Shown piece after piece: positions 1-52,283 of a stretch of 52,283 nucleotides of DNA (the stretch's first letter is position 1; every line of letters begins with the position of its first letter). The DNA lies in contig DAIDHX010000216.1 of NCBI GenBank assembly GCA_027451885.1, positions 1 to 52,283 on the forward strand, written 5' to 3'. The DNA is from Planctomycetales bacterium. Its GTDB lineage: Bacteria; Planctomycetota; Planctomycetia; Isosphaerales; Isosphaeraceae. The notes beneath the pieces were generated by a model. The model was not told where the DNA came from, searched no databases, and was given only the letters and a program-made list of their open reading frames with translations. A program made the translations under genes and the position numbers.

Positions 1-63
1 GGAGAAGACCATGGCCAGCAAGGTCTTCCAGCTCGGCGTACTGGTTGCGACGACATTCGGCAT
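1..63 (-). CDS. Possible N-terminal fragment of an unknown protein (cut by window edge)
   Basis: An ATG at 63 on the minus strand is preceded by a good Shine-Dalgarno-like GGGGAGG about 5 bases upstream and opens a frame that runs off the left edge, beginning MPNVVATSTPSWKTLLA. Only 21 residues are visible, so no family can be named. The only support is the ribosome-binding site and the lack of a stop. A plus-strand frame from position 11 (45 codons) overlaps it and is the main alternative. Confidence 0.3.
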   Translation of the reverse strand, partial: MPNVVATSTPSWKTLLAMVFS

Positions 64-144
64 GAGGACCTCCCCGTGTGACACCGGGATAGATGGAGAG
101 AAATGCGCGCAGGCCGAGCGTGGGAGCTGCGCGGGGGTGGAGTT

Positions 145-705
145 CTAGACCTGGAAAATCCGCTTGCGCTTCTGGCGGCGGGTTTCAACCCCAGGGTTGA
201 TGGGTTCCGGCTCGGGTGCTTTTGGTTCAGGGAGCGGCTCTTGCCGCGGGTCGCGCTGAACAGCGGGATGGGAGTCCATCCCGGACCCGTGGCAGACCAT
301 GCAACAGAACGAGGAGCCGGCCTCGATCGGGCGCGTGTGTCCGCAAGTGGAGGTGGGTGTGAAGGGTCCGATGGGAAAAAGCGGCACGAGCCGGGGCGCT
401 TTCCGGCTGTCCTTGCGGGTCGCCGCAAGAGGCGCTGCCTTTTCCTGCGCCCGCGCTCGCCTGAGTCCAAAGCGAACCCGGCTGATCGTGACCCCTTCGC
501 GGGCCGCGATCTCGCGCACCGATTGGCCGTGCCGTTCATCCCAGAGCCACACGTATTCTCGTGCGGCGATCTCGAGCGACCAGCCCCGCGAGTCGCCGAA
601 CAGGTCGGCCGCCCGCTTGCGGGATTCCGCGCGGTGGGTGTTCGCTTTGCGCCCGCCTGGAGCGGGACCTTGATCCTGGATTTCCACGTTTCGAGGTAAG
701 CTCAT
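145..705 (-). CDS. HTH plus zinc-ribbon-like hypothetical protein
   Basis: I do not recognise a named family. The 186-residue product has a basic N-terminus, then a helix-turn-helix-like stretch (SVREIAAREGVTISRVR, roughly residues 68-84) of the kind seen in sigma region 4 or resolvase-type DNA binders. A Cys/His cluster follows (CGHTRP, then SSFCCMVCHGSG), which looks like a short zinc ribbon. The C-terminus is Pro/Glu-rich and then basic. A DNA- or RNA-binding regulator is a reasonable inference. A GTG at 732 would add nine residues, but ATG at 705 is preferred because the added residues look non-coding. It stands alone, about 280 bases upstream of the end of dxs, with no obvious operon partner. 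Confidence 0.6.
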   Translation of the reverse strand: MSLPRNVEIQDQGPAPGGRKANTHRAESRKRAADLFGDSRGWSLEIAAREYVWLWDERHGQSVREIAAREGVTISRVRFGLRRARAQEKAAPLAATRKDSRKAPRLVPLFPIGPFTPTSTCGHTRPIEAGSSFCCMVCHGSGMDSHPAVQRDPRQEPLPEPKAPEPEPINPGVETRRQKRKRIFQV

Positions 706-982
706 GGTGTTTCTCGCATCGGCCGTCGTCACTCGACGTTCCGAACGTGAAAAACATGCGCTCCATTTCGCCTCGTCAAATCGGAAAAGCGCGTCCGAGT
801 CGTATCCCGTTTACGCAAACTCTCTGGCTGGAAGGATTAGAAAAATCCGTGAATTTTTCCAGAGCGTTCGCGCAATGCCTGGGAAAGTGGGCATCCTGGC
901 GTGTTTTTGCGGGCACGGGAAGGCGTCCGTGCGGGGTGCGGAGACGCCGGTTGCGGGAGGATTCGCCGCGCGGGGGAGTGCT

Positions 983-2953
983 TCAGGATGCGCGGCCGGC
1001 GGAGGGGAGCAACGACGACTTGCGCCCGGCCATGGCGGTTTTGCCGCGGGGGTTGGTCTCGCGTTCCAGGGTCAGGGCGGCCTGGACGACGCCGTCGACG
1101 TCGAGTCCAACCTCGGCAAGCTGTTCGTCGCGCTCGGCGTGCAAGATGAACCGATCGGGCAGGCCCAGCCTGCGGAGGTGAGTCGTCGGCAGGCCGAGGT
1201 CGCAGGCGGTTTCCAGCACCGCGGCGCCGAAGCCTCCGGCCAGAACGCCTTCCTCGATCGTGAGCACGAAGCCGCACTCGGAGAGGACCTTTTGCACGAG
1301 TGCCTGGTCGATCGGCTTGGCGAATCGGGCGTTGACCACGCCCACGCGCAGGCCGTGGCGCTCGCGGAGCCGGTCGGCCGCGCGGATTGCCACGGGCACC
1401 ATTGCGCCATAGGCCAGGAGCATGCCGTCGGTTTCCCACTCGAGAATCTCGGCCGTGCCCAGCTCGATCGGCTGGATCTCGCGCTCGATGGTCTCCAGGT
1501 TCGCCCGCGGGTAACGGATGGCCACGGGGCTATTGTGGGCGAGTGCAAACCGCAGCATGGGCGCCACGTCGCGTGCGTCCCCAGGGGCCATCACGACCAT
1601 GTTGGGGAAGATCCGCATGTAGGCGACGTCGTACGTGCCGTGATGCGTTGGACCATCCGCGCCCACCAGCCCAGCCCGGTCGAGGCAGAAGACCACCGGC
1701 AGGTTCTGGAGCGAAACCTCCTGGAAGATCTGGTCGAATGAGCGCTGAAGGAACGTGCTGTAGATGTCGACGACAGGGCGTGCGCCCGCCTTGGCCATGC
1801 CGGCGGCGAAGGCGACCGCGTGGCTCTCGCAAATGCCCACGTCGAAGAACTGGGAAGGGTAGTCTTCCCGGATGCGCTGAAGCTTGTTCCCCTCGCACAT
1901 CGCGGCGGTGATCACGGCCATCGAGGGCATTTCGCGGCAAAGCTCGTGCAGCGACTCGCTCACGCAGTCGGTGTACGCCCGGCTCGACGACGTCTTGAGC
2001 GGCAAGACAGCCTCGCCTGAGTCCTCGACCTGGAAGGGCGCGGGGGCGTGGAACTTGACCGGGTCCTTGACGGCGGGAGCAAAGCCGTGCCCCTTGTTCG
2101 TAAGCACATGCAGCAGCACCGGGCCTTCCATTTCCTTGACCCGCTCGAGATAGTCGCGCAGGAGGCGGAGATCGTGCCCGTCGATCGGCCCCAGGTAAAC
2201 GAGGCCGAGCTCCTCAAAGAGCATTCCCTGGTGCAGCGAGGCCTTGATGGCGTCCTTGAATTGTTGCAGCCAGCGCTCGGCGTGCTCGCCCACCAGCGGG
2301 ATCGAGGGGAGCACCGATTTGACCTTCTTGTTCCAGTCGTTGAAGGTGGAGGACATGCGGGCGCGGTCGAGATAGTCGCCCATTCCGCCGACGCGAGGGC
2401 AGATCGACATCTTGTTGTCGTTGAGCACGACGAGCAGGTTTTTCTTGAGCCCGCCGGAGTGGTTGAACGACTCGAAGACGATGCCGGAGGGGAGCGCGCC
2501 ATCGCCAATCACGGCCACGGCTCGGCGGTCGCTCTGGCCGACGAGGTCATCGCCGGCCTTGAGCCCAAGCGCGGTCGAGGGCGCGCAGCCGGCGTGCCCG
2601 GTCATGAAGAGGTCGAATGGGCTCTCGACCGGGTTGGGGTAGCCCATGAGGCCCCCTCGGGTGCGGATGGTGTGCAGCCTGTCCGCGCGGCCGGTGAGGA
2701 GCTTGTGGGGATAGATCTGGTGGCCTGTGTCCCAGATCAGGCGATCGTGTGCGAAATCGAAGCTCAGATGGAGCGCAAGGCAGAGCTCAACGACGCCCAG
2801 ATTCGAGGCGAAGTGAGCGGAGCGGCGGCCGACGACGTCAATGAGCGCTTGCCGCATCTCCGAGGCGAGCTGTTCGAGCTCGGCGTCGGCAAGGCGCTTG
2901 AGGTCGGCGGGGGCGGCGATGCGGTCCAGGATACGTTGGGGCGACGGGTTCAT
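983..2953 (-). CDS. dxs: 1-deoxy-D-xylulose-5-phosphate synthase
   Basis: This cytoplasmic thiamine-diphosphate enzyme condenses pyruvate and glyceraldehyde 3-phosphate into DXP, the first step of the MEP isoprenoid pathway. The 656-residue length fits the family. Visible signatures are WDTGHQIYPHKLLTGR near the N-terminus, the ThDP/Mg motif GDGALPSG with the later NDNKMSI, the central GICESHAVAFAAGMA with the catalytic-type Glu, and DRAGLVGADGPTHHGTYD. The C-terminal transketolase domain (TIEEGVLAGGFGAAVLE) is complete. The ITAAMCEGNKL stretch differs slightly from the enterobacterial ITAAMxxG form. The start ATG abuts the stop of the upstream prenyl synthase gene with no spacer, so the two are very probably cotranscribed and translationally coupled. 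The last 25 residues or so (Arg/Ser-rich) are a nonconserved tail. Confidence 0.96.
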   Translation of the reverse strand: MNPSPQRILDRIAAPADLKRLADAELEQLASEMRQALIDVVGRRSAHFASNLGVVELCLALHLSFDFAHDRLIWDTGHQIYPHKLLTGRADRLHTIRTRGGLMGYPNPVESPFDLFMTGHAGCAPSTALGLKAGDDLVGQSDRRAVAVIGDGALPSGIVFESFNHSGGLKKNLLVVLNDNKMSICPRVGGMGDYLDRARMSSTFNDWNKKVKSVLPSIPLVGEHAERWLQQFKDAIKASLHQGMLFEELGLVYLGPIDGHDLRLLRDYLERVKEMEGPVLLHVLTNKGHGFAPAVKDPVKFHAPAPFQVEDSGEAVLPLKTSSSRAYTDCVSESLHELCREMPSMAVITAAMCEGNKLQRIREDYPSQFFDVGICESHAVAFAAGMAKAGARPVVDIYSTFLQRSFDQIFQEVSLQNLPVVFCLDRAGLVGADGPTHHGTYDVAYMRIFPNMVVMAPGDARDVAPMLRFALAHNSPVAIRYPRANLETIEREIQPIELGTAEILEWETDGMLLAYGAMVPVAIRAADRLRERHGLRVGVVNARFAKPIDQALVQKVLSECGFVLTIEEGVLAGGFGAAVLETACDLGLPTTHLRRLGLPDRFILHAERDEQLAEVGLDVDGVVQAALTLERETNPRGKTAMAGRKSSLLPSAGRAS

Positions 2954-3922
2954 TTAGCGATCCCTTTCCACAAGAGCCGTTGCCAGGTTCCGGAGCCGTT
3001 CGCCGCGTTCGCCCAGAGGCGCAAGCGCGGCCGAGGCTTCCTCGGCCAGGGCCTGCGCCCGGCGGCGGCTGCCCTCAACGCCCAGAAACCGGGGGTACGT
3101 CCATTTGCCCAGCTCGCGATCCTTGCGAACCCGCTTACCCATCTTGGCCTCGTCGCCCAGCACGTCGAGCAGGTCGTCGACAATCTGAAACGCCAGCCCG
3201 ACCGCCTGGCCATAGCGATCGAGCGCATCGGTCCATTCCGCGGGCGCAGCAGCCACCACCGCCCCCATCCGGAGCGATGCACGCAATAATGCGCCTGTCT
3301 TCTTGCGATGGATCGCCTCGAGCGCCTCGAGCGTGGCCGTCTGGCTTTCCGCCACCGCACGCCGAGCCGCGCCCAGCGCACGCGGCTCGTCCCACCGGCC
3401 CTCGGATTCCAGGTCGAGCATCTGGCCCCCAACCATCCCCAGGGGACCTGACGCATCCGCCAGGATCGCCACGCATTCCACCGCTGCCGAGGCCGGCTCA
3501 ATCCCCCGCGCCAGCACCTCAAACGCCAGCGTGAGCAGGCCATCCCCACACAAAATCGCCGTGGCCTCGTCATACGCGCGATGGCACGTCGGCCGCCCGC
3601 GCCTTAGGTCGTCGTCGTCCATCGCCGGAAGATCATCGTGGACAAGGGAATAGGTATGCACAAGCTCGAGCGCGCACGCCGCCGGCATGGCCTTCTCAAC
3701 CGGCGCCCCACAGGCCTCCGCGGCCATGAGACAGAGCACCGGTCGCAGCCGCTTGCCGCCGCCAAGCAGGCTATACCCAAGCGCTCCAGCGAGCCGGTCC
3801 GGGCACGAGCCATCGCCCACCAGGGGCAAGTAACGCCCAAGTGCCTCGTCCACCCGGCGCCTGAGAACCTGCATTTGCTCTTCGAGAGACGGTGCCTTCG
3901 TCAACGTTGCGGAACTCGTCAT
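2954..3922 (-). CDS. ispA: Polyprenyl (farnesyl/geranylgeranyl) diphosphate synthase
   Basis: The enzyme condenses IPP with allylic diphosphates. It carries GGGKRLRP near residue 54, the first Asp-rich motif HDDLPAMDDDD (residues 95-105) and the second DDLLD (249-253). The chain is 322 residues, normal for FPP/GGPP synthases. The start was placed at ATG 3922 (MTSSATLTKA) because the 60 residues available upstream are basic and unlike the family N-terminus. The residues before the first Asp-rich motif that set chain length cannot be read as FPP versus GGPP by eye, so the symbol is by family. It lies between xseB and dxs, the common bacterial order xseB-ispA-dxs, and shares a zero-base junction with dxs. 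Confidence 0.93.
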   Translation of the reverse strand: MTSSATLTKAPSLEEQMQVLRRRVDEALGRYLPLVGDGSCPDRLAGALGYSLLGGGKRLRPVLCLMAAEACGAPVEKAMPAACALELVHTYSLVHDDLPAMDDDDLRRGRPTCHRAYDEATAILCGDGLLTLAFEVLARGIEPASAAVECVAILADASGPLGMVGGQMLDLESEGRWDEPRALGAARRAVAESQTATLEALEAIHRKKTGALLRASLRMGAVVAAAPAEWTDALDRYGQAVGLAFQIVDDLLDVLGDEAKMGKRVRKDRELGKWTYPRFLGVEGSRRRAQALAEEASAALAPLGERGERLRNLATALVERDR

Positions 3923-4119
3923 GGGCCCACACGCCAACCTTCCCCGCATGCGCCTTTGCCAGGGTCCTGCGCTTGAGCGCGGCGCTCGAGACCGGCTAAC
4001 AACATCCATGCCCAGGCCTTCTGGCAAGCCCCGATATTGTTGACTTTGAGCTTCCACTTGTCCACATGAGACCCCCTGAAAACTCTGCCGTATAAAGCAC
4101 AACAGCCCCTCGCCGAGAA

Positions 4120-4506
4120 CTAAAACGGTGGGGCGTCGAGGTCCGTGGGTTCATTGCGGGGGGCTGGGCGAACCTTGCGGCCCACGGGCCGATCCTGTGC
4201 GGGAGTGGATGGATCAGCCGGTTGAGCGGGCCTGCGGCCGACAGTCTCTGGATTGAACGTCGCGGTGGCATCGAACGGGGCGGTTGTGGGCGTGCCGAGA
4301 GGGTCCACGCCCGTCAAAACCGCCACCCGCGCCTCGGCCGCGTCGAGCAGTTTGCGGCAGTAGGCCAGAAGCTTGACCCCCTCCTCGTATTGAACCAGGG
4401 CCGTGGCCAGGTCGACCTCACCCCGCTCAATGCCAACAACGATTCTCTCGAGCCGCGCAAGCGCTTGCTCAAACGTGGGTTCAGACTGGTCCTGGGTTTC
4501 AGCCAT
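4120..4506 (-). CDS. xseB: Exodeoxyribonuclease VII small subunit
   Basis: The small subunit of ExoVII binds the catalytic XseA subunit to form the ssDNA-specific exonuclease. The 128-residue product opens with the family core (TFEQALARLERIVVGIERG, then ALVQYEEGVKLLAYCRKLL and AAEARV), a predicted helical pair. It is followed by a nonconserved, Pro/Arg-rich tail of about 60 residues that makes it longer than the usual 70-90. ATG 4506 (MAETQDQ) is preferred over an upstream GTG-type extension at 4533. It is the first gene of the xseB-ispA-dxs group, 197 bases before ispA. No xseA is visible in the window. Confidence 0.9.
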   Translation of the reverse strand: MAETQDQSEPTFEQALARLERIVVGIERGEVDLATALVQYEEGVKLLAYCRKLLDAAEARVAVLTGVDPLGTPTTAPFDATATFNPETVGRRPAQPADPSTPAQDRPVGRKVRPAPRNEPTDLDAPPF

Positions 4507-4816
4507 GAAGCGCGACTTCCTCAAATGCGTCACGATGCGTATTGAACCATCCTATCCGAAACACGGCGTGGCCCGCGCTCCAGAGTATGCCTGGTCCAGG
4601 GAGCCCTGGCCCGCGCATTACTTGTTCTGATATACCGTAAACCCCTGTGAGATAAAGCGTAACCCAACGACAAGCCGGGTTCCGAGGGTCCCCACTTTTT
4701 GGCTGCATCATTCGCGCGGATGTCAGGCGATTCGCTGCCTCGTTTCCGCGTGAAACCGGCTGCATTTTCTGTGAGCGAACGCGGCCTGAACCGGCTGCCC
4801 GGGTGCGTCCGGGCGT
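4507..4816. other. Gene-free interval before the xseB group
   Basis: I see no convincing gene in this 310-base stretch; the short open frames overlap on both strands without family-like sequence. On the minus strand TTTATC (4651-4656) and TATATC (4629-4634), 16 bases apart, form a weak sigma-70-like pair that could serve xseB-ispA-dxs. The match is too poor to call a promoter. Confidence 0.4.
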
Positions 4817-5806
4817 CTATTTTTCCAACGGCCAAAGGGCGAATCCGCGCATCCTGGTGGGGATGCGATACAGGCTCTTGCCAGCCATGATGTAAAGGAT
4901 GGAGCGCCCTCGGCCGCCGAATTCCACATTCGCGGGCGTCTCGGGCGTGGGGATGAAGCCCAGCACCCGGCCCGCCGGCGAGAAGACCACCACGCCCTGC
5001 CGCTGGCGGCGATCCACCGCGGCCCCGTTGACCCTCGGCTGGCGCAACGGCTCCGCCGACGCCGCCACGATCCGCCCATCGTCCGTCACCGTCATCCCAT
5101 CGATCCCACGCCCAGCTCCAAAATCCACCAGCACCCGGCTTGCGCCCAGGGTGCCGTCCGGCCTCACCGAACAGGCCAGAAGCGCGTGCCGATCGCTCCC
5201 GGTATCAGCGACATAAAGTGTTTTTCCATCCGGAGAAAGCACAAGTCCATTGGGCTTGCGCGCACCCGTTTCAACACGCGTCACCTTGCCGTCAGGAGCG
5301 ATCAGGAACACTCCCTCGAAGTCCAGCTCACGCGGCTCGTCGCCCACGTAACGCGGGTCGGAGACGTAAACCCGGCCCTGGCGGTCCACCGCCACGTCAT
5401 TCGGGCTATTGAACCGCTTCCCCTCATAACGGTCAGCCAAAGTTCGGATTGTGCCGTCCGGCTCGGTGATCGACACCCGCCTGCCGCCGCCTGTGTTCGC
5501 ACCCTCGGCGACGATCAAACGTCCTTGGGCGTCGAAGATCAGCCCATTCGAACGCTTGCTGGGCGCGCGATGGACGGTTGTCTTGCCCGTCACAGGATCG
5601 AAACGCATCATCCGATCGCCGATATCCGAAAACAGAATCCCCCCCTGCGCATCCATCGCGCCCCCCTCCGTGAATGCACCCTCGTCCCACACCTTTTCAA
5701 GCTTCGCCCCAGGCGCAAGCAGCTCGGTCGATTCGGTTTGGAACAGAAATCCAGCCGGCTCAAACGCCAGCAACACCTGTCCGAGTACCAGGAAAAAAGG
5801 GGACAT
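4817..5806 (-). CDS. SMP-30/gluconolactonase family exported protein
   Basis: A 329-residue protein of the SMP-30/gluconolactonase/LRE family, a six-bladed beta-propeller that usually hydrolyses sugar lactones with a bound divalent metal. The metal-ligand positions are recognisable: Glu47 in FTEGGAM, Asn136 in NSPNDVAVD and Asp201 in YVADTGSD. Blade signatures such as DAQGRLIVAEG and SPDGKTLYVAD repeat. The first 20 residues are hydrophobic (FFLVLGQVLLAF), consistent with a weak signal peptide, so the protein is probably extracytoplasmic. The start is supported by GGAG about 10 bases upstream. It is monocistronic and faces away from the hydrolase gene's 3' end. The substrate is unknown. Confidence 0.85.
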   Translation of the reverse strand: MSPFFLVLGQVLLAFEPAGFLFQTESTELLAPGAKLEKVWDEGAFTEGGAMDAQGGILFSDIGDRMMRFDPVTGKTTVHRAPSKRSNGLIFDAQGRLIVAEGANTGGGRRVSITEPDGTIRTLADRYEGKRFNSPNDVAVDRQGRVYVSDPRYVGDEPRELDFEGVFLIAPDGKVTRVETGARKPNGLVLSPDGKTLYVADTGSDRHALLACSVRPDGTLGASRVLVDFGAGRGIDGMTVTDDGRIVAASAEPLRQPRVNGAAVDRRQRQGVVVFSPAGRVLGFIPTPETPANVEFGGRGRSILYIMAGKSLYRIPTRMRGFALWPLEK

Positions 5807-5865
5807 GCTTCGGTGTCTCCGGTGATTGTAGGGAGGAACTCATCTCAAGCTCGCCCCAGTGCAGG

Positions 5866-5888
5866 TCTGGTCCGCGATGGTCCCGGAC
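5866..5888. repeat. Short inverted repeat (7-bp stem)
   Basis: TGGTCCG and CGGACCA form a perfect 7-bp stem around a 9-base loop. It shares the GGTCC core with the larger palindrome at 6042-6077, so both may come from one repeat family or act in transcript 3' processing between the hydrolase and SMP-30 genes. Confidence 0.4.
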
Positions 5889-6041
5889 CAAACTCACTGT
5901 GCAAGCTCCACTCATAAGCTTCCTAAAATGCCTATGTTCTTGTTTTGATGCTCTTTCTGTATTCGATTTCTTGTACTCTCCTTGCCCAGATGGACCAGAT
6001 CTTAAAGATTCGCTGCAATGCAAAATCTCGCCAGGGGTTAC

Positions 6042-6077
6042 GCTGGTCCACATTGGTCGGCGTGATCGTGGACCAGC
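6042..6077. repeat. Perfect 10-bp inverted repeat downstream of the hydrolase gene
   Basis: GCTGGTCCAC (6042-6051) is exactly complementary to GTGGACCAGC (6068-6077), separated by 16 bases. It lies about 85 bases downstream of the hydrolase stop on the minus strand, so a terminator or mRNA-stabilising hairpin is possible. No T-run follows, so a classical rho-independent terminator is not established. Confidence 0.5.
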
Positions 6078-6161
6078 TCGTCCCACCTGGACCGGTCGCA
6101 CTCCGGATGTTCCACGTAAAACACCCAGTCGATCTTTTTGATAAGCTCCGTCCCTTTTGGT

Positions 6162-8519
6162 CTAGAGATTTGGGAAGTTGAGGAATTCGTGGAGGAATTG
6201 GAATGTGCCCTTGCCGTTGATGGAGTGGGGTCCATCGAAGAATTCGATCCGGCAGCGGTTCCCGATCTTGAGCTGGGAGTAGAGGTGGGCGACCTTGGCG
6301 AATTCGTGGGCGACGGTTTCGTCTGGGGCGACGGTGTCGTAGCGCCCGCGTTCGACCATGAAGGGCCGAGGCGCGATGAGTGCGGCCATCTCGGCGTAGT
6401 TGAAGGTGCCGCCCAGGTTGAATTCGAAGATCTCGTACTCGCCCATGTTGAGGTAGCTGTAGCCGGAGAGTGTGGACGCGTTTTTCCAGACCCATTCGTT
6501 GAAGTCGGCGGAGCAGATCGACAGGCAATAGCGAGGCACCAGCGGCGGCACGCGCATGGCGGTTTTGCCGCCGTAGGAGAGGCCGTAGAACGCAATTCGG
6601 GCGGGGTCGACGAAGTCGAGCGTCGCGAGATAGTCGGTGATGACTCGGTGCTGGGGCACGATGATCGAGAAGAGCGTTTTGCCGAGCGGGTTCGCCTTGC
6701 GCTGAAGGGTCCTGAAGCGGTCGTGGAAGATGTATGGATTCTGGGGCGCAAACGTCACAAAACCCTGCCTTGCAAGGCGTAATGCGTATTGATGATAGGC
6801 GGGATTCTCGTTTTTGGGGTCTGCGACGTCGGTCGGCCGGCCTTCGAGTCCATGCTGGCAAACGACGACAGGGCGTTTCTCGCCCGCGGGGATTCCCCTG
6901 GGCACAAGCAAAATGCCGTAGGCGAAAACGTCATCAAAGACATCGAGCACCACTTCGTACGCGGTGCAGCCTTCGTCGTCGAATCGCTTGCGGGCGCGGG
7001 GGTTGGGCGGGCTTACGGGGGTTTCAAAGCGCCCGATGACCTCGTTCTCGAATTCCTGGCGGTAGACCTCGACGGTGCGAGAGTAGGCATCGAGGGAGTT
7101 TCGATCGAGTTTTGCGAAGTGGGCGTCGCGGATCTGGGATGACCGGCCGAGGAGCGCTTCGTTGTAACGTGTGAACTGGGCGAGCGACCGGCTCTGGCGG
7201 TTTGCAGCGCGGTTTGCAAGGGCTTCGGGTCTGGCGGCGAGTTTTGGAAGCTCGAGCCGCGGTCGGGTTGTGGGATCCTGGTCAGAGCCGAGGCCGATCA
7301 GGAATGCTTTGCGGGCTTCTGGGGTGCACCAGGCTCCTTTGCCGTCGCCTCCGCCGGCGACGAATGTGGCCCAGGACTCGCGAATTTCCTTTCCGCGATA
7401 GGTTACGCCACGTTCGACAACCGCCTTTGCTTCTTCGAGTTTGATGCTCACCAGCCGCGCGGGGGCTGCGCCCATGCCGGCAGGGATCACCAGCTCGGGC
7501 CCATGCGCTGCCTCGACGATCAGCTTGCGAGGGGCGATCAGGTTCATGACCTCGGCATCGCCAAAGTCCTCGAGCAGGCCGAACATGTTGCGCTCGAGCG
7601 GCTGCTGCCACATCTCCTGGCGGTCTCCCAGCGCGCTACTGACTCCCACGCTGGCGATCCGCGGATCAAGCGCGGCGGCGTAGAACGCCACGAGTCCTCC
7701 CTCGCCGTGGCCAAACACCCCGATACGCCGGGCGGGCTTGCCGTCGTTCGCGGTTTCGAGCACGTCCACCAGGGCAAGCACCTTGGCGATTTCGTAACCG
7801 AGAAGCGTACGCCCAAGTTCGAACGCAGCCCGGTGCACGTACTCACGATCGGTCATCCGAGAGCGCCCCTTGCGGGCTGCCATTTTGCGCGCAAGTAAGC
7901 ATGGGACATAGACTTCAAACCCAGCCTCGGCGAACGAACGGGCACGCGAGACCGTTTCAGGCTGACCGGGCACAAGCCCCATCGCCTCCTCGGGCGTGAC
8001 GTCGGCGTCGGGCACCACGATGACAATCGGTCCCGCGCTGCCGGAGCTCGGCCGGATGCGCAAACCCTCGCCGGTTACGTCGTCGAAGGCCGGCCATGTA
8101 ATCGACTCGACAACCAGGCTCTGGCTCGCGGCAGTGAAGGAATCCTCGACCAGGAGCCTGCGCCCGGCGGGTTCGATTCGCTCGGACGGAACGCCCAGCT
8201 TCCTTGCCAGCCGGGTCCTTTGCTCACGCTCCACCACTGCGAATCCGCGGGGATCGCGGACCACCCGCTCGAACCAGGCCTTCCTCTTATTAGTGGAAGC
8301 CGCCAGCTCACGATCGAGAAAGGCGCTGATGTGGTCGACCATCAGGCTCGCAAGATCTCCGGAAGTCGAAAGCGGGCGCGCATGCAGCCGCTCGAGCTCG
8401 TCCTGGGCCGCCGCGCGCACCTGGAACATGGCCAGCAGCAAAAAGGGCGCGCACGTTCCTCGAACGCACGTTCCTCGAACGCCACGCGCGCGGACGCGAT
8501 CGAAACTCTGTCTTCCCAT
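6162..8519 (-). CDS. Exported tandem alpha/beta-hydrolase (acetyl-xylan-esterase-like)
   Basis: A 785-residue protein with two alpha/beta-hydrolase-like halves. The C-terminal half has a plausible catalytic triad: Ser648 in GLSYGG, Asp728 in RYDTVAPDE and His765 in GPHSING. It also has oxyanion-region sequence VVCQHGLEG, resembling dienelactone hydrolase/acetyl-xylan-esterase relatives common in planctomycetes. The N-terminal half keeps the fold signature (IVIVVPDAD, then RIGVFGHGEGG at 265-275), but Gly replaces the nucleophile Ser (GHGEG for GxSxG), so it is probably inactive. A hydrophobic stretch (FLLLAMFQVRAAAQ) near residues 26-39 suggests a signal peptide with cleavage after AAA. Start ATG 8519 is chosen because the residues before it look unlike a signal region. 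Substrate unknown; an ester of a polysaccharide is a family-based guess. Confidence 0.82.
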   Translation of the reverse strand: MGRQSFDRVRARGVRGTCVRGTCAPFLLLAMFQVRAAAQDELERLHARPLSTSGDLASLMVDHISAFLDRELAASTNKRKAWFERVVRDPRGFAVVEREQRTRLARKLGVPSERIEPAGRRLLVEDSFTAASQSLVVESITWPAFDDVTGEGLRIRPSSGSAGPIVIVVPDADVTPEEAMGLVPGQPETVSRARSFAEAGFEVYVPCLLARKMAARKGRSRMTDREYVHRAAFELGRTLLGYEIAKVLALVDVLETANDGKPARRIGVFGHGEGGLVAFYAAALDPRIASVGVSSALGDRQEMWQQPLERNMFGLLEDFGDAEVMNLIAPRKLIVEAAHGPELVIPAGMGAAPARLVSIKLEEAKAVVERGVTYRGKEIRESWATFVAGGGDGKGAWCTPEARKAFLIGLGSDQDPTTRPRLELPKLAARPEALANRAANRQSRSLAQFTRYNEALLGRSSQIRDAHFAKLDRNSLDAYSRTVEVYRQEFENEVIGRFETPVSPPNPRARKRFDDEGCTAYEVVLDVFDDVFAYGILLVPRGIPAGEKRPVVVCQHGLEGRPTDVADPKNENPAYHQYALRLARQGFVTFAPQNPYIFHDRFRTLQRKANPLGKTLFSIIVPQHRVITDYLATLDFVDPARIAFYGLSYGGKTAMRVPPLVPRYCLSICSADFNEWVWKNASTLSGYSYLNMGEYEIFEFNLGGTFNYAEMAALIAPRPFMVERGRYDTVAPDETVAHEFAKVAHLYSQLKIGNRCRIEFFDGPHSINGKGTFQFLHEFLNFPNL
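8450..8479 (-). repeat. 15-bp tandem duplication inside the hydrolase signal region
   Basis: Two exact adjacent copies of CGCACGTTCCTCGAA (8450-8464 and 8465-8479) encode the repeated peptide VRGTCVRGTC just before the hydrophobic core of the signal peptide. The unit is a multiple of three, so the frame is kept. It looks like a recent slippage duplication. Confidence 0.85.
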
Positions 8520-9149
8520 TTTTGACCCCCGGGTCTGGCGTGATTTCGCCCCAGGAAACCACACACTGCGCGCCCGGAGCAAGGCGCAGGCGGCTTTCTA
8601 CACCCGGAATAAAACCGCCGAATCAGACAGATCGAGCGCGAGCAAGCGTGAGTGTTTGTCCTGCTCCTTTACATGAGGGAGAATTCCCCCGAAGTTAAAA
8701 CCTGGGGCGTTCGGAGTATCTCAAACTCGCATGAGCCAAACGATTGCGTTCGATCCTTGGAGCACAAAATGTTTGATAATTGTAAGACACCTGGGCGCCT
8801 GGCCAAATTGGGCCAGCCGTGTGCACGCATTCGTTTACGCTTTGATAGACTGGATACAGAGTTAGGGCGTAAGCCTGCTTCACAGCCGTGGCAACGAATT
8901 GGATCGGACTGAAGACGGCGCAAAAAATCAAGATTCAAGTATGCGATAGGGTAATTTGGGGAGGGGGATTTTTCTCGTTTTCCCAAAAAAGTGTTGCAAT
9001 TCCGGGAAGGTCATCCCATCTTTGTCGAATCACGTGGGTTGACCCGGTGGTCCCGGGGGGCTTTGTCCCTGATTCGGGTTTGCTGGGCCAGGGAACGGAG
9101 TCGTGTGGAGCGGCTTTGGCCCGCGCGGTTGGTACGGAGGTTTCATTTC
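8520..9149. other. 630-base divergent intergenic region
   Basis: This separates the hydrolase gene (minus) from the CAP-domain gene (plus) and must hold both promoters. It is more AT-rich than its surroundings between about 8660 and 8990. Short frames on both strands show no family-like sequence or signal peptide. I see no tRNA-like or small-RNA fold I could defend. Confidence 0.5.
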
Positions 9150-9848
9150 GTGGCAACTTTGACGAGCAACGCGAGTGGGAAGGTGCGGCTGGTGATGGGA
9201 GTCGTGGGGGTTTTGACGGTGCTGGGCTTTGTGCCTGGGGCCGGCGCCCAAACGACCTATTACTACTATCCGTCTTCTGCGCCTGCCGCCCCCACGGTGA
9301 CGGTTGCGGCCCCTGGCAACGCGACGTACTACTACTATCAGCGTGGGCTGTTTGGGCGTCGGATGGTGATGTCGTATGCCCCGCAGCAGTACGTGACGGT
9401 CCCGCAGGCTGCCGAGAGCGTGCAGCCTGCCGCGCCTGAGCAATATCAGGAAACGGCGTTCGTTGCCCCGACGACGGGGAACAACGAGACGGCGGGGAGC
9501 AAGGAAGGTCAGAAGACCGAGGCCAAGACGGAAGAAGCGGCCACGGATCCTTATGGTTTCACGTCGTGGTTGAACTCGACGCGGGCGGCGTATGGATTGC
9601 CTCCGGTGGGCTACGACCAGAACCTGTCGAACTGGGCGGCGTCAAATAACGAGCAGCAGGCTGCGCGTGGGTTGGGCCACTTTGTGATGGGTCCGGCTCG
9701 GCGTCAGAACGCGGCTGTGGGCGGTTATCCCGGCGTGGAGACGATGTGGATGAATTCGCCCGCGCACCGAGCTGCGCTTCTGGACCCGACCATCCGCTGG
9801 ATTGGCATCGCGGGCCTGGGGGCGTACTGGACCTTCAACGCCAACTAA
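9150..9848 (+). CDS. Secreted CAP (SCP/PR1-like) domain protein
   Basis: A 232-residue exported protein. The start is GTG 9150, chosen because ACGGAGG lies 9 bases upstream and a signal peptide follows at once (GVVGVLTVLGFVPGAGAQ, cleavage probably after AGA). The middle is low-complexity: two TYYYY clusters, then Ala/Pro/Thr/Glu-rich linker to about residue 130. The C-terminal 100 residues resemble a bacterial CAP/SCP domain: FTSWLNSTRAAYGLPPV, NWAASNNEQQAARGLGH with the conserved His, and MNSPAHRAALLDP with the second His. CAP domains are extracellular; their role in bacteria is poorly defined. Upstream extension to 8991 is rejected because it would bury the signal peptide. Confidence 0.82.
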   Translation: MATLTSNASGKVRLVMGVVGVLTVLGFVPGAGAQTTYYYYPSSAPAAPTVTVAAPGNATYYYYQRGLFGRRMVMSYAPQQYVTVPQAAESVQPAAPEQYQETAFVAPTTGNNETAGSKEGQKTEAKTEEAATDPYGFTSWLNSTRAAYGLPPVGYDQNLSNWAASNNEQQAARGLGHFVMGPARRQNAAVGGYPGVETMWMNSPAHRAALLDPTIRWIGIAGLGAYWTFNAN

Positions 9849-9867
9849 ACTCGCAGAGGGGACCCAG

Positions 9868-9890
9868 GGCGCTCAGGGACCTAGAGCGCC
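9868..9890. terminator. Hairpin between convergent genes
   Basis: GGCGCTC (9868-9874) pairs perfectly with GAGCGCC (9884-9890) over a 9-base loop. It sits between the convergent CAP and lipoprotein genes, overlapping the last codons of the latter. No T-run follows, so a termination role is inferred from position only. Confidence 0.3.
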
Positions 9891-10496
9891 TCGGATCCCC
9901 GAGAGGATCGTCTGCTCCAGGTTCACGTCTCGCCCTTTCGGAATCCAGCCAATGGGAGTTGGGACCGGGCCGACCAGCTCCCGCACCCGGTTCACCGGGA
10001 ATTCGTTACTGAAGACCGCTCGACCCGCCGCCTGGCGATCCGGCTTGGCCATATCTTCAAGCTCTTGCCTCACTTCCATCCGAACCTGCCAGCCTCCCGT
10101 GGGTGCCGGATCGATCTTCACGATCGCAAACTTCCGCATCGTCTGGAACGTTGCCTGCATTCGGTCCCTGAGCGTCGTGGAATCAAGCGCCCAGGGGTCA
10201 AGGAGAGTCGCTCCGGCCACTGGCTGGGTGATGATCGTGCGTGAGAGCCGGTTTTCCGACGCGATGTCGAAGTACTTATCCACCTCGGCGACGGTCTTCT
10301 GCCACACGACCTCAAAGTCATCTGTTGCAAAGACATACGGATTGGGCAGCATCGGCCTTGGGGCGAAGATGCGGCTGACCGAGGGGGGGAGTCCGGTGGG
10401 ATGCGTGGAGTAGCAGCCCAGGGTTGCCGCCGCGCAGAGCAGGAGCAGCCCAAGCCGGCGAGCGCGGCGGTTCTCTCCGCGTGTGGGGTTCATCAT
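9873..10496 (-). CDS. Putative lipoprotein of unknown function
   Basis: A 207-residue protein with a lipoprotein signal: basic N-terminus, hydrophobic LGLLLLCAAA and the lipobox-like ATLGC, so Cys28 is the probable lipidation site. The mature part includes DDFEVVWQKTVAEVDKYF, IASENRLSRTIITQPV and QVRMEVRQELEDMA, resembling planctomycete lipoproteins without assigned function. The last 40 residues (GWIPKGRDVNLEQTILSGI) are conserved-looking. Two adjacent ATG codons (10494-10496 and 10491-10493) are possible starts. It is divergent from the GGDEF-like gene and convergent with the CAP gene. No function can be named. Confidence 0.78.
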   Translation of the reverse strand: MMNPTRGENRRARRLGLLLLCAAATLGCYSTHPTGLPPSVSRIFAPRPMLPNPYVFATDDFEVVWQKTVAEVDKYFDIASENRLSRTIITQPVAGATLLDPWALDSTTLRDRMQATFQTMRKFAIVKIDPAPTGGWQVRMEVRQELEDMAKPDRQAAGRAVFSNEFPVNRVRELVGPVPTPIGWIPKGRDVNLEQTILSGIRGALGP

Positions 10497-10730
10497 CCTT
10501 GATTGACCCGCCTGGGTCCAAGAGTTGGTCGACGAACGTCAACCGAGATGGCGGCGACCTGCGCGGCATGGTGCTGTGTTTCGCGATTTCTGGCAAGTCC
10601 GTTTCCCCAGGCGAACCGGTGTGACCTAGATTTGGATGGTGACGTGGACGCTGCGTCAGACCCGCGAAACCAGGCGTTTTTTGCGGTTCATCCCCGAGTT
10701 TTCCCTGCCCAGAATGCGAAGGCGAGCCCT

Positions 10731-11882
10731 ATGTCGATGAACGAGATGGCGGCCCACGATCGCGTGTGGCGTCTGCACACTTGCGGCCAGGAAGGCGGCT
10801 ATGAGGAAGGAGCCGAGCCTGAGGGATTCAAGCCGGAAAACGAGACGGCTGCGCTTGCCATGGGTGAGGCTTTCAGCCGCGACTGGCGAGAGTGGCTCGG
10901 CCGGCGGCTCACGCGCCCGGTGGGATTTGAGCGCACGCTCCAGCTTCTGGCGGATGACTGGCGGCATGCGCACGATGCGAAGGAAATCGATCAGGCGTTT
11001 CTGGAACGTCTGCGGGCGTTCTGGCCCATGGCTCGATTCGAGCTCGCTCGCGCTGGCAATCGGTCCGAGGCGCAGGGGGCGAAGCCTGCCTGGTCGCGGA
11101 GGCCGGGCGAGCTGGCGGCGGAGATCGCCGTGCATCCCGACACGCCCGAGGACAGGCTGCGGGTCTACCATAGCGCCTGGCTGCCGGGCATGTTGGCCAG
11201 GCGCACGCTGGAGCGGGTGCGGTTGCTCTGCTCATTGTTTGGCCATGCTCAGAAGCGGCTTCACTTGCATGGCGTGGGGTCGTCCGACGATTCCGACGTC
11301 ATCTGGGGAGGCGCCCAGATGCGCGAGCAGTGGAAGCGTGCCTGTGCGGCCGCGGCCGAGCCCTGCCATTCCGCGATCGTGCGCGACGCCACGTTTCTCA
11401 GTGCGATCTTGCCCTTCGCGCTTGCCCAGGCCAAGCGGCATCGCGAGCCGCTCTCGTTGCTTTGCGTGGCGGTTGATCGCCTGGGCGGCGTGGAGAATCT
11501 GCTTGGCCGGCCGGCCGCCGAGAAGCTCGTGACCACGGTCGGCGAGGTTGTGGCCTCGATGATCCGCTCGAGCGACATTGTCTGCCGCCTCGAGGATGAC
11601 CGTGTCGTCGCCGTGTTGCCACGTGCCGCGGCCGAGGATGCCTATCACGTGGCCCAGAGTGTGCGGCACGCGATCGCCGCGAGCTCGGCAATCACTCGGA
11701 TCTTGCCCGGGCTCTCGGTCACGGCGTCGATTGGTGTGGCGTCGTATCCCAGTCACGCGACCAACGTTCTTGCGCTTTTTGACGCGGCTGACCAGGCGCT
11801 CGCCGCGGCAAACTCGCTGGGTCCGGATCACGTTTCGCTTGTGCCCATGGCCGCCGCCGCTGATCCTCCATCCAGTTCCTGA
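10731..11882 (+). CDS. Degenerate GGDEF-domain protein
   Basis: A 383-residue cytoplasmic protein. The N-terminal 190 residues are helical with no recognised domain. From about residue 215 it follows the diguanylate-cyclase fold: FLSAILPFALAQAKRHREPLSLLCVAVD, then VVASMIRSSDIVCRLEDDRV and the C-terminal VTASIGVASYPSHA plus ADQALAAANSLG. At the signature loop the GGDEF pentapeptide is replaced by EDDRV (residues 288-292), and the usual AL-Y-AK motif reads ALAAAN. Diguanylate cyclase activity is therefore unlikely; a c-di-GMP- or GTP-binding regulator or scaffold is more plausible. The start ATG 10731 was preferred to an upstream extension at 10503 that is Cys-rich and unlike coding sequence. 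An ATG at 10737 is also possible. Confidence 0.78.
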   Translation: MSMNEMAAHDRVWRLHTCGQEGGYEEGAEPEGFKPENETAALAMGEAFSRDWREWLGRRLTRPVGFERTLQLLADDWRHAHDAKEIDQAFLERLRAFWPMARFELARAGNRSEAQGAKPAWSRRPGELAAEIAVHPDTPEDRLRVYHSAWLPGMLARRTLERVRLLCSLFGHAQKRLHLHGVGSSDDSDVIWGGAQMREQWKRACAAAAEPCHSAIVRDATFLSAILPFALAQAKRHREPLSLLCVAVDRLGGVENLLGRPAAEKLVTTVGEVVASMIRSSDIVCRLEDDRVVAVLPRAAAEDAYHVAQSVRHAIAASSAITRILPGLSVTASIGVASYPSHATNVLALFDAADQALAAANSLGPDHVSLVPMAAAADPPSSS

Positions 11883-12026
11883 GTCAGCGCAGCCTGGCGC
11901 CGATTTGGAGAGCGGCGCCGATCAGGCAAGCATGAACCCAGGATCTCAGGTGGGCAGGGTCTGGCTCTTCGCCGCGGGGGTTGTAAGATTAAGGAGGACA
12001 ACACCCAATCGAGGGGAGGGTCGGAG

Positions 12027-12731
12027 ATGTCTCGGGAGGCTTGGCGGGCCTTGCGGCGGGCTGCGTTGCTCATGCTTGCGTATGCGCTTTCCCCGGCCGT
12101 CGAGGCTCGGGCTCAGTGGGGCGGCATGGGATTCGGCGGCCTGGGCTGGGGGTTTGGTATGTTCCGCCCTGTGCCGTCTCCTACCGACTACATCAACAGC
12201 AAGTCGCTCGTCGATGCGGGGCGGGGCGGTTCCGGACCCACCAATTTCCGCCCCTACGGCGATAGCCCCAACGCTTACTGGAACCGTGTCCGCGACAACG
12301 GCATGGTTCCGCGTTATGAAGTCGCGCGGAGGCAGCCGGCATATCGCCGTTACTCAGCCCCGCCCGCGGCCCAGGCTGAGGCTGCACAGCCCGTCCCGCG
12401 GCCGATCACCCCGCTCAATGCGTTCTTTGAAGGCACAACGCCCCAGCTCATCTGGCCGGGCGACGCTCCAACGGGTGATCTCAAGGCCAAACGGGAAGCC
12501 GCGGATTCGGCTGTCCTGCTCGTCTATTCCGAGGTCCGCCAGAACGGCGTTGCCTCAATCGCCGCCGCGACCGACGCGCGCCAGAAGCTCGTGGACTACG
12601 GCCGGCCGGCTCTCGACGAGATTCGAGAGCACCGTACGCCCGCCACGGCCGATGCGTTCCACCACTTCCTGCTTTCGCTTTACGACTCGCTGGCGCAGGC
12701 CACGACTCCTGGCCTTGCCGCATCCAAATAG
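12027..12731 (+). CDS. Secreted hypothetical protein with Gly-rich N-terminus
   Basis: A 234-residue exported protein. It has a strong ribosome-binding region (GAGGGTCGGAG just before the ATG) and a signal peptide (ALLMLAYALSPAVEARA). A Gly/Trp/Phe-rich stretch (QWGGMGFGGLGWGFGMF) follows and then conserved-looking PTDYINSKSLVDAGR. The C-terminal half is predicted helical (ADSAVLLVYSEVRQNGVAS through FHHFLLSLYDSLAQA). I recognise it only as a planctomycete-type exported protein of unknown function. Its last codons and stop lie in the first unit of the 25-bp tandem repeat that continues downstream. Confidence 0.72.
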   Translation: MSREAWRALRRAALLMLAYALSPAVEARAQWGGMGFGGLGWGFGMFRPVPSPTDYINSKSLVDAGRGGSGPTNFRPYGDSPNAYWNRVRDNGMVPRYEVARRQPAYRRYSAPPAAQAEAAQPVPRPITPLNAFFEGTTPQLIWPGDAPTGDLKAKREAADSAVLLVYSEVRQNGVASIAAATDARQKLVDYGRPALDEIREHRTPATADAFHHFLLSLYDSLAQATTPGLAASK

Positions 12732-12779
12732 TCCTGGCCTTGCGGCATCCAAAGTGCCCTGGCCTTGCGGCATCCAAAG
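12708..12779 (+). repeat. 25-bp tandem repeat, about three copies
   Basis: Units start at 12708, 12733 and 12758 with core CCTGGCCTTGCGGCATCCAA; the first copy has C for G once and the last is slightly short. The unit length is not a multiple of three, so only the first copy is read in frame as PGLAASK followed by TAG. The others lie in the 3' region, at most 220 bases from the convergent end of the giant surface protein gene. Confidence 0.88.
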
Positions 12780-12950
12780 ATCAGGTCCGCCTGTCGAGTG
12801 GCAGTCAGCGCACGGCGATGGGATCGATGTTTCGCGAGGGCGACCTCTGGCGTGCGCCCAGGTCATCCCTGTCTCAGACGATTTGGGTGCGCTCGCGGCG
12901 GCGGGGAGCTGGAACATTCTCCCGCGCCGCGGCGCAGCTTCAGACTCAGA

Positions 12951-15900
12951 TCACGAGTGCTTCTTGTGCCTGGCGCTGGAAAGGCCCTCGATCGCGGCGT
13001 CGAGGATTCCCATCGCCACGGCCGAGGGAGCGGCCGCGTTCACAGCCGCAAACCGCGCCTGCGGCTTGCCCGTCTTGCCGTTATAGGTCGGCAGGAGCGA
13101 GCCGTGGCCAGGCGTGCCAGGGGGATTCAACGGCGTGGCCGATCCCACCAGCGTGAGCGGGGGGAAGACCCGGTGGTGCACTGAGTCGATCTCGGCCTGG
13201 AAATCGCCCCCATTCACGCCGTTGCCTGACGGGAAGTAATTGTAGAACTCACCGTCGAGCGCGTTGCCAGCGTTGTCCTGCACGCCGGTGACGTTCGAAG
13301 GCGACTTCGACTTCACCGTGAAATAGTAGCGCCCGCCGGGCAAATAATGCCCGTGGTTGAAGGTGAGTGTGACCATCTGGGCGCCCGTGCTCGATGCCGG
13401 CGACACGGTGATCGACGAGACCCGGTACGCTCCACGCAAGTGAACATTTGCTTTGGTAAGCAAATAGTTATTTGCATCTTCCATGCTGGCCAGATCGACG
13501 CCGACGCCGTTGTTCCCCGCCGCGCCGAAGTCCTGGACGGCGAAGGTGAGCTGGCCCTTGACGCGATTGAAGCTGAGATCCGTGATCCGCGGACCCTGGG
13601 TGTCGATGGTGATCGAGGCGATCATCGTGACGGCGCTGCGGGTTTGGCCCGCGGGGTCGACGGCCTGGGCGTAGATGTCGTAGGAGCCGTTCGCGAAGGG
13701 GTTCGGCGAGGTAACAGCCCATGCGCCCGCGAGATTGGCCTGGCCCAGGGCGAAGTAGGCGGGTGTGCCGCCGGCAGTCGAGACAAAGGAGAGCTGGATC
13801 TGGGCGTACGGTTCGCTTGTGAGACCGGTGAAGGTCGGCTGGGCGATATCCGTGACCATCTGGCTGGGGACGACGCTGGAGATGCTGGCGGGGTCGACCT
13901 GGCCTGCGAGTGAGACGGGGTTATCCTTGACGTCGGCGGTATTGGTGAGGGACGCGGTTGCGCCGCTGGTGCTGGTAACGTAGACCGAGATGGGGAACGT
14001 ACCATCCTGGGGTCCGGGCTGGCCGGTGCCAGGTGCGCCATTGGGCAGGGACGAGATGTAGTCGTGCGTACCGGTCACGGTGAAGACGCCGCTGCTCAAG
14101 CTGACCACGCCGACGGAGCTGGGCGAGCCGTCGCCCCAGTCGATCAGAGCGCGGAAGCTCGATGCCGTGGCGTTCGGATTGGCGTCGGTGAAGGTGACGA
14201 CCGGCCCGGAGAACGAGGTATTCTCGGTGGTGGAGACGGTGGGGGCTGGGGTGGTTTCGGTGATGGCCGCGGGGGCGATCGTCGCGGTGCTCGAGCCGAT
14301 CGCAACGGCGCCTGTTGAGGTCTTGGTGATCGTGACCACGACCGGGTATGAGCCGACGTTCGCGTAGGTATGGTTGCCGTAGACGCTGAAGACGGTGCCG
14401 TCAGCGGTGCCGGTGGCGACGATGCGTGTATCGGCCGAGGTGCCGCCATCGCCCCAGGCGATCGAGGCGGTGTAACCCGTGGCGGCCTGGACTGTGCCTG
14501 CGTCAGTGAAGGTGGCCACGAGCACGTCGCCGCCGGTGGCAGGGTTGAGCGCGACTCCTTCGGTGCCGCTGACGGGAACGCCCGCCGCGGCCAGGGGCGC
14601 CGCGGAGACATTCACGGACGAGGGGATCGGGTCGGGCGTGGAATTCGACTGGCCGCTCGTGATGAGGGTAATGATCGTGGTGCCGACCACTGTCGACGTT
14701 GAGCCAACATTGCCAAGCGCTGTAAGCGACACGTCGACTGTATATGGGCCTGGGTTGGCGTACGTGTGGCTCCCCAGGATATCGAATCCCGTGGTGCCGT
14801 TGGCCACGATCACGCCGCCGGTCGAGGCGGTGCTGTCGCCCCAGTTGATCGACGCCACGAAGTCGCTTGCCGGAGCGAGATCGGGCGAAGTGAAGGTGGC
14901 GACGACCTGGTTGTTGAACGCCTGGTTCTCGACGGCGCTCAAGGTGACGGCGGCGCCGACCGGCGACGCTGTTGGCTTGGTAATATTGATATGAGCAAAA
15001 TTACTATAGTTGATCACGGCGTTGCCCGCGCCGAAGTCGAGCACGCCAGGCGTGGAGAAGGTAACGGTCGGCGACGTGGTGGTAATGTTGAGCGTGCTCG
15101 TGTCGCCTGCGCCGCCGTTGAAGTTGTAGGTGTCGGTCGGCACGAGGCTGGATTCATTGGGCACATTGAAGACGTTTGTGCCCGTGCCGCCGGTCACGGC
15201 GAGGGTGGTGATTGATGAGGCATAGGTCAATGTGGCGGGCGTGGCCGAGGTGGTCACGCTGGTACCGCCGATGGTGTAGTTCTGGTTTGTTGCGCTGCCG
15301 TCGGTGATGTTGAGGGTGCCTGCGCCTGTGGAGTCGGAAACGCTCACGTTGCCTTGCACGCTTGAAAGGGCGCCGCTGGGATTCACCGCGCTTGCGCCGA
15401 TGTTTGTTGTGCCGCCGCCCGAGGTCGTGACCGTCGTCGGCACGGATGAGGGTGTGGCGGAGATGTCGGTCGTGGCCGTGTCCGTGCCGGCGCCGTTGAC
15501 GGCGAGCGAGGTCATTCCTGCCGCCGCGGTCGTGTAGTTCACGTTCACGGTATTGCCGGTCCCTGGCGTGAGCACGGTCACCGCCGCCTTGTTGGCGAAG
15601 TCGATGAGCTCGAAATTGCCCGTGCCGCCGGAGTTGATCTCAGCGGATTGGCCACCGAGTGTGAGCGGGCCGTTGACCAGATCGACGGTCTGGTTGCTCG
15701 TCGGAGACGTGAAGGTGAAGGTCGGCGCGGGAACGGTGTCGGTGATCGGTGTCAGGTTGCTGAAGGTGATCGTCTTTGCCGGATTCGTGGACATCGTGTA
15801 CGCGATCGTCCCGGCCCCCGCGCCCGTGGCCGTGTAATTCTCGGTGCTAAAGCCGCCGCCGAGCGCGGTATCCACCAAGACCAGGTCGTTCGAGCCGCTC

Positions 15901-16766
15901 GTGGCCAGGGGCGGATCATAGTTGAGCCCCGAGGCCGGCAATGGATCGCCGTTCGTGTAATTGACGACCAGGTTGGTGCCGTCGGTCGTGCCTCCCACGT
16001 TTACCGCGGCCAGGTCGGCGGTGGGAAACGTGTAGTTATCCGCCCCCGCGCCAAACACCGTGTTGCCCGCGCCATCAGAGCCAACGCTGGCGTTCATGGA
16101 GGCAGGCGAAGGGAACAGGCTGCCATCGTTCAGGTCGACCGTGAGGCCCGCGGCGAGGGGATTCACCAGCCCAACCCCAAGCGTCCCAGCCACATTCGTT
16201 GTGCTGATCGTGCCAAATCCCGACGCCTGGTAGGAGATGACGTTGGTCGGACCTGTGGCGAAGGTGCCAGGGGTGGAGCCCGCGTCGATGTTGAGATTCA
16301 AGCTGGAGCCGAGCGGCGGCCCGCTGACGCTCACAGTATCAGCCGCCGGAACGCCAAGCGCGGACACAGTCATCGTGTTGGTCGTACCCGCGGGGAGATT
16401 CACCGTGGCCGAGTTGCTGATCGACTGCAAGTTGACCGAATTGATGTACGGGCTCGCCGGATCGCCGGCCGCGTCGATCACGAGCGACGTCACACTGCTG
16501 ACCGGGCCAGTTGCATCGTGTCCCTTGTTGCTAACCGCCCAGCCGGCCGCCGTCGCGTTCGCTCCCAGAGTGATGGTCTGGGCGGGATCGTCGAACGTGT
16601 AGGTGGTTCCATCCGACGAGATCGTGAGCGCCGTGGCGCCTGGGGTCGGAGTGGTGGCGTCGTATGTGAGAACGCCCCCTGTCGACGCGCTCAATTCGAG
16701 CGTGGAGAGCAACTGCCGGTCCTCGAGCCGCTCAAAACGAACAGTCGGTCGAATCTTCCTCGACAT
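12951..16766 (-). CDS. Giant secreted PKD-repeat surface protein
   Basis: A 1271-residue low-complexity, Thr/Ser/Gly/Ala-rich extracellular protein. The N-terminus carries RPTVRFERLEDRQLLS, a motif found at the start of very large planctomycete surface proteins and probably an export or sorting signal. The first half is beta-rich (repeating TNTMTVSALG-like strands). Three PKD-like repeats follow, each with a WGD motif (INWGDS, IAWGDGG, IDWGDGS) and most with HTYANPG or HTYANVG. Near the C-terminus are an Ig-like domain (ITIDTQGPRITDLSF) and a conserved tail (GHYLPGGRYYFTVKS, then DNAGNALDGEFYNYFPS), ending in basic RHKKHS. Start ATG 16766 (MSRKIRP) has AAAGGGG about 7 bases upstream; a frame extension to 16814 is less likely. 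Adhesin or wall component is inferred. Confidence 0.85.
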   Translation of the reverse strand: MSRKIRPTVRFERLEDRQLLSTLELSASTGGVLTYDATTPTPGATALTISSDGTTYTFDDPAQTITLGANATAAGWAVSNKGHDATGPVSSVTSLVIDAAGDPASPYINSVNLQSISNSATVNLPAGTTNTMTVSALGVPAADTVSVSGPPLGSSLNLNIDAGSTPGTFATGPTNVISYQASGFGTISTTNVAGTLGVGLVNPLAAGLTVDLNDGSLFPSPASMNASVGSDGAGNTVFGAGADNYTFPTADLAAVNVGGTTDGTNLVVNYTNGDPLPASGLNYDPPLATSGSNDLVLVDTALGGGFSTENYTATGAGAGTIAYTMSTNPAKTITFSNLTPITDTVPAPTFTFTSPTSNQTVDLVNGPLTLGGQSAEINSGGTGNFELIDFANKAAVTVLTPGTGNTVNVNYTTAAAGMTSLAVNGAGTDTATTDISATPSSVPTTVTTSGGGTTNIGASAVNPSGALSSVQGNVSVSDSTGAGTLNITDGSATNQNYTIGGTSVTTSATPATLTYASSITTLAVTGGTGTNVFNVPNESSLVPTDTYNFNGGAGDTSTLNITTTSPTVTFSTPGVLDFGAGNAVINYSNFAHINITKPTASPVGAAVTLSAVENQAFNNQVVATFTSPDLAPASDFVASINWGDSTASTGGVIVANGTTGFDILGSHTYANPGPYTVDVSLTALGNVGSTSTVVGTTIITLITSGQSNSTPDPIPSSVNVSAAPLAAAGVPVSGTEGVALNPATGGDVLVATFTDAGTVQAATGYTASIAWGDGGTSADTRIVATGTADGTVFSVYGNHTYANVGSYPVVVTITKTSTGAVAIGSSTATIAPAAITETTPAPTVSTTENTSFSGPVVTFTDANPNATASSFRALIDWGDGSPSSVGVVSLSSGVFTVTGTHDYISSLPNGAPGTGQPGPQDGTFPISVYVTSTSGATASLTNTADVKDNPVSLAGQVDPASISSVVPSQMVTDIAQPTFTGLTSEPYAQIQLSFVSTAGGTPAYFALGQANLAGAWAVTSPNPFANGSYDIYAQAVDPAGQTRSAVTMIASITIDTQGPRITDLSFNRVKGQLTFAVQDFGAAGNNGVGVDLASMEDANNYLLTKANVHLRGAYRVSSITVSPASSTGAQMVTLTFNHGHYLPGGRYYFTVKSKSPSNVTGVQDNAGNALDGEFYNYFPSGNGVNGGDFQAEIDSVHHRVFPPLTLVGSATPLNPPGTPGHGSLLPTYNGKTGKPQARFAAVNAAAPSAVAMGILDAAIEGLSSARHKKHS

Positions 16767-17232
16767 CCGCCGACCCCTTTCCATACGCCCAACATTGCGC
16801 GTATTCCCGTTCATGGACGAAGCCCCCCCGTAGGCTGATGGCGATCTAGATGAATCTCAAAGAACGAAAGGCAAGCGAAAGGCATCCATGGCATTCCGTT
16901 GCCAACGATCGCGTGGGCTCCATCCTGATTTCTCAAGGCGGCGCATATTGTCCAAACAATATCAACACTAATATCCTGCGCAAACCCCCCAGTCAAAGAT
17001 ATTGGGATTGAAGTGAGACGCGGTTGGAAGGTTCGTAGGGGTTATCGTGGGATGCTGGCTTACACGCTGGCGGTGAAGGCGACTAAGCTTGTAAGGTCAG
17101 TCGATGGGATTGCTGTACGAACCGGCTGGAAGCGAGGTATTGGTGACCAGGCGTGGGGGTGATCGAGGTCCTCGAACGGTGGCGAGCGAGCGTGAACCTG
17201 TTCCGATCCCGGGCCAGGAAGTGCTCAGGCTG
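16767..17232. other. Divergent intergenic region upstream of NAD kinase
   Basis: About 470 bases separate the giant protein gene (minus) from the chosen NAD kinase start (plus). The part from 16815 to 17030 is comparatively AT-rich and shows no gene-like frame on either strand. Positions 17104-17232 are open in the kinase frame and could be an N-terminal extension, but they look non-coding. Confidence 0.45.
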
Positions 17233-18105
17233 ATGATTCTGGGCAATGCCACCAAGCCGAGAGCGGGTGAGATCGCACAAACGCTGGCTCGGATGATCGA
17301 GCACACGAAGTCGTTTGAGCTTGTGGGGATTGACCTTTCGGCCGATTCCGACCTTCGCGGGCTGCCGGCGGATCTGGCGATTGTGCTCGGCGGGGATGGG
17401 ACGGTGCTGCATACCGCGCGAAGGATGGAAGATCGACCGATCCCTGTTTTGGGTGTGAATTTAGGGCATCTTGGTTTTCTCGCGGATTTGACACCCGAGG
17501 GTTTTGCGGCGCGGTTGCCGGACCTTTCTGCCCGGCGGTTCACGATTGAGAATCTGATGACCCTGGCCTGCACGCTCCTGAACGCCGGAGGCGAGTCGCG
17601 GGTCATGCGGGGTCTGAACGACGCGGTGGTGCGTGCAACGCCGCCGTTTCACCTGGTTGAAGTGGGGCTATCGATTGACGGCGAGAGTGTGATGACGTAC
17701 CGGGGCGATGGTCTGATCATTGCCACTCCGGTGGGCTCGACGGCACACAGTCTTTCGGCTGGGGGGCCGATTTTGCATCAGAGCGCCCACATGTTTGTGG
17801 TCACGCCGCTGGGGGCGCACACGCTCACCCAGCGCCCGCTGGTGGATAGCGGGCACAAGCATTATGAGCTCACGCTGCGTGGCGCCTCGATCGCGGCGGT
17901 GCTGGTCGTTGACGGCCAGGTGCAAGGATCACTCGGCGATGGTGATCGGATTTCGATCCGCCGCGGCCAGGCGCCTTTTCCCATGGTGCGGCTGCCGGGC
18001 TACGGGTTTTATCGCACCTTGCGGGACAAGCTGGGCTGGGGGACGCTGCCTGCCGCCTTCGTTGCGGACGCATCATCGTCCCACAGGCCGAAGCCCGCGG
18101 TTTGA
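17233..18105 (+). CDS. nadK: NAD kinase
   Basis: The enzyme phosphorylates NAD to NADP in the cytoplasm. Visible motifs are the GGDGT signature (LAIVLGGDGTVLHTARR), NLGHLGFLADL, LNDAVVRATPPF in the NxE/D-like region and DGLIIATPVGSTAHSLSAGG; the C-terminus (VDGQVQGSLGDGDRI) is complete. With ATG 17233 (MILGNATKPRAGE) the product is 290 residues, the normal family size. AGGAA ends 12 bases upstream. GTG 17221 (LRLMILGN) is an equally reasonable start and would complete the first beta-strand. ATG 17104, preceded by AAGG, is possible but would add 43 residues unlike the family. It converges on the GAP1-like gene with only 14 bases between stops. Confidence 0.92.
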   Translation: MILGNATKPRAGEIAQTLARMIEHTKSFELVGIDLSADSDLRGLPADLAIVLGGDGTVLHTARRMEDRPIPVLGVNLGHLGFLADLTPEGFAARLPDLSARRFTIENLMTLACTLLNAGGESRVMRGLNDAVVRATPPFHLVEVGLSIDGESVMTYRGDGLIIATPVGSTAHSLSAGGPILHQSAHMFVVTPLGAHTLTQRPLVDSGHKHYELTLRGASIAAVLVVDGQVQGSLGDGDRISIRRGQAPFPMVRLPGYGFYRTLRDKLGWGTLPAAFVADASSSHRPKPAV

Positions 18106-18119
18106 GAGTCTGCGCGCGC

Positions 18120-18857
18120 TTACGCCGTCCAGGCGTTCTCGCCATCGAAGACGGTGGCTGGACTGGAAATCGCGCAGGTGCACTCCGTGCGCTCAAGCAC
18201 CAGGGCGCGCGAATCGATGGTTGCGCCGTTGAGCCTGGGCAGGGCAACGAGATCGAAGCCGAGTGCGTTATCGAAGGCCCAGTCCGCGAGCGTGAGCTTT
18301 TGCCGCCGCCGCCAGCTTAGCCTGCTCCAGATGCTCCTGGCTAGCTCGGTGATGGGCCGATCGGTCCGGATCACCACCGGCCGGCCGCGGCCAAGCGCCT
18401 GTGCGGCGGCCTCGACCTGGGGATCGTTGCGATCATCGGCCACGCGGGCGTGAGCGGCGATCGAACACGCCTTGCCCGTGGGCAGTTCCGCCCCTTGATC
18501 GGCCGCGGTCCAGTTTCCCCGCGTGAGCGCCAGGATGGGAAATGGGTTCGAGCCCGCGAGCGCATAGGCCATTGGGTCGACAAAAAGGCCGTGGAACGCA
18601 AGTGCGCCGGGGCGGTCGTGATCATCCGCTCCCTGGGGAAACACGCCCGCGAAGAGCCATGCGCCCGGCAACCGAAGCGCGAACCGGCCGATGTGTCCGC
18701 GCGCGGCAAGCGGGGGCTCGCCAAACCGCCTGCACGCCGATTCAAACGCCTCGAGCCACTCCGGACGGCAGCCCGCCGAATGCGCAAGCCGGCCGTAACC
18801 CCGGTTCCAAAACCCAAAGCTGCCGTACACGGCCTGCTCGAATCGCGGGGCGATCAT
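18120..18857 (-). CDS. GAP1-like GTPase-associated protein
   Basis: A 245-residue protein opening with FEQAVYGSFGFWNRGYGRLA, then HSAGCRPEWLEAFESACRRFGEPP. It continues through GALAFHGLFVDPMAYALAG and RGRPVVIRTDRPITELA to TLADWAFDNALGFDLVALPR. This layout resembles GTPase-associated protein 1 (GAP1) and related TagF-like proteins that accompany GTPases in bacterial signalling or conflict loci; that assignment is by eye and needs a profile search. No signal peptide or membrane segment is visible, so it should be cytoplasmic. The start ATG 18857 lies 22 bases after the stop of the GTPase gene, implying one transcript and a functional partnership. An upstream extension to 18929 would overlap the GTPase and is rejected. 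Confidence 0.72.
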   Translation of the reverse strand: MIAPRFEQAVYGSFGFWNRGYGRLAHSAGCRPEWLEAFESACRRFGEPPLAARGHIGRFALRLPGAWLFAGVFPQGADDHDRPGALAFHGLFVDPMAYALAGSNPFPILALTRGNWTAADQGAELPTGKACSIAAHARVADDRNDPQVEAAAQALGRGRPVVIRTDRPITELARSIWSRLSWRRRQKLTLADWAFDNALGFDLVALPRLNGATIDSRALVLERTECTCAISSPATVFDGENAWTA

Positions 18858-18879
18858 GGCGTCAGTTTCCCCCGGCGGA

Positions 18880-21219
18880 TCACTCGGGCGCAGGGAGCTC
18901 GGCCTGCGTGTACTCCGAAGCAAAAACAAGGCTCGTCTTGCCCCCCTTGGTCGGCTTGATCGCGTTTGAAAGCAGCCGGATCGCCAGCGGGTCGCCGGCA
19001 GGGCTCGTCAGCCGGTAAACCTCAGTCGCCGTCCAGTCATAATCGATGATCCGGATCGTGACTGGGTCGCCCAGCTTCCAGATGATCGGATCGGGGAATG
19101 TGTAATCCCACACAGGTTTGTGCGAGTCGCGGATCACGGACGACGGCCCATAAACCTGCCCCGCGACCTCGATCACCACCCCCAGGTCGGGTGCGCCTCC
19201 GGCCAGGTACTTGCCGACCGTCGGCTCGACTTCCCCGCGTTTGAGCGTCACCCGGTACGATCGCGGCACCGAGACCTTGTCCCACCAGTCGAGATACGCC
19301 TTGGCTGCCTCCGCGCGGCGGCCGTCGGGATGGTCGCGGAGATACTCGCGCACGCGTTTGGCCGTGGTCGCCGGATCTTCGGGATGGGCCTGGGAATGAG
19401 CATACGCAGCCTTGTAAGAATCATGATCCCATTCTTCGAGGATGCGATTCCTGGCTTCCATGGCCTCGCTCGTGTGCCGGCCGCCATTGGCGTGGGCCTT
19501 GAGATAGAGGTCATACTGCTCGATGCGGCCCCGGTATTTCTGGGGTGATTGCCGTGAGAGAGCGATGGCGTTTTCGTAGTCGGCGTCGTCCTTGCGGCTG
19601 AGATAGGAGCCCAGGCGGGCGGAGACGATTTCGCGCGCGGGGCTGTCTGCATGGTCGTCGAGGAATTTGCGGGCGCGAACGATCAGGTCGTCGAGCGTCG
19701 CGCCTGGAGCGGATTCGGCGCGAATGAGCTCTTCGGCCTCGTGCTGATCGCGTGCGCGTGCGCGGGCCTGTTGCTCGGCTTTCAAGGTCTGGGCGAGCTC
19801 GAGCGCCTGGGCGCGGCGGCTGGAGTCGGGGAACTCGCGGAGGAACTGGTCGATGGCGGAGAGTCCGACGGCCGGGTCGTCGAGAGCGGCGAGTGATCTT
19901 GCCGCGCCCTGGGTTTCGCGCCAGCGTGTGTCGTGGCGGCTTTCATTGCGGGCGGCCTCGACCTGGCGAATCTCGCCGATGAGGGCAGGGGATTCATCCT
20001 TGAGCCGTTCGAGGGTCTGGGGCAGGTCGGCCGGCTCTGCGCCATTTTTAACCTGGGCCTGGGCCAGCCGCACGCGCCAAAGCGCTTGCTTCTCGCGGGC
20101 GGCGGCTTCGAGCTTCGGCCAGAAAACACCCAGCGTGGGATGCCACTCGATGAATGAACCCCAGCGCCTTTCCGCGAGCGCGGGCGCGGGGTCCTGGTTT
20201 TCGAAGGCCCTGGCCTGTTCGAAGGCAATGCGGTCGTAGCCCGCGAGTGCGCACGCCGCCAGTCCCGCCGCGGCGATTGTTGCCGCCGCGAAACGTCGTC
20301 GCCGGCCGCGCGTCAGTCCGCCGAGCCGCGCTTTGAATTCGTGCGAGCGATTTGAGCGCGGATAGCGGTGCTCGTATGCCTCGAGCGCACGTTCAATCGC
20401 ACCCAGGTCGCCGCCGGCGATTTCAAAGAGACGCTCAAGATCGCGGCGGTCGCGCGCTTCGAGCTCTTCCGCCAACCACGCCAGGGGTGCTTCGAGCCCG
20501 ATCGGCCGTAGCGACTCAGGCGGGCGCCCGCCCGCGCTTCCCTCGCCAAAGGCGCTCACGGCGAAGATCGCCCCCTCGGGTGCGTGCGCAGCGAGCGCAT
20601 GGCGGGTCATTCCATAGCGCGATTCGACAACCTGTTCCACCCACTCCGCACGCGGCAGTGCTCCCTGCACATAGCCAACTGCCAGGTCGAGCTTGGTGAG
20701 CACAAGGGCGATCGGGCGGTCGATCAGCAAGCTCTTTGACTGCTCGAGGTAGCGCTCGAGCAAACCCTCGAGCTCCTGCTGCCGCCGCCTGCGTTCAGCC
20801 GGATCAACCGCGCCGGCGGCTTCAAGGCACAACAGCACCGCGTCGCAATCGGCCAGAAACTCAAGAATAGGCGCGTCGGATCCCAGCGTGACATGCTCGC
20901 CCTGGTAATCCTTGACGATCAAGTCGAGCCGGGCCGGTCCGTGATAAAGCCTCAGCGCGAGCTCGGTCTCGGCAAGCGTGCCGGCCGTCGCCTGGCCGGA
21001 TTCGAGCGCGGCGATCTTGTCCGCCAGATATTCCGCCGTCCGCGGGTTGCTCGCCGCCAGCCGCAGGCCGGGCAATCGTCCCCCGGCCGCCTGGCGATAG
21101 AACATCGCCAGGAGCGTGGTCTTGCCCACATTGCGATGCCCGAACAATCCCACGCGTTTGGCCCGCGTGAGCCGATCCACAAGCGCTCTTGCTTCCTGGT
21201 CGCGGACGCTCTTGGCCAT
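18880..21219 (-). CDS. Membrane-anchored P-loop GTPase with helical repeats and C2-like domain
   Basis: A 779-residue three-part protein. The N-terminal GTPase (1-250) has a P-loop GHRNVGKT (27-34), a switch/G3-like DYQG (104-107), a G4-like TKLD (175-178) and a possible G5 SAF (222-224). After RGRRRR a single membrane helix (about 310-327) follows, so by the positive-inside rule the GTPase is cytoplasmic. Residues 330-650 are charged and helical, TPR-like. The C-terminal 125 residues from about 653 resemble a C2 beta-sandwich (YGPSSVIRDSHKPVWDYTF and PVTIRIIDYDW). Start ATG 21219 has GGAGG 7 bases upstream. It is transcribed with the downstream GAP1-like gene. The role is unknown; a membrane-localised molecular switch in a conflict-type system is inferred. 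Confidence 0.82.
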   Translation of the reverse strand: MAKSVRDQEARALVDRLTRAKRVGLFGHRNVGKTTLLAMFYRQAAGGRLPGLRLAASNPRTAEYLADKIAALESGQATAGTLAETELALRLYHGPARLDLIVKDYQGEHVTLGSDAPILEFLADCDAVLLCLEAAGAVDPAERRRRQQELEGLLERYLEQSKSLLIDRPIALVLTKLDLAVGYVQGALPRAEWVEQVVESRYGMTRHALAAHAPEGAIFAVSAFGEGSAGGRPPESLRPIGLEAPLAWLAEELEARDRRDLERLFEIAGGDLGAIERALEAYEHRYPRSNRSHEFKARLGGLTRGRRRRFAAATIAAAGLAACALAGYDRIAFEQARAFENQDPAPALAERRWGSFIEWHPTLGVFWPKLEAAAREKQALWRVRLAQAQVKNGAEPADLPQTLERLKDESPALIGEIRQVEAARNESRHDTRWRETQGAARSLAALDDPAVGLSAIDQFLREFPDSSRRAQALELAQTLKAEQQARARARDQHEAEELIRAESAPGATLDDLIVRARKFLDDHADSPAREIVSARLGSYLSRKDDADYENAIALSRQSPQKYRGRIEQYDLYLKAHANGGRHTSEAMEARNRILEEWDHDSYKAAYAHSQAHPEDPATTAKRVREYLRDHPDGRRAEAAKAYLDWWDKVSVPRSYRVTLKRGEVEPTVGKYLAGGAPDLGVVIEVAGQVYGPSSVIRDSHKPVWDYTFPDPIIWKLGDPVTIRIIDYDWTATEVYRLTSPAGDPLAIRLLSNAIKPTKGGKTSLVFASEYTQAELPAPE

Positions 21220-21313
21220 CGATCCCGCCTCCCTGGTATCCGGCCCATCCTTATGCATCGGTCAAATTCTGGTGCGCTCACGAGCCTCCTTGCTTACGCT
21301 CCTGGGCCTGAAT

Positions 21314-22297
21314 TCAACCGCGCTTGAGAATACGCAAAGGCCGCATCATCCAGAGAAACGGCCGGATCGCGAACCGTACGGGCATGCCGAGCAACATAAG
21401 GAGCGCCACCGCGGCGGTCATCACGGCCAGGGCCATTGCCGCAGCGCGGACGAGCGGTGAATCGATCCCCCGCGCGGCGAGCCAGCGGCCGATGCCTTGA
21501 TCCAGCCCGGCGAAGCTCGCCGCGCTGACGGCCGCCGCAAGCTGAACGCCGGCTCGGGCAAATTCGCTCGCGGCGTACTGGGTGGCACGGCCGGCGTAAT
21601 CGACAAATCGCTCGGGATCGGCCAGGAACGCGGCGAACACGCCCGCCGCCACGAGCTTCTTCTTGTGCGGCAAGACCGTGGTGGTGAAGAACTCCCAGCC
21701 TGGGCGGCCTGTCTTGCGAAGGACGCCGATCGCCTCGGGTCCCTCCTTCGCCAGCACGGGGGCCACGTCCTCGCCGAACGCCCGCACGGCCATGAGCCCC
21801 TCGGGACCAAGCCGTTCGATCATCGCCGCGGCCTCGCCCGGATTCTTGCGGGCCAGGTTGGCGACCGTTTCTCCCATTTCCACGAGCACGCGCTTCTCGG
21901 CCGGCTTCAAGGACGCGAAAACCTCGCGAGCCGTGGAGTCTGTGATCAATTGCCGGAAGCGCGACTCAAGCGCGGCCTGGGCGGGCGCTTCGATCGCCTC
22001 TGCCTCATGTGAGAATGTCCCCGCGCGTCGGGCAATTTGTTCGAGGCCGAGATCAAGCTCGCGGCCGGCGAGCCGGCTCGTGGATTTGAGCTCAACTCGC
22101 GCTGCCTCGCTCGAGCCGTGCGCTGCCGAGCGCGCCCCAGCCGCGGCCTCGTGCGCGATCTGGCGTAGCAGATCGTCGAGCCAGTTTACGCCCCCCGCGC
22201 GGGCGCTCGATCCCGCAAAACCTGCGCACACCGCAAAGGCCAGGATGACCCGCGGGATCGCTCGGGAGCCGCCACTCACCGCTGCGCTTGCCGGCAT
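21314..22297 (-). CDS. Exported helical-repeat membrane protein
   Basis: A 327-residue protein of no named family. ATG 22297 (MPASAAVSGG) is chosen because AGGAG sits 8 bases upstream and a signal peptide follows (VILAFAVCAGFAGSSARA). The middle is Ala-rich and helical, with repeats resembling AAMIERLGPEGLMAVRAFG and then AFLADPERFVDYAGRATQYAA. The C-terminus has a hydrophobic helix (ALAVMTAAVALLMLLGMPV) and a basic tail, predicting an anchored protein with its repeats outside the cytoplasm. Its repeat motif resembles one in the 28513-30483 product, so the two may be paralogous parts of one system. It lies between the CHAT gene (252 bases) and the GTPase gene (94 bases), same strand. Confidence 0.72.
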   Translation of the reverse strand: MPASAAVSGGSRAIPRVILAFAVCAGFAGSSARAGGVNWLDDLLRQIAHEAAAGARSAAHGSSEAARVELKSTSRLAGRELDLGLEQIARRAGTFSHEAEAIEAPAQAALESRFRQLITDSTAREVFASLKPAEKRVLVEMGETVANLARKNPGEAAAMIERLGPEGLMAVRAFGEDVAPVLAKEGPEAIGVLRKTGRPGWEFFTTTVLPHKKKLVAAGVFAAFLADPERFVDYAGRATQYAASEFARAGVQLAAAVSAASFAGLDQGIGRWLAARGIDSPLVRAAAMALAVMTAAVALLMLLGMPVRFAIRPFLWMMRPLRILKRG

Positions 22298-22549
22298 CGC
22301 CATCGCTCCTTCTCGCATGCGAATCGCCTCGTGTCCCTCTGCGCCGGCCCGTTCTCTCGCCTCTTCATTATGGACCACGATAAGCCGCCGTGTCGCCGCC
22401 CTCGGTTCCAGAATCAACCCCTCGCCACGGCTTAAGCCGTTCGTCCAGCACGGACAAGCCGCGCGCCCTGACCGGAACCTTTTACGCCACAATCCCCGCC
22501 GGATCACTCCGCGCGGCAGCCATGCCGGTATTCGTCCTGGAATTCAGGT

Positions 22550-25500
22550 TCAGTCCGGATCCCCCGTCAGGATGAACCCCGCCCAGTAATAGGGGTGTTC
22601 GAACGGATGATCCGAAACGGGCTTGCGCGTGTCGGTCACCACGCCTCCTCTGGTTTCGATTCCGAGCTGTTTTTCGACATCTTGCTGGGTGAGGCCGCGG
22701 AGCCAGGCCTTGGCCTCGGCCAGAGCCTGCGCCCTGGGCATGGGATGCGCAAGCCCCGGCCGTTTGCCGAGCCAGTTCTGGTAGAAGCGAGTCATGAGTA
22801 GCCCCGTGGCACGATCGTTCACGGACCACAGGCCCAGGAGGAGCGAGCGCCCGCCCGCCACAAAGAGCGCCTGCGCGAAGCCGACATAGCCTTCGCCTGA
22901 GTCCGCGCGGCCAAGGCCGCTTTGGCAGGCGCTCAGAGTGACGAGCTGGGCGTGCAGTTTCCAGGAGCTCATGATCTCGCCGGCGGTGATCATGTCGTCG
23001 TGGAGCGGCTCGGGCGTATCGCTCCCGCCCTGGATCTTCGTGGGCGAGGGTGCCAGGATGAGCCGTGAATTGAGCGGCGTCTGATCGTCAATCAGGCAGT
23101 GAGTCGCGAGGTGGATGACCTCGTAATTCGCGAGCTTGCCGGCGGCGCGGAGCGACTCGATGGTCGGCTCGCTGGCGTCTGGGCCAAGATAGACGTCCCT
23201 GTGCGTGAAGAGGGGGGCGATCTGCTCGACCTCGGTCCGCGCGCCTGGCAGCGGGCCGAGCGCCTCGCCGCGCACGCGATCGAGCAGATTCGCGAGCGTG
23301 ACATGCGCGGCCGCCGGGGACGAAGTCTTCCGCGCCAGTGTCCCTGGTTGAGCCTGTGCGCTTGTGGGGTCGCCGAACGCGAGCAGCCGTGGATTGGCCG
23401 CATTGGCGATCGCGTCGTGGGAGCGTTCTTCCTGGAGCCAGGCGAACATGGTAGCCGAGGGGGCATAGCTGATCTCAGGCTGGGTCTGGCCGGGGTGGAG
23501 CGCTTCAAGGAGGGCCTCGATGGGAATCCCCGCGAGCGCGGGCGAGGGCAAGACGACCCAGCGCCTGACGGCGGGCGACGCGCCTGCCTTTGCGAGCGCG
23601 GCCTCCACCGGCTCGAACCGGGCCGCCGCCAGCGCCTTGAGCTCCGCGCGCCAGCCAGTCTGTCCCGGCTCGGTCGCAATGAGCGCACGCGCCTTCGCCG
23701 GCCGATCCTCGTCGTCCTTCGTCCACGCTCCTGCCGCGCCCGAGCCGATGATTCGGATCCACTCAGGCGCACCCTGTTTGCGCACCACGCACGCCCAGTG
23801 GTTTTCGCGCGGATCCGCCTGATTGTTGGTTTTCATATGAAGATCAATCCATCCCACGAGCGCTGTGTCCGCCGCCAGCGCGTGCTGTATCCGCTCGAGC
23901 GAGAAAACCTCGCCGCCGGCGACCTTGTATTTCCTGGCCAGCTCGGTCTCGAATTCGATCATCCGTCCCTGGAGATCGAGGCGTTCCACCCGCAACGAAT
24001 CCAGCACCTGGGACTGGTTTGGCGGCAAGGCGCGCGCGGCTGCCAGCATGGCGATCCGGTTATCGACGCGATTGATCGACTCGGCGAGCGTCTCCTGCCG
24101 CGCTTGCTCCTCGGGCGAGAGCCGTTGCCGGCGGGCGGTGAGATCATCGAGCAGGCCGCGCGCGAGCCCTGATTCCCACGCCTTCCAGGCATCGCGCGTT
24201 CGGCCGCTGCGCGCGAGCAAGGCGGTGAAGACCGGGATCGGGCTGTTCGCGGTGGAGAAGCTCGAGCGGTCGATGCCCGTGACCCCTGCCTTTTGCCGCA
24301 CGAGCTCGAACCCCTCCGCGGCCTTGCGCGCGGCGATTTCAGCCTCGGCGTCATTGCCCTCGGCCATGAGCACAAGCGCGAGCGCCCGGTTGCTGTTCAC
24401 GGTTCCCATGTGAGCGTTGCCGAACGCGGCTTCCAGGCTTGTGATTGTCTGGCGGACCAGAGGCGCGGCCTCGGCATGCTTTCCCTGGCTGTCGAGGCAA
24501 TGCGCCAGCGACTGCGTGACTTCAGCCGTCACGGGATGACGCGCGCCGAGCGTCCCGCGCAGCACGGCCAGCGTCTCCTGAAACGCCGTTTCGGCCTCGG
24601 CGTACTTGTGCTCTGCCGTGAGACAATCGGCCAGGCCCCTGGTCGCGCGTGCGGTTTCAGGATGCCGCGGGCCGCGAACTGACTGGAAAAGCGCCACCGC
24701 CTGGCGGAAGAGATCTTCTGATTCGCTCAGGCGTCCCTGGCGCAGCAGGTTGTACGCCAGGTTGTGCATGCTGAGCCCTGTCCGCCAATCTCGGTCGCCA
24801 AGAATTCTGCGGCAAAGCGCGAGTGTTTGCCGCTGGAATGCCTCGGCTTCCGCGAGCTTGCCTTGCTGCTCGAGGCAGTGTGCCAGGTTGTTGCAGCCGG
24901 CGGCGATTGTGGGCTGATCATCGCCCAGAAGCTGGACTTTCAGCGCGAGCGAGCGGAGCAGGATTGGCTCGGCCTCGGCGTAGCGCGCCTGGTTGTTGAG
25001 CGTGGCCGCGATCGAGTTGTAGGCGCCGATGGTCTCCGGATGGCGGTCGCCAAACGAAGTGCGCCAGGCAGCGGCTTCCTTGCGAAAAGCCTCTTCCGCC
25101 CGAGCATGCCGGCCGAGCCGGGTGTAATCCTCGCCCAGCTCACCCAGGGCTGACGCAGTCGCGGGATTGCTTTGGCCGAGCAGCCGCGCGCGGACCCCGT
25201 ATGCGGATTTCGCCTCTTGTTCCGCCCTGGTGTAATCACCCCTCCCGCGCGCGGCCCTGGCATCGCCGAACGCTCGCGATGCCTGTACGAGCTCAGCCTG
25301 ATCGGCCGCGGACATCTGGGACTCGCGCTTCAAGGTCGCCTCGCGCGCAGCCGCGAGAGCGACTTGCCAGTGATCGCCCGGCTGGCGGCGGCGGCGAATC
25401 GCAACCGCATCGTGCGCTGCACGCTCCCCGTCGGCGAAGCGGCCGGCCGCTTCAAGCTCGTCGATCTGCTTTTCGAGCGCAAGAATCTTGCGGGCGTCGC

Positions 25501-25669
25501 CGTCGCTCGGCGTTTCAGGCCAGGCGGGCGCCAGCGCCGGACGGCCTTCGACCGCACCACTGGGCACAGCCGGCCTGGACTGGCCCCACACCGCATGCGC
25601 CAGGGCGATCACGAACACCGGCGCGCAGAAAGACACTCTATAAAAGAGCACTCGGTTGCCCATGTACAT
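22550..25669 (-). CDS. Exported TPR-CHAT domain protease
   Basis: A 1039-residue protein. A signal or anchor (VLFYRVSFCAPVFVIALAHA) follows the start. About ten TPR-like repeats (around 130-450) come next, with the kinesin-light-chain-like pattern of FGDRHPETIGAYNSIA and YAEAEPILLRSLALKVQLLG. The C-terminal third is a caspase-like CHAT domain with the expected dyad: His857 in VIHLATH and Cys915 in TLSACQSGLG; GLWSVNDRAT and HPYYWAGFILTGD close the domain. CHAT proteins are cysteine proteases that cleave targets after activation. Start ATG 25669 has GAGGA 6 bases upstream and lies 2 bases after the kinase stop. Translational coupling to that kinase strongly suggests one signalling unit. The substrate is unknown. 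Confidence 0.9.
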   Translation of the reverse strand: MYMGNRVLFYRVSFCAPVFVIALAHAVWGQSRPAVPSGAVEGRPALAPAWPETPSDGDARKILALEKQIDELEAAGRFADGERAAHDAVAIRRRRQPGDHWQVALAAAREATLKRESQMSAADQAELVQASRAFGDARAARGRGDYTRAEQEAKSAYGVRARLLGQSNPATASALGELGEDYTRLGRHARAEEAFRKEAAAWRTSFGDRHPETIGAYNSIAATLNNQARYAEAEPILLRSLALKVQLLGDDQPTIAAGCNNLAHCLEQQGKLAEAEAFQRQTLALCRRILGDRDWRTGLSMHNLAYNLLRQGRLSESEDLFRQAVALFQSVRGPRHPETARATRGLADCLTAEHKYAEAETAFQETLAVLRGTLGARHPVTAEVTQSLAHCLDSQGKHAEAAPLVRQTITSLEAAFGNAHMGTVNSNRALALVLMAEGNDAEAEIAARKAAEGFELVRQKAGVTGIDRSSFSTANSPIPVFTALLARSGRTRDAWKAWESGLARGLLDDLTARRQRLSPEEQARQETLAESINRVDNRIAMLAAARALPPNQSQVLDSLRVERLDLQGRMIEFETELARKYKVAGGEVFSLERIQHALAADTALVGWIDLHMKTNNQADPRENHWACVVRKQGAPEWIRIIGSGAAGAWTKDDEDRPAKARALIATEPGQTGWRAELKALAAARFEPVEAALAKAGASPAVRRWVVLPSPALAGIPIEALLEALHPGQTQPEISYAPSATMFAWLQEERSHDAIANAANPRLLAFGDPTSAQAQPGTLARKTSSPAAAHVTLANLLDRVRGEALGPLPGARTEVEQIAPLFTHRDVYLGPDASEPTIESLRAAGKLANYEVIHLATHCLIDDQTPLNSRLILAPSPTKIQGGSDTPEPLHDDMITAGEIMSSWKLHAQLVTLSACQSGLGRADSGEGYVGFAQALFVAGGRSLLLGLWSVNDRATGLLMTRFYQNWLGKRPGLAHPMPRAQALAEAKAWLRGLTQQDVEKQLGIETRGGVVTDTRKPVSDHPFEHPYYWAGFILTGDPD

Positions 25670-25671
25670 GA

Positions 25672-27471
25672 TCAATCCTCTTGTTGGTGCGCACGTTCGA
25701 TCACCGGAAACGCAATCGCCCACCCGACCTGCACGCCCTTGAGCCCGCGAATCTGGTGGCAGACCTGCTCAAACGCCTCAGGCGCGGCGGAATGTGAAAC
25801 CACGACGCCGCGCGTGGGATCCGCGAGGCGGCGGATTTCACCGACCTTGTCGATCCACGCGCCTTGATAACGCCAGACACCCTCGGCCCGCGCGTGCCGC
25901 CAGGGCCAGGGCTTACCCGCCGGGGATGATTCAAAAGGCTCGAGCGCGACTTCGGAAACAAGCAAGACAATCGCCTGGAAGCCTGGGCCGTCGCTCAGGC
26001 TGAAGTACTGGGTTGGGCCGGGCGGATAATCGATCCGCGCGGTTGCGACTGGTGCTTGCGAGGCGTTTTCCGGCATCAGGAGTTGCGTGCCGCCGTCGGT
26101 ATTGAGCGCGAGCAAATACGCATAAGCAGGGCGTTCAAGCCGGATCGAGACGCGGATCAGGTCTCCTTCGTGGGCCTCGAACCGCGCCGTGCCAATCGCC
26201 CCCAATGCCTTGAGGTTCGCACCTGGCTCGAAGAGATCCACTTCGAAGCGCGTGACGCCTGGCGCTGGAGCAGGGGGCGCGGGGCGCGGCCAGAACGCCG
26301 CGGCCGCGCTCAGGCCCACCATCCCCGCGGCGAGCAAGGCCGACAAACCCACGAGCCGCCTTGGCCGCTTCAGATACCTGCGTAGACTTTGCGCGAATTC
26401 CTCGGCCGATGGCATGCGCAAGAGAGGATCCGCGGCAAGCGCCTGGCTGCAAATCTCGGCCAAAGCGCGGGGGATGGGCGCGGTCGAAGCGCGCAGGGGA
26501 ATGGGCGCGCCCAGCCGCGCCTGCCGCAGAATCGACGCGCGCGAAAGCCCGCGGTAGGGCGGACAGCCCGAAAGCAAGTAATACAGCACTGCGCCCAGGC
26601 CGAAAACGTCGGTCCGAGGACCGATCAGATCCACCCGCCCCTGGGCCTGCTCCGGGCTCATGAACGCGGGAGTGCCGGCGACCCAGTCGCTGGGATCGCT
26701 CAACCAGGCGTGCCTGACCCGGGCCAGCCCCAGATCAATGAGCCGGGCGCGGCCTGTCGGATCGATGAGCACGTTGCTCGGTTTGATGTCTTGATGCACA
26801 ATGCCTCGCGCGTGCAAGTAAGCAACTGCGTTCGCAATTTCGGCGACGATCTCGGCGCAGCGCGCGGGGCTGGGATCGTGCTGCTGGAAATACTGGTGCA
26901 GGACCAGGCCAGGCACATACTCCATCACGAGAAAGACATGCCCGTCGTCGTGGTCGAGATCGAACACGCGCACGAGCCCCGGGTGCTCGCATTCTGCGAG
27001 CAGCCTGGCTTCGCGTACGAGCCGCTCACGCCCATCGGGATCGATCGTGATCGGCAAGCGTGATCGTTTGAGCACAAGCTCATGCCTAAGCCGGGGATGA
27101 ACGACGCGGAAGACGTCCGCCTGGCCGCCGCCGCCGAGCGCTTCGATGACTTCGTACTGGCCGATGTGCCTGCGCTCCGGGGCAGTGGTCGAGACGATTG
27201 GGGGCGGATGCAGGGCGGTTTCGGTGGCCGAGGATTCGTCGGCCGAATCCGCGCCCGAGGCCGAGTCGCCCGTACGATAGCGTTTCCAGAGTCTCAGCGC
27301 CTCCAGATCCGCGGCCAGTTCGAGATTGCCGATACCCTGCGCGCCCAGCCACTGCCCCGGGTCGATCGCGGCTCCGCGTTTCAGCTCCTCCCAGTAGCGA
27401 TCGAGCAGGCGCGAGCGCTCGAGCTCCAGAGACGCGTCGTACTCGTCCACCAGGCGGCCGTCGTCGATCAT
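25672..27471 (-). CDS. Membrane Ser/Thr protein kinase with DUF4384-like tail
   Basis: A 599-residue protein. The kinase domain (about 104-370) has the glycine loop GGGGQADVF (113-121), Lys135, Glu154, catalytic loop HQDIKPSN (226-233), DLG (246-248) and SPE (272-274). It should be active, but HQD replaces the usual HRD, so activation-loop phosphorylation may not control it. A short N-terminal helical region (to about 65) and a linker precede the kinase. A single membrane helix (about 373-394) places the remaining 200 residues outside; they include a DUF4384-like beta domain (GDLIRVSIRLERPAYAYLLA). It overlaps the sigma factor gene by 4 bases (ATGA) and is 2 bases from the CHAT gene. Phosphorylation of the sigma factor or GTPase is possible but unproven. 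Confidence 0.92.
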   Translation of the reverse strand: MIDDGRLVDEYDASLELERSRLLDRYWEELKRGAAIDPGQWLGAQGIGNLELAADLEALRLWKRYRTGDSASGADSADESSATETALHPPPIVSTTAPERRHIGQYEVIEALGGGGQADVFRVVHPRLRHELVLKRSRLPITIDPDGRERLVREARLLAECEHPGLVRVFDLDHDDGHVFLVMEYVPGLVLHQYFQQHDPSPARCAEIVAEIANAVAYLHARGIVHQDIKPSNVLIDPTGRARLIDLGLARVRHAWLSDPSDWVAGTPAFMSPEQAQGRVDLIGPRTDVFGLGAVLYYLLSGCPPYRGLSRASILRQARLGAPIPLRASTAPIPRALAEICSQALAADPLLRMPSAEEFAQSLRRYLKRPRRLVGLSALLAAGMVGLSAAAAFWPRPAPPAPAPGVTRFEVDLFEPGANLKALGAIGTARFEAHEGDLIRVSIRLERPAYAYLLALNTDGGTQLLMPENASQAPVATARIDYPPGPTQYFSLSDGPGFQAIVLLVSEVALEPFESSPAGKPWPWRHARAEGVWRYQGAWIDKVGEIRRLADPTRGVVVSHSAAPEAFEQVCHQIRGLKGVQVGWAIAFPVIERAHQQED

Positions 27472-28247
27472 GGCGCGTCATCCCGCGTTGGATCGAGGAA
27501 TTCTCGGTACTCGGCCAGCCAGTCTTGCACGGCTTCCGGGCGGATCTGGAGCCGCGTGGCGATCGCGCTTGCGTCCAGCTTCTGAAACCGGCAGAGGCCG
27601 ATGGCGTCCTGGACGAGCGGTTCGATTCTGTGCCTGTCCATGCACTCGATCAGCCGGAGCGCCTGGCCAAGCTGGTGTACAGCGCGGCTGTAGCGCTTTC
27701 GCACCGCCGGGGGCTGAACGCCCAGGCGAGCGGCGATCTCCTCGTGACTGAGATTCTCGGTATTGCGCAGCCGGATCAATTCCCGCTCCTCGTCTCGGCA
27801 CCAGCTTTCCGCCCGGCTTAGCCGCTCCTCGATTTCTCGCGCTGCCGCCTGCTCCGGAACCGGCGTGGCCGGGTCGAGCGGATCCCACGCCGCCTCATGT
27901 CCCGATCCTCTTTGCAGGCCGTGCGGATCAACCGCCGCCAGACCCCGGAAGCGATTGAGCTGCAACGCGCGCTTCTTCATGATCCCGAGCAGCCAGGCCA
28001 GAAAGGCACGCGGACCGCGCCCCTGGAACTCATGCACCTTCTTGCTTGCCACCAGCAGCACGTCTTGCACCAGGTCGGAAGGATCGACCGCCGTATTACG
28101 CTGGCGATTCACCCTCCCCCAGGCGCGCGCACGGAGCGCAGGTCGGCACCACGCCAGGACACGTTCCAGGGCCGAGCGACTCCCCATCTGGGCTCGGTCC
28201 ACGAGCTCGGTCGGGGGTGCTCGATCGCTTCGGCCCTCGTTATTCAT
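27468..28247 (-). CDS. ECF-type sigma factor
   Basis: A 259-residue sigma-70-family protein. Region 2 is seen around DPSDLVQDVLLVASKKV and RAFLAWLLGIMKKRALQL. Region 4 (RDEERELIRLRNTENLSHEE, then IAARLGVQPPAVRKRYSRA) carries the HTH. A 50-residue C-terminal extension (CRFQKLDASAIATRLQIRP, then AVQDWLAEYREFL) follows and may be a second HTH. No anti-sigma gene is adjacent; instead its stop overlaps the kinase start by 4 bases, suggesting a kinase-linked sigma factor of the planctomycete type. It is preceded by 265 bases without a gene and so may start a transcript of its own. Regulation of its own operon is inferred. Confidence 0.88.
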   Translation of the reverse strand: MNNEGRSDRAPPTELVDRAQMGSRSALERVLAWCRPALRARAWGRVNRQRNTAVDPSDLVQDVLLVASKKVHEFQGRGPRAFLAWLLGIMKKRALQLNRFRGLAAVDPHGLQRGSGHEAAWDPLDPATPVPEQAAAREIEERLSRAESWCRDEERELIRLRNTENLSHEEIAARLGVQPPAVRKRYSRAVHQLGQALRLIECMDRHRIEPLVQDAIGLCRFQKLDASAIATRLQIRPEAVQDWLAEYREFLDPTRDDAP

Positions 28248-28512
28248 TGCCGCGAGACCTCAAAGTGTGACCAGGACGAGGCCCCCATCGGCAAGCCGAA
28301 ATCCCATCGATCATCTTCCGCCGCCTCGATGGGCCAGGGCTAATCGCGCGCAATGCCCTCACGCCGAGCTGTAAGGCAAAGCGGCGAAGGACCTTATTCA
28401 TTATTCAGGTGCGCTCGATCGCCGCAATCAAAAAAGTCTCGCAAGACATCGTGCGGCAGGGAGGGCCGCCACGTTGATGGGTCAGGGAGCGAGCGCGTGT
28501 GGGGCGGTGCAT

Positions 28513-30483
28513 TCAGCGCGCAGGCTCAAGGGTGCGACCACTGGCGGCGGGGGCCGTGCGCTTGCTCTTCAGATGCTCTTCCATTTTCTGGAACGCGATC
28601 GCTCCCGCGCCCGCGGAGGCCATTTGCACGCCCAGGTACTTGAGCCCCTTTTGGGGCGGGATCGCCACAATCACGCGTACGCCCGAACGCAAGAACTCGA
28701 CCGGTTTCCATGCCGAAAGTACGAGCCCCATGCGAGCCGCAACGGCCTTGGCCGATCGCGAGGCGGCCGCGAGATCGAGGCGCTCCATCGCCTCGCTTGT
28801 ACGGGCCAGGATTCGTGAGACGCCGCCGGCTGAGCGAACTCCCCAGTATCGCGCCAGCCGTTCGCTCGAGACCTTCGCGACCTGCGACCCCGCGCGGCCG
28901 GCTGCGCCCGCGCTGAGCAATTCCATCTCGGACCTGGCCGCGAAGCGTACGGCCGCCCTGGCTTCTTGACCTGCCGCGCTCGCGGCAAGTGCGCCTTCAG
29001 GACCAGCGATCAGCCCCAGCACGTCCGCCGCCACGAACGCCAGGTCAACCGCCGCCCACGCCGCTTCCTCACGCGAGGGAACGTAGCCTCGCAAGGCCAC
29101 GCTGCCCAGATGTGCAGCGTCGTAGAGCGGCAGGAATTTTTCAAAGCCTGGCGCCCGGTCATCTTGCTCGAGCACACGCGCCAGGCCGTCGTGCTCGATT
29201 GCCCGGATCATCGCCTGGCCGTTCGAACCCGCCGTAAACAGAAAGCCCAGGGCGAGCGTCTCGGCGAGTGTGCGATCGGGCTTTGCCGCCAGGTGGGCGA
29301 CTGCCTCAGGCGCAAGATCCACCTGCGCGATCGGGGGGATCGCCGCGGCTCCATGCCGCCGGATCACGGTGCAAAATTCAGGGTCGTGAGCATATTTTTC
29401 AATGAGCAGGAGCGCAGCCTTGCCATGCTCAGCGAGTGCGGCGGTCGCCTGCCGGGCAAGCACGGGGTCGGCCGGCAGCGCGGCGAGCGCGAGCGCGGCA
29501 TCCGGGCCTGCGTGCTCGAGCGCGCGTTCGCCCAGCGTGCCTTGATCAATGGCAAGCGCAAGCGCGCCAGGGCAACCGCCGGCCGCTTCGAAGAGACCTC
29601 GATCGAGCACGCGCCTGACATGTTCGGCCAGGCTCTCGGCCCGGTGTGATCCCAGCCAGCGCACGCATTGGTCCTGGTTCACAAGCAAGAGAATCAGCAC
29701 CTGTTCGAGCGGCTGATCTTCGAGTGCGGCGGCCACGTCTCCGAGCGATTCGAGCACGAGGAACCCAGGCAATCCTTGCGTTTGAAAAGCCCGCGCAGCA
29801 AGCCGGGGGTATTTGGTGGCGATCGCAAGCGCGCGTCTCAGACTCGCCGGACCGTCCTCGAGCCCAAAAAGCGCGAGCGCCCCGAGGATGCTTTGGAGCT
29901 CGGCTTCAGGTAAGCGATTGGTTCGCGCCTGGTCGAGGAATTCAGCCATTGCTTCTGGTTCGGCAAGCAAGAGGGGCAGGAGCGCGGGCCGTTCCGCCGC
30001 CAGCTTGAGCCGGGCTGGGTCAAGCGCTGCGATCTCGTCAATGAGCAGCGCCCGATCGCCATTCGCCTCGCGCTTCAGCCCGAAATATTCGCGCCAGTGG
30101 ACGAGGAGCTCGGCCGCGGCATCGTCCCCGACCAGATGACGGAGCTTGCGAAAATCCTGCGGGCGCTGTTCCCGCAAGTAGAGGGCCTCCAGGTCGAGCC
30201 GGTCGAGCAACTTGAGCCCGAGCAGCCCATCCTCCTGTTCGATTTGCCAGGCCTGGCGGCCAAAGCGGCTGGCAACCCGCTCGACCAGCTTGCGTGTGGA
30301 TTCGCCCTCGGCTCGATAGCGCCTGGCCAGTAAACCCGCGGCCGACTCCGGCTCCCCAGCGCGGGGCGCAGGCGCAGCCCAACTCGGCCGGGAAAATCCA
30401 TCCAGCCGTGGACTCTTCCCCGCCAGCTTGATGGCAAGCATCGCCGCCGTCACAAACACCAGCAGCAAGATTCCTCGCTTCAT
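28513..30483 (-). CDS. Exported helical-repeat protein upstream of the sigma-kinase-CHAT genes
   Basis: A 656-residue protein beginning with a signal or anchor (GILLLVFVTAAMLAIKLAG). Start ATG 30483 has GAGGA about 4 bases upstream; a 61-codon extension to 30666 would bury the signal and is rejected. The body is Ala/Leu-rich and helical. One stretch (ALLLIEKYAHDPEFCTVIRR, then HGAAAIPPI) resembles the repeat of the 21314-22297 protein, so a HEAT/ARM-like scaffold is inferred. The C-terminal part (VAIPPQKGLKYLGVQMASAG, then AGAIAFQKMEEH) has a weak hydrophobic segment. The gene faces the same way as the sigma factor, 265 bases before it. No function can be assigned. Confidence 0.72.
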   Translation of the reverse strand: MKRGILLLVFVTAAMLAIKLAGKSPRLDGFSRPSWAAPAPRAGEPESAAGLLARRYRAEGESTRKLVERVASRFGRQAWQIEQEDGLLGLKLLDRLDLEALYLREQRPQDFRKLRHLVGDDAAAELLVHWREYFGLKREANGDRALLIDEIAALDPARLKLAAERPALLPLLLAEPEAMAEFLDQARTNRLPEAELQSILGALALFGLEDGPASLRRALAIATKYPRLAARAFQTQGLPGFLVLESLGDVAAALEDQPLEQVLILLLVNQDQCVRWLGSHRAESLAEHVRRVLDRGLFEAAGGCPGALALAIDQGTLGERALEHAGPDAALALAALPADPVLARQATAALAEHGKAALLLIEKYAHDPEFCTVIRRHGAAAIPPIAQVDLAPEAVAHLAAKPDRTLAETLALGFLFTAGSNGQAMIRAIEHDGLARVLEQDDRAPGFEKFLPLYDAAHLGSVALRGYVPSREEAAWAAVDLAFVAADVLGLIAGPEGALAASAAGQEARAAVRFAARSEMELLSAGAAGRAGSQVAKVSSERLARYWGVRSAGGVSRILARTSEAMERLDLAAASRSAKAVAARMGLVLSAWKPVEFLRSGVRVIVAIPPQKGLKYLGVQMASAGAGAIAFQKMEEHLKSKRTAPAASGRTLEPAR

Positions 30484-30806
30484 CACGTCCTCGCGCGAGG
30501 TGTCCCGGATCCCTCTTGAATGGGCATGGGTTTTTCGCCCACGAATCCATTCTATCAAGCGAAATCGCGCAGCCCGGCTCGATCTTCCGAGATCGAACTT
30601 ACCCAGTCCTTGCGTTCGATCACCCTCGAATTCCTGGAATAATCGGCACGTCACACTTGCGTGCAATCTTTCCGGATCGCCCTCTCTTTCGCCTCCTGGA
30701 GAGAATTCTCAATTGATTCGGACTCAGGGTCTGGTAACGTGACATTGGGTCGACCGGTTGCGGAGGCGAGTGCTTCCGGGCGGTCGACGATCACCTGGAA
30801 CCGGCC
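30484..30806. other. Divergent intergenic region before pyruvate kinase
   Basis: About 320 bases lie between the repeat-protein gene (minus) and pyk (plus), so promoters for both must be here. Frames on either strand lack codon bias or family-like sequence. I see no repeat or RNA fold worth naming. Confidence 0.4.
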
Positions 30807-32339
30807 ATGAACCGCTCGCCTTCGAAGTCGATCGATCACGTTCGTACGAAGATCGTGGCCACGATTGGGCCTGCGTCGCGTGACAAGGAAACGCTCCGCA
30901 AGCTCGTGCGTGCCGGCGTGGACGTCTTCCGGCTCAATTTTTCCCATGGGGCTCACGAGGAACACAGCCGGGTTCTGGCCTCGATTCGTGAGGTGGAAGC
31001 CGAGGAGGGGGTGCACATCGCCGTCCTGCAGGACCTGTGCGGGCCCAAAATCCGGCTCGGCAAGTTGCCTGGCGGATCGACCGAGTGCCCGGAGGGTTCG
31101 GAGTTCACTCTCACAAACGCTCCGGACGCCGCGCTTGAACCCAACATGCTGACCTCTACGTATGTTCAGTTAGCCGATGATGTGGAGGTCGGTCAGGAGG
31201 TACTCTTCGCCGACGGCGTGGTGGCGATGAAAGTTGTTGGCCGCGGTTCGGGGTGGGCGAAGCTGAGGACCACGCTGCCGGGCGTGATTCGCTCGAGCCA
31301 GGGCATCAACGTGCCGAGTGCGAGCCTGAGTGTCGATGCGCTCACGCCCAAGGATCTGGTCGACCTTGAATGGACCGCCAAGAACGCGGTTGAGTACGTC
31401 GGGCTCTCGTTCGTGCGCCAGGCCTCGGATGTGATTCAACTGCGGCGAGAGCTCGAGGCCCGCGGCATCAAGTCCCGGATCGTGGCCAAGATCGAAAAGC
31501 CACAGGCCCTGGCCAATCTCGAAGAGATCATCGCCGAGACCGACGCGGTGATGGTCGCGCGCGGCGACCTGGGCGTTGAGCTTGATGTCACGCGGGTCCC
31601 CGCGATCCAGAAGCATATCATCGATGCGTGTCATCGTGCGCGGATTCCGGTGATCACCGCCACGCAGATGCTCAATAGCATGGAGACCTCGAGTCGACCC
31701 ACGCGCGCGGAGGCGTCGGACGTTTTCAACGCGGTGCTCGACGGCACTGACGCGGTGATGCTTTCGGGCGAGACGGCGGTTGGTCATTATCCGATCGAGG
31801 CCGTGACCATCATGAATCGGATCGCCGCCGAGGCCGAGGCGCTTTTGTTTTCGCGGCTCTCGGGCGGAGGCGCCTGGGCGTGGTCGGCCGCGGCCTGGGC
31901 GAACAGCGAGATCGACCGCGCGCCCACCGTTGCGCGTGCGGGGCGAGTTCAACCGGTTACGGAAAGCGTGGTCGAGGCCGCGAGCGGCATCTCTCGCAAG
32001 CTGCGGGCCTCGCTCCTGGCGGTATCGACGAATTCGGGCCGCACTGCGCTTGTGCTCTCAAAACAGCGCAACCCCGCGCTCACCCTGGCGCTCGCCTACG
32101 ACCTGTCCACTGCGCGCGCCATGTCGCTCTTCTGGGGTGTGACGCCCCTGACCTGGCCTGTGCTCCCCGAGCACATCCCGGTTCGTTCCTACATCATCGA
32201 CTGGTGCCGCGCCCGCGGCCTGGTCGACACGGGAGATCTGGTCGTCGCGATTCGAGGCTCGCTCCCGGACGACCCGACCCACAACGAGATCGTTGTCTTC
32301 GAAACGCCTCCGCCCGCCCAGGCGCCTCGCACGATCTAA
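30807..32339 (+). CDS. pyk: Pyruvate kinase
   Basis: The last glycolytic enzyme, which transfers phosphate from phosphoenolpyruvate to ADP. The 510-residue product shows RTKIVATIGPASRDKETL, RLNFSHGAHEEH, the Lys-containing signature KIEKPQALANLEEII, MVARGDLGVEL with the metal-binding acidic residues, and TATQMLNSMETSSRPTRAE. The A, B and C domains are all present; the C-terminal allosteric region (SGRTALVLSKQRNPALTLAL) is complete. A short Ala/Trp-rich insert (SGGGAWAWSAAAWANSE) between A and C domains is unusual. ATG 30807 matches the family start. It is alone on the plus strand and followed by a strong hairpin. Confidence 0.96.
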   Translation: MNRSPSKSIDHVRTKIVATIGPASRDKETLRKLVRAGVDVFRLNFSHGAHEEHSRVLASIREVEAEEGVHIAVLQDLCGPKIRLGKLPGGSTECPEGSEFTLTNAPDAALEPNMLTSTYVQLADDVEVGQEVLFADGVVAMKVVGRGSGWAKLRTTLPGVIRSSQGINVPSASLSVDALTPKDLVDLEWTAKNAVEYVGLSFVRQASDVIQLRRELEARGIKSRIVAKIEKPQALANLEEIIAETDAVMVARGDLGVELDVTRVPAIQKHIIDACHRARIPVITATQMLNSMETSSRPTRAEASDVFNAVLDGTDAVMLSGETAVGHYPIEAVTIMNRIAAEAEALLFSRLSGGGAWAWSAAAWANSEIDRAPTVARAGRVQPVTESVVEAASGISRKLRASLLAVSTNSGRTALVLSKQRNPALTLALAYDLSTARAMSLFWGVTPLTWPVLPEHIPVRSYIIDWCRARGLVDTGDLVVAIRGSLPDDPTHNEIVVFETPPPAQAPRTI

Positions 32340-32352
32340 GCCGTAACAAGCT

Positions 32353-32385
32353 GGGCGACCCGCGCGGCTTCCGCACAGGTCGCCC
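32353..32385. terminator. Terminator-like nested hairpin after pyk
   Basis: GGGCGACC (32353-32360) pairs perfectly with GGTCGCCC (32378-32385), and the loop contains a second stem GCGG-CTT-CCGC. TCCTTT follows. It lies 14 bases after the pyk stop and before the convergent TIGR03067 gene, so it may end both transcripts. Confidence 0.6.
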
Positions 32386-32431
32386 TCCTTTGCGCCGGGT
32401 GGATAATCGGTGCGCGACCCGGAGATTTCCC

Positions 32432-32857
32432 TTATTTTTTCTTGAGCTCGAAGGTGAAGGAATTGGGAAACTCGGTCTTGAACTCCCTGGGCCGATCGGC
32501 CTCGGGCGCTGCGAAGCAAATCATCAGCTTTTCACCATCGAATTTATAGATACCGGCCGCCTTTGATCCCTTGGCAGCGGGCGAATCGTCGGTGGCCGTG
32601 AAGTCCAGATGTTTCTCCGGTTTCGCATCGGCCTTGATCTTGATCACGAATTCATAGGCCCGCCCGGGCGCCTTGACCGAGAGGCGATCCCCCTGGAATT
32701 TCCAGGTCGTCTCCCCGCTGTCGTCCTTCGATACCCATTCGCCCTGCATGGCCTTCAGGTCGCCCTCGACTTTTGCGGAGTCATCGGCCTGAATGCGGGA
32801 CGACGCGGCCAGAAGGCCCAGACCGATCATCATGACAATCGACGTGCGCTTGAGCAT
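32432..32857 (-). CDS. TIGR03067-domain exported protein
   Basis: A 141-residue protein with a signal peptide (IVMMIGLGLLAASSRIQA). The mature core matches the planctomycete TIGR03067 pattern: LKAMQGEWVSKDDSGET, then FQGDRLSVKA and IKADAKPEKHLDFT, with AAGIYKFDGEKLMICFA before the end. The fold is a small lipocalin-like barrel; function is unknown. ATG 32857 is used because it opens directly into the signal, with GGGAG about 10 bases upstream. It lies 85 bases downstream of the CusA-type gene on the same strand, so it could be cotranscribed with the metal-efflux genes, but a metal role is not shown. Confidence 0.88.
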   Translation of the reverse strand: MLKRTSIVMMIGLGLLAASSRIQADDSAKVEGDLKAMQGEWVSKDDSGETTWKFQGDRLSVKAPGRAYEFVIKIKADAKPEKHLDFTATDDSPAAKGSKAAGIYKFDGEKLMICFAAPEADRPREFKTEFPNSFTFELKKK

Positions 32858-32942
32858 GTTCGCCAGCTCCCTGGAGAATCCGTGGATATGTAACTGCCGC
32901 GATACGGCGCGGGGCAATCGTAACAGCCCGAGCGTTTCGCAA

Positions 32943-35900
32943 TCAACTCGCCGCGCCGTTGGTGCCTGGCACGATCGCGTTTTTGTGCTCTGGGTGCGAC
33001 CGTGGTGTGAACCACGGGTACACCGCGGGCAGGATCAGCGTGGTCAAAAGCGTGGAGGTGATCAGCCCGCCGATGACCACGGTTGCCAGCGGGCGCTGAA
33101 TCTCCGCGCCTGGGGTAACCGCGAGCGCCATGGGAATGAAGCCAAGCCCGGCCACAAGCGCGGTCATGAGGATGGGCCGCAGCCGCACGATCGCGGCCTC
33201 GTGCGCGGCCTCGTGGGGCTCGACGCCGTCCTGTCGCAGGTGTTCCACCGCGCTTACCCACACGAGCCCGTTCAAAACGGCCACGCCGAAAAGCGCGATG
33301 AAGCCGACGCCGGCCGAGATCGAGAACGGCAACCCGCGCAGATAAAGCGCGAAGATTCCGCCGGTCGCCGCCACGGGCACGGCGGTGTAGATGAGCGCGG
33401 CGAGCCGCAGCGAGTGGAAAGTGCTATAAAGCAATAAGAAGATGAGCACAAGTGCAATTGGAACGACGACGAGCAACCGCCGCGAGGCTGTTTGCAGGTG
33501 CTCGAACTGGCCGCCCCAGCGCATGATGTAGCCTGGGGGTAAAACGACCTGTTTGCTGATTTTCTCCTGGGCCTCGGCAACAAAGCTGGCGATGTCGCGC
33601 CCGCGGACATTCACGCCAACGACCGCCCTGCGCTGGATGTTCTCGCGTTCGACCTCGTTTGGGCCTTCCTCGGGCACGATGTCGGCGAGGACCTTGAGCG
33701 GGATCGGCCGGCCCATGGGGTCGACGAGCTGGATCGAGCCGATGCGGTCTGGATCGTTACGCCACGATTCCGGCAGACGCACCCGCAATGGGTGTCTCCT
33801 GTAGTCTTCAAACACGGTGCCGACGGTGCGTCCCCCGAGCGCGGCCACGGCGTCGAGCACCTCCTGCGCCTTGATTCCGTAGCGCGCGAGCTGGTCGCGC
33901 TTCACCGAGATCCTGAGCATGGGCAGGCGTCCGACCGAGGGAGTCTTGATGTCCGCGTTCCCCTTGACGGTGCGGATTACCCGTTCGACCTCGATGGAGA
34001 GCCGCCGGAGTACCTCGAGATCAGGCCCCTGGATGAGCGCGGCGACGTCGCTCTTGACGCCGGCCACGAGCTCGTTGACGCGCATCTCGATCGGCTGGCT
34101 GAAGCCGAACTTCACGCCGGGCACTTTTTCCGAGAGCAGCTTGTTCATCTCCTCGATCAGATCGTCGCGCGACAGCCCCTTGCGCCATTCGCTCTGAGGC
34201 CTGAGCATGGTCCAGACGTCAGTCTGGTGCACGCCCATGACGTCATTGGCGATTTCGGGCCGGCCGGTCTTGCAATAGACCATGCGGACCTCGGGAATGG
34301 TCCGGAGCAGGTTCTCGATCTGGGTGGAAGCCTCGACCGCCCCTTCGAGCGATGCGGACGGAATGCGCACGGCCTCGACGAGCAGGTCCCCCTCGTTCAG
34401 GCGGGGCATGAATTCGCCCCCCAGGTTGAGTGCAATTGGGACGCTCGATCCCACGAGCGCGAGCACGAGCAAAACGGCCGCGACAGGGGCCTTGAGAAAG
34501 AACCGCAAGGGAGGTTCGTAGATCTTCTTGACTGCGCGGACGAGGAAGACCTCGGTCTCGCTCGGCCGCCTGGGCAGGAACATCGATGCCAGCACCGGCA
34601 TCACCGTGAGCGAGAGCACGAGCGAGCCCAGAAGGGCGAAGATCACGGTGAGCGCCATCGGCCGGAACATCTTGCCCTCGGTCCCCTGCAGGGCCAGGAT
34701 CGGCAAGTAAACGATTGCAATGATGAGCTCTCCAAAGAGCGTGGGTTTGCGTACCTCCACCGCGGCGTCGCGAATGATTTCGAGCTTGGAGCGCGATCCT
34801 CCCTCGTGCGCCAGCCTGCGCACGCAGTTTTCGATCATGATCACGCTGGAATCAACGATGAGCCCGAAGTCGATCGCGCCCAGGCTCATGAGGCTCGCGG
34901 TGACACCAGTGGCAAGCATCACTGAGGATGCGAAGAGCATCGACAGGGGGATCGCAAGCGCGGTGATGATGCCGCCGCGGAGGTTGCCGAGCATGACGAG
35001 CAGCACGAGCATGACGAGCGCGCCGCCGGCTGCCAGGTTGTGCTCGACGGTGGAGAGAGTCTGATCGATCAAATTCGTGCGGTCATAGAGCGGCTCGATG
35101 GTCACGCCTTTCGGGAGGCTTTTCTTGAGGGTCTCGATCTCGGCCTTCACGTCCTCGACAACCCTGCGGCCGTTTTGCCCGATGAGCATCATCACGAGCC
35201 CGGTGACGATCTCTCCCTTGCCGTCGCGGGTGGCAAGCCCTGCGCGGATCATGGGGGCTTCCTTCACCTTGGCCACGGTGCCCACGGTGACGGGCACGCC
35301 GTTCTGCTCATCAATCACGATTGAGGCGATCTCGCCTGTCGTCTTGGCCTGGCTCACGCCGCGGATGTAGCGTGCTTCGCCCTCGTGTACCAGATAGCCG
35401 CCCCCCTGATTGGCGTTGTTGGACTCGAGCGCCTGGTAGAGGTCGGACATGGTCAGCCGGTGGGTTGCCAGTCGGTCAGGGTCAACCTGCACCTCGAACG
35501 TCTTGAGCTCTCCGCCGTGGGCATTGATCTCGGTGACGCCGGGCACGCGCCTGAGCTGGTAGGCGATGAACCAGTCGAGCAGAGTGCGGAGCTCCATGGG
35601 TCCCACGCCCGAGCTCGGGTCCGCCTTGACCTGGAACTGGAAGACCTCGCCAAGCGCGGTGGCGATCGGCCCAAGCATTGGCGTGCCGTAGCCGGGCGGG
35701 ATCGCCTCGGCCGCGCGGGGCAGGCGCTCGCCCACGAGCTGCCGCGCCCGGTAGATGTCGGTTCCTTCCTTGAAAACGATCGTTACAACCGAGACGCCAA
35801 ACTTTGAGATCGAACGAATCTCCTCGACGTCTGGCAAGCCGCTCATGGCGCCCTCGACCGGAATCGACAGCAGCATCTCAACCTCGAGCGGCGAGAGCGC

Positions 35901-36062
35901 AGGCGCTTCCGTCATCACCTGCACCTGCACGTTCGTGAGATCAGGCACGGCGTCGATCGGCAAATGGAACGCGGAGTAAACACCCAGCCCGGCGATCAAA
36001 AGCGCCAGGATAAGCACAAAGAACCGATTCCGCAGCGAGGCTTCGATCACGGCGTTCAGCAT
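32943..36062 (-). CDS. CusA/CzcA-family heavy-metal RND efflux transporter
   Basis: A 1039-residue inner-membrane proton-driven pump exporting metal cations such as Cu(I), Ag(I), Zn, Co or Cd. Features are the N-terminal MLNAVIEASLRNRFFVLI, PDLTNVQVQV, the HME-RND TM4 signature (AIDFGLIVDSSVIMIENCVR) with its membrane Asp residues, two large periplasmic loops and TM clusters at both ends (AALIYTAVPVAATGGIFALY; GFIALFGVAVLNGLVWVSA). The full family length is present. Metal specificity cannot be read by eye, so no symbol is given. It is 145 bases downstream of the CusB-like adaptor gene on the same strand. No outer-membrane TolC/CusC-type channel is in the window. Confidence 0.93.
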   Translation of the reverse strand: MLNAVIEASLRNRFFVLILALLIAGLGVYSAFHLPIDAVPDLTNVQVQVMTEAPALSPLEVEMLLSIPVEGAMSGLPDVEEIRSISKFGVSVVTIVFKEGTDIYRARQLVGERLPRAAEAIPPGYGTPMLGPIATALGEVFQFQVKADPSSGVGPMELRTLLDWFIAYQLRRVPGVTEINAHGGELKTFEVQVDPDRLATHRLTMSDLYQALESNNANQGGGYLVHEGEARYIRGVSQAKTTGEIASIVIDEQNGVPVTVGTVAKVKEAPMIRAGLATRDGKGEIVTGLVMMLIGQNGRRVVEDVKAEIETLKKSLPKGVTIEPLYDRTNLIDQTLSTVEHNLAAGGALVMLVLLVMLGNLRGGIITALAIPLSMLFASSVMLATGVTASLMSLGAIDFGLIVDSSVIMIENCVRRLAHEGGSRSKLEIIRDAAVEVRKPTLFGELIIAIVYLPILALQGTEGKMFRPMALTVIFALLGSLVLSLTVMPVLASMFLPRRPSETEVFLVRAVKKIYEPPLRFFLKAPVAAVLLVLALVGSSVPIALNLGGEFMPRLNEGDLLVEAVRIPSASLEGAVEASTQIENLLRTIPEVRMVYCKTGRPEIANDVMGVHQTDVWTMLRPQSEWRKGLSRDDLIEEMNKLLSEKVPGVKFGFSQPIEMRVNELVAGVKSDVAALIQGPDLEVLRRLSIEVERVIRTVKGNADIKTPSVGRLPMLRISVKRDQLARYGIKAQEVLDAVAALGGRTVGTVFEDYRRHPLRVRLPESWRNDPDRIGSIQLVDPMGRPIPLKVLADIVPEEGPNEVERENIQRRAVVGVNVRGRDIASFVAEAQEKISKQVVLPPGYIMRWGGQFEHLQTASRRLLVVVPIALVLIFLLLYSTFHSLRLAALIYTAVPVAATGGIFALYLRGLPFSISAGVGFIALFGVAVLNGLVWVSAVEHLRQDGVEPHEAAHEAAIVRLRPILMTALVAGLGFIPMALAVTPGAEIQRPLATVVIGGLITSTLLTTLILPAVYPWFTPRSHPEHKNAIVPGTNGAAS

Positions 36063-36207
36063 GGTCTAACTCCCCTCCGCGAATCAGCCGAGAGGGCATG
36101 GCTCCCCGGATTGTGATGAAAGGATGCGTCACCCCCGCTCGAGGGAGACAGTGGCCGCAGTCCGGGTGAGTGTATAACTACCAGAGAAAGTTCATGCGTG
36201 GGCATGT

Positions 36208-37848
36208 TCATTCTTCCTCCGGTTCGTTCTGGAGCACGAGCTCGCTCTTGAGCATGAACGCGCCCGAGGAGACGACGACGTCGCCCGGCCTGATGCCGGC
36301 CTTGATCACGATCCGGTCGCCGAGTTGGCGTCCGGTCTCGACCGGGCGGATCGAGAAGCTGCGATTGCCGGGCGCGGTGGAGGCCGGGACGAACACGCAG
36401 CTCTGGGCGTCGATGTCGACCACGGCGGCGGCCGGGACGGTGAGCGCTTCCTCGCGTGCCTTGCTGTCCAGAATGATGCGCGTAAACATGCCGGCGATAA
36501 GGACGCCGTCGCGATTGTCCGTCTGGGCCAGGATGGGCACGCTGCGGGTTTGAGGATCGACGATCGCCCCCACCGACAGCAGCCTGGCTTTGAAGATGCG
36601 CCCGGGATACGCCTGGGCGGTCATCTCGATCGTACCATTGCGAATACTGGAGAGCTTGGCAACGTCTGGCTCGGGCACGTTCGCGGTGACCCACACACTG
36701 CTCAGGTCGACGAGGGTGAAGAGCACGTCGGTCACGTCGACCTTGAAGCTGGTCACAGCCGCGGCCGTGCGCTTGACGACCGTGGAATCGAACGCGGCCT
36801 TGATCGGGTAAGTTGTGACGTCAAGCTCGCCATCGGGCTTGCTCAGGTCCCGGGAGGCTTCCCGCGAAAGCACGTGCTCCAGGTCGACATCCACTCCCAG
36901 AAGCGCGAGCCGGTGCGCTGCGTCAAGAACCGCTCCTTCGGCTTGCCGCAGCCGGTTGTCAGCCAGCTTTTTTTCGAGCTGGGCGTCGAACAGAGACTGT
37001 TCCATCGCGGCCTCGAGCTTCGCCTGCACGCCTTCTCGCGTGTGCCGGGCCACGAGCGGAATATGTTCGCCCATCACGTTCACGCCCTTGGGGCTCGCGG
37101 TCTTTTGCTCCTCATGGCAGGCGATATCGAAATCCGCATAAGCCTGGAGCAGCGTGCCGCGATAGGTTCCAAGCTGCTTGCCTGCGAACTGCCGCTCGAT
37201 CATCCGCGTGTCGGTCAGCTTGGCGATTTTCGGCCAGGAGATTTCAACGTGCTCGTCATCGTCAGGCAGGGCCCGCCTGCGCTCCGTGAGTGCGGTGCGC
37301 ATTTCGGGAATGAGCAAGGCGACGTTCTTTGCAACCTCGTCCTTCCAGTCGGCCTCGATTCGTGCGGCTTCCAGGTCGCGCTGACGCGCACGCAGGTTGA
37401 GCCGTGACAGGCCAACGTCCGGAGAATCGAGCACCGCCAGCACCTGCCCGCGCTTGACCTGCTCACCCTGCATGACCTTCACCTCGCGGATCACACCGGT
37501 CGCCCGCGGCCGGATGTCGATCTGCTGGTTCAAGTTGGCCGTAACATGACCTGGAACGCCCACTTCCGTCTGAAGTCCTTCCGTCCGAGCGGGTTCGAGT
37601 GCAATCTTGGCCGCTTCGAATTTCTCGGCAGAAAGCGTGCAGGTCGTTTTCTTGGAGGCCTCGCTCCTCGGCTTGTCTTCACCCGGCGGCAGCGCTTGCG
37701 GTTGCCCCCCTCCCTTGGAGAGATGGCCGAGTTGATCCTTGCCGACATAGGCGGCAAATAGCAGAACCACCACCCCGAGCGCAGTCCAGGGCACCCAGCT
37801 TGTGTTCACGCGGACTCCGCCGCGATTTCCCGCGAGCGCGATCGCCAT
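36208..37848 (-). CDS. CusB-like periplasmic adaptor (membrane fusion) protein
   Basis: A 546-residue adaptor that links the RND pump to an outer-membrane channel. It has one N-terminal membrane helix (WVPWTALGVVVLLFAAYVG). The lipoyl halves are visible as DIRPRATGVIREVKVMQGEQ and later LTVPAAAVVDIDAQ. A long helical hairpin lies between (LRARQRDLEAARIEADWKDE; EGAVLDAAHRLALLGVDV), and the beta-barrel includes SSVWVTANVPEPDVAKL. It is longer than E. coli CusB (about 400 residues) because of the extended hairpin. Start ATG 37848 has GGAG about 8 bases upstream. It lies between the His-rich protein gene and the pump gene, as in planctomycete metal loci. Confidence 0.9.
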   Translation of the reverse strand: MAIALAGNRGGVRVNTSWVPWTALGVVVLLFAAYVGKDQLGHLSKGGGQPQALPPGEDKPRSEASKKTTCTLSAEKFEAAKIALEPARTEGLQTEVGVPGHVTANLNQQIDIRPRATGVIREVKVMQGEQVKRGQVLAVLDSPDVGLSRLNLRARQRDLEAARIEADWKDEVAKNVALLIPEMRTALTERRRALPDDDEHVEISWPKIAKLTDTRMIERQFAGKQLGTYRGTLLQAYADFDIACHEEQKTASPKGVNVMGEHIPLVARHTREGVQAKLEAAMEQSLFDAQLEKKLADNRLRQAEGAVLDAAHRLALLGVDVDLEHVLSREASRDLSKPDGELDVTTYPIKAAFDSTVVKRTAAAVTSFKVDVTDVLFTLVDLSSVWVTANVPEPDVAKLSSIRNGTIEMTAQAYPGRIFKARLLSVGAIVDPQTRSVPILAQTDNRDGVLIAGMFTRIILDSKAREEALTVPAAAVVDIDAQSCVFVPASTAPGNRSFSIRPVETGRQLGDRIVIKAGIRPGDVVVSSGAFMLKSELVLQNEPEEE

Positions 37849-37959
37849 CGAGCCAACTCCAGTGCTTATAAGAAGATAGGGAATAGAGGGTGCGAGCGGA
37901 CCGAACACCACGGCGCACGCGGTATCGCGGTGGGCACTCACGTCCAGCGCGGTCGGCGA

Positions 37960-38478
37960 TCAGCAATTCAGCCGCGTGGAAAGCGCATGGGAGTGCGCGC
38001 TCGGGAAGCACGCGGATGTGGGACGGCGGGAAAATGACTGGGTGTGCGGCTGGTCGAGGATGGCCAGGCACACCAGCGCGGCCGATCCGATGTCAGACGA
38101 ACCCCTGTGTGAGCTTTGATCCACGCACAGGGCAGCCGACGCGCTCCAGTCGAACGCAGGGCCTTCCCCTTGTTGAGCGTGCATCGAAGGTCCTGGTCCT
38201 GGGCCGTGGTGCGAATCCGCAGCTCGAGTATTGCCCCCCATGTCCTCAAGGGACACAAACCAGTGCCAGTGCAAAAGCGACACGTCGGCGTTTGTGTCAG
38301 CCGTGGGATGCCAGGCGAGAAGGTGATCGTGAAAGGGGCAGTATTCACCCGGTCCGTCGTGATGGCGAACGTTGTGGAAGTCGGCCTGTGGCAAAGGAAT
38401 ATGGATCAAGCTCAGGGCCGATAAGGCCACCATGAGCCGAGCCAGAATGCGGTGTTGTCCCAGCAGGAAGGGGGACAC
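37960..38478 (-). CDS. His-rich exported protein of the metal-efflux locus
   Basis: A 172-residue protein with an N-terminal hydrophobic segment (RLMVALSALSLIHIPLP) and many His residues: FHNVRHHDGPGEYCPFHDHL, then HWHWF and DSHHGPG. Clustered His and a Cys suggest metal binding in the periplasm. No named family is recognised. The start is GTG 38478, chosen because AAGGA lies 7 bases upstream; a TTG at 38496 and an ATG at 38433 are alternatives. The C-terminus (SRRPTSACFPSAHSHAL) is low-complexity. It is first in the His-rich, CusB-like, CusA-like order, so a metal-chaperone or sensor role is inferred. Confidence 0.68.
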   Translation of the reverse strand: MSPFLLGQHRILARLMVALSALSLIHIPLPQADFHNVRHHDGPGEYCPFHDHLLAWHPTADTNADVSLLHWHWFVSLEDMGGNTRAADSHHGPGPGPSMHAQQGEGPAFDWSASAALCVDQSSHRGSSDIGSAALVCLAILDQPHTQSFSRRPTSACFPSAHSHALSTRLNC

Positions 38479-38570
38479 AGGGAGATCCTTGCGCAAAGCC
38501 AGGCGAGTTCGAACAACCTAGCTATTATGATACCCGCGCAGGGCGTGGTCAACCATCCGCGCCCGAGCGG

Positions 38571-39548
38571 TTAGACGGGATCGAGCCCCAGGACCTCGTT
38601 GCCGCGCGTGGTGCTCATCTTCCTCCAAACGGAGATTGAGATCGAGTTCTTCACGAAGCGAATCGAGCCGTCACAAAGGGCGGCGTTCACCCCTCCTGGG
38701 TGCCGGCTACGAGCTGAGTAGTTATCTGGAATGGCGGTAGTTGCGCCCATGCAGGGGGGATTTGGCGATTGGTTGTTGCAGTAGTAGGCGCTGAAGAGCA
38801 CGTCAGGAAAGCTGGTGTTCGGTGGATGGAGCGCCTCGAACGCGGCCGCGTCGCCCCACCACGAAAAGCCACGTAGATCAAGCCCCTGGCCGACGATCAC
38901 TTCAGACAGCAAAAGCGTGTTCGAGAGACCATCGGTGATGGCGCTCAAGGGAACGCACGCGTGCGCCGGTTGGTTGTGGTCGGCTAGTGGCGAGCCAATG
39001 TCGCTGAAAGGCGCGCCGAGGAATGGAGTGCCCTGGTATTCGGTTTGAGCGGCGATCGTGTTGCCGAAATTCACCGCGTAATTCTGTGAAGTGCAGGCGA
39101 ATGTTGCGCCCCCCAGGGTCGTGCTCAAAGGAGCGTTCGTCAGGTCGCTGGGGCACAGATACGCCAGGAGCCGGGTCGAGGTTACCGTCACATTCGCGGC
39201 GCCAAAGTAGCGAAAATCGGTGTCATACGGAGCAGGCCAGCCGGGAGTGTTATTACCCATCGCGTTCCATGCGTTATAGAGCGGCGTTTGGTCGAGATAG
39301 GGCAAGGTGTAGACCAGCCAGGTGCCCCAGCAGCAGCCTTTCTTGCCAGGTGGTAAGACAGTGGAGCTGGATTCGTAACTATGAAACGCGAGCGCGATCT
39401 GCTTGAGATTGTTGATGCAATTGGCGCGGCGAGCGGCTTCACGGGCGGATTGAACCGCCGGTAGCAAAAGCGCGACCAGAACGCCGATCACAGCCATGAC
39501 GACGAGCAGCTCGATCAGGGTAAATCCGCGCTGAGGGTGCCGGGACAT
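38571..39548 (-). CDS. DUF1559 prepilin-like protein
   Basis: A 325-residue protein of the DUF1559 family that is hugely expanded in planctomycetes. The N-terminus is a type IV prepilin/pseudopilin signal (RHPQRGFTLIELLVVMAVIG), with cleavage expected between Gly and Phe. A hydrophobic helix and QSAREAARRANCINNLKQIA follow. The C-terminal motif (SRHPGGVNAALCDGSIRFV) is the family H-X-G-G hallmark. ATG 39548 has GAGGAG 8 bases upstream; an extension to 39827 would put 93 residues before the prepilin signal and is rejected. The location is the cell surface; the role is unknown. Its neighbour 25 bases upstream is a small exported partner. Confidence 0.93.
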   Translation of the reverse strand: MSRHPQRGFTLIELLVVMAVIGVLVALLLPAVQSAREAARRANCINNLKQIALAFHSYESSSTVLPPGKKGCCWGTWLVYTLPYLDQTPLYNAWNAMGNNTPGWPAPYDTDFRYFGAANVTVTSTRLLAYLCPSDLTNAPLSTTLGGATFACTSQNYAVNFGNTIAAQTEYQGTPFLGAPFSDIGSPLADHNQPAHACVPLSAITDGLSNTLLLSEVIVGQGLDLRGFSWWGDAAAFEALHPPNTSFPDVLFSAYYCNNQSPNPPCMGATTAIPDNYSARSRHPGGVNAALCDGSIRFVKNSISISVWRKMSTTRGNEVLGLDPV

Positions 39549-39573
39549 GATGAGGCTCCTCGAGGTTTGGAAA

Positions 39574-40047
39574 TCACGGCGCGGGTGCTTCGGTCTCGCA
39601 TTCAAGATCGAAGCGAAGGTCACGCGCATTGTCCGGACCCAGGCGGATTGTGAGGCTCGATTTCGCATTGTAGCGCTCGGGAACGCGGTCGACCATGGGT
39701 CGGCTTGCCCGTTCGGATTGCCCTGCCGCGGGAGCTGCCTGCGCGGTTGAGGCAGCGTAGACACGGACAAGGTATTCACCGGGATAGGCTCCCTGAGCGG
39801 CTGGGATCCAGAAGCGGCCGTGCGCAATCAACCCGCCTGCCTCTGACCGCTCGCCAGATCCCGGCTCGAAGAGGATTGCTCCCGATTCGATTGGCTGGCC
39901 GCCGCAGGAAACCGTCCCTCCCAGGGCCATGCGCCCACCCGCATCTGGCCGATTGCACGCGAATCGGGCGGCAACCGCCGCGAACAAGCACGCCGCCACC
40001 ATCCCCGCGCGCAGCATTCCTCGACCTCTGAAATCCATGGTGCTCAT
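39574..40047 (-). CDS. Small exported carboxypeptidase-regulatory-like protein
   Basis: A 157-residue protein with a signal peptide (GMVAACLFAAVAARFAC; the Cys could be a lipobox, though it is not a strong one). The mature part carries GGTVSCGGQPIESGAILFEP, then GEYLVRVYAASTAQAAP and YNAKSSLTIRLGPDN. This is the pattern of transthyretin/carboxypeptidase-regulatory-like domains seen next to DUF1559 genes in planctomycetes. Start ATG 40047 has no strong Shine-Dalgarno; ATG 40038 is an alternative. The reading frame extends far upstream but would overlap the divergent sigma gene. It is probably cotranscribed with the DUF1559 gene 25 bases downstream. Confidence 0.75.
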   Translation of the reverse strand: MSTMDFRGRGMLRAGMVAACLFAAVAARFACNRPDAGGRMALGGTVSCGGQPIESGAILFEPGSGERSEAGGLIAHGRFWIPAAQGAYPGEYLVRVYAASTAQAAPAAGQSERASRPMVDRVPERYNAKSSLTIRLGPDNARDLRFDLECETEAPAP

Positions 40048-40193
40048 ACGTGGTTTCAGAGAACAGAGTTCGCGGCGCAGTGGCCAATCGCAGGTTTTTT
40101 CTGAGAAAGTTGAATCCCGAATGCCTACGATAGGCAGAACCATTGTGAGTGGGTGAGGTTGAGTGCAACGTGCAGGCCGCTTGCGAGAGCGAC

Positions 40194-41084
40194 ATGGCGA
40201 GCGTGATCGAGAGCGATTGCCAGCTTCTGGCCCGGTTTTCCCGCGAGGCGGATCAGGCGGCGTTTCGCAGCCTGGTTTCGCGCCACGGGCCCGGTGTGCT
40301 CCAGGTCTGCCGCGCAGTGCTCCACGATCCCCACGCTGCGGAAGATGCCTTCCAGGCGACGTTTCTTGTCCTGGTACAAAAAGCTCCAGCGATCCGTGAT
40401 CCTGAGCTTCTGGGCGAATGGCTGCGCGGAGTAGCCTATCGCACAGCGCTCCATGCACGATCACGTGACTTCCGCCAAAAGCGACGAGAAAGGTCTATTG
40501 CGGCGATGTCGGAGGTGGAAACGAGCTCGGCCGGGATCGACTTCGACACCCGGCGCATCGTGCGTGACGAGCTCGATCAGCTACCAGAGGAATATCGTGC
40601 TCCGCTCGTGCTGTTCTACCTGGATGGCCTATCGCAGGAACAGGTGGCCGCGCGGTTGCGAGTTCCTCTGGGTACGGCAAAAACGCGGATCTCGCGTGGC
40701 CGGCGGATGTTGCGTGAGCGGCTCGATCGCCGCGGCCTTGGTCTCGGCGTGGCGCTTCTCTTGTGGCTGCTGAATCCAGCCCAGGCCGAGGCTGCTCCTG
40801 AAGTTCTGATCACACGAACGGTCAAGGGGATGCGACTCGCCGCGACCGGCCGCAAGGAGGAACTGGCCGCCCGCTACACACGTGCCTTTGAGCTCGCAAG
40901 CGCGGCGATTTCTTCTGGGGCGGCCATCGGGGGCCGCTGGCTGTGGCTCATCATGGGCATGGTGGTGCTGCTGGGTGGCCTGGCTGCACCCGCTGTGCTT
41001 GCCTACCAGGAAGTTCCGCCAGTCCCCCCGGCCGCACAGCTCCCCGCGAATCTGACCGACGTCCTCAACGTCGAGTGCCGCTAG
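40194..41084 (+). CDS. ECF sigma factor with C-terminal membrane tail
   Basis: A 296-residue sigma factor. Region 2 shows SRHGPGVLQVCRAVLHDP, then AAEDAFQATFLVLVQKA and LGEWLRGVAYRTALHARSRD. Region 4 is DELDQLPEEYRAPLVLFYLD, then GLSQEQVAARLRVPLGTAKT. After the RISRGRRMLRERL end of region 4 the protein continues about 120 residues. Two hydrophobic stretches (LGVALLLWLLNP, and the stronger WLWLIMGMVVLLGGLAAPAV) suggest a membrane-tethered tail. This type occurs in planctomycete genomes. Start ATG 40194 (MASVIESD) has GAGAG just upstream. It is divergent from the DUF1559 pair and could regulate it (inference). Confidence 0.88.
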   Translation: MASVIESDCQLLARFSREADQAAFRSLVSRHGPGVLQVCRAVLHDPHAAEDAFQATFLVLVQKAPAIRDPELLGEWLRGVAYRTALHARSRDFRQKRRERSIAAMSEVETSSAGIDFDTRRIVRDELDQLPEEYRAPLVLFYLDGLSQEQVAARLRVPLGTAKTRISRGRRMLRERLDRRGLGLGVALLLWLLNPAQAEAAPEVLITRTVKGMRLAATGRKEELAARYTRAFELASAAISSGAAIGGRWLWLIMGMVVLLGGLAAPAVLAYQEVPPVPPAAQLPANLTDVLNVECR

Positions 41085-41299
41085 GGAAAGGCGTTCTCAA
41101 TACGCCCCCGGGCGCTTGATGCGTTTGAATCACGCCCAGGCTCAGCCTGGTGCGACCGATACCCGTCCGCGCGTATGCGCGGGCGGATCCGCCGCCTCGT
41201 TTCGGGAGACTGCCCAGGCGATTCTTACCCGATCATTCTGTCGTCGCATGGGTAGTCTCCCGTCTTGCTTTTCTTCTTACTTTACAAGGAACAGGAACC

Positions 41300-41992
41300 A
41301 TGATCGAGCAGAATGAACATTCTCCCCGGCGATCCTTTCTCAAGAAGGCCGCCACGATTGCCACAATCGCACCCGCCGCGATGATCGTGGGCTCGAAGTC
41401 AAGCCACGCGGGCCGGCGCAGGCTGCGTGATCTCTATCCAGGATGGACCCGGGAAAACTTCCAGGCCATTCAGTCGGACGAAAACGCGCACGTGCAGTTT
41501 CTGGTCAACGCGCTGGGAACAATGGCCCGACCGATGCCCACATTCCAGAACCTGGCGCAGATGGACGAAGTGGCGTTCGCACAGGTCTCCCGGGCGCTTG
41601 AGAACACCGGCGTGGGAGCGTATCTCGGAGCATTGCCGCTCCTGGTTCAATTCGGCGTGGACTATGTTTCCCCGGCGGCTTCCATCGCACTGATCGAGGC
41701 GCGGCATTCCGGCTTTCTGAACACACTGATCGACCTGCCAGTGAATGAGGACATCCTGAACGAACAGGCGAGCTTTGAGGTTGCACTCACACCACAGCAA
41801 GTCGTGAGCCTGGCTGGACCGTTCATCGTCGACCTGAACGGCGGCCCGCCGCTCATCCCCGCCGGAGGGTTCACGAACGCGATCCAGGTGCTCAACTTCG
41901 CCCTCGCGCTCGAGTATCTCGAGGCAGCCTTCTATAACATCAATGTACCAGCGTTCTTCCCCGATCCCGAATTCGAGCATCGTCGCCGCTAG
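41300..41992 (+). CDS. Tat-exported ferritin-like protein
   Basis: A 230-residue protein with a twin-arginine signal (SPRRSFLKKAATIATIAPAA). The mature part matches the ferritin-like family in pieces: DENAHVQFLVNALG, then ENTGVGAYLGALPLL, EARHSGFLNTLID and, near the C-terminus, VLNFALALEYLEAAFYN. Their order looks circularly permuted relative to the usual family, where the LEYLEAAFY helix comes first. Metal ligands (Glu and His in these helices) appear kept. Start ATG 41300 has AAGGAACAGGA just before it; extension to 41150 would mask the Tat signal. It follows the sigma factor by 215 bases on the same strand. Its biochemical role is unknown. Confidence 0.8.
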   Translation: MIEQNEHSPRRSFLKKAATIATIAPAAMIVGSKSSHAGRRRLRDLYPGWTRENFQAIQSDENAHVQFLVNALGTMARPMPTFQNLAQMDEVAFAQVSRALENTGVGAYLGALPLLVQFGVDYVSPAASIALIEARHSGFLNTLIDLPVNEDILNEQASFEVALTPQQVVSLAGPFIVDLNGGPPLIPAGGFTNAIQVLNFALALEYLEAAFYNINVPAFFPDPEFEHRRR

Positions 41993-42020
41993 TTCGTCGG
42001 CGATATCCTCACTTCGCTCG

Positions 42021-42084
42021 GGCGCTGATGCCGATCGTTGCTCACTCAAGCACGATCGCTCAGCGCCTGATCGCATCACGTTTT
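42021..42084 (+). terminator. Long hairpin plus T-run after the ferritin-like gene
   Basis: GGCGCTGA (42021-42028) pairs with TCAGCGCC (42060-42067). Inside, CGATCGTTGCT (42032-42042) pairs with AGCACGATCG (42049-42058) apart from one bulge, leaving a 6-base loop. A TTTTT run follows about 12 bases after the stem. It starts 29 bases after the ferritin-like stop and ends before the glycosyltransferase gene. Confidence 0.5.
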
Positions 42085-42118
42085 TGCTCAGGCCCACGCG
42101 AAGGCGCACAATGTCGGC

Positions 42119-43399
42119 ATGGGCCATCGCTTCCAAAACCTTCGCCGCCGGTTCACAGGCTCGATCGGGTCGGTTTTCGCACTCGCGTTTTTCGCCCGGC
42201 TCCTCGCCGCCGACCTGCTCGAGATCTCTCTTCGGATCAAGGACGCAGCCCGCATCTGCCTCTATCCCGACACGCTTTTGTACTGGCAGCTTGCCCGCAC
42301 CATCAGCGCCCACGCGCTTTACCAGGTCGTCGAATGGAACGATATACCCCACTTCGCGTTACGTGCGCCTGGATACCCAGTTTTCCTGGCAATCTGCCAG
42401 TTTCTGGGTGGTGATTCGCCTCTGGTCGCGCGGCTCGTCCAGGCGCTGCTGGGCGCCGCCTGTATCCCCCTTTTGGCGCTGCTGTCCCGGCATGTGGGAG
42501 ATCCAGATCATTCGCCTCAAGTGCAATCCCAATCTTATGTTGCAGCAATTCTCCTGTCGCTCCACCCGTATGCGGTGGCAGGCTCGGTGATTTTGCTTTC
42601 AGAAGCGGTCTTCGTGCCGCTCATGTTGCTTGGCCTTTGGGGATTCGCGGTGATCTGGAACGGTGTGGATCGCCGCCGGGTCTGGCAAGCTTTCGGCACT
42701 GGACTTGCCGCCGGAAGCGCGATCCTCGTGAGACCCTCCTGGGCGATTTATCCAGTTATCCTGGTTGGGTTTATGGTATTACTTGGGCGTTTGAACAGGC
42801 GTGTGATTTTGGCGGGATCAGGCGTGTGCGTGGGCGTCGCGGCGGTAATGGCGCCCTGGTGGATCCGCAACGAGCGAATCTACGGTCGCTTCGTGCCGAC
42901 CGCGCTCTGGATGGGTGCGAGCCTGTATGATGGCTTGAGTCCCCGCGCGACGGGTGCGAGCGACATGAGCTTCCTGGCAGATGAGGATATCTGGCCACTC
43001 GACGAGGAGGATCAGGATGCTGCACTTCGCGATCGTGCAATTGCCTTTGCACAATCCCATCCCGGGCGGGCGCTTGAGCTTGCCGCGATCAAGGCCCGGC
43101 TTTACTGGACACCCTGGCCGCAAGCGGGAGGCCGCCTGGGGTGGTTGGTTTTGATTTTGGGTGCAATTGTGGAATTACCCCTCTGGTTTCTGGCGGGCTG
43201 GGAATTGTGGAGAAAGCGGAAAGATCTGAGGGTTTGGTTGCTTTTGGCTGGGCCGATTCTCTATTTCTGTGCGGTTCATCTGGTGTTTGCGAGTTCAATG
43301 CGGTACAGACTGCCGGCCGAGCCTCCCGTGTTGATCCTGGCAGCGGGGGGCATGGTGCGCCTGGTCCGGACGGATCAGGATCGAGGCGCGGGGGCTTGA
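42119..43399 (+). CDS. Multi-pass glycosyltransferase-39-like membrane protein
   Basis: A 426-residue integral membrane protein with about nine hydrophobic segments. Features shared with the GT39/ArnT/PMT group are an acidic loop after TM1 (LYPDTLLYWQLARTI), then ALRAPGYPVFLAICQFLGG with the conserved R-x-PGYP motif, and ASAMRYRLP-like VFASSMRYRLPAEPPVLILA near the end. Such enzymes transfer a sugar or phosphosugar from a polyprenyl-phosphate donor at the membrane. The ATG at 42119 is not preceded by a strong Shine-Dalgarno. It is followed after 28 bases by the AsmA-like gene on the same strand, so an operon is likely. Substrate unknown. Confidence 0.83.
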   Translation: MGHRFQNLRRRFTGSIGSVFALAFFARLLAADLLEISLRIKDAARICLYPDTLLYWQLARTISAHALYQVVEWNDIPHFALRAPGYPVFLAICQFLGGDSPLVARLVQALLGAACIPLLALLSRHVGDPDHSPQVQSQSYVAAILLSLHPYAVAGSVILLSEAVFVPLMLLGLWGFAVIWNGVDRRRVWQAFGTGLAAGSAILVRPSWAIYPVILVGFMVLLGRLNRRVILAGSGVCVGVAAVMAPWWIRNERIYGRFVPTALWMGASLYDGLSPRATGASDMSFLADEDIWPLDEEDQDAALRDRAIAFAQSHPGRALELAAIKARLYWTPWPQAGGRLGWLVLILGAIVELPLWFLAGWELWRKRKDLRVWLLLAGPILYFCAVHLVFASSMRYRLPAEPPVLILAAGGMVRLVRTDQDRGAGA

Positions 43400-43427
43400 A
43401 CCCCGAGAATTCAGGAGGGCCGCAAGG

Positions 43428-46400
43428 ATGCGGATCGGTCGCCGGCTCGTGAAGGGGCTGGTCTGGGCGACGGTGCTTGTCGCCTCGATCCTGGCTGGCG
43501 GGCTAGGGTTTCTTTTCGTCTATCTCACGGACGGGGCGACGGTTTCGCGGTTGATTCGGGAGAGCGCTGCGCGTTTCTTGCCGGGTTCGACCCTGGAGCC
43601 TGGCCGGGTGCGGCTCTCGATTCTGGGCGGAGGGCTTGTGCTGCATGAGGCCCTGATCCGCCAGCCGGTGGACAGTACGGCGTTTACGACGCTGCGGGTA
43701 CCTTACCTTCAGGTTGGGTTTAGTCCGCGTCGGTTATTGCAAGGCCGGCTTGAGGTAACGGAGATCCGTGCTTCGCATCCTGTGCTCCGACTCACGCGGA
43801 GGAAGGATGGCACCTGGAATATCCAGGGTCTTCTGGCGGATCCCTGGCCGGGTCCGAAGGTCGATGCCTCGCCGCCGATCACGATCACGAACGGCACGCT
43901 TGAGTTGGTGGACGACGCCGAGATTCGGACGGCGGACGGCCGGCCCGTGCGAGCTCCCGCGGTCTTGCGTGAGCTTTCGCTGCGGATCGAAACGGCGGGA
44001 GGCTCGCGCTACAAGTTTGAGGGGTCTGCCCGCGGTGACATGTTCGACCGGCTGGCCCTCGAGGGAACGATGGACCTGGCGACGGGGGTGGTTGAGCTTT
44101 CGGGCTCGCTGTCGGGGATGACGATCTCGGAGGCGTTCCGGCGACGGATTCCGCTCGAGGCACGGGCGGGATTCCAGCAGCTTGCGATGAGCGGCGGGGT
44201 GGTCGATGTCGAGTCGGTCCGCGTGCTTTACGACCCCCGGGCCGCGGTTGGTGCGCGCTTGCGATACGAGGCCGAGCTACGGCTCCGCGACGCCGTCTGG
44301 GAATGCTCCAAGCTGCCGTTCCCATTGAGCGAGGTCTCTGCGCACGCGGTGCTTTCCAACGATCGGCTCGTGATCAAGCATCTCGAGGGCACGAACGGGC
44401 AGACCACCGCACGGGCGCAGGGCGTCTTCGCGCTTGGACCGGTGCCGGGCTCGGTTTTCGACCTCAGGCTCGACCTGTCGGATCTTGAGCTCGACGAACG
44501 CTTGCGCATGCACACGCCGAAGGAATTTGATGATCTCTGGGACCTGCTTGGCATCCGCGGCCGGGTCGATTCCGAAGTGCATTTGCAGCGGGCAGGGGCG
44601 GATCGCGACGTCGACGTCTCGGCTGTTGTGACCTGCCGCGACGTCGCCGGTGTCTACCGCGACTTCAAGTACCCGCTCGACCACATCACGGGGCAGGTGC
44701 GGATGGCAGGCAAGCGCGTGACGCTCGACTTGCATTCGCTGGTGGGAGGCAAGCCGCTGTCGATCAAGGGGCAGATCGACGACCCCGGCGAGGACGCTGT
44801 GGTGCACCTGGAGATCGAGGCCGAGGCCGCACCCGTCGACGATCTCTTCAAGAAAGCGCTCCCGCCAGACATTCGCAAACTTGTGGATGAGTTTAATCCA
44901 TCGGGTGTGGTCCATGCCAGGGCGGTCGTCGACCGCAGGCCCGAGATCGGCCCAGGCGTGCGGCCCGAGGGACTGATCGCGATCAACGCGGATATCGATC
45001 TCGACGAGCGCTGCGAAATGACCTGGAACCCGCTGCCATTCCCGCTGCGGGACCTCAAGGGCCGGCTCGAGCTCCACCCCGATTCGTGGATCTTCAAGAA
45101 CATCCGCGGCCGGAACGGCCAGACCATGGTCGCCGCCAGCGGTAGTGTCGAGCGTCTGCCCATCGCTTGCAAGGTTCCCGGGCAGGATCCGCTCAAGGTG
45201 GATGTGGTGCTGCAGGCCGTCAACCTGCCGTTTACCGACGAGCTCAAGCGCTCGCTTCAGCCCGGCTGGCGCAAGGCTTGGGATACGATCAACCCGGCGG
45301 GCGCATGCGACATCGAAACGGCTGAGGTACATGTTTACCCGGGCAAGCCGGACCGCACTCATATCGTGATCATCCCGCGCAAGGAAGCGAGCGTTCGCCT
45401 TGAGGTTCCGCGCACGCCGGGCGTGCCCAAGGAAAAAGGCGGAATTATCGAGCTGAGGATGGATCGCGTGGGGGGCCGCTTCGTGTTCGACGATGGCGCG
45501 GTGGGTATGAAGGACGTCAGCTTCGAATTTCGAGGCGCTCCCGCTTACTTTACCTCTGGCACCGTTCAGCTTGAGGACACGGGCCGATTCGATCTCGCGG
45601 TCACTGGGCTCCGGGTCGAGGGGATTCGCTTCGACCCCGACCTGCGCAAGAAGATGCCGCACTTGATGTCGCAGCTTGCGCTCCGGATCGACGACGGCAA
45701 GACTTTTTCCGCGCGAGGCGATCTCGAGATCGGATGGTCAGGCCGGCCGGGAGATCTCGCCTGGTGCCGCTGGGATAATACGCTTGTCGTGTTTCTGGAC
45801 AACACGGTGCGCACCGCGATTCCGCTCGAGCACATTCAGGGGCAGATCGAACGGATGCACGGCTGGACGAACGGCACCGGGGTTGAGCTTGCGGGTGTGA
45901 TCCGGCTGGACAGCGTGGTGGTGGCGGGCCAGCAGATCACGGCGGCGGAGTCTCCGTTCTCGGTGAAGGGGGGGCTTGCCAAGCTTGAGAATCTGCAAGC
46001 GCGTTACCTGGGCGGCCGGCTTCTGGGCCAGGGGCAGATCAGTCTGGATACAACGCCCCGGTACCAGGCCCAGCTTTCGCTCGACGGCGCCAAGCTCGAG
46101 CAGCTTGCGCGCACGCTGCCGGGTCGGCAGTCGTTTGAGGGGCTCTTAAGTGCGCGTGTCGCCGTTTCGGGTCTCGGCACCGACGTACATAACGTGCACG
46201 GGCAAGGTGAAGGGCATGTCACTCAGGGGCGCCTGGGTGAGCTGCCGCCGCTCTTTAAGCTTGCTCGCGTGATCAATCGTTTTCTTGATGTCGCGCCCAG
46301 CGTGGCGGAATCGCCCCGCAATCCCGGGCGCACGGCGTTCGATTCCGCCGACGTCGTGTTCACCATCGATCACGGCACCACGCGTTTTGATCCCATCAAA

Positions 46401-46664
46401 TTCACCGGCAATGCATTCAGCCTGCAAGGGCAGGGCACGCTCGACCCTCAAGGGGCGCTCGATCTCAAGCTCTCGGTGCTCCTGGGCCGAGACCGGTTCC
46501 ACGTGCCATTTCTGTCGGACTTCACCCGCGAGGCATCCACACCGTTTCTCATTGCCCGCGTGAAGGGGACGCTGTCCTATCCTCAGCCGACGATCGAGGC
46601 TTTGCCGCAGTTCCGCGATTTCCTCAAGCGGCTCGGACGCCGTGAGGAATCCGCGCCACGGTGA
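43428..46664 (+). CDS. AsmA-like membrane-anchored protein
   Basis: A 1078-residue protein with an N-terminal membrane helix (GLVWATVLVASILAGGLGFL) followed by a long beta-rich periplasmic region, the layout of AsmA/TamB-like bridge proteins thought to move lipids between membranes. The AsmA N-terminal pattern is visible: LRVPYLQVGFSPRRLLQGRL, then EVTEIRASHPVLRLTR. The C-terminal AsmA-like region includes SFEGLLSARVAVSGLGTDVH, then FDSADVVFTIDHGTTRFDP and SLQGQGTLDPQGALDL. ATG 43428 has a purine-rich AGGAGGGCCGCAAGG upstream. The glycosyltransferase gene lies 28 bases before it. The specific lipid cargo is unknown. Confidence 0.87.
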   Translation: MRIGRRLVKGLVWATVLVASILAGGLGFLFVYLTDGATVSRLIRESAARFLPGSTLEPGRVRLSILGGGLVLHEALIRQPVDSTAFTTLRVPYLQVGFSPRRLLQGRLEVTEIRASHPVLRLTRRKDGTWNIQGLLADPWPGPKVDASPPITITNGTLELVDDAEIRTADGRPVRAPAVLRELSLRIETAGGSRYKFEGSARGDMFDRLALEGTMDLATGVVELSGSLSGMTISEAFRRRIPLEARAGFQQLAMSGGVVDVESVRVLYDPRAAVGARLRYEAELRLRDAVWECSKLPFPLSEVSAHAVLSNDRLVIKHLEGTNGQTTARAQGVFALGPVPGSVFDLRLDLSDLELDERLRMHTPKEFDDLWDLLGIRGRVDSEVHLQRAGADRDVDVSAVVTCRDVAGVYRDFKYPLDHITGQVRMAGKRVTLDLHSLVGGKPLSIKGQIDDPGEDAVVHLEIEAEAAPVDDLFKKALPPDIRKLVDEFNPSGVVHARAVVDRRPEIGPGVRPEGLIAINADIDLDERCEMTWNPLPFPLRDLKGRLELHPDSWIFKNIRGRNGQTMVAASGSVERLPIACKVPGQDPLKVDVVLQAVNLPFTDELKRSLQPGWRKAWDTINPAGACDIETAEVHVYPGKPDRTHIVIIPRKEASVRLEVPRTPGVPKEKGGIIELRMDRVGGRFVFDDGAVGMKDVSFEFRGAPAYFTSGTVQLEDTGRFDLAVTGLRVEGIRFDPDLRKKMPHLMSQLALRIDDGKTFSARGDLEIGWSGRPGDLAWCRWDNTLVVFLDNTVRTAIPLEHIQGQIERMHGWTNGTGVELAGVIRLDSVVVAGQQITAAESPFSVKGGLAKLENLQARYLGGRLLGQGQISLDTTPRYQAQLSLDGAKLEQLARTLPGRQSFEGLLSARVAVSGLGTDVHNVHGQGEGHVTQGRLGELPPLFKLARVINRFLDVAPSVAESPRNPGRTAFDSADVVFTIDHGTTRFDPIKFTGNAFSLQGQGTLDPQGALDLKLSVLLGRDRFHVPFLSDFTREASTPFLIARVKGTLSYPQPTIEALPQFRDFLKRLGRREESAPR

Positions 46665-46967
46665 TCAGGGCAAGAGCCGCGACGAGCGTGATTCGGGCTG
46701 GGATTGCCCCGCGGCGATCGCTTGCGCGAACTGCTGGTACCCGGCGGGCGAGAGCCTGGGTTTGAGTGAGCTGGTGACGACGGTGCGGGGCCGCATAGAA
46801 GCGTATCGGTATCGTGGCGCGGGATTGTTTCGCGGCAGTGGGCACACGAGACCTTCCCCGGGCACGGCGTGGGGCTGTCCCTGTCGGCGTTCTGGTTTGT
46901 ACTTCGGCCAGCCGAGGTCGCCGAGGTATTTCGGGAAATCTGGACCAGGGGTGCGCACGAGAGCCAA
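46665..46967 (-). pseudogene. Probable frameshifted zinc-ribbon gene
   Basis: Three minus-strand pieces look like one protein in different frames. From about 46960 the sequence reads PDFPKYLGDLGWPKYKPERR. It continues in another frame near 46860 as KVSCAHCRETIPRHDTDTLL with CxxC and a third Cys. It then returns to the first frame near 46790 as RTVVTSSLKPRLSPAGYQQF to a TGA at 46665. The switches fall near GGGG and CCCC runs, so a decayed gene or sequencing errors are both possible. There is no good start codon (TTG 46967 is the nearest). The TGA at 46665 abuts the AsmA stop, making the two convergent. Confidence 0.35.
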
Positions 46968-47051
46968 CCATCACGCACAATCGAGGGTTCTCGTGCACGA
47001 AGCCGGCGCAGGTTTCTTCTGCCCTGGCCGAGGGGAGGGATTGTAACACCG

Positions 47052-47582
47052 ATGTCGAAGATGCGCGAGCTAGTGGCTCTGGGGGTTGTGCTGCTCTGTG
47101 GGACTGCGCTTGGACGCCCCGGTCGCGAGCAATCCTCAGGCGTAAACGCAGGTTCCCGGTTGCGCAGGATGAGGGTTGACGAGCTTGAAGCGCTTTACCG
47201 CGCAGGTGAGGCGGAAGCAATCCCGGCTGGCTGGTTCAAGGGGACTGCGATCCTCGCCCCCGGCTCGGTGCTTGGGAGGATTCTCTCGCGCGGGGCGACT
47301 CCAGTGTGGCAGGGTAAGTGGTTTGACGCCGGCGGCCAGGGGGTGGTCAATCGCTTCTTCGGCCTGCGCATGATTCGCGCTGAGGTTCACGAAGGCGAAA
47401 GCTGGATCGATGGCAGGCCGGCGGTTGTGCTGGATTATTCTCGCACCTCGCGGGTCTTCGCGCGGTATCGCGACGAGATCCGCCGGGTCGAGCCAGGCGT
47501 CTATCTGGGGGTGATGTATGACACCCGCCCGCAGCCCCCGCGCAGGGCGATGTTCTTTGTGCTCGAGCGCGTGGGCAGGTGA
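47052..47582 (+). CDS. Exported hypothetical protein
   Basis: A 176-residue protein with a signal peptide (ELVALGVVLLCGTALG). The mature part reads AEAIPAGWFKGTAILAPGS, then TPVWQGKWFDAGGQGVVNRF and WIDGRPAVVLDYSRTSRVF, followed by RRVEPGVYLGVMYD. The pattern of Trp-Gly-Lys, a conserved DYS core and PG-x-YLG is consistent with a small beta-barrel (lipocalin- or DUF4334-like), but I cannot assign a family with confidence. Start ATG 47052 is preferred over a frame extension to 46869; GGAGGG lies about 12 bases upstream. It converges on the WD40 gene with an 18-base gap. Confidence 0.75.
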   Translation: MSKMRELVALGVVLLCGTALGRPGREQSSGVNAGSRLRRMRVDELEALYRAGEAEAIPAGWFKGTAILAPGSVLGRILSRGATPVWQGKWFDAGGQGVVNRFFGLRMIRAEVHEGESWIDGRPAVVLDYSRTSRVFARYRDEIRRVEPGVYLGVMYDTRPQPPRRAMFFVLERVGR

Positions 47583-47599
47583 AGCAAGCGCTGGCAATT

Positions 47600-50443
47600 T
47601 CAGCGTGATTCTGGCCTTGCCACGGCGATCCGCGCCTCGGTGAGGAGGTTCTGAATCACGGAATCATGTGCGAATTCGGACTGTACGGCGAGTGTCTCGA
47701 AACGTGCGAGCGCGGTTTTGGCCTGGTCTCTGCGGTTAAGCCGGGCATTTGCGAGCACGCGCACACATGAGTCGATGGGATCGCCTGTGTCTGGGGGCAG
47801 GTTCTGGAGCGCCTCGAGTGCGCGGGCGGGCTGGTTTGCTCGGTAATAAGCCAGGCCAAGCGCGGAGAGCATGTCGCTCTCTCGGCCGGGATCATGTTCA
47901 ATGACGCCACGGGCCGCTTCAAGCATGTGGGCCGCGTGCGCAGCGGCTTCTGGACCGACGTTCGGCTGGATGAGCAGAAGCCAGGCCGATTCCTTGAGCC
48001 GGTTGGCGTTCTCGGTGCACCTGGCCGCGATCTCGAGCGATGCCTGGGTTTGGCCGGGCGGGCGCCCTGGCTCGTGCCTGAGGGCATCGAGCACCTCGCT
48101 CTTGAGCAATAGCTTGTTGAACAGTGTTTGCACGTGCTCGGCGGCTTCGCGGCGGGCGGCAAGCGCGAATGCCTCAGCACCTTTTGCGGACAGCGTGCTC
48201 CACACCCGCGCCCGGTAGTCGATGCCGCCGGTGACGAGCTTGCGGCCGTCGCGGCTCATATCCAGGCATAAGATTCCGCTTGTGTGTCCGCGGAGAGTGT
48301 AGAGCTCATCACCGTGCTCAAGGTCCCAGAGCTTGAGTGTGCGATCATCGCTGGTGCTCACAAGTCGCTTGCCGTCGGGCAAGAAAGCCACGGCTGTGAC
48401 CATGGCGGTATGCCCCCGCAGGCGTCTGGCGAGCGCGCCCGTTCGGGAATCCCAGAGGTAGAGCTCCTCGGCGTTTTCGCCGCGATAGGCGCCGCCGCAT
48501 GAGGCGATGAGCCGGCCGTCTCGAGAGAAGGCGACGTCGCGCACGCCTTCCTTGTGAGTCTTGAATTCCGCCACTTTCGCGCCCGAGTTCACGTCCCAGA
48601 CGCAAGCCAGCGCATCATCTCCGGCGGTCGCGAGAGATTTTTCATCGGGACCAAGCGCAAGCGCGTGGATCGACTTTGCATGGGCCTGGATTTTGAGCAG
48701 CAGCGATCCGCTGGCGACGTCCCAGATTCGAACTGCGCCATCGCCGTGCGAGGACGCGAGGCGTTTTCCGTCGCCGGTGAAGATCGCGTCAGTCGCGGGG
48801 CAGCGCGCGGGATTGGCGTCGATCACCCGGAGCGTTCGCACGGGAGTCCAGTTCTTGACGTTCCAGAGATTGATCTCGCCCGGGCGATCGCCGGCGGCGA
48901 GAAGTGATCCAGTCGGCGCATGGACAAGCGCCGTCTCGCCGAGCAAGCCGATCGTAGCGGGTCTGCGTACGAGCTCTTCGCCAGTGCGAGCGTCCCAGAC
49001 GCGGAACTCGCCGTTATGGATCGAGGCGATCGATCGGCCGTCGGGCGCGAATGACGCACGTCCTACCCAGCCGTCGCCCGCGCTCATGATTGGCTGCGCC
49101 AGCGGCTCGGCCGCGGGCCATACCTTGACTGTACCATCGAGGCTGCCGGATGCGAAACTTGCTCCGTCGGGGGCGAAGGCGACCGTATGCACAAAGCCGT
49201 TGTGGCCGTGGTAGACCGCGGGCTCGTGCCTTCCTGTAAGATCCCATCGGCGCACGCTTCTGTCTTCGCCGGACGAAACGAGCCAGCGGCCGTCGGGCGA
49301 ATACGCGAGTGCGCGCACGAACCCGCGATGTCCGAGCAGAGTACGAATTTGCCGCCCTGTGGCGGCGTCCCAGAGCCGGATGCTATTGTCCCAACCTCCG
49401 GTGGCGATCTGGTCGCCGTGCGGGCTGTAGGCGATGGCGTAAACGAAGCCTGTGTGGCCTTCGAGTCGCAGCGTAAGCGGCCGGCCCGCGGCGCCGAGTT
49501 CGTACACGAGCACGGCGTCCCGCCCCGAGACAGCCAGCCTGTGCGAATCCGGCGCGAAGGCGAGACCAAGAACGCCGCCTGGCGGTCCCGCCACAGCCGG
49601 GCCCTGTTCGCGCCCGGTGGCCGCATCGTGCAGCATCACATCGCCAGCGAGGGCGTAGCTGTTGAACCGTCCGCGCCCAATCGCGAGCGTCCGCCCGTCG
49701 GGAGAATACGCCACGCAGGGAGCATTCGTACCCTCGACCTTGATCGTCCACGCCGCCTGCTTGGTTGTGAGATCCACGACCGTCACGACGCCCAGGACCG
49801 CCTTGCCTTCCACCGCGCGGGAGTATGCCAGCCGTTTGCCATCAGGTGCGAAGGCCACGGCCTGGATACAGCCCTGGCCACCGCGCGAGGCGAAGATCTC
49901 CTTGCCGTCGGGTATCGAGCGGACCACGAGCTCCGCGGTGGCTGACTCGCCAGGCTGGAACCAGGGTCCGCTGCCGCTGGCCAGCCGCTTGCCGTCGGGC
50001 GCGAACGCCACTTTCCAGACGTCAAACCCCAGGCTGGACCCCGGCCAGGACGCGAGCTCGGAATGCCCCAGCCGCCGCGCGTAATCCCATTCCCAGCCGC
50101 GGAGGTCGGTCGGGCATTCGGCAAGCAGCGCGTCCGCCAGAGCAACGTTGTCATCCAGGAATTCGCGGGAAGCCAAATTGATGTGGCTGATCGCGTTCTT
50201 GCGCCTGAGAACCTCGGCCTTCTGGTTGAGCTGCATCGTCCTGGTGACGGCTTCTCTGCCGCGTTCGATCGCGGCCCTGGCCTGAATTTCGGTTGCCTTG
50301 CGTTCACGCGCAATGAGCACGATACCCGCTGTGAGTCCGATGACGGACGCAATCAGAACCGCGGCGGCGCTGGCGACGATCGGCTTGTGCCGCCGGCCCC
50401 AGCGCAGCGCCGTCATCCACCACGGCTCCACAAGCGCAGTCAC
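47600..50443 (-). CDS. WD40-repeat protein (3' half of a split kinase-WD40 gene)
   Basis: A 947-residue protein. The N-terminus carries WGRRHKPIVASAAAVLIASV, a membrane helix that continues into a coiled-coil-like ERKATEIQARAAIERGREAV stretch. About eleven WD40 repeats follow; clear ones are GHTGFVYAIAYSPHGDQIAT, GHRGFVRALAYSPDGRWLVS and GHTAMVTAVAFLPDGKRLVS. The C-terminal 200 residues are helical (ALGLAYYRANQPARALEALQ), TPR-like. Just upstream, LGDEP and VTALVEPWW continue in frame from the kinase gene after one TAA. Such kinase-TM-WD40 proteins are normally single genes in planctomycetes, so this looks like the detached sensor half. If made separately, ATG 50416 (GGAG about 9 bases upstream) or GTG 50443 could start it. 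Confidence 0.88.
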   Translation of the reverse strand: MTALVEPWWMTALRWGRRHKPIVASAAAVLIASVIGLTAGIVLIARERKATEIQARAAIERGREAVTRTMQLNQKAEVLRRKNAISHINLASREFLDDNVALADALLAECPTDLRGWEWDYARRLGHSELASWPGSSLGFDVWKVAFAPDGKRLASGSGPWFQPGESATAELVVRSIPDGKEIFASRGGQGCIQAVAFAPDGKRLAYSRAVEGKAVLGVVTVVDLTTKQAAWTIKVEGTNAPCVAYSPDGRTLAIGRGRFNSYALAGDVMLHDAATGREQGPAVAGPPGGVLGLAFAPDSHRLAVSGRDAVLVYELGAAGRPLTLRLEGHTGFVYAIAYSPHGDQIATGGWDNSIRLWDAATGRQIRTLLGHRGFVRALAYSPDGRWLVSSGEDRSVRRWDLTGRHEPAVYHGHNGFVHTVAFAPDGASFASGSLDGTVKVWPAAEPLAQPIMSAGDGWVGRASFAPDGRSIASIHNGEFRVWDARTGEELVRRPATIGLLGETALVHAPTGSLLAAGDRPGEINLWNVKNWTPVRTLRVIDANPARCPATDAIFTGDGKRLASSHGDGAVRIWDVASGSLLLKIQAHAKSIHALALGPDEKSLATAGDDALACVWDVNSGAKVAEFKTHKEGVRDVAFSRDGRLIASCGGAYRGENAEELYLWDSRTGALARRLRGHTAMVTAVAFLPDGKRLVSTSDDRTLKLWDLEHGDELYTLRGHTSGILCLDMSRDGRKLVTGGIDYRARVWSTLSAKGAEAFALAARREAAEHVQTLFNKLLLKSEVLDALRHEPGRPPGQTQASLEIAARCTENANRLKESAWLLLIQPNVGPEAAAHAAHMLEAARGVIEHDPGRESDMLSALGLAYYRANQPARALEALQNLPPDTGDPIDSCVRVLANARLNRRDQAKTALARFETLAVQSEFAHDSVIQNLLTEARIAVARPESR

Positions 50444-50458
50444 CGGCTCGTCGCCGAG

Positions 50459-51886
50459 TTAGCGCTCGACATCCTCGGCCAAAAGCGCGGCCGTGGCGTA
50501 ACGCTCTTCGGGCCGCCTGGCCATCGCCTTCAAGCAGATCGCCTCAAGCGCGCGAGGAACGGTCGCCTTGATCTTACGAGGGGTTGGGAATTCACCCACC
50601 TTCACCCGTTCGAGCAGCGCCGTGACGTCGCACCAGATATACTCAAATGGAGCTCTGCCGCAGAGCAGTGTATAGAGCACCGCACCCAGGCTGTAGACAT
50701 CGGTCGTGGGCCCGAGCTCGTCATGCCGTCCCTCGGCCTGTTCGGGGCTCATGAACGCGGGCGTGCCGAATGCCGTGCCTGCCGCGGTCTCGGTCGAGCT
50801 CGTAAAGCCAGGCTCGCCCGCGGGCTCTTCCAGCCCCACAGGGCGTTCAACCGTATCCGAGGCTGATTCCGCCGCCGGCCAGGTGGACGTATCCGCCGCG
50901 GGCGCCAGCACCACAAGCTCAACACGCCTGGATCGCTTTTTCGGTCTCGGCTGGTCAGGCTCTCGCGCAGGCTCGGCCGAAGCGGGCTTTGCGCTCGCGC
51001 CCGGCCCCAGCTTCGCCCGGGCTTGCACCGGCTTACCGAAGATCTTCGCCAGCCCCCAGTCCACCACCAGCGCCTCGTTGAATGGGCCCAAAAGCACATT
51101 CGCGGGTTTGATGTCGCGATGTAGCACGCCCCGGCTGTGCGCGTAAGCAATCGTCTGGCAGATGTCCACGAACCGTGTGAGCAGCTTGCGCAACTCCAGT
51201 GACTTTTCGCGCGTGCTCGCCGGGCTGTCGTGATAGTGCTTGATCGCCTGTTCGAGGCTCTGCCCGCGCACGAATCGCATCGCATAAAACGGCCGCCCAC
51301 GCTCGTCAACGCCCAATCCATAAACGGGCACGACGCCGGGATGCTCGAGCCGGCCAGTCACCTCGGCCTCGAGCAAGAATCGAGCCCGGCTGTCAGGATC
51401 GTCCGCCCGCTCCGCCTTGATTTGCTTGAGCGCGACCTCGCGCTGGAGCTCGGCGTCGTATGCCACGAACACCCGGCCGATCCCACCTTGCGCGTGCGCG
51501 CGAAGCAACCGGAATCGCATGCCGGTCGAGGTGGGAAGGCCAACCTCGGCCGCGGCTGGCTTTGTCTGCGGAGGATAGGCCGGAACTTCGCCCTCGTCGA
51601 TGCTGTCCAGGGGAGCGCCGACGGTGGGATGCGACCCAGTCCGCTGGTCACGCTCAAGCTGCTCGAGCACGCGCTCGAACGATGACAGCGACTGCAAGCA
51701 CCGCGCAGGATCGCCGCCATGCCGCTCAAGCAGCTCACGCGCGACGGTCGCAATGACTGCCCTTGCGCTTGCATCGAGCTCGGGCCGGATCTCGACAACC
51801 GAATCCGCCTCGGGCCCGGGAGTGAAGCCCAGATGCACCGCGAGCGCATCGTGCAGCAAGCTCCATTCCTCGCGCTCATGAGCCAT
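50459..51886 (-). CDS. Ser/Thr protein kinase (5' half of a split kinase-WD40 gene)
   Basis: A 475-residue kinase with the usual elements: glycine loop HAQGGIGRVF (131-140), Lys154, catalytic loop HRDIKPAN (256-263), DWG in place of DFG (276-278) and SPE (380-382). About 90 residues are inserted between DWGLAK and GTAFGTPAFMSPEQ, rich in Pro/Ala/Lys, as in many planctomycete kinases. The N-terminal 115 residues are helical (AVIATVARELLERHGGDPAR) and resemble the domain that precedes such kinases. It ends with RYATAALLAEDVER then TAA, exactly where relatives continue into a membrane helix and sensor region. Start ATG 51886 (MAHERE) has AGGTG 5 bases upstream. As written it is a soluble kinase with no sensor. 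Confidence 0.9.
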   Translation of the reverse strand: MAHEREEWSLLHDALAVHLGFTPGPEADSVVEIRPELDASARAVIATVARELLERHGGDPARCLQSLSSFERVLEQLERDQRTGSHPTVGAPLDSIDEGEVPAYPPQTKPAAAEVGLPTSTGMRFRLLRAHAQGGIGRVFVAYDAELQREVALKQIKAERADDPDSRARFLLEAEVTGRLEHPGVVPVYGLGVDERGRPFYAMRFVRGQSLEQAIKHYHDSPASTREKSLELRKLLTRFVDICQTIAYAHSRGVLHRDIKPANVLLGPFNEALVVDWGLAKIFGKPVQARAKLGPGASAKPASAEPAREPDQPRPKKRSRRVELVVLAPAADTSTWPAAESASDTVERPVGLEEPAGEPGFTSSTETAAGTAFGTPAFMSPEQAEGRHDELGPTTDVYSLGAVLYTLLCGRAPFEYIWCDVTALLERVKVGEFPTPRKIKATVPRALEAICLKAMARRPEERYATAALLAEDVER

Positions 51887-52095
51887 TGCGCACCTGGCTG
51901 AATCTTGAAATGCTGCATCACGCGAAGGGTAGAACAACCTCGCTTGCAATCATATCACCTTGAAACGACGCGAAGGCAAGGGAAAAGCGGAGCGAAGCGC
52001 ACCTTTCCACGCGGCTCGGCGCGGGTGTTTGGCTCCGCGTATACTGGCGTTGGATCAGGTAGAGTCGCGTGGCCTGTCTTTCCGAGGGCGAGATC

Positions 52096-52283
52096 ATGTC
52101 TCCGAGCGCCCGAGAGCGAACGCTCCGACCGATCGCGTCGGGCATTGCCGCGCCTGAGATTCTTCCGCTCGAGAATGGGGACCATCTGACGGGTGCGGAG
52201 TTCTTGCGGCGTTATACGGCCATGCCTGAGGTCAAGAAGGCCGAACTGATCCAGGGGGTCGTCTACGTGGCATCACCGGTGCG
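52096..52283 (+). CDS. Uma2-family (DUF820) protein, N-terminal fragment
   Basis: An ATG at 52096 opens a frame that runs off the right edge (62 codons visible). The product reads [16 protein letters not shown], then [20 protein letters not shown] and [18 protein letters not shown]. This is the beginning of the Uma2/DUF820 restriction-endonuclease-like family (the GAEFLRR and K-ELIQGVVY signatures), very common in planctomycetes and cyanobacteria. The catalytic residues would lie beyond the window. It lacks a stop here, so only a fragment can be described. Divergent from the kinase gene, 209 bases apart. Confidence 0.82.

Follow-up and report, generated by a model that had tools for sequence, protein, structure and literature searches.

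A probable housekeeping GTPase module of the Isosphaeraceae and the sigma factor-kinase-CHAT cassette inserted into it

The seven genes described here probably constitute two interleaved units, a housekeeping trans-envelope GTPase module and a sigma-kinase-CHAT cassette inserted into it. They lie in a stretch of 52,283 nucleotides (the window) from a 6.18-Mb draft genome of a member of the Isosphaeraceae. When the open reading frames of the window were re-read, the genes, their strand and their order were exactly those of the original prediction (Table 1), as were the spacings that it quoted: the sigma factor and kinase genes overlap by 4 bases (ATGA), the kinase and CHAT genes are separated by 2 bases and the GTPase and GAP1 genes by 22 bases. 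Its domain calls held in Pfam searches (Sigma70 regions 2 and 4, Pkinase plus DUF4384, TPR plus CHAT, and DO-GTPase2), and its topologies agreed with TM and positive-inside prediction. The proposal that all seven genes act as one unit stood only in part. HEL1, HEL2, GTPase and GAP1 belong together, but the sigma factor, kinase and CHAT genes between them are a separate cassette; in a comparison of neighbourhoods across 45 genomes of the family, the four outer genes were conserved together and the three middle genes were not.

Table 1. Positions of the seven genes, of domains within the GTPase and of the cassette borders in the window.
Feature	Positions	Strand	Description
HEL1	28516-30483	-	656 aa; signal-anchored, helical-repeat; core module gene 1
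HEL1/sigma junction	28248-28512	-	265 bp; cassette border
ECF-type sigma factor	27471-28247	-	259 aa; inserted cassette gene 1
Ser/Thr kinase, TM and DUF4384 tail	25675-27471	-	599 aa; inserted cassette gene 2
TPR-CHAT protease, predicted exported	22553-25669	-	1039 aa; inserted cassette gene 3
CHAT/HEL2 junction	22304-22549	-	about 246 bp; cassette border
HEL2	21317-22303	-	about 329 aa; core module gene 2
GTPase	18883-21258	-	792 aa; DO-GTPase2, TM, stalk, C2 fold; core module gene 3
Arf-like G domain of GTPase	20449-21168	-	motifs GHRNVGKTT, DYQGE, TKLD
Single predicted TM helix of GTPase	20236-20292	-	Arg cluster before helix (positive-inside)
C2 fold, GTPase C-terminus	18883-19266	-	predicted outside cytoplasm
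GAP1-like protein	18123-18857	-	245 aa; divergent GAP1-N2, TagF/longin-like predicted fold; core module gene 4

Elsewhere in the window, a second sigma factor, a WD40 protein and a second Ser/Thr kinase (40149-41084 and 47600-51949) are unlinked to the seven-gene block. An NAD kinase gene converges on GAP1, and beyond it lies the gene for a large predicted surface protein (12951-16814), which carries a bacterial Ig-like domain and, near its N-terminus, the motif 'RLEDRQLLS'.

Each protein was searched against the 45 Isosphaeraceae genomes, 26 of which are high-quality. One full-length copy of the GTPase gene was present in 45/45 genomes, of HEL1 and HEL2 in 43/45 each and of GAP1 in 42/45; among the high-quality genomes the count was 26/26 for each of the four. 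Adjacency was scored for pairs on the same contig and strand lying within 1.5 kb. By this measure 26/36 same-contig pairs of HEL1 and HEL2 were adjacent, compared to 34/36 for HEL2-GTPase and 27/35 for GTPase-GAP1, and HEL1, HEL2, GTPase and GAP1 follow one another without interruption in 14 genomes, among them that of the divergent member G012. Some of the family depart from this order (Paludisphaera-type genomes, G001 and G037). Protein distances of the four core genes correlated with one another (r 0.86-0.91) and with those of pyruvate kinase (r 0.80-0.92; Mantel p 0.001 for both), whose gene often lies next to HEL1 in divergent orientation. The HEL1-HEL2-GTPase-GAP1 module is inherited vertically in the Isosphaeraceae and kept as a single copy. 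Three loci titled Candidatus Kuenenia stuttgartiensis (L194, L196, L200) carry isosphaeral core-module genes; they correspond to genomes placed in the Isosphaeraceae, and the titles look wrong.

HEL1 had no Pfam or PDB match in sequence searches, and HEL2 had no convincing match in either. A signal peptide, a helical domain and a C-terminal TM segment with a basic tail are predicted for HEL2. The two proteins are not paralogues (BLASTP E 1.6; profile-profile probability 9%). An apparent fusion of HEL1 to a TIR-nSTAND1 protein in G030 (L271:6378-11729) is probably a HEL1 remnant that lies in the open frame ahead of where the TIR gene seems to start; it matches the genome's own HEL1 at 52% over about 120 residues.

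The GTPase is the best defined of the core proteins. PF19993 (DO-GTPase2) matched 32/32 orthologues, including the window protein over the cut-off (3.5e-12), and the motifs GHRxVGKTT, DYQGE and a TKxD-type motif are conserved across the alignment. The window protein has Glu at the position of the catalytic Gln of Ras, as in the description of the DO-GTPases (PMC7159879). Its G domain begins at about residue 30, and Pfam found no N-terminal zinc ribbon in it or its orthologues. In the structure model (pLDDT 85.8) the G domain matched Arl3/Arl2/Arf with a Z of about 15.9; by sequence, no convincing solved relative of the GTPase was found in the PDB. A single hydrophobic segment near residues 323-341 is only moderately hydrophobic, falling below the chosen cut-off in about a third of orthologues. 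Most of the orthologues that pass the cut-off have a strong positive cluster before it, so the G domain should be cytoplasmic. The segment is followed by a helical stalk with weak likeness to YfiO/TPR and then by a C-terminal C2 fold (Foldseek target-normalised TM up to 0.70, probability 1.00), matched weakly by PF00168 in 11/32 members. The C2 fold in the predicted structure confirms the GTPase-TM-C2 assignment originally made.

The identification of the downstream gene product as GAP1-like was also right. PF20013 (GAP1-N2) matched 19/25 members of the GAP1 alignment, though not the window protein, which had no Pfam match of its own; its probable membership of GAP1-N2 is drawn from its orthologues, whose scores are weak (best 7.7e-6). 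PF20014 (GAP1-M) matched 5/25 members, again weakly (best 0.0014), and GAP1-C did not appear among the matches listed. Across the 45 genomes, the Pfam GAP1-N2 profile had matches in 29, the strong ones at loci other than the core module; the core GAP1 proteins scored weakly or not at all, and nothing in the window's genome matched. Typical GAP1-N2 systems (L253-L262 and others) are patchy in the family, and their GAP1 open frames range from about 220 to 1190 codons.

The GAP1 model (pLDDT 87, pTM 0.84) found its best fold match in TagF (Foldseek 9.3e-4; VIA Z 9.5 over 203 residues), with a TM-score of 0.40 over the GAP1 model. The next matches, with Z of 3.7-7.3, were DENND1A and B, DENND10, archaeal roadblock-longin, GATOR1, C9orf72, FLCN-FNIP2, Ykt6 and MglB; any single one with Z below 8 is weak alone, and the signal is that the list is mostly longin/DENN/roadblock. 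We do not place the protein in the TagF family, as the match is one of fold and searches of Pfam and the PDB with the GAP1 sequence gave no TagF-family match and no convincing solved relative. R82 (in the window protein within DDHDRP) does not vary across the alignment and may serve as an arginine finger.

The distance between HEL1 and HEL2 separates the two units. It is 65 and 81 bp in the same-genus relatives G021 and G022 compared to 6209 bp in the window, where the sigma factor, kinase and CHAT genes account for the difference by lying inside it; all three are absent from this place in both relatives. In most genomes that have HEL1 and HEL2 together the gap is below 600 bp and the slot is empty. 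The window's genome has one CHAT match in all, and the proteins most similar to this CHAT protein (47-48%) are encoded at other loci. Among the CHAT relatives with upstream sequence, a kinase gene lay just upstream in 10/12 and a sigma factor gene in 4 (manual count). Because kinase-CHAT pairs, some with a sigma factor, recur at unrelated loci, sigma-kinase-CHAT is a separate cassette. Cassettes of this type are scattered across the family, and in this lineage one has been inserted into the gap from HEL1 to HEL2.

The cassette proteins carry clear domains. The sigma factor matched PF04542 and PF08281/PF04545 over cut-off, as well as TIGR02937 (regions 2 and 4), and the CHAT domain matched PF12770 at 8.7e-57, its candidate catalytic residues reading as intact (His857 in HLATH and Cys915 in SACQSG). 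No direct or inverted repeat of at least 10 bases is common to both borders, no target-site duplication or mobility gene marks an insertion, and the G+C of the cassette equals that of its flanks, which together suggest an old insertion or one acquired from a close relative. Promoter and terminator scans were at chance level. Adjacency means that co-expression of cassette and core could still be conceived, yet we found nothing beyond position that couples them. Within the cassette, the membrane kinase may receive an envelope signal and act on the co-encoded sigma factor, with the predicted exported CHAT protease as an effector or sensor of the pair.

Other genomes have other genes in the slot. 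That of G001 (L159:8335-12254) holds a low-GC3 island with GmrSD_N, MAE_28990-like HEPN, DUF4145 and DUF2321 genes, a defence-type insertion, and the slots of G037 and G038 (Singulisphaera) hold genes that read as metabolic. The unlikeness of these inserts indicates that the slot tolerates insertions of mixed content. They might instead be the variable part of a conflict system, in which a constant four-gene GAP1-N2 switch takes up effectors between HEL1 and HEL2, sigma-kinase-CHAT in the window and GmrSD/HEPN in G001. Kinship through DO-GTPase2 and GAP1-N2 would fit such a system, as would the defence-type genes of G001 and the fact that the effectors given for the sister GAP1-N1 systems include caspase-superfamily peptidases (PMC7159879). 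We nevertheless regard it as unlikely: the slot is mostly empty, the genes that Singulisphaera has in it read as metabolic, and the module lacks FNIII, zinc ribbon and any known effector domain. The near-universal, single-copy, vertical core is also unlike the family's patchy typical GAP1-N2 loci, so that, of the conflict-system link originally drawn, kinship alone holds.

The original prediction went further and proposed a trans-envelope relay ending in proteolysis. In such a relay the cytoplasmic kinase and GTPase would control the outer CHAT protease, with the sigma factor as feedback. Shared strand and order, tight gaps within both sub-blocks and compatible topologies speak for it. Neighbourhoods reject the seven-gene block, however, since HEL1 and HEL2 adjoin in the same-genus genomes, the middle genes have their relatives elsewhere, many genomes keep the four outer genes together without them, and the two large gaps (Table 1), which the original prediction left unmentioned, coincide exactly with the cassette borders. 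A relay ending in CHAT proteolysis is unsupported; it is largely refuted by the neighbourhood analysis, in which its middle genes were missing from the locus in both same-genus relatives, and we consider it highly improbable.

The core genes also recur outside the locus and the family. Full-length HEL1 and HEL2 are confined to the Isosphaeraceae, but there are also remote copies, several again in modules; since genome searches outside the family scored 2-6 candidates per genome, absences there are soft. Full-length GTPase was found in eight genomes of family f6 (one partial), which seems to include Gemmataceae, and GAP1 adjoins it in several. In at least three f6 genomes (L243, L246, L247) the core GTPase lies near genes reading as argB, argD, argF and rph. 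G458 (L238) has a HEL1-HEL2-GTPase module (E 2.7e-23, 1.5e-38 and 3.7e-42) and G578 (L268) a HEL1-GTPase-GAP1 module (3.1e-20, 1e-17 and 1.7e-5). Second copies read HEL1-GTPase-(GAP1) in G012 (L270) and (HEL1)-HEL2-GTPase in G025 (L251), where brackets mark members detected only after one profile iteration. Pfam confirmed DO-GTPase2 in the G578 copy and the second G012 copy, and no sigma factor, kinase or CHAT gene was seen among the genes identified at the remote module loci. Recurrence of HEL1-(HEL2)-GTPase-(GAP1) at independent loci is the strongest evidence for a functional linkage. That the core is a chance neighbourhood of four unrelated genes kept by slow rearrangement, as the conserved and not obviously linked pyruvate kinase gene might suggest, is scarcely credible, for the same order recurs in paralogous modules, both at other loci and in other families, and GTPase-GAP1 pairing is known from other phyla (PMC7159879).

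In two families a protein with the motif 'HRWFAxGEGWAYH' follows a divergent GTPase (L238:6161-7747 and L240:10496-11236). The L238 protein had no convincing Pfam match; it is possible that this protein is an alternative partner to GAP1.

The core module is best read as a trans-envelope GTPase switch that has a housekeeping role and is akin to the GAP1-N2 'conflict' systems. GAP1 would bind the G domain and control its GTP cycle, and the TM helix may transmit GTP-dependent pairing of G domains to the stalk and C2 domain in the periplasm. Together with HEL1 and HEL2, these would in turn influence how the membrane or wall is organised, a role that would be housekeeping at the envelope and not that of a variable defence system. 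More tentatively, the Isosphaeraceae may depend on an obligate Arf/longin-like membrane control, in which the inner-membrane GTPase and a longin/DENN-type GAP1 drive a C2 domain in the periplasm, along with two helical scaffolds specific to the family, and so shape the unusual envelope of planctomycetes; we think this doubtful in so full a form. A general role in FtsZ-free division is unsupported because the genome searches did not find the module in most of the class.

DO-GTPase/GAP1 pairs have so far been described mainly within variable conflict systems. The new element is a pair that is near-universal and single-copy in a whole family and joined through the membrane to a C2 domain. With its TagF/longin-like predicted fold, GAP1 can be tested for a role as a true regulator of the GTPase, and cultured strains suited to such tests exist among the Isosphaeraceae, for example Singulisphaera acidiphila. 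A literature search of partial coverage, with few subscription papers, returned no account of this module among Isosphaeraceae core-gene studies.

Like the GAP1-N2 DO-GTPase systems (PMC7159879), the module has a DO-GTPase2 with Glu after DxxG, a GAP1 gene that closely follows it and a TM anchor; the beta-sandwich outside the cytoplasm, past the TM helix, is a feature shared with some of those systems. Unlike them, it lacks an FNIII-repeat protein (none of the four core proteins gave an FNIII match in Pfam), zinc ribbons, which are usual but not universal at the N-terminus of these GTPases (PMC7159879), and an effector, shows no clear GAP1-C among the matches listed, and has one GTPase only and two orphan helical proteins. 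Variable effector genes are not part of the core, the slot being mostly empty across the family genomes. Those systems are patchy, whereas the module is near-universal and single-copy in one family. Neither longin nor TagF comes up in the main text of the 2020 paper in which GAP1 was named (PMC7159879).

The cassette resembles ECF sigma factors under Ser/Thr kinases in its overlapping sigma factor and membrane kinase genes and differs in its third gene, for an exported TPR-CHAT protease; kinase control is a recognised way of regulating ECF factors (PMC8103513). TagF, a T6SS accessory repressor, is the top fold match of GAP1 and differs in having no sequence-level match to it. We know of no DO-GTPase partner for TagF. 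TagF is reported to act on Fha in the T6SS (PMC5995506). MglA/MglB and the eukaryotic Arf/Rag/Rab GTPases with their longin-roadblock/DENN regulators share with the module an Arf-like G domain and a longin/roadblock-type predicted regulator fold; in contrast, the GTPase here carries its own TM helix, stalk and C2 domain, and GAP1 has no detectable sequence similarity to the roadblock/DENN regulators. Longin and roadblock domains have been proposed to share an origin (PMC3521125), and a DO-GTPase protein encoded next to phage-shock genes has a predicted role in membrane stress (PMC11237479).
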